NCBI RefSeq assembly: GCF_902809835.1
Contig: NZ_CADDWM010000007.1
Span: forward strand, 1 to 64,000
Reading direction: 5' to 3'
Origin: Agromyces sp. Marseille-P2726
GTDB taxonomy: Bacteria > Actinomycetota > Actinomycetes > Actinomycetales > Microbacteriaceae
Length of the DNA: 64,000 bases
The notes beneath the pieces are model-generated. The model was not told the DNA's origin. It did not search any database and saw nothing but the letters and a program-made list of their open reading frames with translations. A program made the translations under genes and the position numbers. Shown one piece after another: positions 1 to 64,000 of the stretch (the stretch's first letter is position 1; the number at the start of each line of letters is the position of its first letter).

Positions 1-1
1 G

Positions 2-67
2 GGTCGAGGAGCGCCCGCCGTACCTGCGGGGACGTCTCGACCCGCGGACGTGGGGGAGGGGCGCTGA
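2..67 (+). CDS. C-terminal tail of an upstream gene, probably the zinc ABC transporter ATPase (partial)
   Basis: An open frame entering from the left edge ends at a TGA whose last base is the first base of the znuB ATG (TGATG). That overlap is typical of a translationally coupled ABC-transporter operon. The 21 visible residues are a low-complexity Gly/Ala/Arg/Pro tail with no diagnostic motif. The identity as ZnuC is inferred only from its position before a permease and Zur. Confidence 0.45.
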   Translation, partial: GRGAPAVPAGTSRPADVGEGR

Positions 68-909
68 TGGGGTTCTTCGAGCGAGCGCTCGTCGCGGCCA
101 TCGTCATCGGAGCCGGCGCCGGGTTCGTCGGCGCACTCGTCGTGCTCCGACGTCGCACCTTCTTCGCCCAGGCGCTCACGCACGGAACCTACCCGGGAGC
201 GGTGGCGGCAGCCGCGCTCGGCATCAGCGTGCCGCTGGGGGCGGCCGTTGCCTCGGTCGTCCTCGTCGGGGTGATGGCCGGCATCGCCAGGGTGCGACGC
301 CAGGGCGCGCAGGTCGCCGCAGGTATCGTGCTCACGGGCGGGTTCGCTGCCGGCGCCTTGCTGCAGTCCCTCCTTCCCGGCGTGCCCGTGCGGGCGGAAT
401 CACTGCTGGTGGGCTCGATCCTCACGGTGACCGACGGAGATATTCTCCTCGCGGCATCCATCGCCCTCGTCGCCGTCGCGCTCGTGGCGATGTTCGGCAA
501 GGAGATCGCGTACTCGACGTTCGATCCGGCGGGGTTCCGCGCCGCCGGATACCGCGAGTGGCCGATCGAGCTGCTCGTGCTCGCGCTCACCGCCGCGACC
601 GTCGTGAGCGCCCTGCCGGCGGTCGGCGCGATCCTCGCCATCGCGCTCATCGCCGCACCGGCGGCGGCGGCGCGCCTGGTCGTGCCGACGTATCGCGGCA
701 TCCTGATGGCGACGCCCCTGATCGGTGCGGCGTCGGGAGTGCTGGGCGTCCTGGCGTCGCGCGCGTTCGCCATTGCAGCCGGCCCGTCGATCGCCCTCGC
801 GGCGACCGCGTTCTTCCTGCTCGCCTTGGGCATCTCCAAGCTGCGCGGGCTACCTTGGAACCGAGTCTCCATCCCCGTGGAGACCGCAGAGGATGCACGC
901 ATCGCATGA
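67..909 (+). CDS. znuB: Zinc/manganese ABC transporter permease, ABC-3 family (ZnuB-like)
   Basis: This 280-residue integral membrane protein fits the usual length of the ABC-3 permease family. It has about eight hydrophobic segments, starting with a helix at residues 8-28 and ending with one near 240-258. A Gly/Ala-rich stretch near residues 85-110 contains a TGG and is typical of these permeases. The family forms the membrane channel of Zn2+ or Mn2+ importers with a binding protein and an ATPase. It overlaps the preceding frame by one base and the following zur gene by four bases (ATGA), so the three are probably one transcript. The direct neighbour Zur makes zinc more likely than manganese, but the sequence alone does not decide the metal. 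Confidence 0.88.
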   Translation: MGFFERALVAAIVIGAGAGFVGALVVLRRRTFFAQALTHGTYPGAVAAAALGISVPLGAAVASVVLVGVMAGIARVRRQGAQVAAGIVLTGGFAAGALLQSLLPGVPVRAESLLVGSILTVTDGDILLAASIALVAVALVAMFGKEIAYSTFDPAGFRAAGYREWPIELLVLALTAATVVSALPAVGAILAIALIAAPAAAARLVVPTYRGILMATPLIGAASGVLGVLASRAFAIAAGPSIALAATAFFLLALGISKLRGLPWNRVSIPVETAEDARIA

Positions 910-1301
910 AACGCAACACCTGGCAACGCGAAGCCGTTCGCGAGGCGCTCGACGCCACCGACGGCTTCATCAGCGCGCAGGCGTTGCACTCGTCGCTGCA
1001 CGCGACGGGGTCCCCGATCGGCCTTGCCACGGTGTACCGCGCGCTCGGCGATCTTGCCGCGAGGGGTGAGGCCGATTCCCTGCAGTCGCCAGAGGGCGAG
1101 GCGCTCTATCGGGCGTGCACGACCACCGGCCACCACCACCACCTGATCTGCCGCAACTGCGGACTGACCGTCGAGATCGCCGCCGACGAGGTCGAGGCGT
1201 GGGCGAAGCGCGTGGCGTCCGAGCACGGGTTCACGAGTGCCGCCCACGTCGTCGACGTCTTCGGGCTCTGCGAGAACTGCACGAAGTCCTTCGCAGGCTG
1301 A
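906..1301 (+). CDS. zur: Fur-family zinc uptake regulator Zur
   Basis: This 131-residue Fur-family repressor is the cytoplasmic sensor expected to repress zinc uptake when Zn2+ is abundant. The N-terminal winged helix spans roughly residues 1-70 with the recognition-helix signature LATVYRAL near 40-47. The metal-site run GHHHH is at 75-79, followed by the structural zinc pairs Cys82/Cys85 and Cys122/Cys125. The start ATG overlaps the znuB stop (ATGA), giving coupled translation. The tandem with znuB, and the cysteine-poor ribosomal protein operon 2 kb downstream, support Zur over Fur or PerR. I could not recognise a Zur operator in this window; the operon promoter lies off the left edge. Confidence 0.9.
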   Translation: MKRNTWQREAVREALDATDGFISAQALHSSLHATGSPIGLATVYRALGDLAARGEADSLQSPEGEALYRACTTTGHHHHLICRNCGLTVEIAADEVEAWAKRVASEHGFTSAAHVVDVFGLCENCTKSFAG

Positions 1302-1333
1302 CCTGCGCTCGGTGCCGTCGTCGTCGCCGCGTC

Positions 1334-1726
1334 TCAGTCGGGCTCGTGCCGGAAGTGCTCGCGAAGGAGTCGCGCCGGGGCGACCGCCGCCCACGCCTCG
1401 GCGACGACCTCCCCGAGCCGGCGCCGGGAGATGCGGTCGAGATGCACGAGCACTGCGGCGTAGCCGTCGAAGTGCGGCGTGGTGAAGAACACGGAGGGAT
1501 CCTCGGAGATGAGCGCGAGCTTGACTGCCTCGTCTTCGGTCTTGGCGCCGAGCACCGGACCCGGCTGCTGTGCGATCCCGAGCGACTCGAGGTCGGCCCG
1601 GCGCAGGGGCCGCTCCCAGACGAAACCCTTCGCGTGCACCTTCCACTGCGCGTTGCCGCGCGAGAGGTGCTCGCTCGCCTCGGGTAACGCGAGCGCGAGA
1701 TCGCGCACGTCGTCCCACGTCGCCAT
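1334..1726 (-). CDS. MmcQ/YjbR-family protein
   Basis: This 130-residue soluble protein belongs to the YjbR/MmcQ family, which adopts a CyaY-like fold. The family start is clear: WDDVRDLALALPEASE near residues 4-19. Also present are the G-KVHAKGFVWERP segment near 27-39 and the family phrase SVFFTTPHFDGY near 78-89. Some relatives are called DNA-binding, but the biochemical role is unknown. It is transcribed toward zur and stands alone between zur and a divergent lipoprotein gene. Length and motifs are complete. Confidence 0.82.
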   Translation of the reverse strand: MATWDDVRDLALALPEASEHLSRGNAQWKVHAKGFVWERPLRRADLESLGIAQQPGPVLGAKTEDEAVKLALISEDPSVFFTTPHFDGYAAVLVHLDRISRRRLGEVVAEAWAAVAPARLLREHFRHEPD

Positions 1727-1894
1727 GCGCGTAGGATACGCCCGCGGATGCCGCGCCGCATGCGCTCCTTGACAGCGCCGCGTATAGTGACAGTGAACAC
1801 GTCACTCGCGGACCTCCACCGTCGAGGGGACCCGCATCCGAGCGATCAGCCGATGCGGAGGGCGGGGAGGTCGGCCGCCGATGGGGGATGACTG

Positions 1895-3130
1895 ATGCGA
1901 GTTCGTTCCGTGCTGTTCTCGGCCGGCCTCGTTGCGGTTGCGTCGGTGACGACCGCGTGCTCGGGCTTCGTCGACGTGGCGTCGACTCCGACGCCGCATG
2001 CGACGGATGCCTCGGAGACGCCGGGATCGGCACCGGGAGCCTCCCAGCCGGCCGACCAGGTGAGCGCGATCCTGGTCCAGCCGATCCACGACGCCCAGGT
2101 CGTCCTCGGCAGCGACGAGATGAACCACGTCGAGTACGGGCTCCTCGTCGTCAACGTGTTCAGCGATCCGGTGACCTTGACGGGGGTGACGGTCATCGGT
2201 CCGGATGGCGCAGAGCTCCAGGAGATCGACGGGGGCGACCTCGCGGCAGCGACCCAGTCGCTGTACACCCATGCACCGTCCCCGGTGGTCGCCGCATCGG
2301 CGGCCGTCTCGGTGGACGTCGACCTGATGCTGCCGCCCGGCGACGCGCCCGAGCGCGTGACGCACCGGATCGAGTACACGCTCCCCGAGGGTCTGCCTGG
2401 AGGCGTGATCATCGATGATCAGGTCGTGCACGGTCCCGAGGTCGTCGTCGACCGCAGGGACGCCATGGTGATCGCACCCCCCGTCGCGGGCGACGGGTGG
2501 ATCGCCACCTCCGCATGCTGTTCACCCAACGTCCACCGGGATCTTCGACTCTCGATCGACGGACTCCGCATCGCGACGGCCGAGACCTTCGCCATCGACT
2601 GGGCCCTGGTGAAGGGCGATCGGGTCTACGACGGGGACGGCAGCAGCAACGAGCAGTTCTACGACTTCGGAGCGGACGTGCTGGCGGTCGCCGACGGAAC
2701 CGTCGTCTCGGTCAACGACGGCGTTCAGGAGTCGATCCCGTTCAACTCCACGCCCCCTGAGACCAAGGAGGGCTTCGGCGGCAACCAGGTGATCCTCGAG
2801 ATCGCCCCCGACGTCTACGCGGCCTACGGGCACCTGCAGCCGAACAGTCTCACGGTGGCGGTCGGCGATGCCGTCGAGGCGGGGGACGTGGTCGGCAAGC
2901 TCGGGAACACCGGGCCCTCGCAGGGTCCGCACCTGCACTTCGGCCTCCTCGACAAGCCCGACCTCTTCGCGGGACGGAGCCTGCCCTTCGTCCACGAGCG
3001 GTTCACCCTCGTCGGCACCGTGGACTTCTCGGCCTTGACGGGCGATGAGCTCCTGATCTCGCCCGAATCCCGCGAGCTCTCCGCGGCCTACCCGCTCTAC
3101 GGCAGCATTGTGAACTTCCCCGACCGCTGA
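1895..3130 (+). CDS. Secreted lipoprotein with an M23 (LytM-like) peptidase fold, first metal ligand apparently lost
   Basis: This 411-residue protein starts with a lipoprotein signal peptide; the lipobox-like VTTAC puts the acylated Cys near residue 22. A Thr/Pro-rich linker follows. The middle contains a copper-chaperone-like (PCu(A)C-type) beta region near residues 65-180, identified by the VNVFSDPVTLTGV and VDVDLMLPPGD phrases. The C-terminal M23 domain spans roughly 245-370, with YGHLQ near 310 and GPHLHFGL near 345. Active M23 enzymes begin their site with H-x-G-x-D, but here the segment is YDFGADV, with Asp in the His position. The fold is kept but hydrolysis is doubtful. It sits outside the membrane and has no obvious operon partner. 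Confidence 0.75.
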   Translation: MRVRSVLFSAGLVAVASVTTACSGFVDVASTPTPHATDASETPGSAPGASQPADQVSAILVQPIHDAQVVLGSDEMNHVEYGLLVVNVFSDPVTLTGVTVIGPDGAELQEIDGGDLAAATQSLYTHAPSPVVAASAAVSVDVDLMLPPGDAPERVTHRIEYTLPEGLPGGVIIDDQVVHGPEVVVDRRDAMVIAPPVAGDGWIATSACCSPNVHRDLRLSIDGLRIATAETFAIDWALVKGDRVYDGDGSSNEQFYDFGADVLAVADGTVVSVNDGVQESIPFNSTPPETKEGFGGNQVILEIAPDVYAAYGHLQPNSLTVAVGDAVEAGDVVGKLGNTGPSQGPHLHFGLLDKPDLFAGRSLPFVHERFTLVGTVDFSALTGDELLISPESRELSAAYPLYGSIVNFPDR

Positions 3131-3156
3131 GCGCTCTGCCGCGACATCCGCTCGAT

Positions 3157-3186
3157 TTCAACCGCGATCAGCCGATCTGGTAAGCT
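3157..3186 (+). promoter_or_regulatory. Candidate sigma-A promoter of the rpmB-rpmG-rpsN operon
   Basis: A -35-like TTCAAC (3157-3162) and a -10-like TAAGCT (3181-3186) are separated by 18 bp. They lie 139 bp before the rpmB start and nothing else fills the gap. No recognisable Zur box overlaps it. Assignment is by consensus only. Confidence 0.4.
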
Positions 3187-3324
3187 CTCCCTTTGGCTGG
3201 GCGCTTCCACCGCTCAGACCGTGGACAATCCCCCAGTATCGAACCGCGCGAGCGGATGGGGTTGCGTCTGCAGACAAGAGACCTTGGGAGGGGCATCCGC
3301 CCCTCGGTATTGGAGGAAAGACCA

Positions 3325-3561
3325 ATGGCAGCAGTGTGCCAGGTGACTGGAGCCGTTCCCGGCTTCGGGCACAATATCTCGCACTCGCACCGCCGGACGA
3401 AGCGCCGCTTCGACCCGAACGTGCAGAAGAAGACCTACTACGTGCCGTCGCTTCGTCGTAACGTCACCCTGAACGTGTCCGCCAAGGGCATCAAGGTGAT
3501 CGACGCCCGCGGCATCGAGGCCGTCGTCAAGGACATCCAGGCACGTGGGGTGAAGCTCTGA
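3325..3561 (+). CDS. rpmB: 50S ribosomal protein L28
   Basis: This 78-residue large-subunit protein has the unmistakable L28 start [19 protein letters not shown] followed by RRTKRRF. A strong GGAGG Shine-Dalgarno at 3312-3316 fixes the ATG. Zinc-binding L28 has two CxxC pairs; here only one cysteine (Cys5) is left, so this is a zinc-independent (C-minus) form. It overlaps the next gene by one base (TGATG) and heads a three-gene cassette with L33 and S14. In actinobacteria such cysteine-free paralogs are commonly Zur-controlled, which fits the zur gene nearby. Confidence 0.97.
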
Positions 3562-3728
3562 TGGCGAAGCAGCAGGACATCCGTCCCATCATCAAGCTCC
3601 GTTCGACGGCCGGCACCGGATACACCTACGTGACCCGCAAGAACCGTCGCAACAACCCCGACCGTCTCGTGCTCAAGAAGTACGACCCCGTGGTGCGCAA
3701 GCACGTCGACTTCCGAGAGGAGCGCTAA
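3561..3728 (+). CDS. rpmG: 50S ribosomal protein L33, cysteine-free type
   Basis: This 55-residue L33 has the conserved core [20 protein letters not shown] and the following [14 protein letters not shown]. Zinc-binding L33 carries CxxC pairs; this copy has no cysteine at all, so it is the C-minus version. Its ATG overlaps the rpmB stop by one base and it ends 3 bp before rpsN, so it is the middle gene of one operon. Confidence 0.97.
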
Positions 3729-3731
3729 GAC

Positions 3732-4037
3732 ATGGCGAAGAAGAGCAAGATCGCGCGCAACGAGCAGCGCAAGGCGATCGTCGACCGGTACGCGGCGAAG
3801 CGCCTCGAGCTGAAGAAGGCGCTCGTCGACCCGAACGGCACCGACGAGACCCGTGAGGCCGCTCGCGTCGGCCTGCAGAAGCTTCCCCGCGACGCGTCGC
3901 CCGTGCGCCTGCGCTCGCGCGACGCCATCGACGGTCGCCCCCGCGGCAACCTCTCGAAGTTCGGCATCTCGCGCGTCCGCTTCCGCGACATGGCGCACCG
4001 TGGCGAGCTGCCCGGCATCACCAAGTCGAGCTGGTGA
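3732..4037 (+). CDS. rpsN: 30S ribosomal protein S14, long cysteine-free type
   Basis: This 101-residue S14 is the long, zinc-independent form. The short zinc form of about 61 residues carries two CxxC motifs, which are absent here. Characteristic stretches are [16 protein letters not shown] at the start and [20 protein letters not shown] near residues 74-93. It closes the rpmB-rpmG-rpsN operon and is followed 16 bp later by a perfect hairpin terminator. Confidence 0.97.
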
Positions 4038-4053
4038 GCGAAGACGCTTGACA

Positions 4054-4085
4054 CGAAGGGCACGTCCTCGAGGACGTGCCCTTCG
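4054..4085 (+). terminator. Perfect 16-bp-arm hairpin after rpsN
   Basis: The sequence CGAAGGGCACGTCCTC is followed directly by its exact reverse complement, then TCGTTCGT. It lies 17 bp after the rpsN stop and is the obvious transcription end of the ribosomal protein operon. The U-tract is weak, as is common in high-GC actinobacteria. Confidence 0.85.
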
Positions 4086-4362
4086 TCGTTCGTCGGCCCA
4101 TCTCGTCTCTGCGTCAGTTTCCCGCGAGCCGCGGATCCGACGACGTGCCACAGGCCGCACCTGACCGCCGAGGGCGGGGTGCGGCATCCGCTCGATGTGG
4201 ACCGCTCGCGAGATCCATCGAAAAGTCCCGGAAATCCGCGAGATTCCGCGGATCTCTGTTACATTCGAGGCGGCCTGACGGCCATGGGGGCGGTTGAACG
4301 ATCGTTCCCGAGACTCTCATCGATAGCTGTACCGAACAGCGAAAGTCCGAGGAGGACACTCA

Positions 4363-4650
4363 ATGGCTGACAAGTCGCTGAACAAGACCGAGCTCGTCGC
4401 GAAGATCGCTGCGTCGACGGGCCAGAGCCAGGCCACCGTCGACTCCGTGCTCGGCGGTCTCTTCGAGGCGCTCTCCGAGTCCGTCAAGTCGGGCACCAAG
4501 GTCTCCATCCCGGGCTGGCTCGCCGTCGAGCGCACCTCGCGCGCCGCTCGCACCGGTCGCAACCCGCAGACGGGCGCCACGATCGACATCCCCGCCGGCC
4601 ACTCGGTCAAGATCTCGGCCGGCTCCAAGCTCAAGGCTGCCGTCAAGTAG
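4363..4650 (+). CDS. hup: HU-family DNA-binding protein
   Basis: This 95-residue histone-like protein has the HU fold. The start MADKSLNKTELVAKIA is followed by the dimerisation helices and the family beta-arm segment RTGRNPQTGATIDIPA near residues 63-78. The C-terminus is plain, without the long Lys/Ala tail of mycobacterial HupB. It binds and bends DNA non-specifically as a nucleoid protein. A clear AGGAGG-like site (GGAGGAC) lies just before the ATG. It is monocistronic, framed by terminators on both sides. Confidence 0.96.
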   Translation: MADKSLNKTELVAKIAASTGQSQATVDSVLGGLFEALSESVKSGTKVSIPGWLAVERTSRAARTGRNPQTGATIDIPAGHSVKISAGSKLKAAVK

Positions 4651-4665
4651 CATCAGAGGCTCTGC

Positions 4666-4697
4666 GAGGGGCGTGCGGCTTCGGCCGTGCGCCCCTC
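4666..4697 (+). terminator. Hairpin terminator after the HU gene
   Basis: GAGGGGCG pairs with CGCCCCTC across a GC-rich loop region, starting 15 bp after the HU stop. Confidence 0.75.
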
Positions 4698-4734
4698 CGT
4701 CGTTTCGGCGCCGGGATGCCTCGTCGGCGTTGGC

Positions 4735-4796
4735 AACGCAGGAGATGGGGACCTCGCCTGCCTCCACAGCCGGGCGAGGTCCTCGTTTCCTGCGTT
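4735..4796. terminator. Long two-part hairpin between the HU and ctaG genes
   Basis: An outer 9-bp pair (AACGCAGGA with TCCTGCGTT) encloses an inner 10-bp pair (GGACCTCGCC with GGCGAGGTCC). This makes a bulged stem-loop of 62 bases. It may be a second terminator or a bidirectional transcription barrier; no gene is present here. Confidence 0.5.
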
Positions 4797-4897
4797 ACGC
4801 CCCGGAGTGAGTGCGGCGCCCCTGCGCGGCCCCCTCGGGCGACCCCTCGGGGGTCCTCGGAGGCCGCGCCTTCAGGCGCGCCGTCTAGGCTGGTTCG

Positions 4898-6937
4898 GTG
4901 CCCCGCTCTGTTCGTGTGCTCGGCCCTGCCGTGCTGCTCGCGGTCGCGCTCCTCGCGCTGATCGCGGGCCTCGCGTACGGCGGCGGCGCCGCGCCGCTCC
5001 CGATCCAGGATCCGGGCCCGGTCGCCCGCTGGGGCCTCCCCGTCTCGAAGCTCGTGGTGAACCTCGGCGCGGCGGGCATGATCGGCGCGCTCGTGCTCGC
5101 GCTGTGGGCGCTCAGCCCGAAGCGACGCGAGTTCGACCTGGCACTCGACGTGGCCGCGGCATCCGCCGCGGTGCTCACCGTGGCCAGCGCCGCGACCGGC
5201 GTGTTCACCTTCATCGTCGTGACCGGCACGCCCGTCGACCTCGGCAACGAGTTCGGCGCACGGCTCGGGCAGTTCATCACCACGATCGAACTCGGACGCG
5301 CCTGGCTCACCACGACGCTCGTCGCCGCGGCGGTCACGGTGCTGTGCTTCGCGGTGCGCAACCACACCGCCCTCGTGTTCGTGGGCGTGCTCGCCGTCTT
5401 CGCGCTCGTGCCGATGGCACAGCAGGGCCATGCGGCGGGCGCTGCCGGCCACGACGCCGCGGTCACCGGGCTCGGGCTGCACCTCGTGTTCGCGGGCGCG
5501 TGGCTCGGCGGACTCCTCACGATCGTGCTGCTTCGCCGCGAGCTCGGCCCCGATCGGCTCCCCGAGGTGCTGACCCGGTACTCCACCGTCGCCCTGATCT
5601 GCTTCATCGTCGTCGCACTCTCGGGCTACGCCAGCGCCGCCCTGCGCATCGGCACCTGGGACCAACTCGCCACCCAGTACGGCGTGCTCGTGCTCGCGAA
5701 GGTCGCCGCCCTCATCGTGCTCGGGCTGTTCGGCGCCGTGCAGCGTCGGTTCCTGATCGAGCGCATGGTTCGTGCGGATGCCGCGGGTCTCGACGCGCGT
5801 GCGACGTCGTCGCGCACTCCTCGACCGGCGTCGAAGACCGGCCCCGCGGCATCCGGGCAGAAGGACTTCTGGCTCCTCGTCGTCGTGGAGCTCGCGTTCA
5901 TGGGCATCGCGTCGGGTGTGGCGGCCGCCCTGGCCCGCACCGCCACGCCGGTCGTCGAGGACGTCGGCTCGCTCGCCCGCACCCCTGCCGAGATCCTGAC
6001 CGGCGAGCCGCTGCCACCGTGGCCCGAGTGGTGGCGCTTCTTCACCGAGTGGCGGCCCCACCTCATCTGGGGGCTGGCGTGCGGGTTCGGCATCTTCTTC
6101 TACGTCGCCGGCGTCATCCGCCTGCGGCGCCGTGGCGACCGTTGGCCGATCTACCGCACGATCCTCTGGATCGCGGGCCTGCTGCTGCTGGCGTACATCA
6201 CGAGCGGCGGCATCAACGTCTACGAGAAGTACCTGTTCTCGGCGCACATGGGCGCCCACATGGCACTGACGATGGCCGTGCCCGTGCTGCTCGTGCCGGG
6301 CGCGCCCGTGACCCTCGCCGCCCGCGCCATCCGACCCAGGAAGGACGGCTCCCGCGGTGGCCGCGAGTGGATCCTGCTCGCCGTGCACTCCAGGTTCGCC
6401 GGCATCATCGCCAACCCGATCGTCGCGGCCGTGCTCTTCGCGGGCTCGCTGTGGGTGTTCTACTACTCACCCCTCTTCCGGTGGACGATCGTCGACCACA
6501 TCGGGCACGAGTGGATGATCGTGCACTTCCTGATCACCGGGTACCTGTTCGTGCAGTCGCTCATCGGCATCGACCCGGTGCCGTACCGGTTGCCGTACCC
6601 GTTCCGGCTCCTGCTGCTGCTCGGCACCATGGCGTTCCACGCCTTCTTCGGACTCGCGATCATGTCGGGCACCGGGCTGCTGCTGGCCGACTGGTACGGC
6701 GCGATGGGGTGGGGCACCGATGCGCTCGCCGACCAGCAGGTGGGTGGCGGCATCGCGTGGTCGGTGGGTGAGCTGCCGACGGTGGCGCTCGCCATCACGG
6801 TCGCGGTGCAGTGGGCGCGAAGCGACGAGAAGGAATCGAAGCGGCGCGACCGCCACGCCGACCGCACGGGCGACGCCGAGCTCGAGGAGTACAACGCGCG
6901 GCTCGCTGCGATCGCCGACCACGACCGGCAGGGGTGA
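4898..6937 (+). CDS. CopD-CtaG fusion: copper transport / cytochrome c oxidase assembly membrane protein
   Basis: This is a 679-residue polytopic membrane protein. The N-terminal half (about residues 1-300) is CopD-like with many helices and the His-containing segments QQGHAAGAAGHDAAV and GLHLVFAGAWLGG typical of copper-resistance D proteins. A linker near 290-325 precedes a C-terminal CtaG (caa3-type oxidase assembly) domain with YEKYLFSAHMGAHMAL near 443-458 and the later LMAFHAFFGLAIMSG-type segment. Such fusions are standard in actinobacteria and deliver copper to the terminal oxidase at the cytoplasmic membrane. The start is a GTG, and the C-terminal tail is cytoplasmic and charged. Confidence 0.88.
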   Translation: MPRSVRVLGPAVLLAVALLALIAGLAYGGGAAPLPIQDPGPVARWGLPVSKLVVNLGAAGMIGALVLALWALSPKRREFDLALDVAAASAAVLTVASAATGVFTFIVVTGTPVDLGNEFGARLGQFITTIELGRAWLTTTLVAAAVTVLCFAVRNHTALVFVGVLAVFALVPMAQQGHAAGAAGHDAAVTGLGLHLVFAGAWLGGLLTIVLLRRELGPDRLPEVLTRYSTVALICFIVVALSGYASAALRIGTWDQLATQYGVLVLAKVAALIVLGLFGAVQRRFLIERMVRADAAGLDARATSSRTPRPASKTGPAASGQKDFWLLVVVELAFMGIASGVAAALARTATPVVEDVGSLARTPAEILTGEPLPPWPEWWRFFTEWRPHLIWGLACGFGIFFYVAGVIRLRRRGDRWPIYRTILWIAGLLLLAYITSGGINVYEKYLFSAHMGAHMALTMAVPVLLVPGAPVTLAARAIRPRKDGSRGGREWILLAVHSRFAGIIANPIVAAVLFAGSLWVFYYSPLFRWTIVDHIGHEWMIVHFLITGYLFVQSLIGIDPVPYRLPYPFRLLLLLGTMAFHAFFGLAIMSGTGLLLADWYGAMGWGTDALADQQVGGGIAWSVGELPTVALAITVAVQWARSDEKESKRRDRHADRTGDAELEEYNARLAAIADHDRQG

Positions 6938-6966
6938 CCGGGGGCGGATGCCGCGGCATCCCCGCT

Positions 6967-8019
6967 TCACTTCAACTGGATCGCGATGCTGCCGTCGGGC
7001 CTGATCGAGGCCGTGAGGGCGAGCGTGAACGGTCGGTCCTCCTCGACCTGCGAGAACTCGCCGTCGAAGAGCGACTGCACCTCCACGGAGACGTGGGCGA
7101 CGCCCTCGGTGGGCGGCATCTCGAACGCCGTCTCGCCCGGCACGAGCGTGACGACGGGCGACGTGACGATGCTCCACACCGGCGGGCTGACGACGCGGTC
7201 GTCGATCTGGATCCCGAACGGGCACCCCGCGGGCTGCAGCACCTCCTGGTCGGTGCACTGCTGCAGGTACTCGTCGACCTTCAGCTGCACGCGCTGCACG
7301 AACGTGGCCGTGGGGACGGAATCGACCGTGACGGCGGCGTTGGCGGCCGGCTCGACCACCACCTCGGTCGGCACCGCCTCGAGCAGGTCGGACGTGTACC
7401 CGAACTCGTACACGGCGGGCGCGATCGCGAGATACGGCGCGACCTGCGTGAAAGCCGCGAGCTCGTCGCCGGTCTTGTTCGCACGGGTGTCGAGCGTGAG
7501 CGTGCCGACGGTGAAGAGCGGGTTGTGCGCCGCCGTCACGTTGATGACGGCGATGGGACTCACCGCGAACTCCCAACGGTGCAGGAGGCCGTACAGGGGT
7601 TCGATCGGGCGGACGTCGAAGGTGGTCTCGACGATGGACGTCTCGAGGCGGTAGCTCGCGGTCACCGAATGGGAGCCGTCGGGGTTCGCGATGTCGCTGA
7701 CGATGCGCACGTCGTCGGGCCCGGATGCGATGACGTCGGAGCGGAACATGGCGGTCGAGACGCCCTCGGGGAGGCCGAGCGCCGCGATCTCGCCGGCGTC
7801 GAGGGCGACGCCCGGCGTGGTGGACGCGGTGGCGATGTCGTCGTCGGCGATGGCCTCGAGGTAGCGCTCGACGAAGCTCGATGACCCGTAGATCGTCTGG
7901 TTGAGCCCGCCGAGCGCGGCGAGGAAGGCTCCGACGAGCAGCATCGCGAGGAGCACCCAGCCTCCGACGGCCATGGGTGACAACCGACCCCTCGCCACCC
8001 CTGATGCATCCACCCGCAC
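6967..8019 (-). CDS. Single-pass membrane-anchored protein of unknown function
   Basis: A protein of about 350 residues with one N-terminal transmembrane helix (near residues 18-40, after a short charged N-terminus) and a large extracytoplasmic beta-rich domain. Visible features are a low-complexity SSSFVERYLEAIADDDIATA segment after the membrane, as seen in NTF2-like stalks, and Cys residues near QQCTDQEVLQPAGCPFG. I do not recognise the family beyond this conserved actinobacterial architecture. Two GTG codons (8019 and 8013) could start it. A TAGACT -10-like hexamer immediately upstream suggests a leaderless transcript. It is divergent from the helicase gene. Confidence 0.7.
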   Translation of the reverse strand: MRVDASGVARGRLSPMAVGGWVLLAMLLVGAFLAALGGLNQTIYGSSSFVERYLEAIADDDIATASTTPGVALDAGEIAALGLPEGVSTAMFRSDVIASGPDDVRIVSDIANPDGSHSVTASYRLETSIVETTFDVRPIEPLYGLLHRWEFAVSPIAVINVTAAHNPLFTVGTLTLDTRANKTGDELAAFTQVAPYLAIAPAVYEFGYTSDLLEAVPTEVVVEPAANAAVTVDSVPTATFVQRVQLKVDEYLQQCTDQEVLQPAGCPFGIQIDDRVVSPPVWSIVTSPVVTLVPGETAFEMPPTEGVAHVSVEVQSLFDGEFSQVEEDRPFTLALTASIRPDGSIAIQLK

Positions 8020-8181
8020 AAGTCTAGGTGGGCCCCATCGCGGACTCGGGCGAGGTATCCCCAGCCCTTCCCGCGCTCGCGCCCCGACCGGCCGGCGCGG
8101 TCTACAGTGGGAGCGCGCCCACTCGGCGCCATCGCCGCGGGGCCGCTCGCGGCATCCGATCGCCAGCTCGAAGGCAACACC

Positions 8182-9525
8182 GTGCAGAACGTGACCCTCA
8201 CCCGCGAACAGGCCGCCGTGTTCCAGGCGATCGAGGGCACCCGCGACCACGTGTTCGTCACGGGTCGCGCAGGCACCGGCAAGTCCACGCTGCTGAACCA
8301 CCTGAACTGGCACACGAACAAGCAGATCGTCATCTGCGCGCCGACCGGGGTGGCCGCCCTGAACGTGGGCGGCCAGACCATCCACTCGCTCTTCCGGTTG
8401 CCCATCGGGGTCATCGCCGACCACCAGATCGACCAGAACGACGCCGTGCGCAAGATCCTGAACGCCATGGACACCCTCGTCGTCGACGAGGTGTCGATGG
8501 TGAACGCCGACCTCATGGACGCGATGGACCGGTCGCTCCGGCAGGCCCGCCAGCGACCGCACGAGGCGTTCGGGGGTGCGCAGGTCGTGCTCTTCGGAGA
8601 CCCGTACCAGTTGGCTCCGGTGCCCGGGGATCTCGACGAGCGGCGGTACTTCGCCGACTCGTACGCGTCGATGTGGTTCTTCGACGCCCGCGTCTGGAAC
8701 GAGGCCGATCTGCGGATCTTCGAGCTTGGCGAGGTGCATCGCCAGCATGACGACGAGTTCAAGGTCATGCTGAACGCGGTGCGGCACGGGCGTGTCACCG
8801 CCGAGATCGCCGGCGTGCTGAACGATGTCGGCGCACGGCGGCCCCTGCCCGAGCACGGAGCGATCACGCTCGCCACCCGCAATGACATGGTCAACCGCAT
8901 CAACGCGACGCAGCTGCATCGACTGCCGGGGCATTCGCAGGCCAGCGAGGCCGAGGTGAACGGCGACTTCGGCGGCCGGGCGTTCCCCGCCGACGAGCGG
9001 CTCGAGCTCAAGGTTGGGGCGCAGGTGATGTTCCTCCGCAACGACACGGCGATCGGCCCCGAGGCGCAGCGGTGGGTGAACGGCACGATCGGCACCGTGA
9101 CCTCGATACGACGGGAGGTGCGGGTCGAGATCGACGGTGAGGAGCACGAGGTCGCACCCGTCACCTGGGAGAAGTACAAGTACGACTGGGACCCCGTGCG
9201 CAAGAAGCTCGAACGGCAGGTCGTCGCCGAGTTCACCCAGTTCCCGTTGCGACTCGCCTGGGCGGTGACGATCCACAAGTCGCAGGGGGCGACGTACGAA
9301 TCGGCGATCGTCGACCTCGGCGCGCGGGTCTTCAGTCCCGGCCAGACGTACGTCGCGCTGAGCCGGCTCACCGCGCTCGACGGCCTCTACCTCAGCCGGC
9401 CGCTGCGCCCGAACGACATCATGGTCGACCGCGACGTGGAGCGGTTCATGTCGGGCGCGGTGCACGAGCTCGGCGGGGCGCTCGACCCACCCGGCACGAC
9501 CGGGCCCACGAGCGAGGCCGAGTAG
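8182..9525 (+). CDS. Pif1/RecD-like superfamily 1 DNA helicase
   Basis: This 447-residue ATPase begins with LTREQAAVFQAIEGT and Walker A GRAGTGKSTL near residues 30-39. The Q/Ia region CAPTGVAALNVGG, Walker B VVDEVSM near 98-104 and the sensor GDPYQLAPV near 142-150 follow. The C-terminal motif AVTIHKSQGATYESAIVD precedes QTYVALSRLT. This set defines Pif1/RecD-type helicases, which unwind DNA 5' to 3'. The GTG at 8182 (VQNVTLTREQ) is preferred because AAGG precedes it and homologues start just before the LTxEQ motif; an in-frame start 75 bp upstream is possible. A TACAGT -10-like hexamer lies near 8101. Confidence 0.87.
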   Translation: MQNVTLTREQAAVFQAIEGTRDHVFVTGRAGTGKSTLLNHLNWHTNKQIVICAPTGVAALNVGGQTIHSLFRLPIGVIADHQIDQNDAVRKILNAMDTLVVDEVSMVNADLMDAMDRSLRQARQRPHEAFGGAQVVLFGDPYQLAPVPGDLDERRYFADSYASMWFFDARVWNEADLRIFELGEVHRQHDDEFKVMLNAVRHGRVTAEIAGVLNDVGARRPLPEHGAITLATRNDMVNRINATQLHRLPGHSQASEAEVNGDFGGRAFPADERLELKVGAQVMFLRNDTAIGPEAQRWVNGTIGTVTSIRREVRVEIDGEEHEVAPVTWEKYKYDWDPVRKKLERQVVAEFTQFPLRLAWAVTIHKSQGATYESAIVDLGARVFSPGQTYVALSRLTALDGLYLSRPLRPNDIMVDRDVERFMSGAVHELGGALDPPGTTGPTSEAE

Positions 9526-9620
9526 CTCACCCGACCCGGTTCGAACGCCGCCCCACGGCGGAAATGGTTGTCGCCACCTCACCGGGTTACAATCACTGCG
9601 GACACACGGCAGGGGGCTCG

Positions 9621-10919
9621 GTGGCTGAACGTCTGCGAAGCACACGACGGCGGGTCCTTCCCGCCGTCGTCGTACTGGCCGCCATCGCGCTCACGGGATG
9701 CACGGGCGGCGGACTCGATCCCGCGGCCCAGTTCGATCCCGTCGACGCCTCGCTGCCCGACGACCTGACCACCGAGCTCGAGGCGGTGCTCGACCAGGCC
9801 GTGCTGCTCAGCGGCTCGAGCGGGGGCGTGGCCGGAGTGTGGGCTCCATGGGCGGGGGAGTGGACGGGAGCCTCGGGTACGGTCGACTTCACCGAGGGCG
9901 CCCCGGCAGTGAAGACCGACACCGAGTTCCGGATGACTGCGGTGACCACCGAGATCACGTGCACGATCCTGCTGCGACTCGTCGACTCCGGCGAGGTCGC
10001 GCTCGACGACGAGGTCGCCGAGTACGTCGACTGGATCCCGGGACTCGACGGCATCACGCTCGAGCAGCTGTGCCGCCACACGTCGGGCCTCGCCGACTAT
10101 TACCCCTCGTTGCGCAGCCACTTCGTCTCGAACCCCGAGCGCAACTGGCCGGTGAACGAACTGCTCTCGAACGGGCTCGCCCTGAGCCGTACCGGCCCGC
10201 CCGGTGAACAGGTGCGGATCTCGCGCACCGGCATCATGCTGCTCACCGAGGCGCTCGAACGGCGCACGGGTCGCTCATGGTCGGAGCTCGCCGAGCAGTA
10301 CGTGTTCGATCCGCTCGGCCTCGAGGACACGCGCCTCCCCGCGCCCGAGGTGATGGAGCACCCGGGGGTGCTCGGCGGCTACTCGGCGGGCATCGCCCAG
10401 ACCGGTGCGGTCGACTGCGCAGTGGTGGTCGACGACTCCGACCAGTCGAGCTCCAGCGGCGGCACGGCGGCCGGCGCGGTGTCGAACCTCGAGGAGACGG
10501 CCAGGCTGAACGAGGCCTTCGCGACGGGCGCGCTCCTCTCGGAGGCGACCGCGCGGGCGCAGTGGACGGTGGTTCCGCTGGGCGGGACGACGCCTGCGTG
10601 GCAGTCGGCGGGCATCGGCGCCCAGCAGTACGGGCCGATGCGTGGAGCGGCCGGTGAGTCGATCGGCGCGTTGTCGGCCGCGTTCACGGATCCCGACACG
10701 GGTCTCACGGTCGTCGTCGCGCTGAACAACTCGACCTCCGGTGCCGATTTCGTACGGGAGGTGGCCTTCGCGCTGGCCTCGCTCGGATCGAAGGCCACCC
10801 CGGCCGACGGGCGCGAGCTTCCGCTGGTCGAGCTGCCCTGGTCGGTCGACCAGGCGACGGCGAAGATGCTGGAGCTGGCGAAGTGCCCGCCGCCCGGCGA
10901 GGCGCCGGCGGCCGGCTGA
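9621..10919 (+). CDS. Secreted lipoprotein with a serine-hydrolase (beta-lactamase class C / DD-peptidase) fold but no catalytic residues
   Basis: A 432-residue lipoprotein: the signal peptide ends in the lipobox LTGC at about residue 30. The serine-hydrolase scaffold is clear from the DSGEVALDDEVAEYV and RHTSGLADYY segments near residues 120-160. Active members carry S-x-x-K inside F-R-x-x-SVTK; here the aligned stretch is FRMTAVTTEI near 101-110, with Ala for Ser and Thr for Lys. The Y-S-N motif reads RISRTG near 195-200 and has no Tyr. All three catalytic groups are therefore missing, so it is probably a cell-surface pseudoenzyme. AGGGGG at 9611-9616 supports the GTG start. Confidence 0.78.
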   Translation: MAERLRSTRRRVLPAVVVLAAIALTGCTGGGLDPAAQFDPVDASLPDDLTTELEAVLDQAVLLSGSSGGVAGVWAPWAGEWTGASGTVDFTEGAPAVKTDTEFRMTAVTTEITCTILLRLVDSGEVALDDEVAEYVDWIPGLDGITLEQLCRHTSGLADYYPSLRSHFVSNPERNWPVNELLSNGLALSRTGPPGEQVRISRTGIMLLTEALERRTGRSWSELAEQYVFDPLGLEDTRLPAPEVMEHPGVLGGYSAGIAQTGAVDCAVVVDDSDQSSSSGGTAAGAVSNLEETARLNEAFATGALLSEATARAQWTVVPLGGTTPAWQSAGIGAQQYGPMRGAAGESIGALSAAFTDPDTGLTVVVALNNSTSGADFVREVAFALASLGSKATPADGRELPLVELPWSVDQATAKMLELAKCPPPGEAPAAG

Positions 10920-10960
10920 CGCCGCAGCGGTCGGCGGGACGAACGCCCAGGGAGGACGCC

Positions 10961-12385
10961 ATGGACGTGCAAGGGGCTCCATCGCCCACCGATTTCGCCG
11001 GCCGGGCAGCCTTCGGACGCGAAGCGCGTCGCCGCGTTCCCCGCTCGAGCCACGCCTCGTGGGTGCCACCCGCCGATCGCTTCGACCCGATCTCGCTGCT
11101 CGAGGAGCAGGCCACCACGCGGGTGCCCGAGCTGGTGCCGATCCGACACGCGCGCATGTCGGTCTCGCCGTTCACCTTCTATCGCGGTGCGGCGCTCGTC
11201 ATGGCGGCCGACCTCGCGGGCACGCCCGTCTCGGGCATCACCACCCAGATCTGCGGCGACGCGCACCTGTCGAACTTCGGGGTGTTCGGCACGCCCGAGC
11301 GCCGGCTGCTGTTCGATATCAACGACTTCGACGAGACCCTGCCGGGGCCATGGGAGTGGGACCTGAAGCGGCTCGTCGTGAGCTTCGAGGTCGCCGGCCG
11401 CCATCGCGGCTTCAGTGACGCGGAACGCGACGCGGTGAACCGTGCGGCGGTGCGGGGGTATCGCACGCGCATGCGCCGTGCTGCCGAGTCGCGAGTGCTC
11501 GAGGCCTGGTACGACCGGCTCGACGCCGAGGCGGCCTCGATGTGGGTTCGTTCCGAGAAGGAGGCCCGTCGCCTCGACAAGCGGTTGGTGAAGCGCACCG
11601 AGGCGGCCCTCGCGAAGGCCCGCGGCCGAGACAGCCTCCGGGCATTCTCGAAGCTCGTCCGCGTCATCGACGGCGAGATGCGGATCGCTGCCGATCCGCC
11701 CCTCATCGTGCCGCTCGAGGACCTTCGTCCAGAGGGCCGCACGCTCGAGGAGGACGTGCAGCAGATGCAGGCGATGCTCGAGAGCTACCAGGCGACACTG
11801 CCCGGTACGCGGCATCCGCTCGCCGAGTTCAGCTACGTGCACATGGCTCGCAAGGTGGTGGGCGTCGGCAGTGTCGGCACGCGCGCGTGGATCGTGCTGC
11901 TGCGCGGTCGCGACGACGCCGACCCGCTGCTGCTCCAGGCGAAGGAGGCGGAGGGGTCGGTGCTCGAGCGGTTCCTGCCGCCCAGCGAGTACCCACAGCA
12001 CGGCGAGCGCGTCGTGCGCGGACAGCGACTCATGCAGGCGGCGAGCGACATCTTCCTCGGGTGGCAGCAGGTGACGGGGTACGACGGCGTGACGCGCGAT
12101 TTCTACCTGCGGCAGCTGCACGACTGGAAGGGCGGTGTCGACGTCGAGATCATGGTTCCCTCGGGTGCTGAGCTCTATGCGAATGCCTGCGGTGAGACCC
12201 TCGCTCGTGCGCATGCGCGTTCAGGGGATCGGGTGTCGATCGCGGCCTACCTCGGCTCGACCGACCGGATGGACCGGGCGCTCGCCGAGTACGCGATCGC
12301 CTACGCCGACCAGAACGAGCGTGACTTCGCGGAGTTCCGTGCGGCGGTCGACTCGGGGCGACTGGAGGCGGCAGCACTCGCCTGA
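10961..12385 (+). CDS. DUF2252 family protein (kinase-like fold)
   Basis: This 474-residue protein of the DUF2252 family is distantly related to aminoglycoside phosphotransferases. The family core is complete: RHARMSVSPFTFYRGAA near residues 62-78, CGDAHLSNFGVFG near 98-110, and FDINDFDET near 119-127. LGWQQVTGYDGVTRDFYLRQ is near the C-terminus. GDAHLxNFG matches the phosphotransferase catalytic loop and NDFDE the metal-binding segment, but no substrate is known. A GGGAGGA ribosome-binding site precedes the ATG. It follows the serine-hydrolase-like lipoprotein by 41 bp and may share its transcript. Confidence 0.87.
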   Translation: MDVQGAPSPTDFAGRAAFGREARRRVPRSSHASWVPPADRFDPISLLEEQATTRVPELVPIRHARMSVSPFTFYRGAALVMAADLAGTPVSGITTQICGDAHLSNFGVFGTPERRLLFDINDFDETLPGPWEWDLKRLVVSFEVAGRHRGFSDAERDAVNRAAVRGYRTRMRRAAESRVLEAWYDRLDAEAASMWVRSEKEARRLDKRLVKRTEAALAKARGRDSLRAFSKLVRVIDGEMRIAADPPLIVPLEDLRPEGRTLEEDVQQMQAMLESYQATLPGTRHPLAEFSYVHMARKVVGVGSVGTRAWIVLLRGRDDADPLLLQAKEAEGSVLERFLPPSEYPQHGERVVRGQRLMQAASDIFLGWQQVTGYDGVTRDFYLRQLHDWKGGVDVEIMVPSGAELYANACGETLARAHARSGDRVSIAAYLGSTDRMDRALAEYAIAYADQNERDFAEFRAAVDSGRLEAAALA

Positions 12386-12455
12386 CGCGACCGGCACGGC
12401 GGGCCGCTCGGAAGGCGACTCCACGTTCCCGCGCCGCTCCGACCCGACCGCCAGG

Positions 12456-14060
12456 TCACCGGGGTCGAGCCGTGGATGATCTCCCGGCGGGCGTGCGCAC
12501 CACGCGGGCGAGCCGCTGCGCGGCACGACGGATGGGCGAGCGGGCATCGGGGAAGGCGCGCACCGGCGGGAACTCCTGACGCGCGCCCTCGGCCTCGAGC
12601 GCGATGGAGCAGACCAGCGTGTTGCGCCCGCCGACGAGCCTGCTGCGCTCGGCATCGAGCCGCCACGTCAGTCGTGCGTCTCGGGCCGGCATGCGGGTCT
12701 GCACGAATGCGCCGCTCTTCGGCTGACGCAGGGAGATCGCGACCCGCGCCCCCTGCGGGACACCGCGCAGGTTCGCACTCACCAGGATGCGGCCCCGACG
12801 GAAGCGGAGCCTGACGTTCTCGAGCGAAGCGTCGAGCGGCGGAGTGGGACGCGCGTGCCATCGCGCCGCGTCCGCCAGCACTCGTGCCCACTCGGCGACG
12901 ACGGCCGCATCCTCGTGCCGCGTTGCTGCCCGCCTCGCCGCCTGTCGCATGCGGCGCTGCACGTCGGACGGCAGGTCGGCGATCCGTCCGATGGCAGCGC
13001 CGGCCGCCGCCCTGTCCCCGTCGGGCACGAGGAACCCGTCGACGCCGTCGTCGATGAGATCGGCCGGCCCGTATGGGATGTCGTAGGCGATGGGAAGGCA
13101 GCCCCGTGACATCGCCTCGGCGAGCACGAGTGGTGCGCCTTCGAACTGGCTGGTCAGGAGGGTCCACGAGGCGTGCCGGAAGGCCTCCGCCGCATCCCGG
13201 CGATGGCCCGCGAAGGAGATGGACTGCTCGAGACCGGCGGCAGCGACGCGCTCGGCGAGCGCCGGAGCCTCAGGTCCGTCGCCGTAGATCGTGAGCGAGA
13301 CCGGCGTACCCGCATCCCGGCGCGCCGCCACGATGTCGACGGCGTGGTCGATGCGCTTGCGTGGGGTGAGGCTGGCGAGCACGACGCCGGCAGTCGGGTC
13401 GCGGTCGTCGTCTGCGGCGTCCGCGGGACCGGCCGCGGGCAGCTCGACCCCGTTCGGCACGACCGCGAGGTTGCCGGGGTCGGACAGGAGCTCCGCGGCA
13501 TCCGCTCGCTGTCGCTCGGTCAGGAAGACCACGGCATCGAACCGCTCGAGGTGCGCGAAGACCGACCGGCGCGATTCCCGCAACAGGCCGAGGGGCCGGT
13601 CGCCGCCCTCGAGGTGCGAGTTGTGCACGACGTGCGCGGTGACGACGCTGGGGCGGCGGTACTGCGCCATGAACCGCGCGGTCGTCTTGCTGTCGACGAT
13701 GGCGAAGGCCGGCTGGTCTCCGATCAGACCGTCGAGCCACGCGGCGTACCGCTCCCACTTCGTCGGCCACTGCCCCGAGAACCTTCCCTCGCGAACGTCT
13801 TCGTGGAGGTTGTGCAACCGGATGCCGGGAATCAACTCGCCCGCATCGATGAGCCGCTGCCGCACGGCGGGGTAATCGGGGCGCTCGTCGAACGTGACGA
13901 CGTCGACCTCTCGGCCTGCCAGCCGGACGAACGCTCGCGACCGGTGCAGGAGGGCCGACGTCATGCCGCCGAAGTCGTCGGGGATGCCCCACGTCACGGC
14001 GAGCAGCCGCCCCTCGGGCAGGCGGACGGTCGACGACCTGGTCGGCGCCTCGTCTCGCAT
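12456..14060 (-). CDS. Family 4 glycosyltransferase (poly(glycerol-phosphate) glucosyltransferase-like)
   Basis: A GT-B fold glycosyltransferase of about 534 residues. The N-terminal Rossmann domain carries WGIPDDFGGMTSALLHRS, the signature of wall teichoic acid glucosyltransferases (TagE-like). The C-terminal GT4 domain has IYGDGPEAPAL and SQFEGAPLVLAEAMSRGCLPIAYD, the EX7E-type nucleotide-sugar site. A C-terminal region of about 110 residues contains a beta-strand-rich part with LRFRRGRILVSANL, which may recognise the acceptor polymer. The ATG at 14060 with GGTGAGG upstream is preferred; an in-frame GTG at 14135 would add 25 residues. It probably decorates cell-wall or surface glycopolymers, but the substrate is unknown. 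Confidence 0.82.
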   Translation of the reverse strand: MRDEAPTRSSTVRLPEGRLLAVTWGIPDDFGGMTSALLHRSRAFVRLAGREVDVVTFDERPDYPAVRQRLIDAGELIPGIRLHNLHEDVREGRFSGQWPTKWERYAAWLDGLIGDQPAFAIVDSKTTARFMAQYRRPSVVTAHVVHNSHLEGGDRPLGLLRESRRSVFAHLERFDAVVFLTERQRADAAELLSDPGNLAVVPNGVELPAAGPADAADDDRDPTAGVVLASLTPRKRIDHAVDIVAARRDAGTPVSLTIYGDGPEAPALAERVAAAGLEQSISFAGHRRDAAEAFRHASWTLLTSQFEGAPLVLAEAMSRGCLPIAYDIPYGPADLIDDGVDGFLVPDGDRAAAGAAIGRIADLPSDVQRRMRQAARRAATRHEDAAVVAEWARVLADAARWHARPTPPLDASLENVRLRFRRGRILVSANLRGVPQGARVAISLRQPKSGAFVQTRMPARDARLTWRLDAERSRLVGGRNTLVCSIALEAEGARQEFPPVRAFPDARSPIRRAAQRLARVVRTPAGRSSTARPR

Positions 14061-14212
14061 CACCTCACCGTACTCACCGCCGCCGTGCCACGGGAACAGG
14101 CGCGCGATCGACCGCCCCAAGCGGAGGCGTTTCACTCGTATTGGGTGATGCCCGCAGCACGGGCAGGGCGGTACGGTGTGGCATCTCGTCCACCGTTCGA
14201 AGGAGAGCCATC

Positions 14213-14590
14213 GTGGTCGGTCCTCGCCCCGGAGGGGTCACACTCGTCGCCATCATCGCCTGGATCAACGGTGTGCTGACGCTCATCACGGGCATCCTCC
14301 TGCTCGTCGGTGGCGCGGCCTCCGACGCCGCACCCGTCATGTGGGTCGCCTGGCTCAGCATCATCATCGGCATCCTGACGATCGCCGTCGGCGTCGGCCT
14401 GCTGCGGGGGAACAACACCGCCCGGATCGTCGCCGCGGTGGTGTTCGCGCTGAACCTCGTCTCCGCCGTGATCACGATGTTCACCGCACCGAACCAGCTC
14501 TGGTCGGCGATCATCTCGGCGGCGCTGGCCGTCATCGGCCTCGTGCTGCTCTTCAGCGAGAAGGCGAACGAGTTCTTCCGCACCGCGTGA
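14213..14590 (+). CDS. Small four-helix membrane protein
   Basis: A 125-residue protein with four hydrophobic helices, near residues 8-30, 44-65, 72-92 and 100-118. It has no catalytic motif. The first helix begins GGVTLVAIIAWINGVLTLI, and similar proteins are frequent in Microbacteriaceae. AAGGAGAG at 14200-14207 defines the GTG start. It precedes the lipoprotein hydrolase gene by 38 bp, so co-transcription is possible. Function unknown. Confidence 0.72.
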   Translation: MVGPRPGGVTLVAIIAWINGVLTLITGILLLVGGAASDAAPVMWVAWLSIIIGILTIAVGVGLLRGNNTARIVAAVVFALNLVSAVITMFTAPNQLWSAIISAALAVIGLVLLFSEKANEFFRTA

Positions 14591-14628
14591 TCGGTGGCCG
14601 GCGGCATCCGGCCGAATCGAGGTGTCCC

Positions 14629-15630
14629 ATGTGGGCGAAGGCGGTCGCCGTGACTGCAGTCGCAGGTGCGGTGATCGCCCTTTCGGGGTGCGCCGCATCG
14701 CCCGACGGGCCCGCTGACGACACGACGACCTCGGCGTCGTCCCAGCCGCCGTCGCCCGAGCTGGACGTGGCCGGCACGTTCGACATCGGCGGCGGACGAC
14801 AGATGTACCTTCAGTGCAGCGGCACCGGCACACCGACCGTCCTGTTCGTGTCGGGGCAGCGTGCCTCCGCCGACGACTGGCTCATCACGGCCGACGGCGT
14901 CGACTCGGCGCCAGTCTTCTCCCTCGTCGCGGAACAGACGCGGGTCTGCTCCTACGACCGGCCGGGAACCCCCGTCGGTGACAGCCCGAGTCGAAGCGAC
15001 CCGGTGCAGCAACCGGCCACCGCGGCAGCCATGGTCGACGACCTGCACGCCCTCCTGGCTGCCGCGGAGATCGCCGAACCGGTCGTGCTCGTCGCCCACT
15101 CCGCAGGCGGTCTCGCGGCGCGCCTCTACGCCTCCACATATCCTGACGAGGTGGCGGGAATGGTGCTCGTCGACGCGCTCTCCGAGGGCCTGCAGGACGC
15201 CATGACGCCCGAGCAGTGGCAGATCCAGATTCCGCTCCTGAGAGGCGACATCGACGCGGCGATCGCCGAGTATCCGCCGCTGGAGTGGGTCGACGCCGAC
15301 ACCAGCTTCGACCAGTTGCGAGCGGCGCCACCCGTGTCGCCGATGCCGCTCATCGTGCTCACCTCCGACGAGCCGATCGGCCCGACCATCCCAGCGCTGA
15401 AAGCGGCCGGGGTGATCGGCGACGAGATCCCCGACGACTTCGGGTATGTGACGGATGCCGCGCGGGCCAAGAGTCAGGCACGGCTCGCCCAGCTCGTGCC
15501 CGGTGCCGTGCACATCACGAAGACCGACAGCGGTCACAACGTGCACTACGAGCAGCCGGCCCTCGTCGCGGAAGCGGTCGTCACCGTGGTCGATCTCGTT
15601 CGTGAGGGGGCGGATTCCGCCGGTGGGTGA
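14629..15630 (+). CDS. Secreted alpha/beta-hydrolase lipoprotein
   Basis: This 333-residue protein has a lipoprotein signal peptide with lipobox LSGC (Cys near residue 21) and a Ser/Thr/Pro-rich linker to about residue 45. The alpha/beta-hydrolase domain shows the oxyanion region VLFVSGQRASADDW, the strand-helix ERxCSYDRPG-type segment VCSYDRPGTPVGDS, and the nucleophile elbow AHSAGG near 146-151. An acidic residue sits in MVLVDALSEG, and the catalytic His is near the end in SGHNVHYEQP. All triad positions are present, so it is likely an active esterase-like enzyme outside the membrane. The substrate is unknown. Confidence 0.83.
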   Translation: MWAKAVAVTAVAGAVIALSGCAASPDGPADDTTTSASSQPPSPELDVAGTFDIGGGRQMYLQCSGTGTPTVLFVSGQRASADDWLITADGVDSAPVFSLVAEQTRVCSYDRPGTPVGDSPSRSDPVQQPATAAAMVDDLHALLAAAEIAEPVVLVAHSAGGLAARLYASTYPDEVAGMVLVDALSEGLQDAMTPEQWQIQIPLLRGDIDAAIAEYPPLEWVDADTSFDQLRAAPPVSPMPLIVLTSDEPIGPTIPALKAAGVIGDEIPDDFGYVTDAARAKSQARLAQLVPGAVHITKTDSGHNVHYEQPALVAEAVVTVVDLVREGADSAGG

Positions 15631-15685
15631 CGCCGACGCCGCGATTGCGAAGGAAGCAGCACGCTTGCACGCGCTCGTCGATCGC

Positions 15686-17935
15686 CTAGCGGATGCCCGA
15701 CCGGAACCCGCGCAGGCGCAGGCTGTTCGTGACGACGAACACGCTCGAGAAGGCCATCGCCGCGCCCGCGAGCATCGGGTTCAGCAGGCCGAACGCGGCC
15801 AGCGGGATGGCAGCGACGTTGTAGGCGAACGCCCAGAACAGGTTGCCCCTGATCGTCCCCAGCGTGCGCCGCGAGAGGCGAATCGCATCCGCCGCCGCGC
15901 GGAGGTCGCCGCGGACGAGGGTGAGGTCGGCGGCCTCGATGGCGACATCCGTTCCGGTTCCCATCGCGAGGCCGAGGTCGGCCTGCGCCAGCGCGGCCGC
16001 GTCGTTCACCCCGTCACCGACCATCGCGACGACCTTGCCTTCGGCCTGCAGGCGTGCGACGACGTCGACCTTGTCGTGCGGCAGCACCTCGGCGATCACC
16101 TCGTCGATCCCGACCTGCCGGGCGACATCGCGGGCGACCGCCGCGTTGTCGCCCGTCAGGAGCACGGGGGAGAGGCCGAGGCGGCGGAACTGCCCGATCG
16201 CTTCGGCGCTCGTCGGCTTGACGCGGTCGGCGACGACCAGCACGCCTCGCGCGGCGCCGTCCCAGGCGACCAGCACGGCGGTGCTGCCCGCCAGTTCGGC
16301 GTCGCGAACGGCCACGTCGAGCTCGTCGGGCACGTCGATCGCCCAGTCCTGCAGCAGGAGGTCGCGACCGACCACGACGAGGTGACCGTCGACGACCCCC
16401 TGCACCCCGCGACCCTCGAGCGCCGTGAACGACTCCACATCGGGCAGCGCGCCGGTGCGTTCGGCTGCCGCGGTGGTGACCGCGCGTGCGATCGGATGTT
16501 CGGATGCCGCCTCCACAGCGCCGCCGTAGCGCAGCACGTCGCGCTCGGCCGTGCCCGCAGCCGTGTGCACCCGAGTGAGCGTCATGGTGCCGGTCGTGAC
16601 CGTGCCCGTCTTGTCGAGCACGATCGTGTCGATCCGGCGGGTCTGCTCGAGGACTTCCGGACCCTTGATCAGGATGCCGAGCTGAGCGCCGCGGCCGGTG
16701 CCGACCAACAGGGCGGTCGGCGTGGCCAGCCCGAGTGCGCACGGGCACGCGATGATGAGCACCGCGACGGCTGCGGTGAAGGCCGCCTCGGGCGGGAACC
16801 CGCCTCCGAGCCACGCCCCGAGGGTCGCGACGGCGAGCGCGATCACGATCGGCACGAACACCCCCGAGACGCGGTCGGCGAGTCGCTGCACCTCGGCCTT
16901 GCCCGATTGCGCGTCCTCGACGAGCCGGGCCATCTGCGCCAGCTGCGTGTCGGACCCGACGCGGCCGGCCCGAACGACGAGTCGCCCACCTGCGTTGACG
17001 GTCGCCCCGATCACCGTGTCGCCTACGGCCACCTCGACCGGAACCGACTCCCCCGTCAGCAGCGAGGTGTCGACGGCGCTGCGCCCCTCGGTGACGACGC
17101 CGTCGGCCGCGATCTTCTCGCCCGGTCGCACGATGAACTCGTCGCCCACGGCGAGCTGCTCCACCGGGATCCGCACCTCCGCGCCGTTGCGACGCACCGC
17201 GACATCCTTCGCTCCGAGCTCGAGCAGCGCCCGCAGTGCCGCGCCCGCCCGCCGCTTGGAGCGCTTCTCGAAGTAGCGTCCGGCCAGCACGAACATCGTC
17301 ACGCCCGCGGCGACTTCGAGGTAGATGTTCGATGCTCCATCGGAGGGAGCGATGGTGAGCTCGAACGGATGCGTCATGCCGGGCATTCCGGCGGTGCCGA
17401 GGAACAGCGCCCAGGTCGACCACAGCAGGGCCGCCATGGTGCCGACGGAGATGAGCGTGTCCATCGTCGCGGTGCCATGGCGCAGATTGACGAGCGCCGC
17501 ACGGTGGAACGGCCACGCGGCCCACAGCACGACCGGTGCGGCCAGCGCGAAGCAGAGCCATTGCCAGTACGTGAACTGCAGGGCCGGGATCATCGACATG
17601 GCGATCACCGGGATGGTCAGCACCACGCTGGCGAGCAGCCGAGTGCGCAGCGACCGCAGCTCGTCATCGCGGGGGTCTCGTGGTTCGGCCCGCGTCGACT
17701 CGCGTGACGGGACCGGCAGCGTCGCCGTGTACCCGGACTTCTCGACCTCGGCGATGAGTTCGGCGGGGTCGTAGCCGGCCGGCGCCTCGACGCGGGCCTG
17801 CTCGGTGGCGTAGTTCACCGTCGCGGTGACCCCGTCGAGCTTGTTCAGCTTCTTCTCGATGCGCATCGCACACGACGCGCACGTCATGCCCCCGATGTCG
17901 AGGTCGAGCCGTCGCGTCGATGTCGTGTCGGTCAT
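15686..17935 (-). CDS. copA: Copper-translocating P1B-type ATPase
   Basis: This 749-residue P-type ATPase exports Cu+ across the cytoplasmic membrane. An N-terminal heavy-metal domain has GMTCASC (Cys19/Cys22). The transmembrane copper site is CPCALG, the phosphorylation site is DKTGTVTTG, and SEHPIARAV is the nucleotide-domain HP motif. [16 protein letters not shown] is the hinge. TGES of the actuator domain is also seen. The ATG at 17935 was chosen because it lies 4 bp after the stop of the preceding gene and just before the metal-binding domain. It is the third gene of a minus-strand copper operon with copZ and a secreted His-rich protein. Confidence 0.93.
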
Positions 17936-17939
17936 CAGC

Positions 17940-18920
17940 TCAGTTCCCGTGGTCGGTGTCGGTTTCGGCGTGGGTGTCGGTATCGCCGCGTCCGTCACGG
18001 CCCGCATGGCCCGAACCGGCATTGCCGGGCGCGACGGTCGTCGATGCCGTCGCGGCGAACGCCGCGGTGTGCACCTGCCCGTCGATCTTCACGTCGAGGT
18101 ACAGCAGGTAGTCGCCGATCGTGGGAACCTCGGCGGCGAACGACACCGTCGCGGCATCCGTCGCATCCCCGTGCTCGGGATGCACATGCAGGTAGGCGAG
18201 GTCTCCGGTACGAAGTGCCACGAGGTGGCCGTTCGCACCGAGGTACGGCTCGAGCACGACGGGCGCGCCGTCGCGGGTGATCGAGAAGGCCAGCTCGGAT
18301 GCCGCGCCCGCGACGAGCTCGCCGTGCACCGTGACCTCGTACGGGCCGGTCGTGACGACGGTGGAAGCGGGCGGGACGGGCGACGTGGCGACGTCGCCCC
18401 CGACGTGCAGCGAGCTGGTCAGGGTCAGGCTCTCGTCGAGCGCTCGGGGCAGGAAATCGGCGAAGATCCGATAACCGCCCGCGGCCCGCCACGTCCACGG
18501 GATCGACCAGGTGCCGTCGCTCGCGAGCGTCGGGTGCACGTGCCGGAACTCGGCGCCATCCGTGCGCACGACGATCAGGTGCAGGTCCTTCTCGTGCTGG
18601 GTCGTGTAGTCGGTGACCCGGGCTCCGTCGGGTCCGGTCAGCACGAACGCGAGCGTGCCCGGCTCGCCGACGACGGCCGGCGCCGAGACATCCTGCAGCG
18701 AGTACCCGTTCTCGCTCGAGGCGACTCCCTTCACGGATGAGCCGGAGTGTGCGGCATCCGCGGGTTCGCGCTCGGAGTCGGATGCCGCGTGCGTGCCCTG
18801 CTCGGCGCCCCAGCCATCAGCCGCCGACGACGGAACGAGCACGCGTCCGCCGCCGAACGCGGCGACGAACACACCGACGAGCGCGGCAGCGAACAGGCCG
18901 AGGCGCAGCGGCGCGCGCAT
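17940..18920 (-). CDS. Secreted or membrane-anchored His-rich protein of a copper operon
   Basis: A 326-residue protein with an N-terminal hydrophobic helix (residues 6-28) and an extracytoplasmic region. Two beta-sandwich-like repeats each hold HxH-type pairs: [17 protein letters not shown] near 113-129 and [20 protein letters not shown] near 231-250. The acidic, His-rich tail ends in [12 protein letters not shown]. The HVHP and xHLxxxR patterns could bind copper. It lies one base after the copZ-type gene and 4 bp before copA, in the same direction, so a periplasm-side copper-binding or delivery role is inferred. No family name is certain. Confidence 0.8.
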
Positions 18921-18921
18921 C

Positions 18922-19131
18922 TCAGACGCGCTCGGCTCGGTAGCCGGCCTCTTCGACGGCGGCGATCACGGCGGCGTCGTCGATCGGAGCCGTCGCCGTG
19001 ACGACCAGGCGGCCGCTCGCGACCGAGACATCGACGGCAGAGACTCCGCCGAGCTGCTCGACCTCTTCTCGGACCGACATCTCGCAATGCCCGCACGTCA
19101 TTCCGGTTACCGTGAACTCCGTCGTTGCCAT
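18922..19131 (-). CDS. copZ: Copper chaperone, heavy-metal-associated domain protein
   Basis: A 69-residue ferredoxin-like metallochaperone with GMTCGHC at residues 9-15 and the closing EEAGYRAERV. It carries Cu+ in the cytoplasm, normally to the P-type ATPase. The start has AAGGAGAG in front (19132-19142). It is the first gene of the copZ / His-rich protein / copA operon and its promoter region carries a palindromic operator candidate. Confidence 0.93.
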   Translation of the reverse strand: MATTEFTVTGMTCGHCEMSVREEVEQLGGVSAVDVSVASGRLVVTATAPIDDAAVIAAVEEAGYRAERV

Positions 19132-19152
19132 GACTCTCCTTGATAGGTCCCA

Positions 19153-19184
19153 GGGGTATACGAACGGTGAAGACTGTATACCCC
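19153..19184. promoter_or_regulatory. Palindromic operator candidate upstream of the copper operon
   Basis: GGGGTATAC (19153-19161) and its exact reverse complement GTATACCCC (19176-19184) flank a 14-bp spacer, 22 bp before the copZ start. TATAC/GTATA with GC-rich ends is the style of CsoR/copper-repressor sites in actinobacteria. The regulator gene itself is not in the visible neighbourhood. Confidence 0.6.
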
Positions 19185-19318
19185 CCACCAGTATTGCGCA
19201 AGCGTCCGAATCCTGCGCTCGCACGCTTCGGTTTCCACTCTGTGCATCCGATTCCGCTCGAGGCATTCGACTCTGCTAAGAAGAGATGGTCTGCCCTACC
19301 AGCGATTGGATACGCGTG

Positions 19319-19711
19319 ATGAATCAGTCCCACCTCGAAGAGCGCAGTGACTACGCAGTGGTGGGAGGGGGCCCGGCGATCGCAGCGGTGGTCGACCGGT
19401 TCTACACACTGGTGCTGGGCGACGACCGGCTGCGCGGGTACTTCGAGGGGATCGAAATGGTCCGGCTCAAGCGTCACCAGGTGGCGCTGGTCTCGCAGGT
19501 CATGGGCGGCCCCGTCGGCTACGCGGGGCGCGACCTGCGCGCGGCTCACGAGGGAATGAACATCTCCCGCGAAGACTTCGCCGCAGTTGCCGGCCATCTC
19601 GTGACAGCCCTGACGGAGGCGGGGGTCGAGCCCGCCATCATCGACCGCGTGACCGGCGCGATCCTCGGCACGGAGCCCGACATCGTCGGGGCCGAGGCTG
19701 CGGGCGCCTGA
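19319..19711 (+). CDS. glbN: Truncated haemoglobin, group I (HbN-like)
   Basis: A 130-residue 2-over-2 globin. The family pattern is intact: GGGPAIAAVVDRFYTLVL with the B10 Tyr, LKRHQVAL with the distal-side residues, GGPVGYAGRDL, and AHEGMNIS with the proximal His. Group I truncated haemoglobins detoxify nitric oxide or bind O2. It is the first of three tandem genes and ends 4 bp before the flavohaemoglobin gene. The ATG at 19319 is preferred over upstream in-frame codons because homologues start near here. Confidence 0.88.
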   Translation: MNQSHLEERSDYAVVGGGPAIAAVVDRFYTLVLGDDRLRGYFEGIEMVRLKRHQVALVSQVMGGPVGYAGRDLRAAHEGMNISREDFAAVAGHLVTALTEAGVEPAIIDRVTGAILGTEPDIVGAEAAGA

Positions 19712-19714
19712 CGA

Positions 19715-20908
19715 GTGGATACCGCGGCGCTGAAGGAGACGTGGGCGCTCGCCGAGGGACTCGGCGACGAGGTGCCCCAGTTCTTCTACTCACACCTGTT
19801 CATCTCCCATCCCGAGTTGCGGAGCATGTTCCCGGTCTCGATGGCGAACCAGCGAGATCGGCTCGTCGGAGCGCTCGGCCGAATCGTGTCGGCTGTGGAT
19901 CAGCTCGACGAAGTCACGGAGTTCATCCAGCAGCTCGGCCGCGACCATCGGCGCTTCGAGGTCATCGCGGCGCACTACAACGCCGTCGGTGCGTCGCTGC
20001 TCGCCACGCTGAAGCACTTCCTCGGCGAGCGGTGGACCGATGACGTTGCGGCGGATTGGGCCGAGGCCTACGGCGTGATCGCCACGGTCATGGTCCAGGC
20101 AGCCGAAGAATCCGAACTGACCAGCCCGGCATCCTGGGCGGCTCAGGTGATCTCGGTCGAACGGCGCGGCCTCGACCTCGCGGTCATCCAGGTTCGCCCC
20201 GAGTCCGAATTGCCGTACGTGCCCGGCCAGTCGGTGGCGGTCGAGATCCCGTCTCGTCCGCGGCTGTGGCGGTATCTCAGCCCCGCCAACGCGCCACGCG
20301 ACGACGGCACCATCGAATTCCATGTCCAGATGGTTCCCGGCGGCCAGGTCAGCAGCACGATCGTCCGCTCGCTCCCGGTCGGCGAGACGATCCGTCTCGG
20401 AGCCGCCGTTGGTCAGGAGCTGACGTTGAACGAGGCCGAGCGCGGGCGTGATCTCATCATGGTCGCGGGCGGAACCGGCCTGGCGCCGCTCCGCGCGCAC
20501 CTGGAGCGAATCGACCAGGAGTGGAAGTCCACCGGAAGGGCTCCTCGGGTCCATCTGCTGCACGGCGTGCGGCTGCCGTGGAACCTGTACGAGAACCGGT
20601 TGCTTCAGAACCTCGCCGGCCGGCCCTGGTTCACGTACACACCCGTGGTCTCCGACGACCCCAGTTACCCCGGCCGCAAGGGCTTGGTCGGCGATGTCGC
20701 CGCCGAACGTGGAGCGTTGCATGGACTTCTTGCGCTGGTGTGCGGATCGCCTGAGATGGTTCGGCACACTGCCGCCCGTCTTCGTGCCGCGGGAGTCGAC
20801 CCCGCCGACGTCCGGTTCGAGCAGTTCGCGACCCTCGACGAAGACAGTCACGCCCTGCATCACCACACTCATGACCCGCAGCCGTCTCGGCTGCCGCAGA
20901 AGGTATAG
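19715..20908 (+). CDS. hmp: Flavohaemoprotein (nitric oxide dioxygenase-like)
   Basis: This 397-residue fusion has an N-terminal globin domain (about 1-140) and an FAD/NAD(P)H ferredoxin-reductase domain (about 145-380). The globin part has LFISHPELRSMFP and the proximal His in RDHRRFEV. The reductase part has YLSPANAPRDDG (FAD contacts), a VAGGTGLAPLRAHL nucleotide loop and CGSPEMVRHTA. Some motif positions differ from Hmp; for example, the FAD motif is RYLSPAN instead of R-x-Y-S. It may therefore belong to the divergent actinobacterial (type II) group. It follows the truncated haemoglobin by 3 bp (GTG start) and precedes the DivIVA-like gene by 10 bp, suggesting an operon. The inferred role is nitric oxide defence or haem redox chemistry. 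Confidence 0.85.
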   Translation: MDTAALKETWALAEGLGDEVPQFFYSHLFISHPELRSMFPVSMANQRDRLVGALGRIVSAVDQLDEVTEFIQQLGRDHRRFEVIAAHYNAVGASLLATLKHFLGERWTDDVAADWAEAYGVIATVMVQAAEESELTSPASWAAQVISVERRGLDLAVIQVRPESELPYVPGQSVAVEIPSRPRLWRYLSPANAPRDDGTIEFHVQMVPGGQVSSTIVRSLPVGETIRLGAAVGQELTLNEAERGRDLIMVAGGTGLAPLRAHLERIDQEWKSTGRAPRVHLLHGVRLPWNLYENRLLQNLAGRPWFTYTPVVSDDPSYPGRKGLVGDVAAERGALHGLLALVCGSPEMVRHTAARLRAAGVDPADVRFEQFATLDEDSHALHHHTHDPQPSRLPQKV

Positions 20909-20918
20909 GGGACTCCGA

Positions 20919-21614
20919 ATGACACAAGATGCAACCGATCCTGACGGCCTCGTCGCCCCGCCGGCCACGACCCCTGAGGAGGCGCTGGCCGTCGCCGTGA
21001 GTCATCTGCCCGACGCTCATCCGGTGCCCTTCACCATGAAGATCAGGGGCGGCGCGTACGACCGACTCGAGGTCGACACCTTCATGAGTCGCCTCTCGCA
21101 GGCGATTACCGAGGTCAAGTCAGCCACGACGGCCGTCCAAGAGGAGGTCGCTGCGCTGCGTGCCGAGAAAGGCAAGGCCCGGGCGAGCAATGCCGGCGAC
21201 GAAGAGGAGATCACGGCGAGCGCGGTCGGGCTGCTGACCCAAGCCCAGCTGATCGCCGACAAGGCGGTGGCCGACGCCGAGCAGTACGCTCGCGACTTGG
21301 TGCTCACCGCTCGCAATCAGTACCGAGAGATCCTGGAACGGGCCGAGAGCAGTGCCAGTCGGGCGACTGCCACGCTCCCCAGGCAGCAGAGCCCCGTCGT
21401 CCCCGAGATCGAGTACGTGCGAACGTACGCCCAGGTCGCACAGATCCAATTGCGTTCGGTACTCGACGCGCTCACCGAACAGGTCGACCGCCTCGGCGCC
21501 GTGCCTCCGCCGACGCTCGACCCCGCGGCCCAGCACGAGTCGGATGACGGTCCCGCAGGCGAACCCGAGTGGCAGCCCTCGATCTCCGGAGTCCCCGCGC
21601 CGCAGCCGCACTGA
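20919..21614 (+). CDS. DivIVA-domain-like coiled-coil protein
   Basis: A 231-residue soluble protein. Its N-terminal part (about residues 38-65) resembles the DivIVA start: FTMKIRGGAYDRLEVDTFM. A long charged helix follows from 65 to 150 and a Pro/Asp-rich tail. DivIVA proteins mark cell poles or septa in actinobacteria. The gene begins 10 bp after a flavohaemoglobin, and the sequence does not explain the link. Overall identity is moderate; a pure coiled-coil assignment without DivIVA is the alternative. Confidence 0.72.
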   Translation: MTQDATDPDGLVAPPATTPEEALAVAVSHLPDAHPVPFTMKIRGGAYDRLEVDTFMSRLSQAITEVKSATTAVQEEVAALRAEKGKARASNAGDEEEITASAVGLLTQAQLIADKAVADAEQYARDLVLTARNQYREILERAESSASRATATLPRQQSPVVPEIEYVRTYAQVAQIQLRSVLDALTEQVDRLGAVPPPTLDPAAQHESDDGPAGEPEWQPSISGVPAPQPH

Positions 21615-21696
21615 CGAACGTCGGGCGCGGCCCCTTTCGGCGCCTTGGCTGCCCCGAATCCGGGGCTGTGCGAGGCGGCGTCGGTAGCATTCACCC

Positions 21697-22194
21697 ATGG
21701 ACTTCACGGTCCGCCCCGCCCGCATCGAGGATGCCGCCGCCATGGCGAAGATGCACATGCAGTCGTGGCGGGAGACGTACCGCGGCCTGATGCCCGATCG
21801 AGTGCTCGACGACCCCGGGCTCGTCGCCGCTCGTGAGCGGTTCTGGGTCAGCATCCTCACGGATGACCGCTTCCGCGCCAATCGCACCGCGCTCGCCGAG
21901 CGCGACCGAGCCGTCATCGGCGTCGCCATGGCCGGACCGGCCGACGACGGAGCCGAGCCAGACGGGGTCGCCCACCTCTACGTGCTCTACGTGGTGGCTG
22001 CCGAGCACGGCTCGGGTGCGGGGGCCGCACTGCTGAACGCGGTGCTTCCGCCCGAGCAGCCGGCGACGCTCTGGGTGGCCGACCCGAACCCGCGTGCGCA
22101 GGCGTTCTATCGCAAGCACGGGTTCGTGGCCGACGGCACCGAGCAGGTCGATGACGGCGTGCGGGAGATCCGGATGGTGCGCCGGGCGCAGTAG
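21697..22194 (+). CDS. GNAT-family N-acetyltransferase
   Basis: A 165-residue acetyltransferase-fold protein. It opens with the typical FTVRPARIEDAAAMAKMHMQSW (beta1-alpha1). The acetyl-CoA-binding beta4-alpha3 segment LYVLYVVAAEHGSGAGAAL is near residues 92-110, and the closing NPRAQAFYRKHGFVADG is near 131-147. The substrate is unknown. It is a single gene convergent with the BtrH-like gene. Confidence 0.9.
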   Translation: MDFTVRPARIEDAAAMAKMHMQSWRETYRGLMPDRVLDDPGLVAARERFWVSILTDDRFRANRTALAERDRAVIGVAMAGPADDGAEPDGVAHLYVLYVVAAEHGSGAGAALLNAVLPPEQPATLWVADPNPRAQAFYRKHGFVADGTEQVDDGVREIRMVRRAQ

Positions 22195-22224
22195 CCGCGG
22201 GAGCCGCGGAAGCCGGGGCCGCGA

Positions 22225-23424
22225 TCAGATCGCCGCCCTGAGGCGCTCGAGCGCGGCCGTCTCGGCCTCGTACATCGCCATGACGGAATCGCCGACCGGA
22301 GGCGGCACATCGGCGGCCTCGTCTCTCGCGCGTTGGAGCTGCCAGCGTGCCGCGGCCGTCTCGGGGCCGCCGTCGATGAGCGCCCGCAGCTCGTCTCCGG
22401 GCGGCAGCGCGGTGTCGACGATCCGCTCCCAGGCGTCGGCGGCGACCCTCCACGCGTCAGATCCGAGGTCCCGTCCCAGCAGGATCGCCGCCTCATCGAG
22501 GAAGTCCGCATACAGGCCCCGGAGATGTGCGCCGTGGGCGGCATCCGAGTAGATCGACGCACGCAGGCTGCCGATGCCGAGACCATCGGCGAACACGTTC
22601 GGCCAGCCCTTCTTGTTGCGGGTGTCGGTGGTCATGCGCGCCCACTTGCGCCACGCGGGCAGCGAGAAGGAGTCGGATGTCTCGCTGAGATGCTCGACCT
22701 GAAGCCGGAGCCCCTCCTCGACGGCCCGGTGCAGCTCGAGGTCGACCCGTTCGGGATCGATCGTGATCAGCCGGTGCTTGTAGGAGCCCACGCGTGCACG
22801 CGCGGCGGCCAGCCGCGCGGCAGACACGACGATCGGTGCCATCGAGCGGTCATCGATGGCGTACGAGTCGCCGTTGCGCTCGTAGACGATCACTGGCGGG
22901 CCGCCGAAACCGTCGCGCGACTCGGGCTCGCCCCGGTGCCCGAGCGTGTACGGGTCGATCCAGGCGATCGCCGGGAGTCCCTGATCGAGCTGGGCGTCGA
23001 GCGCCGACGCCGCGGACTTCGCGCCGCCGGTCTCGTGCAACTCGGCGTGCAATCCGAGCCGCTCGGTCGTTCCTCGCGCCCAGCGGTCGGGGTACTGCCA
23101 CTGCCGCCGGAACCCCAGCGTGAGCACCCGCGAGCGCAGCGGCAGCGAGTCGAACTCCCACATGATGTAGCCCGCGCCGAGTCCACCGCCGACGCCGAGC
23201 ACCATCGCCTCGGTCAGCGGCTCACCGGTGTGCGGTGCGACGACACCGAGGTTGGCCAGGACATTGGTGAGCGCGGCCGCCTCTCCGTCGAGCCCGCCGC
23301 GGAACTCCCAAACGGTCTCGCTGGTCTCGGCGCCCACGATGTGCCGCCGCGCGACGGTGTATGACTCACCCGTCTTGCGCATGCGGTCGCGGACGAGGTG
23401 CTTGAGGTGCTTGCGAGTCGTCAT
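22225..23424 (-). CDS. BtrH N-terminal-domain / DUF4872-like protein
   Basis: A 399-residue protein resembling BtrH-type acyltransferase-like enzymes with a DUF4872 C-terminal half. Visible N-terminal features are ALTNVLANLGVV and the glycine-rich LGVGGGLGAGYIMWEF (about 82-97), then YAIDDRSMAPIVVSAARL near 200. The C-terminal half has SLPAWRKWARMTTDTRNKKGWPNVF. BtrH is known from butirosin biosynthesis, but standalone homologues have unknown substrates. The ATG at 23424 gives the usual N-terminus MTTRKHLKH; the longer upstream frame is not protein-like. It is divergent from the acyl-CoA ligase gene. Confidence 0.75.
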   Translation of the reverse strand: MTTRKHLKHLVRDRMRKTGESYTVARRHIVGAETSETVWEFRGGLDGEAAALTNVLANLGVVAPHTGEPLTEAMVLGVGGGLGAGYIMWEFDSLPLRSRVLTLGFRRQWQYPDRWARGTTERLGLHAELHETGGAKSAASALDAQLDQGLPAIAWIDPYTLGHRGEPESRDGFGGPPVIVYERNGDSYAIDDRSMAPIVVSAARLAAARARVGSYKHRLITIDPERVDLELHRAVEEGLRLQVEHLSETSDSFSLPAWRKWARMTTDTRNKKGWPNVFADGLGIGSLRASIYSDAAHGAHLRGLYADFLDEAAILLGRDLGSDAWRVAADAWERIVDTALPPGDELRALIDGGPETAAARWQLQRARDEAADVPPPVGDSVMAMYEAETAALERLRAAI

Positions 23425-23670
23425 CTTCGTTCTCCAACCGGCGTCGGCGCTCGGACTCCACGCGACCGAGGCCCGCCGGAAACGGGAACGGTGTACTGCT
23501 CGCACAATCCCCGAGGACACGAATCCCCTTTGCCCCCGCGACGTCGGCCGGCGTGGACGGCCGATCAGGGGGTCCGGCGCTGAGGTACCGCCGTGGGGCC
23601 GAGGATACACGGTTCTGGTGGCGACCTGAACAGGGGCGTAGGCTCTGGCCACGAGCCGTCGGGAGATGTG

Positions 23671-25239
23671 GTGGGAACCTACTCCGGAGCAGCGCTGCGA
23701 CATCCGGCAACGCCGAGCGACCTGCTGCGCGCCGGGCTCGAGCGGGACCCGCGCGGTCCGGCCGTCGTCTCTGCCCGGTCGCGCCTGAGCTGGGAGGCAC
23801 TCGACGAGTTGACCGGCCGGCTCGCGGCCGGCTACCTCGCCCTGGGACTCGAGCCCGGTGATCGCATCGCCTCGCTCATGCCCAACCGGTACGAGCTCAT
23901 CGCGCACTACCTCGCCTGCTTCCGGGCAGGCCTGATCGCGACACCGCTCAACTACCGGTACACGGTGGCCGAGATCGACCACGCCCTCGACGTCAGCGAG
24001 GCACGGATGTTGCTGACGCACGTCGAGCGCGAGCCAGACCTGGCGGCGAGTGAGCGAGTGGCCCGCCTGCCCCTCGGCACGATCGGCTACCTCGAGGCCG
24101 AGAACGGCGGCTCCGCATTCCAGGGATTGGTGGAACGCGAACGGCACGGCTCAGACCCGAGGCCGATGACTCCGGAGCCCGGCGCGCCCGCGGTCATCTT
24201 CTTCACGTCGGGCAGCACGGGTCCGCCGAAGGGCGTGACGCACACGCACCGCACCCTCGGCTGGATGTTCGCCACGGCGGCGGCCGCGCTCGAGTTCGGG
24301 GCCGGCGACCTCGTGCTGGCCGGCTCCTCGCTCTCGCACGTGGGGGCCTTCTACGTGTCGTTCGGAGCGCTGAGCGCCGGCGCCGCCATCGCTATCGCCC
24401 GCACGTTCGACGGAGACGAGCTCCTCGGTCTCCTGCGCGACGATCGACCGACCGTGTTGTCGATGCTGCCCTCAGCCCTCTTCGCGCTGACCCGCGACCA
24501 CGGCGCCACCCGCCATGACTTCGCGTCGTTGCGACTCTGCCGGGCCGCGGGTGACAAGGTCTCGGCCGAGCTCGAACGCGAGTTCACCGCGCTCACCGGG
24601 TTCACCATCGACGAGGCGTACGGGCTGTCGGAGACGGGCCTCGTGAGCGTGAGCCCTCCCGCCGCGATCAGGATCGGGTCCGTGGGCCAGGCCGCCCCCG
24701 GCGTCTCGCTGTCGCTCCGCGACGATGCCGGTGACGTCGTCGAGGTCGGCGGCGAAGGTCGCGCCTGGATCAGGACGGAGGCCGCCTGCGTCGGGTACTG
24801 GGGCGATTCGACGGCGACGGATGCCGCATTCGCCGACGGTTGGCTCGACACGGGCGATGTCATGCGCGCCGATCCCGACGGCTACTTCTACTTCGAGGGA
24901 CGCCGCAAGCAGATCATCGTGCATGACGGCTCGAACATCAGCCCGCAGGAGATCGAGGACGTCCTGGAGGACCATCCATGCGTCGACAGCGCCGGAGTGA
25001 TCGGGATCCGCGACGAGATCCACGGTGAGAACGTTCGCGCGTACATCACGTTGCGCGAGGGGACCGAGCGGCCGCGCGACGTCGAGCTCATCCGCTTCGC
25101 ACGAGCGAGGGTCGGCTACAAGGCGCCGGAGGAGATCGTCGTCCTCGACGAGATGCCGTGCACCGCCACCGGCAAGGTCGACCGCGCCGGCCTCAAGCGC
25201 ATGGCCGAGGCTTCGATCCATCGGGGACGCGTCCGCTGA
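23671..25239 (+). CDS. AMP-dependent synthetase / acyl-CoA ligase
   Basis: A 522-residue adenylate-forming enzyme that activates a carboxylic acid with ATP. Motifs in order: FFTSGSTGPPKGVTHTH (P-loop A3, near 173-189), DEAYGLSETGLV near 313, and the A7-A8 part DGWLDTGDVMRADPDGYFYF near 388-407. GRRKQIIVHDGSNISPQEIE is near 410-429, and the catalytic Lys region CTATGKVDRAGL is near 498-509. The substrate pocket cannot be read. The GTG at 23671 follows GGGAG, and a second GTG sits 3 bp upstream. It is monocistronic, divergent from the BtrH-like gene. Confidence 0.9.
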   Translation: MGTYSGAALRHPATPSDLLRAGLERDPRGPAVVSARSRLSWEALDELTGRLAAGYLALGLEPGDRIASLMPNRYELIAHYLACFRAGLIATPLNYRYTVAEIDHALDVSEARMLLTHVEREPDLAASERVARLPLGTIGYLEAENGGSAFQGLVERERHGSDPRPMTPEPGAPAVIFFTSGSTGPPKGVTHTHRTLGWMFATAAAALEFGAGDLVLAGSSLSHVGAFYVSFGALSAGAAIAIARTFDGDELLGLLRDDRPTVLSMLPSALFALTRDHGATRHDFASLRLCRAAGDKVSAELEREFTALTGFTIDEAYGLSETGLVSVSPPAAIRIGSVGQAAPGVSLSLRDDAGDVVEVGGEGRAWIRTEAACVGYWGDSTATDAAFADGWLDTGDVMRADPDGYFYFEGRRKQIIVHDGSNISPQEIEDVLEDHPCVDSAGVIGIRDEIHGENVRAYITLREGTERPRDVELIRFARARVGYKAPEEIVVLDEMPCTATGKVDRAGLKRMAEASIHRGRVR

Positions 25240-25272
25240 GGGAGCGCATCGGTGCGGACGGGGAAGCGGCGG

Positions 25273-26097
25273 CTATGGCCGCGCCTCGGACTGCTCGTCT
25301 CGCTCGGCGAGCCGCTGGAGTTGCCACCGATGCACGTCGGGCAGCCAATCCAACGGGGCCGATGGGCCGACCCGGGCGTCGTCGAGAGCGCCCCCGTTTC
25401 TCAGGGCGTCGACATACGCGCGATCCATTTCGATTCGCGTTCTGAGCTCTTGGGCTCGACCGACTGAGCCGTGGCCGGGGATGACGGCGTCGATCTGGTC
25501 GGCCACCCGTTCGAACAGCAGCAGCGCGGCGAGGTAGTCACCGATCGGATCCGCCGCCTCGAGGTCGAGGAACGGCATCAGGATGTCGGAGAGCATGTCG
25601 CCGGCGACGAGGACCCGGCGCTCCTCGATCAGCAGCGCCGCGTGGCCTGGGGCGTGGGCCTGATGCTCGAGGATTCGGACCTCGGGGCCATCCCATGGAA
25701 TCCGTGCGGTGCCCGCGGGCAGGCCGGTGATGAGACCGAGCAGGTCCATCGGGATGTCGTCGGCGTACTCCGGCGGTAGCCCCTCTGCGACCTGCGCCTC
25801 CCAGTCGGCGTTCGACAGCAGCTCCCGCATGGCGGCAGCGCAACGCGTTGTGCCGTAGCGGGGCGCGTCGCCGAAGTCGGCGTGCCAGAGCACGTGGTCC
25901 CAGTCGGGATGCGTCGAGAAGCCGGCCGCAACGCGCTGGCCCGACTCGCGAAGGTCGTTGGCGAGATCGGCCATCTCGTGGCTGGTGATGCCGGGGTCGA
26001 CGAGCAGCACCCCGTCGCGGCCCTCCACGACGACGGCGTTGCTCTTGATGAACTCGCTCTCGTGCACGAACACACCGTCGGCGACCTGGTTCAGCAT
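25273..26097 (-). CDS. Metallo-beta-lactamase-fold hydrolase with an altered HxHxDH motif
   Basis: A 274-residue MBL-fold protein that starts MLNQVADGVFVHESEFI, with GGAGGA just upstream of the ATG. The metal motif reads THPDWDHVLWH near residues 65-75: the first His, Asp and last His are present but the second His of HxHxDH is Asp. Further ligands are the His in QAHAPGHAALLI, the Asp in VAGDMLS, and the His in IPGHGSVGR. The overall fold is complete. Hydrolase chemistry is expected, but the substrate is not evident. It is divergent from the NmrA-like gene. Confidence 0.86.
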   Translation of the reverse strand: MLNQVADGVFVHESEFIKSNAVVVEGRDGVLLVDPGITSHEMADLANDLRESGQRVAAGFSTHPDWDHVLWHADFGDAPRYGTTRCAAAMRELLSNADWEAQVAEGLPPEYADDIPMDLLGLITGLPAGTARIPWDGPEVRILEHQAHAPGHAALLIEERRVLVAGDMLSDILMPFLDLEAADPIGDYLAALLLFERVADQIDAVIPGHGSVGRAQELRTRIEMDRAYVDALRNGGALDDARVGPSAPLDWLPDVHRWQLQRLAERDEQSEARP

Positions 26098-26291
26098 GGA
26101 TGTCCTCCGCTCGTCTTCGAAACCGCTTCTCGAGACGGTAGTGCCTGCGGATCGCAGATTGCGAGCCTCCAGCGCGAACGGCTCCGGGTTCATCCGATCA
26201 CGACGGCTTTCGGACCCCCTCGGATGTCCCGCCGCGGTCGTACAATCGCCCTCAGGGGCGGTTCTGGTCCGCCTCGGGGTGGTGAACGCCG

Positions 26292-27152
26292 ATGGCGTCG
26301 TCGACGAAGCGAACGATCGCGGTGGTCGGCGCGACCGGCCGTCAGGGCGGGCAGGTCGTCCGCCACCTGCTCGCAGACGGTTGGCGCGTCCGCGCACTCA
26401 GCCGCACACCCGCCGGCAAGAAGGGTGCGGAACTCGGCGGACTGGGCGCCGATGTGGTGTACGCCGACCTCGAGGATGCGGCATCCCTCGACGTCGCCTT
26501 CGCCGACGTCTCCGGCGTCTTCGTCATGCAGCCCCCGGGATCCCGCTCGATCGAGATCGAGGTCGGTCAGGGCATCAACGCCGCAAACGCCGCCGCCCGG
26601 GCGGGAGTCGCGCACGTCGTCTACGGATCGGCGGGGCCGGGCAATACCGAGACGGGTGTGCAGCAATGGGATGCCAAGCTTCGCGTCGCGCGCGGCATGG
26701 AGGACCTCGGCTTGCCGCTCACCGTCCTGCGACCCATGGCGTTCATGGAGCTCATGGTCGATCCCAGCTTCTACCCGCAGAGCTCCACGTGGTACACCAT
26801 GCCGCGGCTCGCGGGCGTCGACAGCCGGATCCCGTGGCTCAGCGTGCGCGATCTCGGCGCGGTCGCGGCGAGGGCGTTTGCCGAGCCCGAGCGGTTCATC
26901 GGGAAGGACCTTCGGCTCGCCGCGGACGTGAAGTCGTTGGCGGAGTGCCGGCGGGTCTTCCGCGAGGGCAGGGGCAAGAACCCGCCGCGGTTCCCCATGC
27001 CGTTGTTCCTCTTCCGGCGATTCGTCGGCGACGACATCCTCACCATGTGGCGGTGGCTGCGGGAGAACCCGGTGGATGCCGACACCGGCCCGACCTACGA
27101 GGTGTTGCCGACGGCGATGGACGTGCAGGCCTTCCTCCAAGCCGTGCGCTGA
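26292..27152 (+). CDS. NmrA-like NAD(P)-binding oxidoreductase
   Basis: A 286-residue atypical short-chain dehydrogenase. The NAD(P)-binding glycine motif is VVGATGRQGGQVVRHLL near residues 10-26, followed by ALSRTPAGKKG. VVYADLEDAASLDVAFADV and the typical LPLTVLRPMAFMELMVDP are also present. NmrA-like proteins either reduce quinones/imines or sense the NAD(P) ratio; the active-site Tyr-Lys pair is not obvious. It is the last gene with plain chromosomal character before the attachment-site region. Confidence 0.88.
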   Translation: MASSTKRTIAVVGATGRQGGQVVRHLLADGWRVRALSRTPAGKKGAELGGLGADVVYADLEDAASLDVAFADVSGVFVMQPPGSRSIEIEVGQGINAANAAARAGVAHVVYGSAGPGNTETGVQQWDAKLRVARGMEDLGLPLTVLRPMAFMELMVDPSFYPQSSTWYTMPRLAGVDSRIPWLSVRDLGAVAARAFAEPERFIGKDLRLAADVKSLAECRRVFREGRGKNPPRFPMPLFLFRRFVGDDILTMWRWLRENPVDADTGPTYEVLPTAMDVQAFLQAVR

Positions 27153-27210
27153 TCGCGCCACACGGCGCCGGGCGCGGCATGGCGGTGCGGCTTGGCCGTG
27201 GCACAGCGCG

Positions 27211-27233
27211 GAGAGCCGATGACGGGAATCGAA
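27211..27233 (-). repeat. Truncated tRNA-Gly 3'-end fragment (attachment-site remnant)
   Basis: Twenty-three bases are identical to 34363-34385 of the larger repeat and correspond, on the minus strand, to the T-arm and acceptor end of a tRNA-Gly. Similarity decays after 27233 (GCGCTG is shared further on). It lies 59 bp after the NmrA-like gene, at the border to the accessory region. The rest of 27153-27467 holds no recognisable gene. Confidence 0.65.
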
Positions 27234-27467
27234 TCGGCGCTGCGGCGGCGTTCCTTGCCGCGATCTGCCGCATGCTCGTGGCCCAACAGCCTTTCGATGA
27301 ACAGGCGTATCTTCGAAGAAGGCTCAATCGCGGACGGTGGCGGCCGTCACTTCACGAGACACACGCCAGACGAGGGGGAGTTGTGCAGGGAGAGACGAAC
27401 GACGGTCGGTCGCGTCCGCATGGCGGTCGCATGCCGGTCCTATGCGGGTGACCCGCCTCGGACTTTG

Positions 27468-27785
27468 TCAGTCGAGTGCCAGTACGGCTTGGAGTGCGGC
27501 GTCGATGGCGCGCATCTCGGTATCGTCGAGTCGGCCGGCAAACTCTCCGAGCCGCGACTGCGGGTAGATCACGGTGAGTTGTTCGATCATCACGCGGGTC
27601 TTCGTGCCGTTGATCTCGATCTCTGGCCGGAACGATGCTGGCCGTCGGCCGGTCGAGGTCGGGGCGATGATCCACGTCGACAGGGGCAGGTCATCGGACT
27701 GCAGCACAACGGCGTAGCGTGCTCCCGCCTGCTCGTGGCCGCGGACGTCTTTGGGTGCATTGAGCCGGTAGAGGTCACCACGCAC
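27468..27785 (-). CDS. MazF/PemK-type endoribonuclease toxin
   Basis: A 105-residue toxin. The GTG start is fixed by its overlap with the antitoxin gene. The opening VRGDLYRLNAPKDVRGHEQ is the MazF signature, followed by ARYAVVLQSDDLPLSTWIIAP (strand with Ser and Thr contacts) and KTRVMIEQLTVIY. The length is normal for the family, which cleaves mRNA at short motifs. It is downstream of, and coupled to, a ribbon-helix-helix antitoxin. It lies just inside the left end of the accessory region, as is common for island-stabilising modules. Confidence 0.87.
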   Translation of the reverse strand: MRGDLYRLNAPKDVRGHEQAGARYAVVLQSDDLPLSTWIIAPTSTGRRPASFRPEIEINGTKTRVMIEQLTVIYPQSRLGEFAGRLDDTEMRAIDAALQAVLALD

Positions 27786-28005
27786 GGATCGCGTCCATCT
27801 CCGCGGCCAACTCCCGCGAGGCGGCGACGTCATCGGGGTCGTCGCGCAGGCTCTCGGCTTCGGCCCGCAGCCGTGCACGACGGTGTGCCCGTTCGGTTTC
27901 CAGGATTGCGTTCCGGGCCGCCTCTGAGCGTGACTGTCCCTCGCTGGTAAGCGACTGCAGCGCCCGTTCGACCTCGGCATCAGTACGAATCGTAAGTGTG
28001 CTCAT
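27775..28005 (-). CDS. Ribbon-helix-helix antitoxin
   Basis: A 76-residue small protein. It starts with STLTIRTDAEVERALQSL, the beta-strand and first helix of a ribbon-helix-helix DNA-binding domain, and SRSEAARNAIL is the second helix. An acidic C-terminal helix would wrap the toxin. Its stop overlaps the MazF-like GTG start by 11 bp, so the two are translationally coupled. It is expected to repress its own promoter. Confidence 0.85.
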   Translation of the reverse strand: MSTLTIRTDAEVERALQSLTSEGQSRSEAARNAILETERAHRRARLRAEAESLRDDPDDVAASRELAAEMDAIRAW

Positions 28006-28106
28006 GTGACGAATTGTACTACGGAACGCACGGCGTTTACGGCGACGATTCAGCCTAGCCGCGCCAATCGAAAGTACCTGCGCCGTGCAGCCCGTGGGAG
28101 GATCCG

Positions 28107-28520
28107 TTACAGGGCCGCCGGGGGTCCAGGAGGTGCGTCGCGATGCTGCCGTTCGTCGGCAAGTCGAAGGGTGATTCCTCGGCCTTGGATCTCATCGATG
28201 GGCGCGTCGGCGGTCACCGATGTCCTGCTGGAGGCATCGATTGGCCAATCGATGCGCGGGGTGACCCGATTCAGGTAGTTCGATTCGTACGTCGAAAGTG
28301 CAGTACGCCCTGGATCGACTGACTGGCGCCGTGATCGACCCGGTCTCAGGGTCCTGAGCAAGAATCCTACGGCGATCAACGCCCACAACCCGGAAACGAT
28401 CCATACTTGCACGCCCGGAGCAGCGACCAACGCAACCGCCCACCCGACCAGCCCCGCGACAAGCGCCAGCGCCAGAAGCAGCGCCTTCACCAGCGGTGCT
28501 CGCACATCACGCGAGCTCAT
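28107..28520 (-). CDS. Small membrane protein of unknown function
   Basis: A 137-residue protein with two adjacent hydrophobic helices at residues 10-32 and 36-56 and a polar C-terminal region of about 80 residues rich in Asp and Arg. No family recognised. It overlaps the upstream gene by 14 bp, so the two form a small minus-strand operon. Confidence 0.5.
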   Translation of the reverse strand: MSSRDVRAPLVKALLLALALVAGLVGWAVALVAAPGVQVWIVSGLWALIAVGFLLRTLRPGRSRRQSVDPGRTALSTYESNYLNRVTPRIDWPIDASSRTSVTADAPIDEIQGRGITLRLADERQHRDAPPGPPAAL

Positions 28521-28821
28521 CCTGGGGCGGCGGGAACCGCCAGCGGCGGGGACGATCAGCGATCCGATCGCCGCGCAGCCGCCGGTCGATGTAGACCATC
28601 ACCAACCCGCCCGCGACAAGCGCCGCACCCAACGGAGCGAGCAGAGTCCGGGCGATCGCCACGACGATCTCCAGCACGCCGAGCGCCGAATACCACTCAT
28701 CCGTGTTCGGCGCCCACCACGCGCTCAGCGTGAGCGGCGCGGCGGCGACCAGGATGCCGCCGGCCAACCCAACACCCACACCGACCCAGATCACGGTCCT
28801 GGGCATCGACTGGACACTCAT
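28507..28821 (-). CDS. Small membrane protein of unknown function
   Basis: A 104-residue protein with hydrophobic helices near residues 8-30 and 44-72, the second group with a Gly/Ala-rich LLAPLGAALVAGGLVMVYID. It ends in a basic-acidic tail (RRWRFPPPQDELA). The ATG at 28821 was preferred over the in-frame start 24 bp upstream because the latter gives an unlikely N-terminus. Its end overlaps the following membrane-protein gene by 14 bp. Confidence 0.55.
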   Translation of the reverse strand: MSVQSMPRTVIWVGVGVGLAGGILVAAAPLTLSAWWAPNTDEWYSALGVLEIVVAIARTLLAPLGAALVAGGLVMVYIDRRLRGDRIADRPRRWRFPPPQDELA

Positions 28822-28931
28822 GCAACTCCCTCGCCACCAAGACACGTGCCCGCAACCCTACCCAAGGGTCAGCAGGTCCCGCGATTGCCGTGAGTGCGCC
28901 GAAACGAAATTCCCTCGGGAGCGGCCGTCCG

Positions 28932-29261
28932 ATGAGTAACGGGTTCCAGCCCTGGTACTCACCCGCTTCCAGATCGATCCTTGACGAAGATCGGCTGGCC
29001 GCGCGGTCCGTTCTGCGAACCGGCCCGCAATACGATGATTCCGACGTGGAGGCGCTCACCGCGCCATTGGAGGCAATCGTGTCCCAGTCATTTCAGAGCG
29101 GCGGGATGTACTTCAGCGAAGCCGAGGTCCGGGCTCGCCAGGGCCGACTCGATCGTGAACTAGCTGACCTCCGCGCCGAAACCGAGCGTAGGCAAGATAC
29201 GCCGCCCACCCCAGCAAGGAGAGAACGGCGTGGTTGGCTCCGCTGGCTTCGGCGGTCCTAG
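28932..29261 (+). CDS. Hypothetical protein with an acidic helical region
   Basis: A protein of about 109 residues starting MSNGFQPWYSPASRS. The central segment PQYDDSDVEALTAPLEAIVSQ is followed by a charged helix with FSEAEVRARQGRLDRELADL and a basic Arg/Trp end, RRGWLRWLRRS. The C-terminus could contact a membrane or nucleic acid. An in-frame GTG at 28890 is an alternative. No family recognised. Confidence 0.45.
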   Translation: MSNGFQPWYSPASRSILDEDRLAARSVLRTGPQYDDSDVEALTAPLEAIVSQSFQSGGMYFSEAEVRARQGRLDRELADLRAETERRQDTPPTPARRERRGWLRWLRRS

Positions 29262-29602
29262 GGCTGCTGCATTCAGTGTCGATCGCACCCCAGCGGCCGC
29301 CCATTCCCGAGTCGTACTGCCGGGCTCGGCGAAGGGGGCGATCGTTGCCCTCCGACGGATCGGTCATCGGGCGATCAGCCGGTGATCGCTCGCGCGTAGA
29401 TACCGAGCGCCACGATCGCGCCGAGGCGGCTCTGACCAAATGGTTACAGGCCATTGGGTTAGGGCCGCATGTAGATTCGCCCGAGGGCTCGTTTCTGCGC
29501 TCGTGCGCCGCGCGCTTGCGCGTCGCTGCTCTAATGCCCGTCGGCTCCTTCAGTCCACGCTTACGTGCGCCACGGCACTGGCTGGCGGATAATCTGGCAA
29601 TC

Positions 29603-30199
29603 GTGCGGGTCCGCATTCTCTGGTCCGTCGCAGCGATGTTCATCGCGGCGACCCTTTGCGGCTGCTCGGCGAGCCCGCCGATCCACCCGATCGGCACAGG
29701 GGTACCTCTGCCCGAGCTTCTACCGGTGCCGACGGTGAGCCCAGAGGAACTCGAACGGCTACTCGAGACGGGCAACGTCATGACGGAGGAGCAACTCGAG
29801 CTCTCGAACAGCGTGCAAGCTCACTTCGGCGCGGATGCATCGTTTTCGGGGCTCGAGTGGGTTCAGGAGCGAGAGGTCTACGTCGTCTGGTGGTACGGGG
29901 AGCCACCATCAGAACTCGTCCAGTTCGTCGACCAATCCGATAATTTGCTCGAGATCCGCCCGACGGTGAACGCGCCGAACGATGTCGCCGCGGCTGTAAG
30001 GGCGATCATGGAGCCCGGCGCCATCCCTGGCGTTCAGGTGTTCGGCGCAGGTGCGGCGATCGACTGCTCGAAGCTTCACGTCACTGCCGAACCGGTCGAT
30101 CCGCTCCTGACTGATTCCGATGTGCGGGCGCGCATCGAGGCCGTAGCTCAGTTCCCCATCGACCTCGAGATCGGTTCGATCGTTCCCATCACCGGCTGA
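29603..30199 (+). CDS. Secreted lipoprotein of unknown function
   Basis: A protein of about 198 residues. The N-terminus VRVRILWSVAAMFIAATLCGC is a lipoprotein signal with acylated Cys near residue 21. The mature part begins SASPPIHPIGTGVPLP and contains FSGLEWVQEREVYVVWWYGE near 76-95. No enzyme motif is visible. The N-terminal end is ambiguous, with GTG at 29603 and ATG at 29636. The base upstream is not protein-like despite an open frame from 29234. It is the last gene before repeat copy A. Confidence 0.6.
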   Translation: MRVRILWSVAAMFIAATLCGCSASPPIHPIGTGVPLPELLPVPTVSPEELERLLETGNVMTEEQLELSNSVQAHFGADASFSGLEWVQEREVYVVWWYGEPPSELVQFVDQSDNLLEIRPTVNAPNDVAAAVRAIMEPGAIPGVQVFGAGAAIDCSKLHVTAEPVDPLLTDSDVRARIEAVAQFPIDLEIGSIVPITG

Positions 30200-30296
30200 G
30201 TGGTCATTGAGTGTTCCGTCGGCATGCGCGCGCAAGCTGGGGAAAGAGGCGAATCCTTTTGTTTATAAAATGCTTCTGATCAGGGAATTTATCTCG

Positions 30297-30463
30297 GAGC
30301 CGATGACGGGAGTCGAACCCGCGCTGTCTGCTTGGGAAGCAGAAGATATCCAGTAGTGATTCACTCGACTTCACCCGGGCTCACGAGCCCCGGAAACACG
30401 GGGAACTGTGAACTCGAGCGAACCACCGTGATCCCGATTTTGTGACTATTAAGTGACTACGAG
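30297..30463 (-). repeat. Repeat copy A (167 bp): tRNA-Gly 3' half plus integrase arm-like motif
   Basis: On the minus strand, the part near 30297-30345 reads as the 3' half of a tRNA-Gly with anticodon loop TTCCCAA (CCC), T-arm and acceptor end. The 5' half is missing, so it is not a functional tRNA. The right end is the paired motif GTGACTATTAAGTGACTAC (30442-30460). Copy B at 34365-34531 has the same length and about 7 differences. This looks like an attL/attR-type site of a tRNA-integrating element. Confidence 0.85.
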
Positions 30464-31002
30464 CAGCTCCTGCCGACGCGTCAAAGGGTGCGGGGATGTC
30501 GTTCTGTACGATTCGGGCCATCCGGGGGCTCCAATGATTACCGTTGGGGCCAGCTGTGCGGGATCTTGCCCGTTGTGCGGCCGTGTAGTCGACCATCGTC
30601 ACCGACTCGGACGGTCATCGTTCTGTACGCGGGCGGTAGGGGGATGTGCCGCATGGTCATTTCCGGTACTCGTCTTGTCTCCCTCCAGGTCCTACCCGTC
30701 GCTCATTCGGCGCATTTATCTCGGCACGGAAGGCATGCTCGGGGTGGAGGGGGCACCCGATCATCTTCCCGCATGTCGCGTTGGAGCGGGGCCGATGCGG
30801 AGGAGATGCACATGCGAGCAGATGCCTGCCGCTCGCACTTAGTGCCGGAGTCGCGACTAAGCCTCGATGCACCGATCGGCTTGGGGATGGCGGGGTAGGC
30901 CTGGCTCGGGAGCGTTGGCTTGTCGCGGGCAGGAGTGAGCTACGGGCGTCGCATCCCGGTCGTCCACTGGTGGTCCTCGGTCGTGCCGCGTCGCGGCGAT
31001 GG
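30464..31002. other. Gene-poor stretch between repeat copy A and the IS1380 remnant
   Basis: About 540 bp without a frame that looks like a real protein. Overlapping frames are low-quality and Arg/Cys-rich. I see no convincing RNA gene. The IS1380 fragment ends within about 100 bp of its right edge, so this may be decayed element DNA. Confidence 0.5.
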
Positions 31003-31743
31003 TCAGTTGGCCGCGGATGGTGGCGCGTGGGTCGTTGTGAACAGCCGCGCGAACGCGGATTCCCATGGCCAGGCTTGCGGGAGGTGGAGCGTGATGCGGC
31101 GTGCGGAGCGAGCCAGCCGCGCGGGCACCGCGATGAGGGTGCGGCGGATCGTCGCGGTCGTCGCTTTCGCCAATCGGCCGGCCTGGTCGGCGATCACGCC
31201 GGCGGCGCGGGTGAGGTTGAATGCGATGACGGCGAGGACGAGCCAGGCGCTGTTCGCGGTGAACACCCCGGAGGGCAGGTGCGCGAGAGGTCCCGCTTTG
31301 AGATCGGCGTGGACTTGCTCGATGATCGCGTGACCGCGGTGGGTCTTGTCCGCGACCACCGTGTCCATCACGTCGGGATCGGTGGTGGTGAAGAACGCGT
31401 GATGCCGGAACGTGTCGAACAGCGTCGGCTGTTCCAGATTCTTCGGGTTGAGGTCGGGGATGCGCCGCACCACCAGACGCCCGGTGGTGCGTTCGGCCTT
31501 CTTCCTGGAGCGAAACGCGGTGAACGGGATCTCGGCGACCTCTGCTTTCGAGACCCACTGTCCGCTCGCCTCGTCACGGACCGCGTCGGTGTACTCGATC
31601 ATCGTCCACGCATCCTCGCTGATCGTGGTGATAGCGGCCTTCACGGCCGGGTTCATGCGGACGGAGACCGAGACGTCGGCGCCGGCTTTGATGGCGGTGC
31701 CGACATCCTCACCCCATCGGCTCCGCACGGAAGATCTTCGAAC
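31003..31743 (-). pseudogene. IS1380-family transposase, C-terminal half only
   Basis: About 241 residues match the C-terminal half of IS1380-type DDE transposases. Diagnostic stretches are FSVxVRMNP-type VSVSVRMNPAVKAAITTI, RHHAFFTTTDPDVMDTVVAD, and HRGHAIIEQVHADLKAGPLA with the catalytic Glu region. SAWLVLAVIAFNLTRAAG also matches. Full transposases have about 450-470 residues, and upstream of RSRWGEDVG the frame soon meets a stop, so the N-terminal half is gone. No intact terminal repeats were found. It is inactive residue of an insertion. Confidence 0.85.
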
Positions 31744-31953
31744 ATGAGGTCACGCTACGCCTGCAGCGGGTGGGCAATCCGAGTCCAGCTGTATGTGTGG
31801 AAACTGGCTGGCCGGTAGGCCGCGACACCACCGTAACGGCCTCTCCGAGAGCCTCCTCGGACTCGGTGAGAAGCAGCGAGCCATCGAAGTTGGGGCGGCA
31901 AATCCCGCCGTGACTATTTGTGACCTCTCAGGCATTGCCGGACAATACAGAAT

Positions 31954-32544
31954 GTGAGCACCGTCGGATCGGACGAAGCCGCGTTGTGGAGACGCAGTGT
32001 CGCGGGTGAGGGTATCGCTTTCGGTGCGCTGTTCGATCTTCATCGTGATCGAGTGTTCCGACACAGTTTCTGGCTCTTGGGTGATGTTCACGAGGCTGAG
32101 GATGCGTCTGCGTCAGCATTCATGGAATTGTGGCGTTGTCGTGGACAGGTCCGGCTCGTCGCCGGTTCGGTCTTGCCTTGGCTTCTTGTGACTACGAGCA
32201 ATGTGTGCCGAAACCTTCGTCGGGCACGGCGTCGCTATCATGCCCTCCTGGATTCGCTCCCCCGGTCGGAGCCGGCCCTGTCGGCAGAGGACACCGCGGT
32301 CGAGCGGCTCGCAATCTTCGACGCGGTATCCCCTGAGTTGGCGGACGCCCTCAAGGACGTGTCGGAACGGGATCTCGGATTAGTGTCGCTGACGATCTTG
32401 GAAGGGTTCTCGATCGCCGAGGCTGCCGCGGCACTCGGGATGTCACCGTCGGCGGCAAAGACGCGGCTATACCGTCTGCGAACCGGACTTCGGCAAAAGC
32501 TCGCAGCACCGGTGAACGCGCTTGATCGGCAATTGGAGGGGTGA
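31954..32544 (+). CDS. ECF-type RNA polymerase sigma factor
   Basis: A 196-residue sigma-70-family protein (ECF). Region 2 runs from about residue 17 to 80 with FGALFDLHRDRVFRHSFWLLGD and EDASASAFMELWR. Region 4 lies near 130-175 with LGLVSLTILEGFSIAEAAAALG and SPSAAKTRLYRLRTGLRQ. Region 1.1 and region 3 are absent, as in all ECFs. The GTG start fits the VSTVGSDEAALW reading. It overlaps the next gene by four bases (ATGA), and the next gene has a membrane helix, suggesting a linked regulator. It lies inside the 4.07-kb repeat-bounded unit. Confidence 0.9.
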   Translation: MSTVGSDEAALWRRSVAGEGIAFGALFDLHRDRVFRHSFWLLGDVHEAEDASASAFMELWRCRGQVRLVAGSVLPWLLVTTSNVCRNLRRARRRYHALLDSLPRSEPALSAEDTAVERLAIFDAVSPELADALKDVSERDLGLVSLTILEGFSIAEAAAALGMSPSAAKTRLYRLRTGLRQKLAAPVNALDRQLEG

Positions 32545-33278
32545 TGACGATGCAGATGGACGAGCGTTTCGCAGACGAGCTGCGGGCCGCTCTCGTGGCC
32601 GAAGCGGGACGCAAACGCACGCGCCACGCGCGGAGAGCCTGGTTCGCGGGTGGGGCCGTCGTCGTCGGAGTACTCGGCGGTTCCAGTGTCGCGACCGGTG
32701 TGCCCATTCCAATCGGTGGGATAGCGGATCCGGCGGACAAGCCGGGATCTGCCGCAGTCGATCCCGTCGAGCGTGCGGAACACGACTCGATTCTCGACTT
32801 ACCGTTGGCAGACGAGATCCAGTCGGTCGAGCAGGCGCTATCGCAGCTCGGTGTATTCGGTGAATTCCCCGATGTCTTCGGGGCAACGGAGGTCAACTAT
32901 GACACGGCGGAGCTCCTTGTGTACTACAACGAGGCTGCGGCGCCGGAACGAGTCGCGACATTCCTTGCGCGCGTCGACGCCGTCAGCGCGCCGGCGGAAT
33001 TGGGCATTGTCGCCGTCGCTGCCGGATATGCGCGTGCCGAACGCGAACAGGTTCTGCGCGGGCTACTCATGCGGGCAGGCGAGCTCGCCAGCCAACTCCA
33101 GGTGTCCGAGATAAGCGGAGGCGGCATAGATCATCGCACCGGTCAGATCGTCATCCACACAACCGACGACATGGGAGCCCGCACAGTGACGATAGGTAAG
33201 GAGTCGATTCGTGTCGTCGGGTCAATCGGACCAGCCTTCACCGGGTCCACACCACGTAGTGGCATGGACAGCATGTGA
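32541..33278 (+). CDS. Membrane-anchored protein coupled to the ECF sigma factor, propeptide-like C-terminal domain
   Basis: A 245-residue protein. The N-terminal cytoplasmic part (1-35) with FADELRAALVAEAGRKR precedes a membrane helix near 38-58, giving the topology of an anti-sigma or sensor protein. The external domain (about 80-230) shows repeat-like phrases such as VTVY-type AELLVYYNEAAAPERVATFL. ISGGGIDHRTGQIVIHT resembles the pro-regions that precede secreted S1 proteases. It overlaps the sigma gene by four bases and converges 71 bp away on the truncated S1 protease. The anti-sigma role is an inference from position. Confidence 0.6.
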   Translation: MMTMQMDERFADELRAALVAEAGRKRTRHARRAWFAGGAVVVGVLGGSSVATGVPIPIGGIADPADKPGSAAVDPVERAEHDSILDLPLADEIQSVEQALSQLGVFGEFPDVFGATEVNYDTAELLVYYNEAAAPERVATFLARVDAVSAPAELGIVAVAAGYARAEREQVLRGLLMRAGELASQLQVSEISGGGIDHRTGQIVIHTTDDMGARTVTIGKESIRVVGSIGPAFTGSTPRSGMDSM

Positions 33279-33349
33279 GCCCTCGGGCTTGATTGTTTCT
33301 CGACCGCGCGCGAGACGGAGGTGCAAGCCGACCCAACAGTCAGTTGGGG

Positions 33350-34258
33350 TCACCTCGTGGCCAGGGTTGCACTCATCGCGAAGCTGATGTCTTGAACGTG
33401 GAAATAGAAGCAGTTCTTGACACCATTGACAAGGATGTGGCCATACTGCTGGCCGTGCGCAATCGCGTCTCCGGTGGCCGTGGTCGTGAGCCAAGGCCCC
33501 CCGGAGTCGCCCTCAGCGCATTCCTGGTAGTTCGTCCGGACGAACGGGTAAAGGAAGATGCCGCCTTCACCGATCGTCGCCTGTCCAACTGCGTTCACCC
33601 ATCCGATATCCAATCCTGAAACGCCACCGCTCAGCGCGACGGGTTCTCCGATGGTCGGGGTTGCATCCGCGCCGGTGACGGAGCGGATATCGGAAGTCGC
33701 GTAATTGCCAACGAAGACGCTTGCGCTGAACTGGCTCAGCGGTGAGCTACGGATGAGCATGGTGTCAATTGCTAGGTCGGAACCGAGCCTTGTGCCAACA
33801 TACTCGCCGTAATTGTAGAAGGTGGATACCCCACCCAAGTAATTGCAATGCTCGGCGGTGCTGCCTCGAAGCTCGAGGTTTGACCAAACCTGCCAAGTGA
33901 AACCGCTCGTGCAACGGATAGTGCTTGTGAGCCCGGTGTCGGCGACCAGCCTCAGCCCGCCAGTCCAGGGAGCATAGTCGTCATAACGCGTTTGCGCTTC
34001 AGGTTGCCCGGACGAACCAACGATCGTGAAGCGTTCATCACCGACGGTGACCGGCACGTGCGTCCGACACTCGAACTCGACGGTCACGGCGATCAGTGTC
34101 CCACCTCGGGCAAGTCGATAAGTCGGAGGCGCATGACCGCCGGCCACGGTCGCTGAGGCGAAGGGTCCGCTCGAATTTGTGACTATTAAGTGACTACGAG
34201 AGCGGTTCTGCAGTCGAGAGTCGCGGGCCCGCAGTAGCCGAAATCCCTGATCAGCCAC
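33350..34258 (-). pseudogene. Truncated secreted trypsin-like (S1) serine protease
   Basis: From about 34165 down to 33350 the frame is a chymotrypsin-fold protease. CTSGFTWQV is followed by GSTAEHC (catalytic His), DLAIDTMLIRSS (Asp region), and CAEGDSGGPW (catalytic Ser). The natural N-terminus with signal peptide is missing. Instead the frame runs into a copy of the arm-like repeat (34178-34200), which reads RSHLIVTN, and 19 more codons that do not look natural. The gene was probably cut by recombination at this site. All active-site residues remain, but without a signal peptide the product should not be secreted. Confidence 0.72.
34178..34200 (+). repeat. Third copy of the arm-like paired motif, at the truncated protease
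   Basis: The motif GTGACTATTAAGTGACTAC with flanking bases is identical to the right ends of repeat copies A and B, but here it stands alone without the tRNA half. It lies in the N-terminal part of the truncated protease frame, where it seems to mark a recombination junction. Confidence 0.7.
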
Positions 34259-34364
34259 GCGAACCTATCGAGGTGCATCCGCGTGGACTGTTTCCGTGCG
34301 TAATGTGGGATTGCCTGCCTGCTGCCGGAGCATCGAAAGGGCGCCTGATCAGCCAGTTTGCAGA

Positions 34365-34531
34365 GAGCCGATGACGGGAATCGAACCCGCGCTGTCTGCT
34401 TGGGAAGCAGAAGATATCCAGTAGTGATTCACTCGACTTCACCCGGGCTCACGAGCCCCGGAATCACGGGGAAGTGTGAACCCGAGTGAACCAACGTGAT
34501 CTCGATTTTGTGACTATTAAGTGACTACGAG
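34365..34531 (-). repeat. Repeat copy B (167 bp): tRNA-Gly 3' half plus integrase arm-like motif
   Basis: Same structure as copy A: on the minus strand, a tRNA-Gly 3' half (anticodon CCC, T-arm, acceptor) and a paired GTGACTA motif at the right end. It starts 4068 bp after copy A. The sequence around 34259-34364 between the protease remnant and this repeat holds no gene. No 5' half is present, so it is not a functional tRNA. Confidence 0.85.
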
Positions 34532-34850
34532 CTCCTGTCCAGCCTGCTTGAGATGTGCACGAATCGAGTCACCTCCGGCGATCGACCGCCGGGCATTTCA
34601 TCGCACGCTTCACCATATTGGCGACGCCGGTAGGCGCCCATTCCGTCGCGAACTGGTCGCGTCGTCGCGTCGAGGAGTGCCCGAAAGGATGGCGCGATGC
34701 AGTTAGGGACCGTCATCCGCGCGCTTGCCGACCTCTGACAGGCTCGCGCAGACCCGTTGCGCTACGTTCTCTCCACCCACAGGCTTCTGCATGCCGACGT
34801 GCGATGCGGGCCGTACTGCACACCCATCGTTGATACCTGATCAAGGTGGA
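34532..34850. other. Gene-poor stretch after repeat copy B
   Basis: About 320 bp with only short, Arg-rich frames on both strands. No convincing protein or RNA gene is seen. It is probably the edge of the unknown-function gene island. Confidence 0.5.
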
Positions 34851-35138
34851 TTAGCTCCGCAGAGCCGCTTCGAGTTCAGCCTCGGTGAAGCCGAAGGTGT
34901 AGTCCTCATCTTTCCCGTGGGACGCCCAGATGTCCGCTGCCTCGTGCACGCTCAACGACTCACCACTCAGCTCATCGTCCTCATCGTCAAGCCCGAGCCT
35001 GCAGCTTTCGCAGTACATCTCGGAGTAGACGTAGCGCTTGGTCAACAACGTCCCGCAGCGCGGGCATGGAGGAGTATCCCCGTGGTAGGCGTCCGTCTCT
35101 TGCCAGGACTTGTCTCGGAAGACGTCGAACAGCCCCAT
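34851..35138 (-). CDS. Small zinc-ribbon protein of unknown function
   Basis: A 95-residue protein starting MGLFDVFRDKSW. It contains CPRCGTLL and MYCESCRLGL near residues 25-50, two CxxC knuckles of a zinc ribbon, and then a strongly acidic region, DDEDDELSGE. Its C-terminus, FGFTEAELEAALRS, is a short helix. The ATG at 35138 was preferred over one at 35150 because the product then begins with the common MGLFD start. It stands alone. Confidence 0.65.
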   Translation of the reverse strand: MGLFDVFRDKSWQETDAYHGDTPPCPRCGTLLTKRYVYSEMYCESCRLGLDDEDDELSGESLSVHEAADIWASHGKDEDYTFGFTEAELEAALRS

Positions 35139-35250
35139 ATACAGCCCCAATCGCTTCGCCAGACCGGCCTGCGTCCTGCCTGTACGGGTGTTTATAGCTT
35201 ATCCGGCGAGTGTCCCTCGGCGCAGGCGCAACGGTGCTAGATCAGCACTC

Positions 35251-35415
35251 ATGATCAGGATTCGGTCGCGCTGTCCGATCAGCTCGGTCTCGTTTGATGC
35301 AACGGAGGCCGAAGACGTGCATCGCGTTCTGCGCTGGCCGCAAGTTGAGTACGAGGTGGTGTTCGCGGCCCTCGATGCGTTTCGCGAGAAGGCAAGCCAG
35401 AGCGACCGGCGCTGA
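35251..35415 (+). CDS. Possible small protein of unknown function
   Basis: A 54-residue frame from an ATG at 35251: MIRIRSRCPISSVSFDATEA at the start and YEVVFAALDAFREKASQSD near the end. The amphipathic C-terminal helix makes it more protein-like than its neighbours, but there is no recognised family or strong ribosome-binding site. It may be spurious. Outside this frame, 35151-35530 shows nothing else. Confidence 0.3.
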   Translation: MIRIRSRCPISSVSFDATEAEDVHRVLRWPQVEYEVVFAALDAFREKASQSDRR

Positions 35416-35530
35416 ACGAATCCCGCACCGTTGCGCTGAGGGATCGTCCGTGCGTCGCCCGCGGACCGGAATTGAGCACGCTCCAGGTGGCTTGCGCCGG
35501 CCGTCGCGCCCCGCCGTTGTCCGCGCTGCC

Positions 35531-36826
35531 TCAGTCGGCCCCGAGTGCGGAGGTGTATCGAATCGCCACCCCGACACTGTCGGGTGTACGTCGGCCATAC
35601 AGCCAAGCCCAAAGGACGGCTGCCGCAGCGCCCGCACCTGCGATCGCACCGGCCCTCAGAGCATCGTCGGGTGTGCTCGACGCGGCCACCGCCGCCTCGA
35701 TTGCTACAGGGACGCCTCCTGCTTTTAAGCGATCTGAAAACGAGGCCTTCGCAACGCTCGCTCGGAGCCGAATAGACGACTCGACCATTCGCTCGCGAAA
35801 GAGTAGTCCTGCGCTATCAGCATCTCCGTCCTCCAGTTCGTTCTCGAGTTCGTCGAGCGCAGAGTGAAGGTCAGCACGAAACCCAGCGAAGGTATCGTGG
35901 CGCCGAATCGCCAAGGCGTCGTCACTCGATAGATCAAGGCGGTCCATGTTCGGAATCTCACCGGCCGACGTTCGCACTAGGTGGCGGCTCAGATGGACCC
36001 CACTACTTTGATGAGGGCGCACGAGTGCCGACGTTTCAAGAAGGTAGTCGAGCAGCGAGATCTCTGTTGCGCTCGCAAGTGCGACGTCGATAGCGGGATC
36101 ACCCGCTGTAACAGAGAGCTGCCAGCTGAGGTGAAGAAGTGCTTGCCCCAGCTGCTCGACGCGCTTCCGTGTCTCCTCGACCTTGCGGTTCAGCGACCAC
36201 GACGGCTCCATCTCGGGGACGAGTAGACCAAACGCAAACAAAAGCTCCGATCCTTGGTCGATGTATGAACGGGCCGCTGACCCGCCGAGCATTGCCGCGG
36301 TGTCTGCGGCTTCCGCGAAGTTGGTAAAAACACGCATATCCGGATCGACACCAAAAGCCCGCAGGACGCCCTGCCTGGATCTGTCAGCAAGAGCTGGTCG
36401 GACAGACCGGAACTGAAGTGTGCCAGCCGCCATCAGGGACTCGACCTCTGCCAGTAAGCCGGTCAGTTCAGTGAGGGCCGCCGCGGCGGCCTGGACACCG
36501 CTGCGGGTCCTGATCTCCTCGATCTCACGCACAGGGTCGGAACACACGAGCCCGTCGTGTGCCAGCAGCATTCCGAGCGCACGCCCCCCTATCGTCTCGC
36601 GTGAGCCAGTGCCAAAAAGCGACAGCTTGTTGAACCGATGATGACTGAGCAGTGGGTAAACACGCCCGTGTCTGCTCCGCCGCGCGGGGGTCGTTGGCGC
36701 GTCCAACGCGAGTTGCCATTCGTCCAGAAACGCCTCGAGTTGCGCTGATGAGATCGTTTGCTTGGTCATATCGAGTTGAGCCGGGCGAAATCCAAGCGAT
36801 GCCTCATAAACGGCAAGCAGATCCAT
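35531..36826 (-). CDS. Large protein of unknown function
   Basis: A 431-residue, mostly alpha-helical protein with an ATG start giving MDLLAVYEASLGFRPAQLD. It has no recognisable catalytic motif. Visible features are several long charged helices and a short hydrophobic segment near the end, GAIAGAGAAAAVLWAWLYGRR, that could be a membrane anchor. The codon use is less GC-biased than that of the chromosomal genes. It has no operon partner: the small gene before it is on the other strand or far away. Confidence 0.6.
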   Translation of the reverse strand: MDLLAVYEASLGFRPAQLDMTKQTISSAQLEAFLDEWQLALDAPTTPARRSRHGRVYPLLSHHRFNKLSLFGTGSRETIGGRALGMLLAHDGLVCSDPVREIEEIRTRSGVQAAAAALTELTGLLAEVESLMAAGTLQFRSVRPALADRSRQGVLRAFGVDPDMRVFTNFAEAADTAAMLGGSAARSYIDQGSELLFAFGLLVPEMEPSWSLNRKVEETRKRVEQLGQALLHLSWQLSVTAGDPAIDVALASATEISLLDYLLETSALVRPHQSSGVHLSRHLVRTSAGEIPNMDRLDLSSDDALAIRRHDTFAGFRADLHSALDELENELEDGDADSAGLLFRERMVESSIRLRASVAKASFSDRLKAGGVPVAIEAAVAASSTPDDALRAGAIAGAGAAAAVLWAWLYGRRTPDSVGVAIRYTSALGAD

Positions 36827-37188
36827 GAACCACACCGTAGCGGCGGTGGTCCTCGCGCAACGCTCCCACACGGATGGCGATTACAAAGTGGACGGGTCCG
36901 CACTCGACCTTCCCTCTACACGCAGTGCGCAGAAGGGATGGCTTCGAACGCGCTCGGAGGCTTACTCGTGGTTGCCCTCGCCGGGCGATGCCCGTACGGA
37001 TCGTCTGTGCGTCGCAGGCAGACCGGCAATCGAACGACCCTAGTCACGGGCCAGAAGCCACTGTTGATTGCGAACGACCGAAGTTGGGGGCTGTTGCCGC
37101 GGCCTAATGCGTCGAATGGAGCAGTCCAGGCTTGTCCGAAGGACCAGTTTCGAGGGGCGAAGCCCGTCCCGAGCGTTAGCATCGTGCG
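36827..37188. other. Intergenic stretch with no gene recognised
   Basis: About 360 bp between two divergent genes, presumably their promoters. A TAGCAT -10-like hexamer (37176-37181) sits just before the GTG at 37189, suggesting that gene is transcribed as a leaderless mRNA. Confidence 0.4.
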
Positions 37189-37992
37189 GTGAGTCACCTC
37201 GGCCGAAAGGGCATCGACAGGAAGTTCGAACATGCGCTGGAGGTAGCCGGCCGCGTGGATCAGTTCGCCGCTGACTATTTCGCCAGCGAGCCGATCGAAC
37301 TCATCCCAGTCGACGACAACCCATTGGGCATGGCGGAAGTCAAGGTGCGCCTTCCGCTGGACGAGATGTCCTTGGGCATCCTCGTCGGGGACGCGGTGCA
37401 CGCGGCGCGAACCGCCCTCGACCACCTGGCGTGGCGTCTTGTGGAGGTCGGCGGCGGAAACCCGTCACGATCCACCCAGTTCCCAATTCAGGAGACCTCC
37501 GCTGGGTTCGCTGATCTGGCGAGAAAGCAATTGAAAGGAGCCAGCCTTCCCGCGCGGCAGATGGTCAAGGAATTGCGGCCCTATCTCGGCGGGGACGAGA
37601 GATTCGTTCTGCTGAACCAACTCGATATCGCGGATAAGCACCACATGCTCCTGCCAACGGTCTTCACGGCCACCGGCCTGATGTTGAGCGCACAAGCGGG
37701 GCGCCGCGTCGACGGTCAGATGGTGTACGAACCACAAGGGATGGACGTAATGCTTTCAGCCGCGGATCCAGATCCAGTCGTGGACGGACTGCTCGTGCAG
37801 CGGCCGTCGGTTCTAAGTCCGTTCGACGACGATCCCGAGCAGGAGATCGGCCTTCGCATGGGGCATGCGCCGGCGTTCGCGATCCACGTCGGCGCGAAGT
37901 CCGCCGGCAAGGATTTGAAGGTCAACGAGATTGCGCCTCTGATCTCAGGTATCCGGGCTGCGGTTGAGCCGATTGTCCAGCTAGTCGCGTGA
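37189..37992 (+). CDS. Unknown helical protein, possibly HEPN-like
   Basis: A 267-residue protein. Residues 60-115 contain GDAVHAARTALDHLAWRLVE and QFPIQE, a phrase pattern found in hypothetical proteins with an HEPN-like helical bundle, and VLLNQLDIADKHHMLLP near 140-156. No definite HEPN R-x4-6-H motif is seen, so the family is uncertain. It starts at a GTG without Shine-Dalgarno, consistent with a leaderless transcript. Confidence 0.55.
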   Translation: MSHLGRKGIDRKFEHALEVAGRVDQFAADYFASEPIELIPVDDNPLGMAEVKVRLPLDEMSLGILVGDAVHAARTALDHLAWRLVEVGGGNPSRSTQFPIQETSAGFADLARKQLKGASLPARQMVKELRPYLGGDERFVLLNQLDIADKHHMLLPTVFTATGLMLSAQAGRRVDGQMVYEPQGMDVMLSAADPDPVVDGLLVQRPSVLSPFDDDPEQEIGLRMGHAPAFAIHVGAKSAGKDLKVNEIAPLISGIRAAVEPIVQLVA

Positions 37993-38161
37993 CTAAGGAG
38001 CGCATGCTCCGGTTGGGCCGCACCGTTCACCGAGACCGAGCGGCACCCCTCGCCTTTGGGCGCACGATCAACGACGGGCTAACGGGCGGCGGCTTCGCTG
38101 GGCGTGTACGCCACCGCCACGATGAGAGACGGGCCCCCGGCAGCCGACCTAGGATGATGCG

Positions 38162-38524
38162 GTGTCTCGCATGCTGCTCGTGCTCTGTCTGGGGTTCGCT
38201 CTAGGTGCGCTCGTATGTGCGATTCAGTACGTTCTGATTCGCGCTGGACGCTTCCCTCGAAACCCATACATAGGGCTCCCCGGCTACGCTCGCGAGTCCG
38301 ATGAGGTGTGGGCACGAGCGCACAAGGCGGCACTGCCGTGGATCGGTCGCGCCGGCCTGCTTGCTGCGGTCACAGCTACCATCGGGGCGTTTGGCTTGGC
38401 GGTCGGTGCTGGCATTGAGGCATGGGACCCTCTGAACGTCGCCTGCGGCATCGGCGGCGCTGTCGCCGCGGGGCTCTATCTGTTCGGAGCGAATGGCGCT
38501 GCTGACGAAGCCACAAACGGATGA
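38162..38524 (+). CDS. Small membrane protein, SdpI-like
   Basis: A 120-residue protein with three hydrophobic segments (residues 4-26, 58-84, 92-108). Between the first two is RNPYIGLPGYARESDEVWARAHKAALPW, which resembles the SdpI motif R-x-P-x-x-G-x-R/x...x-S-x-x-x-W-x-x-A-H. SdpI proteins give immunity to toxic peptides in Bacillus, but many SdpI-like proteins have unrelated roles. It starts with a GTG. Function uncertain. Confidence 0.6.
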   Translation: MSRMLLVLCLGFALGALVCAIQYVLIRAGRFPRNPYIGLPGYARESDEVWARAHKAALPWIGRAGLLAAVTATIGAFGLAVGAGIEAWDPLNVACGIGGAVAAGLYLFGANGAADEATNG

Positions 38525-38563
38525 CCAGACGTCGGTGAGCCCAGCTGACGCTGAGGGATCGCT

Positions 38564-39001
38564 TCAGGCGCCAAACCGTCGGCGGAGAGCCACCGGGATC
38601 GAGCGCGCCGGGATCGTCGTCTGACCGCGTCGTGTGGAGGTATGCACCGTCCCCCGATCGTCGACGATGCGGGCCTGGCATCGCACGAGAGCAACCGTGT
38701 GCGGCGTCGAGCTGCCGACGTCGACCGTGAGCGATGCTTCTCGCACCCAACCGACCGGTATGTGTCGGGCATCGAGATGGCGCACGAGATCTCGCTGGAG
38801 CACCTCTGCGACCGCGCGAACGTCGCCGGACGCGGGTATGGCCGTCCCAGCGATCATGTCGAACGCGTACACCGTTCCCTCGCCTGAGCGAACCGCCTGG
38901 GCGATGTGCGCGAGCGGCCAGTCCGGGTTTGCGGGCGAATCGAAGATGACGTGCCCCGTGATGCCATCGGCGACGTCCGCAAGTTCACGCCTTCGAGCCA
39001 C
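38564..39001 (-). CDS. Hypothetical protein
   Basis: A 145-residue protein with a GTG start and no membrane segment. It contains GITGHVIFDSPANPDWPLAHIAQAV (about 13-38), then a phrase with TVYAFDMIAG, and the basic end ARSIPVALRRRFGA. The composition is normal for a soluble alpha/beta protein, but I recognise no family. It is convergent with the SdpI-like gene. Confidence 0.5.
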   Translation of the reverse strand: MARRRELADVADGITGHVIFDSPANPDWPLAHIAQAVRSGEGTVYAFDMIAGTAIPASGDVRAVAEVLQRDLVRHLDARHIPVGWVREASLTVDVGSSTPHTVALVRCQARIVDDRGTVHTSTRRGQTTIPARSIPVALRRRFGA

Positions 39002-39295
39002 GATGAGACCCTATCCGCGGACAATGCCACTCGCCCGCTGTCGCATTGGCCGATCCCGCGTTGGCCGTCGGGTGGCGGGATCGCCACCGACCTGCGTCGA
39101 CCGATCGTCGCACCCCTTCGCTGATTAGTGCCCACATCGCAGCCCAGCACGAAGACCTCGAAGCCATCCGCCGCGGGGTGTCTCGAGCTCATCTGCAAGC
39201 GCCTCGTCGAACCACCGAGTCCTGTTCGTGGCTCAGCTCCGACCCGATGTCGCCGCAGCACAATATGATCTGGCCGGAGAAGGGCGGCCTGCTTG

Positions 39296-39763
39296 ATGAC
39301 TGATTTCATTTCCGCCACCGCGGACATTCGTGGCGATTACCGCTACACGCTGACCCGCGTCTGGGACGCAGCGCTGCCAACGATCACGTTCGTGCTGCTG
39401 AACCCGAGCACCGCCGACGCGGAGCAACTCGATCCGACGCTGCGGCGGTGCGTCGGGTTCGCGGAGCGCGAGGGGTACGGCGGCATGGTGATCGCCAACC
39501 TGTATGCGTTCCGTACCAAGTCCCCGAAGGTGATGATGGCCGCAACTGATCCTGTGGGACCGGAGAACGATCGCGTGCTCGGCAACGTTACTGGCATCGT
39601 CGTAGCGGGGTGGGGCACGAACGCCGATCCGGCCCGTGTCGCGCAGGCGGTCGCGCTGCTGCCGCCGCTCAACGCATTGGGCGTCACGAAGGATGGGCAC
39701 CCGAAGCATCCGCTCTACGTGCATCGTGATGCGCCGCTCATTGACTGGCCGCCCGCCGGGTGA
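39296..39763 (+). CDS. DUF1643 family protein
   Basis: A 155-residue protein. The DUF1643 core is clear: FVLLNPSTADAEQLDPTLRRC near 32-52 and GGMVIANLYAFRTKSPKVMM near 61-80. GVTKDGHPKHPLYVHRDAPL follows near the end. GAAGGGCGG upstream fits the ATG, which directly follows a TTG. The function of the family is unknown; members are frequent on phages and islands. The preceding stretch 39002-39295 has no gene. Confidence 0.85.
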   Translation: MTDFISATADIRGDYRYTLTRVWDAALPTITFVLLNPSTADAEQLDPTLRRCVGFAEREGYGGMVIANLYAFRTKSPKVMMAATDPVGPENDRVLGNVTGIVVAGWGTNADPARVAQAVALLPPLNALGVTKDGHPKHPLYVHRDAPLIDWPPAG

Positions 39764-39778
39764 GGTAGGCGCCTCGCC

Positions 39779-40474
39779 TTAGTCATTCGACTTGTTGGGA
39801 GGCCTGGATTCTCGCTTTGGCGAACGCGGTTCGGCCTCAGACCGGGCGAGCTGCTCCGCCTCGTACGCGGCGCGAAGCTCATCCTCCTCTGCCCACCACT
39901 CGTGAACCTCGTTCTGTTGCTGGCGAAGAACACCGAGTTCATGTGCGACGTCTTGTGCCAACACCCGCTCGCCTCGGAGCCATGCCGACACCACTTCGAG
40001 ACCGGCCCGTCCAGCGCGCCGAACAGCCTCGCTCTGGCTACGTGCATATCCCACCTGCTGTAGGGCGAAGGCCATCCCGATTCCCTCACGCACGGTCGTG
40101 AGGTCGCTCCGGACCTCGACAGAAGGAATCAGCGCGATCTCGCGTTCAAGGAGAGGATCCTCGTCCTCCCATGACTCGGGAAACCAATCTTCAAAGTCCG
40201 GCCGATCCCGATCTGGCGGCTGGTAAGGGTTCGGAGGTGAGGCGCTTCGAACGACTCTGATCAAGCGCTCCCGCACCGCCTCGGCTGCGGGCCGTGACAT
40301 TTCCCAGAGCTCTCTCTCGCGGTCCTCCTCGCGATGAGCACGAGCCTCCTCTCGGGCTGTTCGCTCACGCCGAGAGCGCAAGAGTTCGACGGTAACTACG
40401 CCGGCGAGGGTCAGGATCGCGCCCAGAATCGCGCCGGCCACCTGCGGATTGAACGCCACGGCCGCCAAGTCCAT
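39779..40474 (-). CDS. Single-pass membrane protein with a long charged cytoplasmic domain
   Basis: A 231-residue protein. An N-terminal helix (residues 10-32, with GAILGAILTLAGVVTVELL) is followed by a very charged, Arg/Glu-rich coiled region (33-70) and a second helical part (110-200). It ends in a basic-polar tail. This looks like a membrane-anchored coiled coil. The gene is convergent with the DUF1643 gene, and no partner is apparent. No known family. Confidence 0.6.
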   Translation of the reverse strand: MDLAAVAFNPQVAGAILGAILTLAGVVTVELLRSRRERTAREEARAHREEDRERELWEMSRPAAEAVRERLIRVVRSASPPNPYQPPDRDRPDFEDWFPESWEDEDPLLEREIALIPSVEVRSDLTTVREGIGMAFALQQVGYARSQSEAVRRAGRAGLEVVSAWLRGERVLAQDVAHELGVLRQQQNEVHEWWAEEDELRAAYEAEQLARSEAEPRSPKRESRPPNKSND

Positions 40475-40715
40475 GCTTCACCGTACTTGATCGGGAGTCG
40501 CAAGTCTTCGGACCGATCGGCCGCTCTTGGTAGCTACCCGGCTCGCGCGCGGTTGGCGACCGGCTGCTGTCGCGCTGCTGCGAGCCCGCGCAAGTGCGGC
40601 GCGACGCGCTTGGCATGCGCGTCGCCGCACCGTATTGGTGCCCAGGGATGCCGGGTGTGCGAAATCCCCGGGATCGCACGCTCGCGGCCGCCGACCCGCT
40701 GGGTAGGGTCACGAC

Positions 40716-41546
40716 ATGGGGATTGCTGGGGAGCGTGCTCGGGTACTGGTGACGGTGAAGGCGTCGCCCCAGCCGTCAGCGAAGTACGGGGACACCGTGT
40801 GCGTCGCCGGGTTGCGGATCGATGAGTCGCCGCACCGGTGGATTCGCTTGTACCCAGTGCCGTTCCGCTGGTTGAGCTCTAGCAGCCAGTTCAGCAAGTT
40901 CGACGTCATCGACGTGACCGTGAATCGACGAGCGCAGGATAGCCGCACCGAAAGCTTCGTCCCGGATACGCAGTCGATCCAAGTGGTGGAGCATCTGGAT
41001 GGCTGGGATGCTCGGGCGCCTTACATGAACATGCTTCCGACGACGACGACCTGTCGGCTGACAAATGAGGCGGAGCGTGATCATGCGGCCCCCTCGCTGG
41101 GGATGGTGAGGGTAGCGAGCCTAGAAGGGTACGCGCTAGAGAATCACCCGGGCTGGACCGCCGAGGAGGAAGCGAAGATCGCGAAGGCCATGCTGAGCTC
41201 GGAGCTAGATCTGTTCGGAACGAATGCTCCCCCGGCGACGAAGCTCAGAGCGCCGCGACTGAAGCTCCGGTATCAGTACAAGTGCCTGGAGCCCGAGTGC
41301 CCGACACATCAGGGGTCGAATCTGGACTGGGAGCTGACCGCGCTGCAGAACCGGTATCACCGTGAGTCGATCGATCGCCTGCGGGAGATCGTCGAGGACA
41401 AGTTTGTCCGACAGATGTTCGAGGGCCGCCGACAGACATCGTTCTTTATGGGGAACTTCGAGGCCCCGTTCAAGCGGTCGAAGTTCAGCGTGCTCGGCAT
41501 CTACTACCCGCCGTTGGCGGTGGCCTCGAAGGTGCCCCTGTTCTGA
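40716..41546 (+). CDS. Protein of unknown function with a CxxxxC-x2-H zinc-like site
   Basis: A 276-residue protein found with the DUF488 gene. The N-terminal part has VLVTVKASPQPSAKYGDTVC and WIRLYPVPFRWL, and residues 188-205 hold YKCLEPECPTHQGSNLDWE, a likely zinc site. The C-terminal part has FFMGNFEAPFKRSKFSVLG. I have seen this layout in defence- or island-type neighbourhoods but know no assigned function. The ATG is at 40716. It ends 4 bp before the end of the DUF488 gene, so the two genes converge almost end to end. Confidence 0.65.
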   Translation: MGIAGERARVLVTVKASPQPSAKYGDTVCVAGLRIDESPHRWIRLYPVPFRWLSSSSQFSKFDVIDVTVNRRAQDSRTESFVPDTQSIQVVEHLDGWDARAPYMNMLPTTTTCRLTNEAERDHAAPSLGMVRVASLEGYALENHPGWTAEEEAKIAKAMLSSELDLFGTNAPPATKLRAPRLKLRYQYKCLEPECPTHQGSNLDWELTALQNRYHRESIDRLREIVEDKFVRQMFEGRRQTSFFMGNFEAPFKRSKFSVLGIYYPPLAVASKVPLF

Positions 41547-41550
41547 ACTG

Positions 41551-42006
41551 CTACGCGCTGACGAACTCGTTCATGCGGTTGCGGATCGCAGTAAGAGCCT
41601 CGCGGCGATGACAGTGGAGCTCTGACGCTTCGAAGCAAAGCAACGCGACCTTTACGGTGCTCGCCAGATCCGCGAGCTCATCGATGGCCGCGGCCGCGTC
41701 GGGCATGGTCAGGCCATCGGCATACTTGGCACGCGCAGCGCGGCCGAGGTCCGTGCGCCACTCCTCCGAGAAGCCGGCGCGGTTGTCACGGGCGTTTCCG
41801 AGCTCGGGTCGATGTTGGTAGGAGATGCCGGCGGCCTCGACGGCATCGGCAAGCGCGCGCTTGGAGAAGCCCTTCTTGCGCGAGATGGCGTTGAGCCGGA
41901 CATCCACCAGGACGGTCACCCCGAGGGCGGCCAGGTCTGCAACCAGCAGCTCGATGGTTTTCCCCTCATAGCCGACGCCGGTGAGGCCCCCAGTCTCAGT
42001 CCACAT
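41551..42006 (-). CDS. DUF488 family protein
   Basis: A 151-residue protein with the DUF488 hallmarks GYEGKTIELLVADLAALGVTV near 12-33 and DVRLNAISRKKGFSKRALA near 35-53. The metal-like ELHCHRREAL near 131-140 completes them. DUF488 proteins are often found beside DNA-processing or phage-defence genes, but their activity is unsettled. It converges with the 40716 gene with 4 bp between the ends. Conservation of the pair would indicate a functional link. Confidence 0.85.
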   Translation of the reverse strand: MWTETGGLTGVGYEGKTIELLVADLAALGVTVLVDVRLNAISRKKGFSKRALADAVEAAGISYQHRPELGNARDNRAGFSEEWRTDLGRAARAKYADGLTMPDAAAAIDELADLASTVKVALLCFEASELHCHRREALTAIRNRMNEFVSA

Positions 42007-42214
42007 GTTGCCCAGCGTACCCGGCGCGATATGGGCCCTCTGGATGCCGCGGCCGCCATTGACACGGGCGGAGTAGCGCGGCGAGTTGCCGGCCGCGAGC
42101 GCCCCGCCCGGATTCGTTCACGCAGTCGATCACGCGCGGGCCACAAGACGGCGGGGGATGAGGCTCACCTGGCCCTTCCGTATCCACTGCTCCGCCCGAG
42201 CGAGCCTCGCTACG

Positions 42215-42817
42215 ATGACGAGCATGACCCGGCCGCAGCCGCTCCAAACGTTCGATGCCAGTGGAGACGACATTCCGCTGATGCTTGCACGAAGCTGGGC
42301 GGATGCGACGTTCGAACTGCTCAACAGTTCGAAGGAAAGGCGACGGCGCCACCACAATCTGGATTCGATGCACGAGCGAGTGGACGGTGATGGCATCACC
42401 TGGGAGGCGGTCGAGGAGTCGCTTCGAAAAGTCTGGACAACCGATTGTCTTCTGATCCTCAGCGCCGCCAACCTAGAGGCATGGGTGCGCAAACTCTACA
42501 TCGCACGCCGACGCCGGGTACCCGAGTCGCTCGAGAATCTGAAGCGACTTCGGAACGCCATCGAGCATCTCGATGAAGCGGACCTCGATGAGGAGTCATG
42601 GACTGCGACGGCGAGGACCGCTGTCGCCCGTACTCGTGGAATCGGCGCGTTGCCCAATCAGTCACTCGCAATTGGCGTGACCGGCGACGGGAAGCTGTTC
42701 GGGGTGATGACCCATGACGAACTGGAGGGCCTCGTTCGTAGTTTGCTTGATGAACTCGCGCAGGAGCTCGATGACCACGCGCGCGACTGGTTCGAGTTTG
42801 CGCGGTCAGGTCGCTAA
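42215..42817 (+). CDS. HEPN-domain-like protein
   Basis: A 200-residue helical protein. It carries KNLKRLRNAIEHLDE-type sequence near residues 108-122, with an Arg-x4-His motif (RNAIEH) as in HEPN ribonuclease domains, and the helix LLILSAANLEAWVRKLYIARR before it. HEPN proteins are frequent toxins or effectors in defence systems. No nucleotidyltransferase partner is visible next to it. The start is ambiguous between ATG 42215 and ATG 42224. Confidence 0.6.
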   Translation: MTSMTRPQPLQTFDASGDDIPLMLARSWADATFELLNSSKERRRRHHNLDSMHERVDGDGITWEAVEESLRKVWTTDCLLILSAANLEAWVRKLYIARRRRVPESLENLKRLRNAIEHLDEADLDEESWTATARTAVARTRGIGALPNQSLAIGVTGDGKLFGVMTHDELEGLVRSLLDELAQELDDHARDWFEFARSGR

Positions 42818-42893
42818 CGGACGGAGGCGCAGCACCAGGGGACGAGCTCAGCGGTTACGACTAACCCCAGGCTTGGCGTACTCGTGCCTGCGT

Positions 42894-44474
42894 CTAGTTT
42901 GTTGACTTATTCGGCACAAGGTAGTGGGGGCCCACGAGGCCGACATGAACGATCTTGGTGGGCCCATTTGTGTCGTCGTAGAAGTAGACGCGAGGAGCGA
43001 GGGGGCCTCCACCTTCGGAGATCTTGAGGTGCGCGAGCATCTTGACTTCCCCTAGCTCGTTCACTCGGCGGTCGACCTTGAAAACCCGAGACCGGCCGAG
43101 GCTGTTCTGGACATACTCACTCTCGGTCATCGAGAGCTTCTTGCTCGTAGCCGGCCATCCCAGCACGGGCCCCGAGGCACACCACTCCCAGAATCCGCCG
43201 GCGTCCCATCCGCCAGCTCGGTCTTCGGCATACGCAGCAAGCGCACGCAATCCACGCCACGTGGTGTTGCCCCAGGCGTAGGCGTTCGGGGCAGTGTCGA
43301 TGTCGTCAAGTTCCCGAACAGCGGTGTCAGGCAGGGCAAGCCAACGCGGAAGGTACGTCTGCGCGGCGAGCACGGCCTCAGAGGTGTCCTGCACCTCGTC
43401 GGGAATCGATGTAGCATCTTCATGCTGGGTCCCCCAGAGCACATCGGCGAGGCCACGGGAGATCAGCTCTTCCTTGAGGCGCGCCAGGTGGCCGTTCGCG
43501 GCGGCGAGCTCCTTCTCTAGTGCGCTGTGCTCGTCGCGAGCGAGCTCGCGTTCGAAATCCCACTCATCCCGCGCCGCCACCAGCTCCGCGGCCGGAATCA
43601 TGCCATCGAGGGCATCGGCGGGGAGGCCGTTCTGCTCACCGAACACACGGAACACCTCGGGAACACGACGCCGAGCGGAGAGTTGGGAGACTGAGTACAC
43701 GATGCGGTTGATCGTCCGCTGTCTCGCTTCCTCGAACAGCGATCCGAGATAGTAACGGTGACGCCATCCCTCGGACTCGGCGGTGACAGGTCCAGGAATG
43801 TAGACGCGGACGCCTCCGCCCCAGATCGCGAGCGCGCCGAGCCTGCTCCGGAATGCCGTGACGGCTGCGTTGTCGAGCGTGAACACCACGGCCACGCCCT
43901 CCGCGCGCCGCGCGATCGTTTCGGCCACCCTTCGCCATTCGCCGATGTGGTCTCCGCCCGGCTCGGTGCAGACGATCACGGGTAGCGAGCGATCCGGGTC
44001 CGCTAGGAGGCCGACGAGGATGTCGATACCGTTCGCCGGGATCGACAGCGTCTGGGTGAGCACAGTGCTGCCGCCCAGGCTCGGCTTCTCGGACGCCTCT
44101 AGAAGCTGGTGAACCACCAGAGGCCGGCCGACGATCACCCTCTGAGTCAGGTTGTCCGACTCCATGCGGTTCTCGACGAGGATGTGCACGCGGGCCTCGT
44201 CCACGACCACCCGGATCACGACCGTCCACTCGGTCGGCTCGCCGGGAATCTGGTCCGTCACGATGACCTCGAAGGCCGCGGCGCCGACCGGTCGATACTC
44301 GACGCGGCGCTGGCGCTCCTGCGACACGACCAGTTCGCTCGGCCCCTCGACCAGGGCCGCCGGTTCGGAGGTCTCTTGAGTCCAGCCGGCGACGCGCCGC
44401 TTCAGGTCGTCGAGAACCTGGCCGAGCCCTGACGCTGGCTTGTCAGACCAAACCGCCCGATAGAGAACAGTCAC
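42894..44474 (-). CDS. Large protein of unknown function (divergent-pair member 1)
   Basis: A 526-residue protein with a GTG start; AAGGGGG lies just upstream and separates it from the noncoding leader. Recognisable features are a beta-rich N-terminal half (with EFEVIVTDQIPGEP-like EVIVTDQIPGEPTEWTVVI) and an alpha/beta part with DILVGLLADPDRSLPVIVCT. A coiled stretch near residues 330-375 holds RDEWDFERELARDEHSALEKELAAANGHLARLKEEL-type charge. At the C-terminus, TTWRGLRALAAYAEDRAGGW and WCASGP are followed by a putative DNA-associated region. The catalytic activity is unknown. It is divergent from the 44714 gene, sharing a regulatory region. Confidence 0.62.
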   Translation of the reverse strand: MTVLYRAVWSDKPASGLGQVLDDLKRRVAGWTQETSEPAALVEGPSELVVSQERQRRVEYRPVGAAAFEVIVTDQIPGEPTEWTVVIRVVVDEARVHILVENRMESDNLTQRVIVGRPLVVHQLLEASEKPSLGGSTVLTQTLSIPANGIDILVGLLADPDRSLPVIVCTEPGGDHIGEWRRVAETIARRAEGVAVVFTLDNAAVTAFRSRLGALAIWGGGVRVYIPGPVTAESEGWRHRYYLGSLFEEARQRTINRIVYSVSQLSARRRVPEVFRVFGEQNGLPADALDGMIPAAELVAARDEWDFERELARDEHSALEKELAAANGHLARLKEELISRGLADVLWGTQHEDATSIPDEVQDTSEAVLAAQTYLPRWLALPDTAVRELDDIDTAPNAYAWGNTTWRGLRALAAYAEDRAGGWDAGGFWEWCASGPVLGWPATSKKLSMTESEYVQNSLGRSRVFKVDRRVNELGEVKMLAHLKISEGGGPLAPRVYFYDDTNGPTKIVHVGLVGPHYLVPNKSTN

Positions 44475-44713
44475 CGCAACCCCCTTCGCGCCGAGGCGCC
44501 TGCAGTCGCCTTGGCCCGCGCCATGGACACCGTTGACGACTCTAGTGACAACGTGCGACCTGGGCGCGAGCCCCCCGAGACCATATGGTGTGTGACTGTT
44601 GCTCGGTGGATGGCGGCGGCATTCTGTTATCGCCCGTGTCGCTCGGCGCACCGTCTCGGCAAGCTGTGGCGCCCCGGCCGCGCGCCGTCGGCGGAGCACG
44701 CCATCATGGCTTC

Positions 44714-46159
44714 ATGGAGCAGCGTCGGGTCTTCGAGATTGCGAATGAGTTCAGAGTCGACACTCGTACCGTCCTCGAAGCGCTGCGCAGCATTGGTGTG
44801 GTTGCGCCGAGAGAGGAGACCCAGCTCAGCGGTGAAGTCACGCAGCAGGTTCGCGCGCTGCTGGAAAGCAGGCGTGCACTCCCGCGCCAACCAGGCGGAG
44901 CGAAGCCGTCACGCCCACGCGAACAAGGCGCTGGGAAGTCGTCACGCCCACGCGAGCCGGGCGATAGGAAACCATCGCGCCCAAAGTCGGCGCTCGCCCA
45001 AAACCCTCTTCGCGGAAAGCACAACCGCGCAATCAGGGAGCTCATCTCCACGATGGCGGCGCGACTACGGGCGTCGGTAAGGCCCGCTGCAGATGTCAGT
45101 GTCATCGTCTTCTTCCACGACCGCGAAGCGACGACCCCGTACGGAATCTGCACTCTCGACGGCGACCCACTGACCTCGGCCGCAATCGATGACGCCGACG
45201 TCGCAGACGTGCTCGCACCCATGCGCGACGCCGACCGCGACTACCTCCGCCGGGACCGGACGCCACCCAATCTGTACATCGCGTTCGATCTCGTCCACCA
45301 GCACGTCTGGTACGGCAGGTCACTGAAGACGGTTCAGAAGCACAGCGGCTCTCGCCTCGATATGGAGACGCTCGTACGGGTCCCAGATCCGTCGACCGGT
45401 GAACCTCCACGCCTCGCCCCACAGGCCCAGCTCTTCACACCGGACCAGGTGCCACGTCTGACTGCGGCGATCGCCACGGGCGAAGACCGTCCAGAGGAGT
45501 CCTTCCTGCTCGACGAGGAGTTCCTGCACCTCGCCGTCGACAGCCTCGTGGACGCCGAGCTGCTCGAGCCCTTGCCCGTCCACATCAATGCGCTCTGGGT
45601 CTTCTCGCGACCGATCATCATGCAGCGCCCGGACCACAGCGACCGCCATGTTCGAGCCGTCTGGTTCCGGCAGGGTGCGACACTGTGGCGCATGCGCACG
45701 TACACCGCCGGAGTCGGCGCCGGCATGAGGGTCAGGCAGGTCGGCGCTCAGCTCGCCGGACGTGTGCCATTCGTGCCGGTGTGGGACGACACCCGACCGG
45801 AGCAGAAGCTGCTCGCGGCCGTCTGGGCGCTGATGGCTCAGGGCGGCGTCGCGGAATCTGAACGCATCGGCTTAGGCGGCGCTGTCATCAACGGGATCCC
45901 GGAGCGCTCGGGCGATCTCACTGTCGTCCGCGTGAAGGCAGGGACCGATCACGCGACCGTGTACCGAAGAGAGGGCGCCGGCGAGCGATCGGATCGCGCG
46001 GCTTGGTCGGTGCGCGGGCACTGGCGACGGCAGCCGTACCCATCGCTGGGACTCGATGAAGACGGCAATGTGCGCACCAGACCGATCTGGATCGCCTCGT
46101 ATACGAAGGGCAGCCGCGAAGCCCCAGTGGAGCCGAAGGTGATCACGGTCCATCCGTAG
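44714..46159 (+). CDS. Protein with an IF-2-N-like DNA/RNA-binding module and a C-terminal WxVRGHW domain (divergent-pair member 2)
   Basis: A 481-residue protein. Residues 3-32 contain RRVFEIANEFRVDTRTVLEALRSIGVV, close to the IF-2 N-terminal helix bundle. A basic 11-residue repeat linker (KPSRPREQGAG, KSSRPREPGDR) is near 64-90. The body has an alpha/beta domain with VSVIVFFHDREATTPYGIC. The end has WSVRGHWRRQPYPSLGLDE and RPIWIASYTKG, a pattern I know from actinobacterial mobile-element proteins of unknown role. The ATG at 44714 is preferred to the longer frame, whose extra residues are not protein-like. It is divergent from the 526-residue gene. Confidence 0.65.
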   Translation: MEQRRVFEIANEFRVDTRTVLEALRSIGVVAPREETQLSGEVTQQVRALLESRRALPRQPGGAKPSRPREQGAGKSSRPREPGDRKPSRPKSALAQNPLRGKHNRAIRELISTMAARLRASVRPAADVSVIVFFHDREATTPYGICTLDGDPLTSAAIDDADVADVLAPMRDADRDYLRRDRTPPNLYIAFDLVHQHVWYGRSLKTVQKHSGSRLDMETLVRVPDPSTGEPPRLAPQAQLFTPDQVPRLTAAIATGEDRPEESFLLDEEFLHLAVDSLVDAELLEPLPVHINALWVFSRPIIMQRPDHSDRHVRAVWFRQGATLWRMRTYTAGVGAGMRVRQVGAQLAGRVPFVPVWDDTRPEQKLLAAVWALMAQGGVAESERIGLGGAVINGIPERSGDLTVVRVKAGTDHATVYRREGAGERSDRAAWSVRGHWRRQPYPSLGLDEDGNVRTRPIWIASYTKGSREAPVEPKVITVHP

Positions 46160-46498
46160 GCGGACGAGCCATCTGCCGGCTGGTGCGCCTAAGCCAATAA
46201 CGATCGTTTTGGCGCGGATCACGAATGTGATCCAGTCGTCGACGAATCGCCGTCGTCGTGTGACATACGGTGGTACTTCGGCGGCATGGAGCCGGTGGGA
46301 TGCGAGTTCCCGCCTGAGGGGAACAAGCTCGTACCCGTCGTCGCGATCGGGGCGCCACTGTTATGTCGGTGCAGGATCTCTCGGATGACGAGGCGAGCGG
46401 ACAGGGCGACCGAGTTCCGCGGCACGGACGGTGCGAGCGTTTGCGGGACAGACCCGCGCGATAGCTTTGCGCCACAACGAACGCGAATGGGGAGCGCG

Positions 46499-46837
46499 GT
46501 GGACCGGAAAGAGAAGAAGAGACTCCGCGAACACGTCGGTGAGCACCTGGACGTCTCGCATGCACGCCTGACCGACGACGAGGCGGTGAAGTGTGCCCAG
46601 TTCGTCGACGAGTACGACGAGAATTACAAGGGTCACAGCGTGACCCGGACTCATAGCCACGACGGCTGGAGCTCCGACGGAAAATCCACGAGGGAGGAAA
46701 CCTTCACGGAGACGTTCACCGATGATGTCGGCATCAGATTCGACTACGAGTATCGCGATGACGACGGCCAGACCGGATCGTCGACCAGCGTGGTCAACGA
46801 TGCGCGGGGAATTCTGAACTGGCTCCGCCGCAATTGA
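46499..46837 (+). CDS. Small protein upstream of a nuclease-like gene
   Basis: A 112-residue soluble protein. The GTG at 46499, six bases after GGGGAG, gives VDRKEKKRLREHVGEHLDV. The middle is acidic with YDENYKGHSVTRTHSHDGWSS, and the C-terminal half is beta-rich with FTETFTDDVGIRFDYEYRD. No family recognised. It ends 6 bp before the next gene, so both are probably one operon, as in small two-gene defence modules. The preceding 46160-46498 shows no gene. Confidence 0.5.
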   Translation: MDRKEKKRLREHVGEHLDVSHARLTDDEAVKCAQFVDEYDENYKGHSVTRTHSHDGWSSDGKSTREETFTETFTDDVGIRFDYEYRDDDGQTGSSTSVVNDARGILNWLRRN

Positions 46838-46843
46838 GGCCTC

Positions 46844-47815
46844 ATGTCGCTGACGAGTCACCTGAAGGACGCCGAATCGCCGGTCAGGCAGTTTATCCAC
46901 GAGAGTGCGCCGGAGCTTGCCCTCGCTGGCACCCGAGGCGCCGACGGCAAGGCGGCGGCATCGCGACTCGGCTTTGATGAGCTCACAGCGCTTGAGACCA
47001 AAATCCCCATCCCGGCCCAGGTGAAGCCCGCGGAGCGCAAGAGCCACGCGATCGTGGCGGGCATGGCGCTCGACTACCGCATCCGCATGGATCTGCCGGG
47101 CTTCAACCTAGAGGAGACCACAGCGAGGAAGGGGCTGGATAGACTCGCGGCCAACCCCGATGTCGTGCACAGAGGCAAGCACATCTACAAGTTGCTCCAC
47201 ACGGCCTACGGACTCACCTACCTCACGGTGAAGAACGATCCACATCCGTTGAGCCTCGCTCGCGCGTCGGTGCTACTGGCATGGTGCGAGTCGATCTATC
47301 GGGCGGGGCCGATCGCAGCGCTTACGAATGACCTCGGCCGGCACATCAAGCGGGCGAAGGACTCGTCCGGCCTGTTGATGAGCATCGACGCCCCGTTGAT
47401 CTTCGATATCGCCGACATGCACAAGCCGCTCGTGCCTGTGCTTGACGAGTGGAACCAAGCGGCCGCCAAGGGCATCGCCTACGTTCCCAACCCGACGTTC
47501 CTCGGAAGCGTGGCTGTGGGGGGAGCAGATGGTGACTTGGTACTCAATGACCTGCTCGTGGACGTCAAGACTCGGGAGGAGATCACAAACCCGTGGCTCC
47601 GTCAGAGCCTGTTCCAGCTTCTTGGCTACGCGCTCCTCGACGTCGAAGACTCGCTCGGCATCCGCCGCGTCGGAATCCTGCTTCCTCGACAGCCGTATTT
47701 CTCGGTCTGGAAGCTGGACGATCTCCTCGGCAAGGACGCCGAGGATGCCCTGCCCGAACTTCGAGATCGTTTCGCCGGCCTGCTCAGTGGGATGCTCCGC
47801 GCTCGTCCCATCTGA
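46844..47815 (+). CDS. PD-(D/E)XK-nuclease-like protein
   Basis: A 323-residue protein. Near residues 226-245 is GGADGDLVLNDLLVDVKTRE, with an Asp, then DVK spaced as in PD-(D/E)XK folds. It is followed by QSLFQLLGYALLDVEDSLG and GILLPRQPYFSVWKL, a typical helix-strand closing. The N-terminal two thirds is helical with no known motif. It follows a small protein by 6 bp and converges on the TIGR02391/HEPN gene. A nuclease role is inferred only from motif spacing. Confidence 0.6.
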   Translation: MSLTSHLKDAESPVRQFIHESAPELALAGTRGADGKAAASRLGFDELTALETKIPIPAQVKPAERKSHAIVAGMALDYRIRMDLPGFNLEETTARKGLDRLAANPDVVHRGKHIYKLLHTAYGLTYLTVKNDPHPLSLARASVLLAWCESIYRAGPIAALTNDLGRHIKRAKDSSGLLMSIDAPLIFDIADMHKPLVPVLDEWNQAAAKGIAYVPNPTFLGSVAVGGADGDLVLNDLLVDVKTREEITNPWLRQSLFQLLGYALLDVEDSLGIRRVGILLPRQPYFSVWKLDDLLGKDAEDALPELRDRFAGLLSGMLRARPI

Positions 47816-47877
47816 GCAACGTCGCGATCGTGGACCATGTCCGGGCACTTCATCGGACAGGCTTCTGCGAATGAGGG

Positions 47878-48717
47878 CTATGTCTGGTTCTGGCGAAGCG
47901 CCGCTGCGACGGCCGGCGCGGCCCCAATGGCTCCTGTCCGGGCGCTTCGCTCGGCGATTCGCAGCAGTAGGTCTGCGAGGTGAATGATGTCGGCCGCTTC
48001 GGTGGGATGGTCGAACTCAACCGCTCGGTGACTCGCCGGGTTCTTGAACGCACCGATTGTGCCGGCGAACAGATTCGCGATCGCCTCCCTCTCCGATTTC
48101 AGATCTCCCGTGGCAAGTGGGCCGGACTCGGGATTGAATGCGGCTCGCATGAGTCGGTCCCCGTACAACTCTGGACCGGCACCCGACAGCTCGCGCACAC
48201 GCAGCTCAACCTGGTGAGTGGCAGCGAAGACTGCGGTCTGGTAGCTACCGCGCTCGAACAGCGTCCTCGCCTCCTCCAATGCCGGGTGAAGATCTGCGTG
48301 CAGGCGGTATGACGCCTCCGCGCGGCCGATGTCAGCGGACTCCGCCGCCGCGATGCCAGCGGTGGTCAGGCTGTACTCCCCGGTCGCCCCGCTGTTAAGG
48401 GATGCTGGCCCGACGAGGGCGCGTGAGATCAGCCAGGCGAACGCGTCAGTCAGCACCTGCGGGAGGTTGAGCTGCAGGTATGCGTCGGGCAGCTCCCGCT
48501 GGTTGTTGACGCGTCGGGCCTGCGCGCGCGCGCTTGCCTCGGCGTGTGCGCGCATGTTCGGGACTGACCACTCCGGCTTCTCTGAGAGGTGCATGGCGCG
48601 GGCGATCAGCAGCCCGGCCTCGGAGGGGGTCATCAGTCCCAGCTCGCGTGCGCCCACGGTGAGGACCTCCGCGATCGTGACTGCTATGTCCTCGGACGGT
48701 TCGGCTGCGATGCTCAT
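47878..48717 (-). CDS. TIGR02391-like protein (HEPN superfamily)
   Basis: A 279-residue protein whose C-terminal half has AREARTLFERGSYQTAVFAATHQ-like sequence and LFAGTIGAFKNPASHR near residues 215-231. This matches the TIGR02391 / hypoth_Ymh core, with the R-x-N-P-x-x-H theme of HEPN ribonucleases. The N-terminal part, with SIAAEPSEDIAVTIAEVLTV, is a helical lead. It is convergent with the nuclease-like gene, leaving 62 bp. It may be a toxin or effector of the neighbouring two-gene module. The following 48718-49022 shows no gene. Confidence 0.72.
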   Translation of the reverse strand: MSIAAEPSEDIAVTIAEVLTVGARELGLMTPSEAGLLIARAMHLSEKPEWSVPNMRAHAEASARAQARRVNNQRELPDAYLQLNLPQVLTDAFAWLISRALVGPASLNSGATGEYSLTTAGIAAAESADIGRAEASYRLHADLHPALEEARTLFERGSYQTAVFAATHQVELRVRELSGAGPELYGDRLMRAAFNPESGPLATGDLKSEREAIANLFAGTIGAFKNPASHRAVEFDHPTEAADIIHLADLLLRIAERSARTGAIGAAPAVAAALRQNQT

Positions 48718-49022
48718 TCGCGAGTTCCGTGCATCCGCATTTGGTCAACGTAGCGCACCGCATCCACCGTGCGGCACAGTCACCACGATTCGAATTGGAG
48801 CCTCTTCGGGTCGGCGCCACGTGCGAGCACGGCGCTTCTCTGCCATGCGTGAGGCGCGACAGGGACCTTGCTGCCCAGGCAGCCCTCACGAACCATGCCG
48901 TTGCATGAGATCACCACGCCGTTCCTGGTGATAGCTGACCGGCGCGCCGCGAGCTTTAAGCGCTGCCGCTGGAACCGGCCGTACGGGGCGTTGATAGGGC
49001 CGCGGTGGCATAGTCTTCGATC

Positions 49023-50684
49023 GTGGCTGATCCTGCGAAGTTCGATCATGACAGACTTGGACATCTCCTCTCCGACCAACTCCTCGTCGTTCCGCCCTTC
49101 CAGCGACGCTATTCATGGCTTGAAGAACATGTCACAGAGTTCTAGTCAGACATTGAGAAGGCGAGGGCTGATGGAAATTCGTACTTCATGGGCACAGTTG
49201 TGCTTGCCGACGCCCCGAATGGAGACAATCGCAAGCTGATAATTGACGGTCAGCAGCGCATTACGACGACCGCGCTGCTCATCGCAGCCGTTCGTGATCG
49301 TCTTCGCGAGCTCAAGAAGGACATGCCCGCCCAGTCCGTCGAGAGCACGCACCTAAGCAACTACGTGCTTGCCGAGGAAGAGACCATCTCGAAGCTGACG
49401 CTCAGTCCCGAAGATCAGCCGGCGTACGATGCCATTCTGGTCAGCACGCCGCGCGTTGCGAAAGCGGATGGTGTGTCCCGTTCCTATTGGCAACTCAAGG
49501 CCCGTGCAGACGATCGCGCTCCGTCGGAGGATGACTACCGGCAGTTGATCGAGCTCGTAACATTCCTCGATAAGAACGTCCAAGTCCTGCTTGCGGTCGC
49601 GACTGGTCTGCCCGAAGCGTATGTGATTTTTGAAACTCTCAACGACCGGGGGGCGGACCTCACGACCGCGGACCTCCTCAAGAACTTCCTCTTCAGCGAG
49701 GCAGGAGCGAGCGCCATCGCGTTCGCTCAGGCGTCGTGGACTCGAATGAGCTCGCGGTTTGACAAGCCAGAAGACTTCGTCAAGTTTCTTCGGTACGAGT
49801 ACATGTCTCGCCGAGGCCAGGTTACGAACCGTGGACTATACAAGGCGTTGCAGGCCGACATCAGCGGTGGTGCGGCAGGGGTGCGTAAGTACCTCGAGCA
49901 CACCGAGAAGGCCTTGGCGCGCTACGTCGCATTGCGCGAGCCCGATGACGCGTCATGGTCCTCGCAGGCCATTGAGATCAAAGACTCGCTCCTAGCATTC
50001 CGGCGCTTCGGATTCGAGGCAAGTACGCCGCTACTTCTTGCGGCCTTTGCGAATTGGTCCCATTCGAACGCAACCCGCTTCGTCGACACTGTTGCCGCGT
50101 GGTCGGTCCGCGCGCTGATGGCCGGCACGCTCGGCGGTGGAGTTGCCGAGAAGGCCTTCTGCGATGCGGCAGTGGCAGTCACGAGCGGGGCCGCGAAGTC
50201 CGCGACCGATATCCGGCCGATGATGGATGACCTAGTTCCAGATGACTCAGCGTTCCGACAGGCCTTCATGGCTTTCGGTCCGATCACGACCACGCGAGCA
50301 AAGTACCTGCTGGCCTGCCTGGAGCGTCAGTACCTCGATAATCTCGGCGAGCCAACAGACGCCATGCCCGACTGGAGCGCCAAGACGGTTTCAGTCGAGC
50401 ATATCTTTGCCAGGTCTAGCAACCGCGAGCGCTTCGACACGGACGATGACTTCGATCGTTTCGCACTGCTGCGAGATCAGCTGCAGAATCTTGCACTACT
50501 TGAACGAAGTCTGAATGGCAATCTGGAGGACAAGCCCTTCGAGGAGAAGGTCGCGACGTACTCGGAGTCGAAGTTCGCGCTCACGCGCCGGCTTTCCGAG
50601 CTTGAAAACGGTTGGAACTTTGGCGCCGCTCAGCAGCGGGCAGAAGAGCTCGCCGGGCTCGCCATCGGAGCTTGGCCCCGTTGA
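49023..50684 (+). pseudogene. DUF262/DUF1524 (GmrSD-type) protein interrupted by an in-frame amber codon
   Basis: From the GTG at 49023 the frame reads ADPAKFDHDRLGHLLSDQLL and then VPPFQRRYSWLEEHVTEF, the typical DUF262 start. It hits TAG at 49143-49145, then continues SDIEKARADGNSYFMGTVVL with LIIDGQQRITTTALLIAA and, near the end, SVEHIFARSSN and LLERSLNGNLEDKPFEEK of DUF1524. The stop replaces a residue before the conserved SDI, and a TGG-to-TAG change would explain it. Without readthrough, reinitiation at 49188 gives 498 residues lacking the first DUF262 helix. The family restricts modified DNA. A CATAGT -10-like hexamer lies just before the GTG. Confidence 0.8.
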
Positions 50685-50701
50685 ATTTTCAGCATGCGTC
50701 C

Positions 50702-51049
50702 CTAGCGGCGAACGCTCTGTCTACTGGCCAATCCGATGGCTGCGCGATACTGCTCCTGCACGTCAGCGGGGATGCGGCCGCGAGCCGGAACCACAATGCC
50801 GTGATCGGCCGCCCAAGCGCGGATCTCCTTCAACGTCGCGCCGCTGGAACTGACGCCGCGGCGGGCGGAACGGCGGGCGGTTCTGCGGGCCACCGCGGTG
50901 TACGGCGCAAGCGCGGAGCGGAAGTTGGCGGCGTTGTCAGCCGAGAGGTCGATTTCGTAGCTTTTGCCGTCGAGGGTGAAGGTGATGGTCTCGGCCGCCT
51001 CCGTACCGTCAATATCGTCGATGAGCGTGACAACCGTCTTCTTGGACAA
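50702..51049 (-). CDS. lsr2: Lsr2 nucleoid-associated xenogeneic silencer
   Basis: A 115-residue DNA-bridging protein. The N-terminal dimerisation domain (1-60) has TVVTLIDDIDGTEAAETITF and YEIDLSADNAANFRSALAPY. The C-terminal DNA-binding domain (about 75-105) has TLKEIRAWAADHGIVVPARGRIP with the RGR minor-groove hook. Lsr2 silences AT-rich foreign DNA, and copies within mobile elements are common. It lies between the accessory island and the conjugation region, on the opposite strand to the transfer genes. Confidence 0.93.
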   Translation of the reverse strand: MSKKTVVTLIDDIDGTEAAETITFTLDGKSYEIDLSADNAANFRSALAPYTAVARRTARRSARRGVSSSGATLKEIRAWAADHGIVVPARGRIPADVQEQYRAAIGLASRQSVRR

Positions 51050-51298
51050 TGACGCATTCCTCTCGCTGGTTCAGCCCGGGCATGTGCAGCATAGTGACCC
51101 GCGCCTTATGACGAAGTGCGACCATCACGGCAAGTTACGCAGAAGATGGTATTGATCACTTCGGCGCACCCCAAGGATAAGCGGGCCGCCGCGGCCAGCG
51201 TCTCTGGCGAGGCATCTATGGCGCAATTGCGCCACGCTATCTTGCGCAAGCCCGGCGACGGGTTCAATATCCGCCATCGCAAGGAGTCCGATGCCGAT

Positions 51299-51493
51299 TC
51301 AGGAGGGCACCTCTTGCTCGCCCAGCCGGTCCACTTCGCCGGGTTGGTACGCCGGGTTGCCGGCGCCTGGTCTGTTCACCGTCCAGAGCACCGCGATCTC
51401 GCAAGTGCGGCAGTAGATCACGCCGCCGAGACCAGTCACGCACCTCGTGGCACAGCTCGGACAGTCGGGCTCAGTTGAGGCAAACTCCTGCAC
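51299..51493 (-). CDS. Small CxxC-CxxC zinc-ribbon-like protein
   Basis: A 64-residue frame that starts with an alternate codon (GTG) and has CPSCATRC and YCRTCEIAVLW, two CxxC pairs 15 residues apart, as in short zinc ribbons. The rest is Gly/Pro-rich. It is plausible as a small element-encoded protein, but without homology or a strong ribosome-binding site it remains tentative. The region around it (51050-51298 and 51494-51822) shows no other gene. Confidence 0.45.
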   Translation of the reverse strand: MQEFASTEPDCPSCATRCVTGLGGVIYCRTCEIAVLWTVNRPGAGNPAYQPGEVDRLGEQEVPS

Positions 51494-51822
51494 GCGGTCA
51501 GGCTATCCGGCGTCGCCAAGCGAGCTGCGATCCGTGAATCGGTATCCACAGGCAGCCGCACTTCGCACTTACCCGGCGCTCCCAACCAACGCGAGTTCGA
51601 TGTCTCGAGCCGGCCGGCATCCCATCTGAACACTCCATGCTCGCATCTGCGTGTCGAGCCGCAACCCCGAGTGCGGTGGGCGGATGGCTCGGGACGGTGC
51701 TCCGCACCATGCGTGGAGACTTCCAGCGCTTGGGGTTGCACCACGCCACTCCGATGCGCTCACTCCGCGTATCAGATGGGATGCCCTCCGAAACGGTGGG
51801 GCCAACGGAAGGGGATGCGGGG

Positions 51823-52074
51823 ATGAGCAGGATCACGGTCTACAGCAAGCCCGACTGCGTGCAGTGCACGGCAACGTGTCGCGCGCTCGACGGCGCGGGA
51901 CTCGAGTACACGGTCGTCGACCTCTCGATGGACGCGGCCGCGATGAGCTACGTGTTCGACGAACTCGGTTACCGGCAGGCGCCCGTCGTCGTTGTCGACG
52001 GTCACGGCCACTGGTCGGGGGTCCGCCCCGACCACACCGACCTCATCGCCAAGGCCGGGCAGGTGATCGCGTGA
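51823..52074 (+). CDS. Glutaredoxin-like protein (NrdH type)
   Basis: An 83-residue thioredoxin-fold protein with the active-site CVQC at residues 11-14 and the FDELGYRQAPVVVVDG loop containing a cis-Pro region. NrdH-type proteins deliver electrons to ribonucleotide reductase, and element-borne copies are common on actinobacterial plasmids and phages. GGAAGGGGATGCGGGG provides the Shine-Dalgarno. It is the first gene of the plus-strand train; its stop overlaps the next GTG (GTGA). Confidence 0.86.
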   Translation: MSRITVYSKPDCVQCTATCRALDGAGLEYTVVDLSMDAAAMSYVFDELGYRQAPVVVVDGHGHWSGVRPDHTDLIAKAGQVIA

Positions 52075-52688
52075 CCGCGGTGATGCAGCTCGAGTTCGAC
52101 CTCGCCGCTCTCCTGCCGCCGCCGCCCATTCCCGAGTACACGGGTCGTGCGCCGATGCATTACACCGGCGATTTCTACATCGTCGACGACCTCGCAGCTG
52201 CGTTCCGTGCGTGGGTCGCCCGGCACGGGAGCTTCGGGAGCCACCCCCGCTCGCACATGTGGGTGTCGGCCACCGGCCATCCGGCGCCGGCTGGCCACAC
52301 CTTCACGACCATGACTGCGGATCTCCGCTGCAGCGTCGCGTACGACCATCCGCGCGGCTGCAGCTGCGTCGGCGCTCTCCTCCACCGTGCACAGTGCGAC
52401 GCCTGCGAATGGGTCGCGGCCGGCAACGAGAACGGCGTCGTCGAGGCGTGGCACGACCACGCATGGCCCGGGTGGCGCGACCTGCCGGTCATGCCGCTCA
52501 AGGACCACGAATCGCCCGCCGCCCGCTCCAATCGGATCACGAGGTGGGCGCAGGAACACCAGCCGGTCGACTGGCAGGTCGAGGGCGCGCCGATCCGTAC
52601 CGCCCGCGCCAGCCTCGCCAGCCGCCACGTCGAAGGCCGATCGCCGTGGAAGGGTTACGACCTCGCGGACACGGAGAACGCACGATGA
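52071..52688 (+). CDS. Mobile-element protein of unknown function
   Basis: A 205-residue soluble protein starting with a GTG that overlaps the glutaredoxin stop. It contains YTGDFYIVDDLAAAFRAWV, and a Cys-rich part with YDHPRGCSCVGALLHRAQCDACEW (CxC, CxxC) near residues 90-115 that probably binds a metal. HDHAWPGWRDLPVMPL follows. Similar proteins occur in actinobacterial elements and phages, but their role is unknown. Its stop overlaps the next gene by four bases (ATGA). Confidence 0.65.
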   Translation: MTAVMQLEFDLAALLPPPPIPEYTGRAPMHYTGDFYIVDDLAAAFRAWVARHGSFGSHPRSHMWVSATGHPAPAGHTFTTMTADLRCSVAYDHPRGCSCVGALLHRAQCDACEWVAAGNENGVVEAWHDHAWPGWRDLPVMPLKDHESPAARSNRITRWAQEHQPVDWQVEGAPIRTARASLASRHVEGRSPWKGYDLADTENAR

Positions 52689-53065
52689 GCCAGGTGCTGC
52701 AGCTCACCTTCGACTTCGACCTCGACGACGACTGGGTGCCCCTGCAGGATCCGCCGTTCGACTGGGCCAGATACGAGGCTGCGCCGAAGGCCGAGCGCCG
52801 CCGGCTTTGGAAGGCGCACCTCGCCACCTACCGATGCCGCGACTGCGGCAGCGCGAAGGGCCTCAACCAGGGCGGATCAAGCGGTCACGTCTGCGACGAC
52901 TGCGCCCACCTCGACGAGTGCGAGAGCGGCCGCTACGGCCAAGACGACGGTCTGCACCACTCGAGGTGGGGCGTCCCACCCCACGGGCCAGCCGAACACG
53001 TGACGCTCTCCGCCGCGCGAGCGCGACGCCGCGCGCAGTACCGCATCAGGAACCAGAACCGTTGA
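52685..53065 (+). CDS. Small Cys-rich mobile-element protein
   Basis: A 126-residue protein starting MSQVLQLTFDFDLDDD, similar in its opening to the previous protein (MQLEFDLAAL). CRDCGSAKGLNQGGSSGHVC and DDCAHLDEC are zinc-ribbon-like, with two CxxC pairs. The basic end ARARRRAQYRIRNQNR could bind nucleic acid. It shares its start overlap (ATGA) with the preceding gene and ends 14 bp before the next. Confidence 0.62.
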   Translation: MSQVLQLTFDFDLDDDWVPLQDPPFDWARYEAAPKAERRRLWKAHLATYRCRDCGSAKGLNQGGSSGHVCDDCAHLDECESGRYGQDDGLHHSRWGVPPHGPAEHVTLSAARARRRAQYRIRNQNR

Positions 53066-53079
53066 CGAAAGGCATCGCA

Positions 53080-53502
53080 ATGAACGACATCGAATCCCGG
53101 GTCCGAGCCTGGGCCCGAGGCCTGTATCCCACCGAGGCTGGCGTCGAGCTCCTCATCCGGCAAGGCAAAGCCATTCGCGAGGGCGCGCCGTGGCTCGCCC
53201 CGCACGGCGACCTCGTCGCCATCGACGTCGACCGGCTGCTCGCCGCGGCCGGCGCATGGTCGGGAGGCGAACAGCGAGTGGTCGCGATCGCCGCGTCGCT
53301 GCTCGGTGGACCAGCCGTCGACCTCTCCGAGGTCATCCCCGGTCTCGACCGCGACAACGCCGCGCTCGTCCTCGCTGCGATCGCGCACGCAAACGGCTCC
53401 CGCGAGCACAGCGGCGTTCGCTTCAGCGACGGAGGTGTACCGGTCGGCTTCTTCCAGGAAGCCGCCCTCTTCCCGTGGCCGGCGGTGGCCCAGCAGACCT
53501 GA
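53080..53502 (+). CDS. Small mobile-element protein of unknown function
   Basis: A 140-residue protein with an ATG after GAAAGGC. It reads MNDIESRVRAWARGLYPTEA, then LVAIDVDRLLAAAGAWSGG and ASLLGGPAVDLSEVIPGLD, with a hydrophobic core but no membrane segment. No family recognised. It belongs to the same plus-strand train and is followed by a 565-bp noncoding stretch. Confidence 0.58.
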   Translation: MNDIESRVRAWARGLYPTEAGVELLIRQGKAIREGAPWLAPHGDLVAIDVDRLLAAAGAWSGGEQRVVAIAASLLGGPAVDLSEVIPGLDRDNAALVLAAIAHANGSREHSGVRFSDGGVPVGFFQEAALFPWPAVAQQT

Positions 53503-54067
53503 CCGATGACGGCCTCACCATGTGCGGATGTCGCGCCTCGTGTCGTGGGTGACATGTCGCCACCTCGCCGTCGATCGTCGCCGGTCTCCGTCATCGGCGG
53601 CTCCTGTCCAGCCGCGACCGGATACGCGGCGGCGACGTCCCCAATGGGAGAGCGTGAGGCGTGGCGTGTGTCGACGCCTGCACCGCGACATGAGGGTTCT
53701 CGTTCGAGGACGATGTTGTCTGGCACGTGTGCGTGCCGGCTTGAGAGGGCGAGCTCGGCTCTCGGACGCGAGGACTCGACACCGAGAGCAGCGAGCGCTC
53801 CGGGACTGTCGCGGGTGGAAAGTTGCCACGAGCGAGTCTGACTGCGTCGGGCGTCCCTGAGGCACAGCGCGAGCCTGCCACAGATCATCCGACGGGGCGA
53901 GGCCGGCCTGCGCCTCGACCGACCCCAGGCGGTGCCTGCCGCTTATCGAAGCAGAACACGTCTGGCACTTGAGGGCGGCTGCGTCGCAACCGCGTTACAT
54001 GAAATGCGCGGGCGTCCCCATCGGTAGGGCATGAAACAGAACAGCTACCCGTGTGGGGGTGCGGCGG
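53503..54067. other. Noncoding stretch before the relaxase operon, possible oriT or regulatory region
   Basis: About 565 bp without a credible frame between two same-direction gene blocks of the transfer region. It contains a hairpin, GGCACG with CGTGCC around TGTG (53722-53737), and a repeated TCTGGCAC phrase (near 53720 and 53960). MobF relaxases nick at an oriT that commonly lies beside their operon, so this is the best place for one, but I cannot identify a nic site. Confidence 0.35.
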
Positions 54068-54667
54068 ATGCGCCTCGCGATCGCTGATCCCCCGTACCTC
54101 GGCCGCGCGAACCGTTGGTACGGCGATGGTCGCGGCGCGGGTCGCGTCCGTTCGGACGGCGGCGGCAGCGGTCGGAACGGGCGCAAGCCGGACCATCACC
54201 CTGAGGCGAGGGTGTGGGACGACCCGGCTTCGCATGCGGCGCTCGTGGAGCAGCTCGCTGCCGAGTACGACGGGTGGGCGATCGCCGGCCATGCGACGTC
54301 GACCGCGCTGTTGCTCGCGGCCGCGCCGGAGGGAGCGCAGCTCGCGATCTGGAGCCGACCGAACGCACTGCCCGGCGGAGCTCGCGTCGTCAATGCGTGG
54401 GAGCCCGTCGTGGTCTACGTGCCGCGGCCGAGGCGCGATCGTGCGACCGGGCTAAGGGTCCGCGACCTCCTCGTTGCGTCTGTACGCCCGCAGGGCTTCC
54501 TCGGATCCAAGCCACCCGAGTGGACGCGTTGGGTGCTGGACATGCTCGGCTACGACCCCGCAGCCGACGAACTCGTCGACGTGTTCGCCGGTTCAGGTGC
54601 TGTCGCGTCCGCCGCTGACGGGATGCTTCCACTCGTCGCCAACTCAGGGATGGAGGCGACACGATGA
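54068..54667 (+). CDS. DNA-methyltransferase-like protein
   Basis: A 199-residue protein. It begins MRLAIADPPYLGRANRW, with the DPPY motif of amino-methyltransferases at residues 7-10, and ends with DVFAGSGAVASAADGM, the FxGxG S-adenosylmethionine motif. This short DPPY-first order is common on actinophages and elements. The central part is reduced, so the target-recognition domain is small or absent and the protein may methylate poorly. A GTG at 54053 could extend the start. Its stop overlaps the next gene (ATGA). Confidence 0.72.
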   Translation: MRLAIADPPYLGRANRWYGDGRGAGRVRSDGGGSGRNGRKPDHHPEARVWDDPASHAALVEQLAAEYDGWAIAGHATSTALLLAAAPEGAQLAIWSRPNALPGGARVVNAWEPVVVYVPRPRRDRATGLRVRDLLVASVRPQGFLGSKPPEWTRWVLDMLGYDPAADELVDVFAGSGAVASAADGMLPLVANSGMEATR

Positions 54668-55119
54668 CGCGTCAGCTATCGCGGGCGATGACGCTGCTCG
54701 GCGACGCGGCGCACGCGCCGCAGCGCATCGGACATCGACGGTTCGCGTCGTGGTGTCGCGAATGTCGTCGCCGGTTCGTCGGGGGCACTCAGCACACGTC
54801 GTTCTGCTCGCAGGCGTGTCGTGACGCGGCCCGTCGCCGTGTGTCGCGCCAGGGTCGCGACGCGGCGACATCCGTACTGGCGCGCCGTTGCGAGGGTTGC
54901 CTGTCGTGGTTCGTGTCGGCCGTGTCGCGTCAGCGGTTCTGCTCGGCGACATGCCGCAAGCGTGCGTGGCACGACGCGGCTCGTGTCGCCGCGCCGCGAC
55001 GGACGACGTGCGCGAACGCATCGTGCCAGGCCGACATGTCGCGGGCTCGGGCAGGTCAGCAGTACTGCTCGACGCGATGCCGCGTCGCGGCGTTCCGGGC
55101 GCGACAGGCGACGTCATGA
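54664..55119 (+). CDS. Multi-zinc-finger protein preceding the relaxase
   Basis: A 151-residue basic protein with three similar zinc-binding units: CREC then FCSQACRDAA (about 31-56), CEGC then FCSATCRKRAW (about 76-100), and CANASC then YCSTRCRVAAF (about 118-143). Each is a CxxC...CxxxC ribbon followed by Arg/Ala helices, suggesting DNA binding. The start overlaps the methylase stop and its end overlaps the relaxase ATG (both ATGA). An accessory role at the transfer origin is an inference from this coupling. Confidence 0.7.
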   Translation: MTRQLSRAMTLLGDAAHAPQRIGHRRFASWCRECRRRFVGGTQHTSFCSQACRDAARRRVSRQGRDAATSVLARRCEGCLSWFVSAVSRQRFCSATCRKRAWHDAARVAAPRRTTCANASCQADMSRARAGQQYCSTRCRVAAFRARQATS

Positions 55120-58100
55120 TCTCGATGGTGAAGATCGCGTCGGGCGAAGACGCGTGGCGGTACTTCCAGGATTCTGTCGCGGCCGAGGCCGGCCGGGGCG
55201 ACGCAGTCGACTACTACGCGGCCGAGGGCACGCCGGCCGGGCGCTGGTACGGCGCCGGTGTCGCTGGTCTCGGTGTCGCCGAGGGGCGAACCGTGACGCC
55301 TTCCGAGCTGTCGCATCTCTTCGGTGCCGGCGCACACCCGTTGACCGGTGAGCCGTTGGCGCGGAAGTACGTCGTCGTCGCGACACTCGAGGAACGAATC
55401 GACGCGCGCGTGAAGAAGCTCGACACGTCACTAGATGACGCGACGCGCGAGCACGCGGTGGCGAAGATCATCGCCGAGGAGACGGCGCACACCCCGCCGT
55501 CATCCGTCGCGGGGTTCGAGTTGGTGTTCAATCCGCCGAAGTCGGTCAGCGTGCTCTGGGCGCTATCGCCAGCTTCGGTGCAGGAGCAGATCAAGGCCGC
55601 ACATGAGCAGGCCCTGGAGGAGACCCTCGCGATCCTCGAGCGTGACGCGCTGCGCACCCGAGCCGGCGCCGGGGGTGTCGCTCAACTCGAGGTACTTGGC
55701 GCGGTCGCGACCGGGTTCGACCACTGGGACTCGCGAGAGGGCGACCCGCAGCTGCACACCCACCTGCTGATCGCGAACCGGGTCCAGACGGCGGACGGAC
55801 AGTGGCGCACCATCGACTCGCGGCATGCGCTGTCGCCTCACGTCGTCACGCTGTCTGAGACGTACGACGCGGCGCTCATGGACGCGCTGTCGAACCGGCT
55901 TGGCGTCCAATGGACGGAGCGGTCGGTGGATCGCCACCCAGAGCGGTATGCCCGATTCCTCAACGAGCGGAACCTCAACGACTCGCAGGAGAGCCGCGCG
56001 CTGTTCGCGGACGAACTCGGCGTCGCCGCACGGAATCGGAAGTGGGAGATCGACGGTATCCCGTCGTCGCTGCTCGACGAGTTCTCGCAGCGATCGACGC
56101 AGATCGCACAGGCCAAGGACGAGCTCATAGAGGAGTACCGCGCGGCGACCGGCAAGGAGCCGTCGCGATTCCAGATCTGGCGAATGCGGCAGGCGGCGAC
56201 CCGGCGCACCCGCGCATCCAAGACCGTGCATTCGCTCGAGGAGCTGTCGGCGTGGTGGCGAGAGCGCGCTGCACGCATCACCGACCCCGACCGGCTCGTC
56301 GGACGCGTCGTCGAGGCCGGACACCGGCGCCTGTCGTTGCAGTCACAGTGGTCGCTGCACGGCGACGACCTCGCCAACGTCGTCGACGTCGATGAGGTCG
56401 CCGGTCGCGTCCTCGCCGCGCTGACCGCGTCCCGCACGACGTGGACTCGAGCCAACGCGCTGGCCGAGGTGCACCGGGCGCTCAAGCCCGTTACGTTCCG
56501 CAGCATCCTCGACCGCGATAACGCCTCGCGTCGGGTGCTCCACCAGGTCGTCGCGGCCGCGGTGCCGTTGACGCCTCGGAACCCACTGCACGCACCACGC
56601 GAGTTCCGGCAATCGGACGGCGCCAGCGCATTCGCGCCGACCGCGCGGGAACTGTTCACCACCCGCGCACTTCTGGATGCTGAGCGCCGCCTGGTTGCGG
56701 CATCCCATCAGGCCAGCAACCTAAGCGTCGGCGCGGACGCGATCGCGGCCATGCTGGATGCTGCCGACAACGACGGTCGGATGCTCGGAACAGACCAACG
56801 CGACGCGGTCGCCCGCATCGCCACGTCAGGACTCGCCGTCGACGTGCTCGTCGGCCCCGCCGGGGCGGGCAAGACGACCACGCACGCGAAGCTGCGCGAG
56901 CTATGGGAGCACCAGCACGGGCAACACTCCGTGATCGGGCTCGCCCCATCGGCCGCGGCCGCGCGTGTCCTCGGCGACGCGCTCAGCATCGAGACCGAGA
57001 ACACCGCGATGTGGATCACCGGGTCGACCGGCGATCGGCCCCGGTTCGCCATGCGCCCGGGGCAACTCGTCATCGTCGACGAGGCCGGCATGAGCGGCAC
57101 CCTCGCCCTCGACGAACTCCGCGCGCAGGCCGCGGCGGCGGGGGCGAAGCTGCTGCTCGTCGGCGACTGGGCACAGCTCGGCGCGGTCGATGCGGGTGGC
57201 GCGTTCTCGCTCATCGTCGCCGAGCGCGGCGATCGCGCCGCGCAGCTCGACCAGGTGTGGCGATTCACGGCCGAGTGGGAGCGGGATGCCTCGGTGCTGC
57301 TACGACTCGGTGACGTCGGAGCGATCGACGCATATGCAGCGCACGATCGCATGGAGTCAGGAAGCAGCGACGAGATGCTCGCCGACGCGCTTGCCGCGTG
57401 GAGGGCGGATGTCGCGGCGGGCCTCGAGTCGCTGCTAATCGCGTCAGACAACGCCCAGGTTCGTACGCTGAATCTCCACGCCCAAGAGTGGTTGAGGGAG
57501 GCTGGCAAGCTCGGCGACGAGTCAGCCGGGATCAGTGAGCAGCTGCGCGCACACCTTGGCGACAGGGTCGTCACTCGGAACAACAACCGGACGCTGCGCG
57601 ACTCGCATGGCGAGTGGGTGCGCAACGGTCAGGAGTGGACCGTCGTCAAGCTACGCCGGAACGGTGAAGCCGTCGTTGAGAACGCGGATGGCGCACGCGT
57701 GACGCTCCCGGTCGCGTACCTCAGGGAGCACGTGCAACTCGCTTACGCCACCACGGCCCACCGGTCGCAGGGCCGCACGGTGGACACCGCGCACATGCTC
57801 GTCGACGAGACCACGACCCGAGAGGTCGCGTACGTCGGCCTCACCCGCGGCAAGCAGTCGAACAAGGCGTATGTGACGGCGGGTGTCCCCGACTCGGACA
57901 CGAGCCGGCAGCTCGAGCGGGGTTGGCGCGACGTACTCGAGTCGGTGCTCCGTTCGACCGGCGCGGACACGTCCGCAACCGCAACGGCTCGAGGCGAGCA
58001 GGCGCGAGTGTCGAGCATCCGGCAACTCGCGGCCGAGTACGACACCCTGGCCGCGCACATCGCCGCGGAACGGTACGGCGCCGTGCTGAGCGCGTCGCTC

Positions 58101-58739
58101 GGGGAGGAACTACACGCGCAGCTTCGCGGCGATGGCGGCTACGACGCGCTCGTGGCGCTCATGCGTCGCCTCGACGAGCAGCAACTCCCGGTCGCGGAGA
58201 TCATCACGGAGGCGGTGCACGCTCGTCGCCTCGACACCGCCAACGACGCGGCCGCGGTCGTCCACCAGCGACTCACCGACCGTCTCGCGATCGCCTCGGC
58301 GAACGCCCCCCAGGCGAGGCGCGAACGCATCGCCGGCCTCATCCCGGTGATCTGCAGCGACCACGCCGACATGCAGCGTGCGCTCGACGAGCGTGCGACC
58401 GCCATCCGTGATCGCGCCGAGCGCGTACTCGACGACGCTATCGCGGCAGGTGAACCATGGACATCGAGGCTCCGCATACCAGGCGGAGACGACTGGCGCG
58501 AGCACGCGGTGACGATTGCCGCCTACCGTGACAAGTGGGGCGTCACCTCGTCGACGCCACTCGGCCCAATCGATGACCTGAACCATCAGCGGCGCACGGA
58601 CTACGAGATCGCCCGCACGGCGCTCCCCCACGTCGAGGCAGCCGCCCCGGCCGTCAACGTGCCGCGTTCGGACGACGCGTCGCGTTACTCACAGATGCCC
58701 GCCGAGCAAACGACACGTCAGCGGATCCGTCTACCGTGA
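55116..58739 (+). CDS. traA: MobF-family conjugative relaxase/helicase (TraA/TrwC-like)
   Basis: A 1207-residue DNA-transfer protein. The N-terminal relaxase domain (about 1-330) has the catalytic Tyr pair DYYAAEG (Tyr33/Tyr34) and the HUH metal motif QLHTHLLIANRV (His214/His216). The helicase part has Walker A VGPAGAGKTTTH near 577-589 and Walker B VIVDEAGM near 651-658. The closing motif AYATTAHRSQG continues into EVAYVGLTRGKQ. MobF enzymes nick oriT and unwind the strand for transfer. The ATG overlaps the zinc-finger gene stop, and its own stop overlaps the J-domain gene GTG (GTGA), so this is the central gene of the operon. Confidence 0.92.
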   Translation: MISMVKIASGEDAWRYFQDSVAAEAGRGDAVDYYAAEGTPAGRWYGAGVAGLGVAEGRTVTPSELSHLFGAGAHPLTGEPLARKYVVVATLEERIDARVKKLDTSLDDATREHAVAKIIAEETAHTPPSSVAGFELVFNPPKSVSVLWALSPASVQEQIKAAHEQALEETLAILERDALRTRAGAGGVAQLEVLGAVATGFDHWDSREGDPQLHTHLLIANRVQTADGQWRTIDSRHALSPHVVTLSETYDAALMDALSNRLGVQWTERSVDRHPERYARFLNERNLNDSQESRALFADELGVAARNRKWEIDGIPSSLLDEFSQRSTQIAQAKDELIEEYRAATGKEPSRFQIWRMRQAATRRTRASKTVHSLEELSAWWRERAARITDPDRLVGRVVEAGHRRLSLQSQWSLHGDDLANVVDVDEVAGRVLAALTASRTTWTRANALAEVHRALKPVTFRSILDRDNASRRVLHQVVAAAVPLTPRNPLHAPREFRQSDGASAFAPTARELFTTRALLDAERRLVAASHQASNLSVGADAIAAMLDAADNDGRMLGTDQRDAVARIATSGLAVDVLVGPAGAGKTTTHAKLRELWEHQHGQHSVIGLAPSAAAARVLGDALSIETENTAMWITGSTGDRPRFAMRPGQLVIVDEAGMSGTLALDELRAQAAAAGAKLLLVGDWAQLGAVDAGGAFSLIVAERGDRAAQLDQVWRFTAEWERDASVLLRLGDVGAIDAYAAHDRMESGSSDEMLADALAAWRADVAAGLESLLIASDNAQVRTLNLHAQEWLREAGKLGDESAGISEQLRAHLGDRVVTRNNNRTLRDSHGEWVRNGQEWTVVKLRRNGEAVVENADGARVTLPVAYLREHVQLAYATTAHRSQGRTVDTAHMLVDETTTREVAYVGLTRGKQSNKAYVTAGVPDSDTSRQLERGWRDVLESVLRSTGADTSATATARGEQARVSSIRQLAAEYDTLAAHIAAERYGAVLSASLGEELHAQLRGDGGYDALVALMRRLDEQQLPVAEIITEAVHARRLDTANDAAAVVHQRLTDRLAIASANAPQARRERIAGLIPVICSDHADMQRALDERATAIRDRAERVLDDAIAAGEPWTSRLRIPGGDDWREHAVTIAAYRDKWGVTSSTPLGPIDDLNHQRRTDYEIARTALPHVEAAAPAVNVPRSDDASRYSQMPAEQTTRQRIRLP

Positions 58740-59602
58740 GCGCTATGCGGCACGACGATCACTACGAGACGCTCGGGATCACCCCTGGCGCGTCTGCCGA
58801 GGCGGTGGAGGCGGCGCTCACCGAGCGCGCGTTTGCCACGCACCCCGACCTGGTCGGTAATCGCCGCACCACGCGTGAGCACGCGCGCGTCGTCTCCGCC
58901 GGCGAAGTCCTCACCGACCCTGCACGTCGGGCCGCGTATGACGCTCAGGCAGAGAGGGCGCGCGAGCGCCGCAAGATTCCGAGGTGGGTCGCCGTCGTTG
59001 CAGCGATCATCGTGCCTGCGGTCGTGCTGACGATCGCTGCGGCCATGCTGGGAGCCGGGATCACTGAGATTCCCGCTGCAAGCGGGCCCCCTGCAGTGCT
59101 GCAGATGGTCTCGCTGCAGATGGTGATCGTCGCCCTGGTGGTGGCGATCGTGCTCGCGTACCTCCCACGACGGAGCTTCCTACGTCGATCCTTCGCGGCA
59201 CTCATGGTCACGGCAATGGGCATGGCCCCGGTGACGGTCAGCCCCGCGGGCCTCGGTGCCGACGGGCTTCTCGTGCTAGAGGGCGCGCTCCTGATGGGAC
59301 TCGCCGTGCTCGCCGGTGGCGAACTCATGCTTCAGCTGATCGCGGTTTGGGCTCGGAAGCGCTGGGTCAAGATGCTTGAGCTCGCCGAACGCGCGAACAT
59401 GCGGCTGCTCTATGCCGAGCGCGCACTGCTGTTCCCCTCACACTCACAGGTGCTCGGATACGACCTTCGCGCGGGCGAATGGCGGACGGTCGACCTGTGG
59501 GGTCGCGTCGTGACCGGATACTGGCAGCTCGTCGACGACCGTGGCGTCGTGAGTGTCAAGCCACGATTGAGCGGCCGTAATCAGCGGCTCACTGACCGCT
59601 GA
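58736..59602 (+). CDS. J-domain membrane protein coupled to the relaxase
   Basis: A 288-residue protein. The N-terminal J-domain (about 8-70) has YETLGITPGASAEAVEAAL and the catalytic HPD in ATHPDLVGN, ending with LTDPARRAAYDAQ. Four hydrophobic segments follow (near 82-105, 122-142, 150-170, 182-205) and then a cytoplasmic tail. It overlaps the relaxase stop by four bases. HPD is intact, so it should stimulate DnaK-type chaperones; why it is tied to a relaxase is unclear. It is the last gene of the plus-strand train. Confidence 0.8.
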   Translation: MSAMRHDDHYETLGITPGASAEAVEAALTERAFATHPDLVGNRRTTREHARVVSAGEVLTDPARRAAYDAQAERARERRKIPRWVAVVAAIIVPAVVLTIAAAMLGAGITEIPAASGPPAVLQMVSLQMVIVALVVAIVLAYLPRRSFLRRSFAALMVTAMGMAPVTVSPAGLGADGLLVLEGALLMGLAVLAGGELMLQLIAVWARKRWVKMLELAERANMRLLYAERALLFPSHSQVLGYDLRAGEWRTVDLWGRVVTGYWQLVDDRGVVSVKPRLSGRNQRLTDR

Positions 59603-59818
59603 CTACCCGTTCGACTGGCTGCTTGAGGCGGACACGTACGAGCCATCGGCTGCACCGTAGGTGGCTGACGTCACCGGGGTCTCACTGAGGCGCTCGAGGA
59701 CGTGGCCCTGCTCGCAGAACCAGGCAACAGCATCGGCGTCATCGGCAGGTCCGAACCTCTCCGCCGGGCACGCGGCATCCGTGTGACTGCAGTGAGCCGT
59801 CCACCGTCCTGCGGGCAC
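59603..59818 (-). CDS. Small protein of unknown function
   Basis: A 71-residue frame from a GTG at 59818: VPAGRWTAHCSHTDAACPAE and, further on, VAWFCEQGHVLERLSE. It has three Cys and several His that could form a zinc site. It ends immediately next to the J-domain gene end, convergent. No strong ribosome-binding site is visible, so the start is uncertain. Confidence 0.45.
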   Translation of the reverse strand: MPAGRWTAHCSHTDAACPAERFGPADDADAVAWFCEQGHVLERLSETPVTSATYGAADGSYVSASSSQSNG

Positions 59819-59835
59819 GCATCCATGATCTGACC

Positions 59836-60135
59836 CTACGTCCCCTCGCGAGCATCCCAAGCGTGCGGTTCGAACTTCGGGTACCCCTGGAACGGGCCGG
59901 GCCCATGTGACCTTACGAACGCCAGATGAACCGCCTCGAGCGCAGCGCGCAGCGTCCGGTAGCGGCCCACGAGCTGGCCGTCGAACTCGCTGACGTAGCC
60001 GACCTCGTCGGCGATGCGCACGATCCTGACGCGCCCGTAATCGCGGCCGAGCGAGTCGACAAGCGTCCACACACCTGGCTCGCGCTCGTCCGCCGCAAGG
60101 AACGGATGCCAGCGAGGGCGGTGTTCGAGGGGCAT
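59836..60135 (-). CDS. Small mobile-element protein of unknown function
   Basis: A 99-residue protein after AAGGAGG. It has WTLVDSLGRDYGRVRIVRIA and FDGQLVGRYRTLRAALEAVH, a beta-strand and helix pattern seen in small phage/element proteins. No membrane segment, no known enzyme motif. It belongs to the minus-strand transfer operon; the next gene upstream starts 190 bp before it. Confidence 0.62.
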   Translation of the reverse strand: MPLEHRPRWHPFLAADEREPGVWTLVDSLGRDYGRVRIVRIADEVGYVSEFDGQLVGRYRTLRAALEAVHLAFVRSHGPGPFQGYPKFEPHAWDAREGT

Positions 60136-60324
60136 CGGCCGGGCCTCCTTCTCGGCAGCGCGCCGGCCCGCGATGTGATGAGTCTACGACTGCCCTTCGC
60201 TGTCGAGGTCCGGAGAATCCGAAGCGGCAAACCAGCCACACGTCCTGCGGTCATCGCGACGCGTCGATCCGAGGTTCGCTGCTCGGAGGCGAACTCGCCG
60301 AACGCGCCTGAGTCGGCACGGTGC

Positions 60325-61551
60325 CTACCGGCGTGGGGCAGTAGATGCGTGCACGGCGCCGAATGATGGCGGCTCCGCGCCCGTCGAGCGCGGAGCCGGA
60401 CCCAGGGAAGGCACGCTCGGCGCGTTACCAACTCCGCCGTAGAGCGCGCGAATGTGCGCCGATCGCCCAGCGGTGGTGCCGAACTCCCGGACCTCGACTC
60501 CAGCGCGGCCGATCGTGAGCAGTCGCGCGTCACCGTACTCGTCACTGACGAGGAGCACCTGCTGGGGCACGACGCCTGCACGTGCGGGCACGATCCGCCA
60601 ACCGGCCCGGACATTCGCCCTCACGAGCTCGCGCACACTGCCGGCGGTCACCACCGCGCCGCTGCGGTGCGCTTCCAAGATCCGGCCCGTTTCGTGCTCG
60701 CGGGCCTCACCTTCCCGGATCGCTGCAACGGCGCGTCGCCGTACCTCGAGGAGGATGTCGTACGGCGGCTTGCCGACCAACTCTCGTGCGCGCGAGTCCA
60801 GGAGAACCTCCTCGTGCAGCCGCTCGGCGTGCTCGAGGTGATACACGTCCACCGCGCGCCGGAACCGTAGCCGCTCCCGAAGCTGCGCGGTCCGGTCCTT
60901 CCACTGGCTGATCAACTCGGGCGGGGTCGGCTCGTCCTGCCTCCTGATCCTCGTCAGCTCGACGTCAGATCGCCGGCGAACGATGAACGCCTCGTCCTCA
61001 GCCGCGTTCCTGCGCCTCTCGAAGGCGAGGACCCGCTGGAGCTTCCGGGGAGGGAGACCGGCCCTGGCAAGGGCACGTTCGACCCGCTTCTTGTCGCGTT
61101 GCTGAGCCTGGTACCGCGCGCGCTGCTCGGGCGACGGCGGCTTCGCCGGCTTCGTGCGATCTCGCTTCTCATTGTCTCGTCGCGCGTCTGCCCGCACCTT
61201 GTCCGGCGTGCGGGCAGCATCCCGGCGCGCCTTGATCGCCTCCTTGTTGCGGTGGTAGTAGGCCCGCTGCGACTCGCGGAACTTCTCTGGGTTCGCAGTC
61301 TTGTATCGCTCCCGCGCGGCCTGGCGCTTGTCGGGGTTCTGCTTACTCCACTCGCGGACGCGCTCGACTTCGCGCTCTCGCCGCTTCTTCTCGGCGGCTT
61401 GGGCTCGCATGTAGTTGCGATTCTGCTCGCGAAGCCGCTCGAGATTCTTCTCGCGATGTTCCGCGCGGTAGTCCGGATTGGCGTCCCACCAGGCACGCTT
61501 ACGCGCCCGGTCTCGGGCGATGCGTTCCTCTTCCGGGAGGGGCCGAGTCAT
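60325..61551 (-). CDS. Coiled-coil, strongly charged protein of unknown function
   Basis: A 408-residue protein whose first 130 residues are dominated by repeating charged phrases: NPDYRAEHREKNLERLREQ, NPDKRQAARERYKTANPEKF and RESQRAYYHRNKEAIKARRD. This looks like tandem NP-x-x-x-R repeats in a long coiled coil. The middle has more Arg/Glu helices, and the C-terminal quarter is beta-rich (LVRANVRAGWRIVPARAGVV). It probably binds DNA or other transfer proteins. Its start overlaps the next gene upstream by four bases (ATGA). Confidence 0.65.
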   Translation of the reverse strand: MTRPLPEEERIARDRARKRAWWDANPDYRAEHREKNLERLREQNRNYMRAQAAEKKRREREVERVREWSKQNPDKRQAARERYKTANPEKFRESQRAYYHRNKEAIKARRDAARTPDKVRADARRDNEKRDRTKPAKPPSPEQRARYQAQQRDKKRVERALARAGLPPRKLQRVLAFERRRNAAEDEAFIVRRRSDVELTRIRRQDEPTPPELISQWKDRTAQLRERLRFRRAVDVYHLEHAERLHEEVLLDSRARELVGKPPYDILLEVRRRAVAAIREGEAREHETGRILEAHRSGAVVTAGSVRELVRANVRAGWRIVPARAGVVPQQVLLVSDEYGDARLLTIGRAGVEVREFGTTAGRSAHIRALYGGVGNAPSVPSLGPAPRSTGAEPPSFGAVHASTAPRR

Positions 61552-61817
61552 TCTGCGGTGGCGTCCGGGTCCGCCAGATCGGACAACGCCGCGAAGAGCT
61601 CTTCGCGGTACTCGCTCGGATCGACGATCGCTCGTCCCACGGATTCCCTCACCGACGCGAGTGCGTCACCTTCGAGGTCACCGAGCGGTTCGACGCACCA
61701 GTCGACGTCCTCGTCGAGACGATAGTCCGGCTGATCGACGTGGATCTGGCGGTAGTAGATGAACGCGGCGATCGCAGTGCGCTGAAGGGCGGTGTCGATC
61801 TGGTCTTGGGTGCTCAT
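61548..61817 (-). CDS. Small acidic protein of unknown function
   Basis: An 89-residue acidic protein that starts MSTQDQIDTALQRTAIAAFI. It has DYRLDEDVDWCVEPLGDLEG in the middle, and the C-terminus is helical and acidic. Its stop overlaps the 408-residue gene by four bases (ATGA), so they are coupled. No family recognised. It may act as an antirestriction-like or regulatory acidic protein, which is speculation. Confidence 0.55.
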   Translation of the reverse strand: MSTQDQIDTALQRTAIAAFIYYRQIHVDQPDYRLDEDVDWCVEPLGDLEGDALASVRESVGRAIVDPSEYREELFAALSDLADPDATAE

Positions 61818-61937
61818 TCCGGCGGTTCCTCTCTTTGGGTGTTCGCGCTCGACGCTATTCACCGTCGCGGCGGCTCAGTCGACACGACGAGTTGCTGTGG
61901 ATTGGTGCTGACTATCTCGCGGCCGCCCTCGCGCACG

Positions 61938-62537
61938 TCACCGGCGCGGACGGATGATCGCTGAGCTGGACGCCGTCCCTGACGGCATCGGTGTGGCTGC
62001 GCCCGCGCTGTAGCGGACTTCGGATGCAGGCGGAGTGCCCTGCTGATCCGGAGCCGGCCCACGATAGGCCGCCGGGAGTCGCCCGGACGGGTACGCGGCG
62101 ATATCGCGGGGGCCGTCTGCTTCCCCGGTGCGCCAGAGATCCTCGGCGACGGTGTCGACGTAACGCTCGCGCTGTTCGACGGAGTCGAACTCCCATTCCT
62201 CGGTGTCGCCCTCGATGTACAGCAGCGCTCGTGGCTTGTCGTAGTCGTCGCTGAACATGACGACGGTGGTCGGCCACCGCCCGAGATCCCATCCCTCGGC
62301 AGCCCAGTCGGGGACGGCGCGCCAGCCGACGCGCTCGTTGATCGCGATGAATGCGTATCCGTCGCCGTGCGTGGGCACGACGCCAGAACGGTGGGAAGGG
62401 ACGGGGACGCCGCTTTCGCGCGCCTCCGCCGGTCCGAGGGCGTCGCGCGCCAGGTCGTCGCGCTCAGCGGATGCCGCCGCAGTGAGCAATCCCCGGTTGG
62501 TGATGTTCGCCGCCATGGCGATCTTCCTCTCGCTCAT
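61938..62537 (-). CDS. Mobile-element protein of unknown function
   Basis: A 199-residue protein that starts MSERKIAMAANITNRGLLTA. The central part has GYAFIAINERVGWRAVPDWA and WPTTVVMFSDDYDKPRALLY, which indicate an alpha/beta fold. The C-terminal 40 residues are Pro/Ala/Ser-rich and disordered. No known family. It lies 51 bp after the SSB gene in the same operon. Confidence 0.6.
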   Translation of the reverse strand: MSERKIAMAANITNRGLLTAAASAERDDLARDALGPAEARESGVPVPSHRSGVVPTHGDGYAFIAINERVGWRAVPDWAAEGWDLGRWPTTVVMFSDDYDKPRALLYIEGDTEEWEFDSVEQRERYVDTVAEDLWRTGEADGPRDIAAYPSGRLPAAYRGPAPDQQGTPPASEVRYSAGAATPMPSGTASSSAIIRPRR

Positions 62538-62588
62538 CGTGCCGGCCCCCACACGAGATCTCGCATGGGGGCGGTGACGGGATGTTGG

Positions 62589-63038
62589 TCAGCGTGCGAA
62601 GCTCGCGGCCTGCTCAGGCGTGTGGTGCTGCGCCTGCGCGGGCGCTGGCGCTTTTGGGCCGCGTTCGATCACCACCCGCCCGCTTGCGAGGTCGGCGCCG
62701 ATTGTCTGGATCGCGAACTCGTGCGACGAGCGCGAGTTGCCATCCTTGTCCTCGTAAGTCGAGAACCGAAGGTCGCCGGTCGCGACAAACGCGTCGCCGG
62801 AGCGCAGCGTGCCCTCGATGCGCTCGGCGAGGGGCCCATACCAGACGACGGCGTCGTGGAATGCACGGTGCGACACGACGGGGTATCCGTTCTCATCGCG
62901 GACGAGCTGGCCGTTCTCGCGCTTGTAGTCCTCCTCGACGAAGCGGAAGCGGAGCTTCGGCCCGCTCTCGTGCTTGGACCGCTCCGGGTCGCTGACCAGC
63001 CTCCCCTTGAGCGGGATGTTCTCCTTGGTGGTTGCCAT
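62589..63038 (-). CDS. ssb: Single-stranded DNA-binding protein
   Basis: A 149-residue OB-fold SSB. The core begins IPLKGRLVSDPERSKHESG and includes LRFRFVEEDYKRE and LRSGDAFVATGDLRFSTYED. The C-terminal region is Pro/Ala-rich, and its end lacks the acidic D-D-I-P-F tip usual for chromosomal SSB. GAGGAG precedes the ATG. Element-encoded SSB usually protects the transferred strand in conjugation. Confidence 0.88.
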   Translation of the reverse strand: MATTKENIPLKGRLVSDPERSKHESGPKLRFRFVEEDYKRENGQLVRDENGYPVVSHRAFHDAVVWYGPLAERIEGTLRSGDAFVATGDLRFSTYEDKDGNSRSSHEFAIQTIGADLASGRVVIERGPKAPAPAQAQHHTPEQAASFAR

Positions 63039-63079
63039 GACTCCTCGACTCTCGATCGGGGTCCAGTCGCTCTGAACCT

Positions 63080-63493
63080 CTATCCCTCAGATGCGGTGGG
63101 GTGCGCAGCGCGCGCCTCGGGGCACGGTGCACTCCGGCGAAGCACGGCGAGGGCGTGTGCATTCGCAAGGTGAAGAGGCATTCTTCGCCGGAGCCTGAGG
63201 CGGTCGAGCAGATCGTGGACGTCATCGTGCGCTTGGCGATGGAGCGGCACAAGGTCGTCATGGTGTTCCGCGCCGAGTCGCGAGTACTCCATGTGGTGGA
63301 GGTCGTCCCGGCGGATGTCCCACGGGTGCCCGCAGACCGCGCACACGATCGGCCCGGGCGATCGGCGAAGATGCTCGGCAGCCCATTCCTCTCGTCGGCG
63401 CCGCCACGCTTCGGAGTCGATGTACGCGTCGTAACGCCGCCTTCGGGTCAGTGCAACGCCCGCCCGGATGTCGCGACGCCGCATTCGGGTCAT
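63080..63493 (-). CDS. HNH-endonuclease-like protein
   Basis: A 137-residue protein. CAVCGHPWDIRRDDLHHMEYS near residues 49-69, then HHDDLVPLHRQAHDDVHDLL, gives the Cys-x2-Cys and His-rich alpha/beta pattern of HNH/restriction-type nucleases. The start overlaps the preceding gene stop by four bases (ATGA), so it is coupled to the coupling protein. An active-site assignment is uncertain because the core is short. It may help process the transferred DNA. Confidence 0.68.
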   Translation of the reverse strand: MTRMRRRDIRAGVALTRRRRYDAYIDSEAWRRRREEWAAEHLRRSPGPIVCAVCGHPWDIRRDDLHHMEYSRLGAEHHDDLVPLHRQAHDDVHDLLDRLRLRRRMPLHLANAHALAVLRRSAPCPEARAAHPTASEG

Positions 63494-64000
63494 CGGTTGT
63501 GCTGCTCGTTCCACTCGTGGAGACGCGCGGCATACGGGCTCGCAGCCTTGAGCCGCGCGGCGACGAGCTCGCGGTCCCGCTTGAGCTGGTCGGCGATCGG
63601 GAGTTCGATCCACGGCGAGAGCTTTGCGATGGCAGGCTTGAGCTGGCGGAAGAACACGAGCGCGGTGCCGAATGGCAGCGTTCGAATCTCGCTCGCCCGC
63701 AGCACCCGCTTCTCCTCGCGCGCGTACTGGTGTGAGACGCCGGCCTCGGACGTCGAGTAGGAGCGACGCTCGAGTTCGACCTCGCCCACGAGCGTCTCCA
63801 GGTCCTTGAGGTCGGACGGGTCGGATGCGCCCGGCAGGACGATCTTGAGGCTCGCCGCGCCCCACATCGCTCGAGCGCCTTCACGTCCCCACGCCATTTC
63901 CGCCTGTGAGATGGACTGCAGCACGACGATGACCGTCAGACCCGAGCCGCCGCTGTAGCTGATGAGCTTCGGCAGCGTCGGAATCTTGAAGTTCGCGGCC
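63490..64000 (-). CDS. TraG/VirD4-type conjugative coupling protein, C-terminal part (cut by the window end)
   Basis: About 169 residues at the C-terminus, entering from the right edge. The visible segment shows the coupling-protein pattern of IPTLPKL, SYSGGSGLTVIVVLQS, SQAEMAWG and LPGASDP. This is the TraM-recognition/TraD-C-terminal region that follows the ATPase core of VirD4/TraG proteins. These proteins join the relaxosome to the secretion channel. The ATPase and membrane domains must lie beyond 64,000. Its stop overlaps the HNH gene start. Confidence 0.87.
   Translation of the reverse strand, partial: AANFKIPTLPKLISYSGGSGLTVIVVLQSISQAEMAWGREGARAMWGAASLKIVLPGASDPSDLKDLETLVGEVELERRSYSTSEAGVSHQYAREEKRVLRASEIRTLPFGTALVFFRQLKPAIAKLSPWIELPIADQLKRDRELVAARLKAASPYAARLHEWNEQHNR

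Follow-up and report, generated by a model that had tools for sequence, protein, structure and literature searches.

A probable non-autonomous unit of cis-mobilizable-like type within a tandem accretion array at an Agromyces tRNA-Gly(CCC) gene

Examining a contig of an Agromyces genome over its first 64,000 nucleotides (the whole stretch analysed, hereafter the window), we find that a segment at 30297-34413, element A, is very probably a non-autonomous unit of cis-mobilizable-like type, belonging to an array built up by tandem accretion at a tRNA-Gly(CCC) gene. The kind of element is known; A itself is a new member of it. The array runs towards an intact tRNA-Gly(CCC) gene that ARAGORN places at contig 72737-72808, beyond the window, within which the program detected no tRNA. 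Its features, in window coordinates unless the contig is named, are these:

27213-27242, plus strand: relic tRNA-Gly core of about 30 nt, 90% identical to the core sequence over 30 nt
27243-30296: probable unit Z of about 3 kb, containing a gene of PemK/MazF type (PF02452, 2.9e-18)
30297-30464, plus strand: left end of A, with the core at 30297-30345 and the heptamer pair GTGACTATTAAGTGACTA at 30442-30459
31003-31728, minus strand: IS1380-family transposase remnant (C-terminal part), from profile matches
31954-32544, plus strand: ECF sigma factor, cargo of A (PF04542 and PF08281, above cut-offs)
32541-33278, plus strand: probable partner protein, its frame overlapping the sigma factor gene
33350-34258, minus strand: chimeric frame with protease-like motifs seen by eye, its start lying in the right-end module
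34049-34364: right-subterminal part of A, of the long kind of right end and common to right ends in genomes G011 and G012, with a heptamer pair at 34179-34196 and two CTGATCAG sites (34247-34254 and 34345-34352)
34179-34413: right end of A, heptamer pair first and core 186 bp further on
34365-34532, plus strand: junction of A and B, the core at 34365-34413 ending A and starting B, with the heptamer pair of B at 34510-34527
34365-64000 and on to the tRNA at contig 72737: element B, decayed, of conjugative type, 38 kb
54888-58739, plus strand: TrwC-type relaxase of B (PF08751, 8.4e-76)
62589-63038, minus strand: single-strand binding protein of B (PF00436)
63490-64000 and on to contig 65274, minus strand: coupling protein of B, TraG/TrwB type (PF12696, PF02534)

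The original prediction had drawn attention to two repeats carrying the 3' half of tRNA-Gly(CCC) and a common motif, and both are as described: 30297-30464 and 34365-34532 measure 168 nt each, align without gaps at 96% identity with a spacing of 4,068, begin with the same 49 nt of the tRNA gene (reaching from its 3' end beyond the anticodon) and end in GTGACTATTAAGTGACTA. A search allowing up to three mismatches found three copies of GTGACTATTAAGTGACTA in the window, all exact, against a maximum of zero in 100 shuffles; genome-wide, at the same tolerance, GTGACTATTAAGTGACTACGAG occurs four times, every copy exact, on one strand and on the window's contig, and its reversed control never. The repeats had also been taken for attL and attR of one element. 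They are instead left ends, one belonging to A and the other to the element that follows it. The right end of A, at 34179-34413, is built differently, and A keeps both of its attachment sites, each with core and heptamer pair. Membership of the repeats in a conserved family, which the original prediction had named as a refutation, does hold, but that family consists of mobile-element ends, which favours reading A as one unit of a tandem array, with tRNA-Gly attachment sites at its borders.

The motif geometry is present in 9 of 60 Agromyces genomes, and a right-end signature occurs at 35 places in 17 of the 60 (reversed control, 0). A unit starts with the 49-nt tRNA core followed by two GTGACTA heptamers 11 bp apart, the distance from core start to motif being 145 bp in 17 left ends and 144 bp in an eighteenth; of 17 left ends that were aligned, 16 have the motif without a mismatch, a conservation that is in part a matter of selection because the arrays were found by means of the motif. 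At its right end a unit has a heptamer pair, and the next core follows after 74-75 or 186-199 bp. Both ends delimit 23 elements, in eight of the nine motif-bearing genomes, and the heptamer pair went unrecognised in 6 of their 22 right ends of either kind. Trees of right and of left ends by tRNA allele each contain one well-supported branch, which we do not count as evidence of transfer. A link between long right ends and a lack of fossils was set aside because the cases were too few. A third left-end family has the heptamer pair CCGTGAGTAAACCGTGAG, exact twice in G003 at 145 bp from core start; a sample of 398 family genomes that did not include G003 gave a single match, with one mismatch. 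A copy with one mismatch in G002 lies 364 bp from the core, which speaks against a fixed spacing there.

On the outer side of A, the relic at 27213-27242, which also matches the second repeat at 91% over 35 nt, is probably the outer edge of the array, and the stretch from there to A is probably an older, decayed unit, sharing one gene with an element of G002 (59% over 78 aa). No heptamer pair was found at the right end of unit Z; a CTGATCAG site at 30276-30283, ahead of A's core, is reminiscent of right ends of the long kind. An empty site, which the original prediction had proposed to seek in related genomes, was found once, in G031, where 648 bp match window 24562-25209 at 84.6% and the tRNA follows 0.85 kb further on; it is the one colinear empty site among 30 loci looked at. 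G021 was rejected as a second, its flank matching window 19340-20629 but in reverse order.

Pfam searches of four frames of A returned the transposase and the sigma factor, left two frames unmatched and revealed no conjugation or mobilization gene. Both the IS1380 remnant and the ECF sigma factor had been predicted and are borne out, the former as the C-terminal part of a transposase only (residues 307-428 of 435 in one profile; 226-419 of 419 in a second, under the curated cut-off). Of the predicted membrane partner, the overlapping downstream frame exists, but it matches no family and its hydrophobic stretch was seen by eye only. The supposed truncated S1 protease shows GDSGGP and TAEHC by eye, but searches of Pfam, NCBIfam and PDB sequences left the frame unmatched (the two PDB alignments returned had E values of 0.27 and 0.47), one single-sequence structure model reached a mean pLDDT of 28.6, and the first part of the frame lies within the right end of A. 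As predicted, A has neither integrase nor recognisable excisionase, although a divergent small excisionase might escape detection: PF00589 has no match on the window's contig (two in the genome, both on contig C15), and A holds no trace of the cognate integrase.

Whereas the ends of A match those of other elements at about 85-96%, its interior matches none of their interiors at E 1e-12. With 33900-34400 as query, G011 is matched across 352 bp (87.8% identity) and G012 across 348 bp (82.5%), and homology breaks off at 34049-34053, inside the chimeric frame; this rearranged right-subterminal part is a sign of internal change. Together with the IS remnant, the decay of neighbouring B and the relic core on the outer side, the break is what might be expected if A were the immobile, dead rest of an integrase-bearing element whose interior was lost and partly replaced, a reading that we regard as a serious contender, if somewhat short of probable. 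Against it, A has kept both ends with perfect heptamer pairs, and its interior yielded, at E 1e-12, no remnant of an integrase or of conjugative relatives.

Element B is a decayed conjugative-type element that keeps a relaxase and a coupling protein without an intact integrase. The only integrase trace on the window's contig is a C-terminal fossil in B, at contig 70144-70401 beyond the window, comprising the last 86 of 385 residues at 98.8% identity; the wider match is interrupted by a TAG. Of the 39 called frames of the G011 element, 6 are matched in B, leaving 33 unmatched. The full 385-aa integrase adjoins motif and tRNA in G022, and a full copy is also present in the G011 element; these two elements also have an HTH_17 candidate excisionase. 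In G011, however, the motif lies about 1.1 kb away from the integrase. Among integrase relatives at 50-53% identity, three of four adjoin tRNA-Gly(CCC), and the fourth is followed by the core. A perfect heptamer pair at an 11-bp offset follows the integrase at 11 of 30 loci, although the loci lack independence (L103, L105 and L106, all among the 11 positives, have nearly identical heptamers); 13 other offsets gave 0-3 pairs, and two control stretches gave 0 of 30 each at 11 bp. Because integrase relatives adjoin tRNA genes and 11 of 30 loci share the 11-bp period, the likeliest role of the GTGACTA pairs is that of arm-type sites for the integrase. A serine recombinase was considered as mover and rejected: PF00239 matches in six of the nine array genomes, but never inside the arrays examined.

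Most likely, we propose, a tyrosine integrase of the type intact in two relatives would bind the heptamer pairs, with strand exchange within the tRNA core; each incoming unit would then land at a core while the host side retains an intact tRNA. Element A may have moved in trans or through cis-mobilization, excised jointly with a neighbour that bears an integrase. Having no integrase of its own, A could be mobile only where one is supplied, and because B retains only the C-terminal fragment, A is probably stranded now in the source genome.

It is also possible, if doubtful, that A and many other units never had an integrase and form an Agromyces tRNA-Gly cassette system, in which integrase-less cargo units of about 1.5-38 kb would be moved in trans by the tyrosine integrase of rare conjugative relatives. 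Consistent with this, the cognate integrase is intact in two of the 23 delimited elements and a fossil in two more, leaving 19 with neither; in four of the seven arrays with a delimited tRNA-proximal element (G002, G003, G012 and G049, as opposed to G000, G011 and G022) that element lacks both; unit interiors are mostly unrelated while their ends are alike; and long right ends recur in several species. However, loss of the integrase after arrival would give the same pattern, and fossils do exist (in B, G003 and G010); the subterminal genes that some units have in common indicate that internal deletion and exchange do happen; and the intact integrase is found in only 2 of 60 genomes. Integron gene cassettes, too, are cargo units that line up in rows and lack a recombinase of their own, but an Agromyces unit is bounded on both sides by tRNA core and heptamer pairs and, if integrase-less, measures 1.5-38 kb. 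Each integron cassette would have a single folded attC-type site, alongside an IntI platform. The extra piece of about 100 nt in the long right ends, the sole part folded, yielded no predicted consensus pair in 14 sequences, and the integron integrase was covered through the PF00589 search only. Tycheposons, by their description, are similarly tRNA-anchored cargo elements.

An origin of A as a phage satellite or plasmid-derived island is very unlikely: Gordonia and Streptomyces phages (28 records) and three plasmid-collection records do match, but only in the tRNA core part and over no more than about 30% of the left end, the motif has no exact match in viral contigs, and both B and the G011 element carry a relaxase and a coupling protein.

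Among described systems, the non-autonomous unit that we favour most resembles the CIMEs (cis-mobilizable elements) of streptococci: in these (PMC5704250, PMC7563491), as in A, both attachment sites are kept without integration or transfer genes, and A likewise lies in tandem behind a decayed element of conjugative type, B, which separates it from the target gene. CIMEs stand in tandem with an ICE or IME at a common site, a place taken here by B with its relaxase, coupling protein and integrase fossil; B has two of the hallmarks of an ICE but not the intact integrase, and A lacks the integrase that an IME would carry. The streptococcal elements are given as 1.2-13 kb, some with carbohydrate-metabolism genes, and the most decayed are said always to lie furthest from the target gene (PMC7563491), whereas an integrase-less unit adjoins the tRNA in four of seven Agromyces arrays, one array (G003) holds nine delimited units, and nothing found in A itself points to an integrase-bearing ancestor. 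By the account in PMC3146451, Dehalococcoides has tandem islands behind one RNA gene, ssrA, with direct repeats of its 3' end between them, 15 of which have cargo and no integration module; the Agromyces arrays also stack behind one RNA gene with 3'-end repeats, but with a tyrosine integrase, tRNA-Gly and heptamer-pair sites in place of the serine recombinase and tmRNA gene described there. AICEs (actinomycete ICEs), as portrayed in PMC3218068, share the tyrosine integrase, the 3' end of tRNA genes and occasional tandem pairs; they differ from B and the G011 element, whose transfer genes, as found with relaxase and coupling-protein models, are a relaxase of TrwC type and a coupling protein of TraG/TrwB type.

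Were the cassette reading true, standardised ends (a 145-bp left end and two right-end designs) would let hosts stack metabolic modules behind one tRNA in an integron-like manner, several of the units carrying sugar-use operons. The 23 two-ended units form a well-delimited natural series in which to ask if islands without an integrase are dead or move with a borrowed one, a question made directly testable by the identified ends, candidate arm sites, intact cognate integrase and empty site. Operons for glycoside hydrolases or transporters are present in several units, so these soil bacteria may owe some of their capacity to use carbohydrates to such travel.

The positions of the two tRNA-Gly repeats in this region, originally predicted to be attL/attR-like junctions of one integrating element, lead to a different layout. 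The repeats themselves are real (30297-30464 and 34365-34532, each 168 nt, 96% identical, spaced by 4,068 bp), but the positions of their core, the 49-nt 3' part of tRNA-Gly(CCC), and of a motif of two GTGACTA heptamers 11 bp apart define two consecutive elements, so that both repeats are left ends. Element A runs from the core at 30297 to that at 34365, and element B from there to the tRNA-Gly(CCC) gene at contig positions 72737-72808 (minus strand), beyond the window, in which a tRNA search found no intact tRNA; the gene after it was read as dCTP deaminase. Three exact copies of the motif lie in the window, against none in 100 shuffles, and four in the genome (G000), all on the same strand of this contig (C7; 145,197 bases, of which the window covers 1-64000). 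A left end consists of the core with the motif 145 bp after its start, and a right end of the motif followed by the next core. In the right end of A the motif starts at 34179 and the core follows 186 bp further on, with two CTGATCAG sites; B has a shorter right end of 75 bp, in which CCCTGATCA immediately precedes the core. By eye, the left ends (30346-30464 and 34414-34532) also show, in the stretch from core to heptamer pair, several TCAC steps followed by GTGA steps, spaced about 10-11 bp apart, possibly further binding sites. A 30-nt core relic at 27213, outward of A, together with CTGATCAG standing before 30297, suggests a third, older unit (unit Z), roughly 3 kb long and carrying a PemK/MazF-like gene, for which a small overlapping frame could encode the antitoxin:

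27468-27980, minus strand, PemK/MazF-like toxin gene (family search)
27775-28005, minus strand, small frame upstream of and overlapping the toxin gene

By family search A carries an IS1380 transposase remnant and an ECF sigma factor; it has two further frames. The first two agree with the prediction; its membrane partner is a frame overlapping the sigma factor gene and without family match, and its truncated protease comes down to apparent protease-like motifs, seen by eye, in a chimeric frame. From 34049 to the core, A matches right ends in two other Agromyces genomes, G011 (87.8%) and G012 (82.5%); both matches end at 34049-34053, within the chimeric frame, and A is therefore rearranged internally. 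Its GC content is 0.627, against 0.629-0.716 in 161 equal-length chromosomal stretches of the same contig. Of the 39 frames called in the G011 element, 6 have a match in B, a decayed conjugative-type element, including relaxase (76%) and coupling protein (85%); the 33 without a match in B include a small HTH_17 protein, a candidate excisionase whose gene occurs among the fetched arrays in G011 and G022 only. B also holds several defence-type genes (40716-50684 and L007:1369-8386, L007 being the fetched continuation of the window):

40716-41546, PDC-M19B-like defence gene
49188-50684, GmrSD/HEC-06-like defence gene
in L007, C5 cytosine methylase and Vsr-like endonuclease
in B, weaker matches to HEC-07 and PD-Lambda-3

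The empty site sought in related genomes was found in one, G031, a genome with neither motif nor right-end signature. There only 0.85 kb separates the tRNA from DNA matching window positions 24562-25209 (84.6% over 648 bp); the same two points are 47.5 kb apart in G000. This was the sole colinear case recognised among 30 tRNA loci compared, drawn from 60 Agromyces genomes.

When up to one mismatch is allowed, the motif occurs in nine of these 60 genomes, in 2-7 copies each on a single strand per genome (reversed control, none in 60 of 60), and 17 carry the right-end signature, at 35 places (control, none). Scanning 84,980 named species genomes for the motif returned 18 stretches, 14 in seven Agromyces genomes and four single ones in unrelated metagenome-assembled genomes. 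In the arrays of the nine motif-bearing genomes we defined 23 elements whose two ends lie on the same contig (G000, 2, namely A and B; G002, 2; G003, 9; G011, 1; G012, 2; G022, 1; G045, 2; G049, 4), each of the G012 elements lying on a contig that begins 8 nt into the core; the count leaves out unit Z, a G002 element without a recognised left core, the partly fetched tRNA-proximal element of G002, and cut elements of G010, G011 and G045. Left ends fall into three families (17, one of them a 144-bp variant, 4 and 2), both members of the third being in G003 and carrying CCGTGAGTAAACCGTGAG at the same 145-bp distance from the start of the core; a G002 copy with one mismatch sits elsewhere. Right ends are short (motif 74-75 bp before the next core; 10), long (186-199 bp; 12) or, in the first G003 element, neither, and in 6 of the 22 short or long ones the heptamer pair was unrecognised with three, four or five mismatches allowed. 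In an alignment of 17 left ends (without the variant, G049_20907), 16 carry the exact motif, and 17 of 18 motif columns are invariant versus 50 of 96 in the spacer. When 18 spacer columns were drawn at random, one of 100,000 draws reached the conservation score of the motif; this outcome is favoured by the use of the motif to find the arrays, ends inside them being located by the core.

Each genome has a single core allele except G010, whose two cores, one of each allele, appear on reading to differ by a swapped anticodon-stem pair; this single case hints at transfer between host groups. The other-allele core is on contig C34 (L057), while the genome's tRNA has the first allele, and the cargo beside it looks, by reading, like a metal-transport ATPase. 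The G012 contigs C13 and C23 (L061, L062) begin at the same core position, and the two ends of C13 (5,373 bp) overlap by 55 bp, reflecting either an assembly break at a repeat or a circle.

The G003 array (G003:C1:3571000-3702000; L049-L055) has its nine delimited units spread over about 124 kb; all three families of left end occur in it, along with many genes for sugar use. Ten of its large proteins comprise GH95, two GH2, melibiase, rhamnosidase, GH43, arabinofuranosidase, a CBM protein, a sortilin/BNR match and one without match. Glycoside hydrolases occur in at least 5 of the 23 units, as given by scans of these and ten small-unit proteins that were chosen rather than sampled, the G002 and G012 units and parts of G049 being only read. 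Cargo of individual units includes:

G049, 6.4 kb: LacI, GH32, binding protein, permease (family search)
G045, 6.7 kb: GH43, binding protein (family search); LacI, two permeases (reading)
G003, 4.9 kb: DAK1/DAK2, MIP, IclR (family search)
G049, 1.5 kb: DUF4386 protein (family search)

A full 385-aa integrase (one Pfam match, Phage_integrase, E 2.5e-12) is present in two of the 23 elements, those of G011 (51 kb) and G022 (84 kb), at 97.7% mutual identity; B and the first G003 element hold fossils, and 19 have neither. PF00589 detects no further tyrosine integrase in the fetched arrays and A has no fossil, so the predicted absence of an integrase from A stands. Of the 60 genomes, two have the cognate integrase (at least 50% identity, full length) and three (G000, G003 and G010) a C-terminal fossil; integrases of more distant kinship are widespread, in 41 of 60 at E 1e-6. 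Outside the genus, the four nearest relatives of the integrase (50-53% identity; 398 sampled genomes of the family) include three with a tRNA-Gly(CCC) in the 1.5 kb fetched; in the fourth (L091, G421) the integrase is followed by a core, no complete tRNA and then non-tRNA DNA, and it probably also sits in a tandem array. At the next 15 loci (L093-L107) a tRNA is present at seven (Lys at four, Thr, Tyr, Leu) and absent from the fetched stretch at eight. In G022 the final codon of the integrase is followed after 38 bp by the motif, whose start lies 75 bp before that of the core. Perfect heptamer pairs at the 11-bp offset lie downstream of the integrase at 11 of 30 loci, which are mutually related and hence not independent trials; other offsets from 7 to 20 give 0-3, and in each of the two control stretches taken at every locus the count is 0 of 30 at offset 11 and at most 4 at other offsets. 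G011 counts among the 19 negatives, as its motif lies about 1.1 kb from the integrase. These pairs support the motif as a putative arm-type site that would drift along with its integrase. Across this family of tyrosine integrases in Microbacteriaceae (L089-L107, L169-L173), which lies beside tRNA-Gly, Lys, Thr, Tyr, Leu and Arg genes, the pairs that often follow at that offset have differing heptamers, possibly a code linking integrase to arm site.

Tandem accretion of integrase-less units is the best reading of A and its relatives. Three points leave room for units that may have moved in trans, and on the same points plain decay of units fits less well: no remains of genes for transfer or integration are seen in A when it is compared with the integrase and other elements' interiors, the tRNA-proximal delimited element has neither integrase nor fossil in 4 of 7 such arrays, and none of the nine G003 units has an intact integrase. 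Among the open-access literature matches listed, none describes these elements in Agromyces or Microbacteriaceae, which says little on absence from print. Tandem accretion of integrase-less units is already described for cis-mobilizable elements (CIMEs; PMC5704250, PMC7563491) and for the ssrA islands of Dehalococcoides (PMC3146451), the feature in which the Agromyces arrays resemble these systems.
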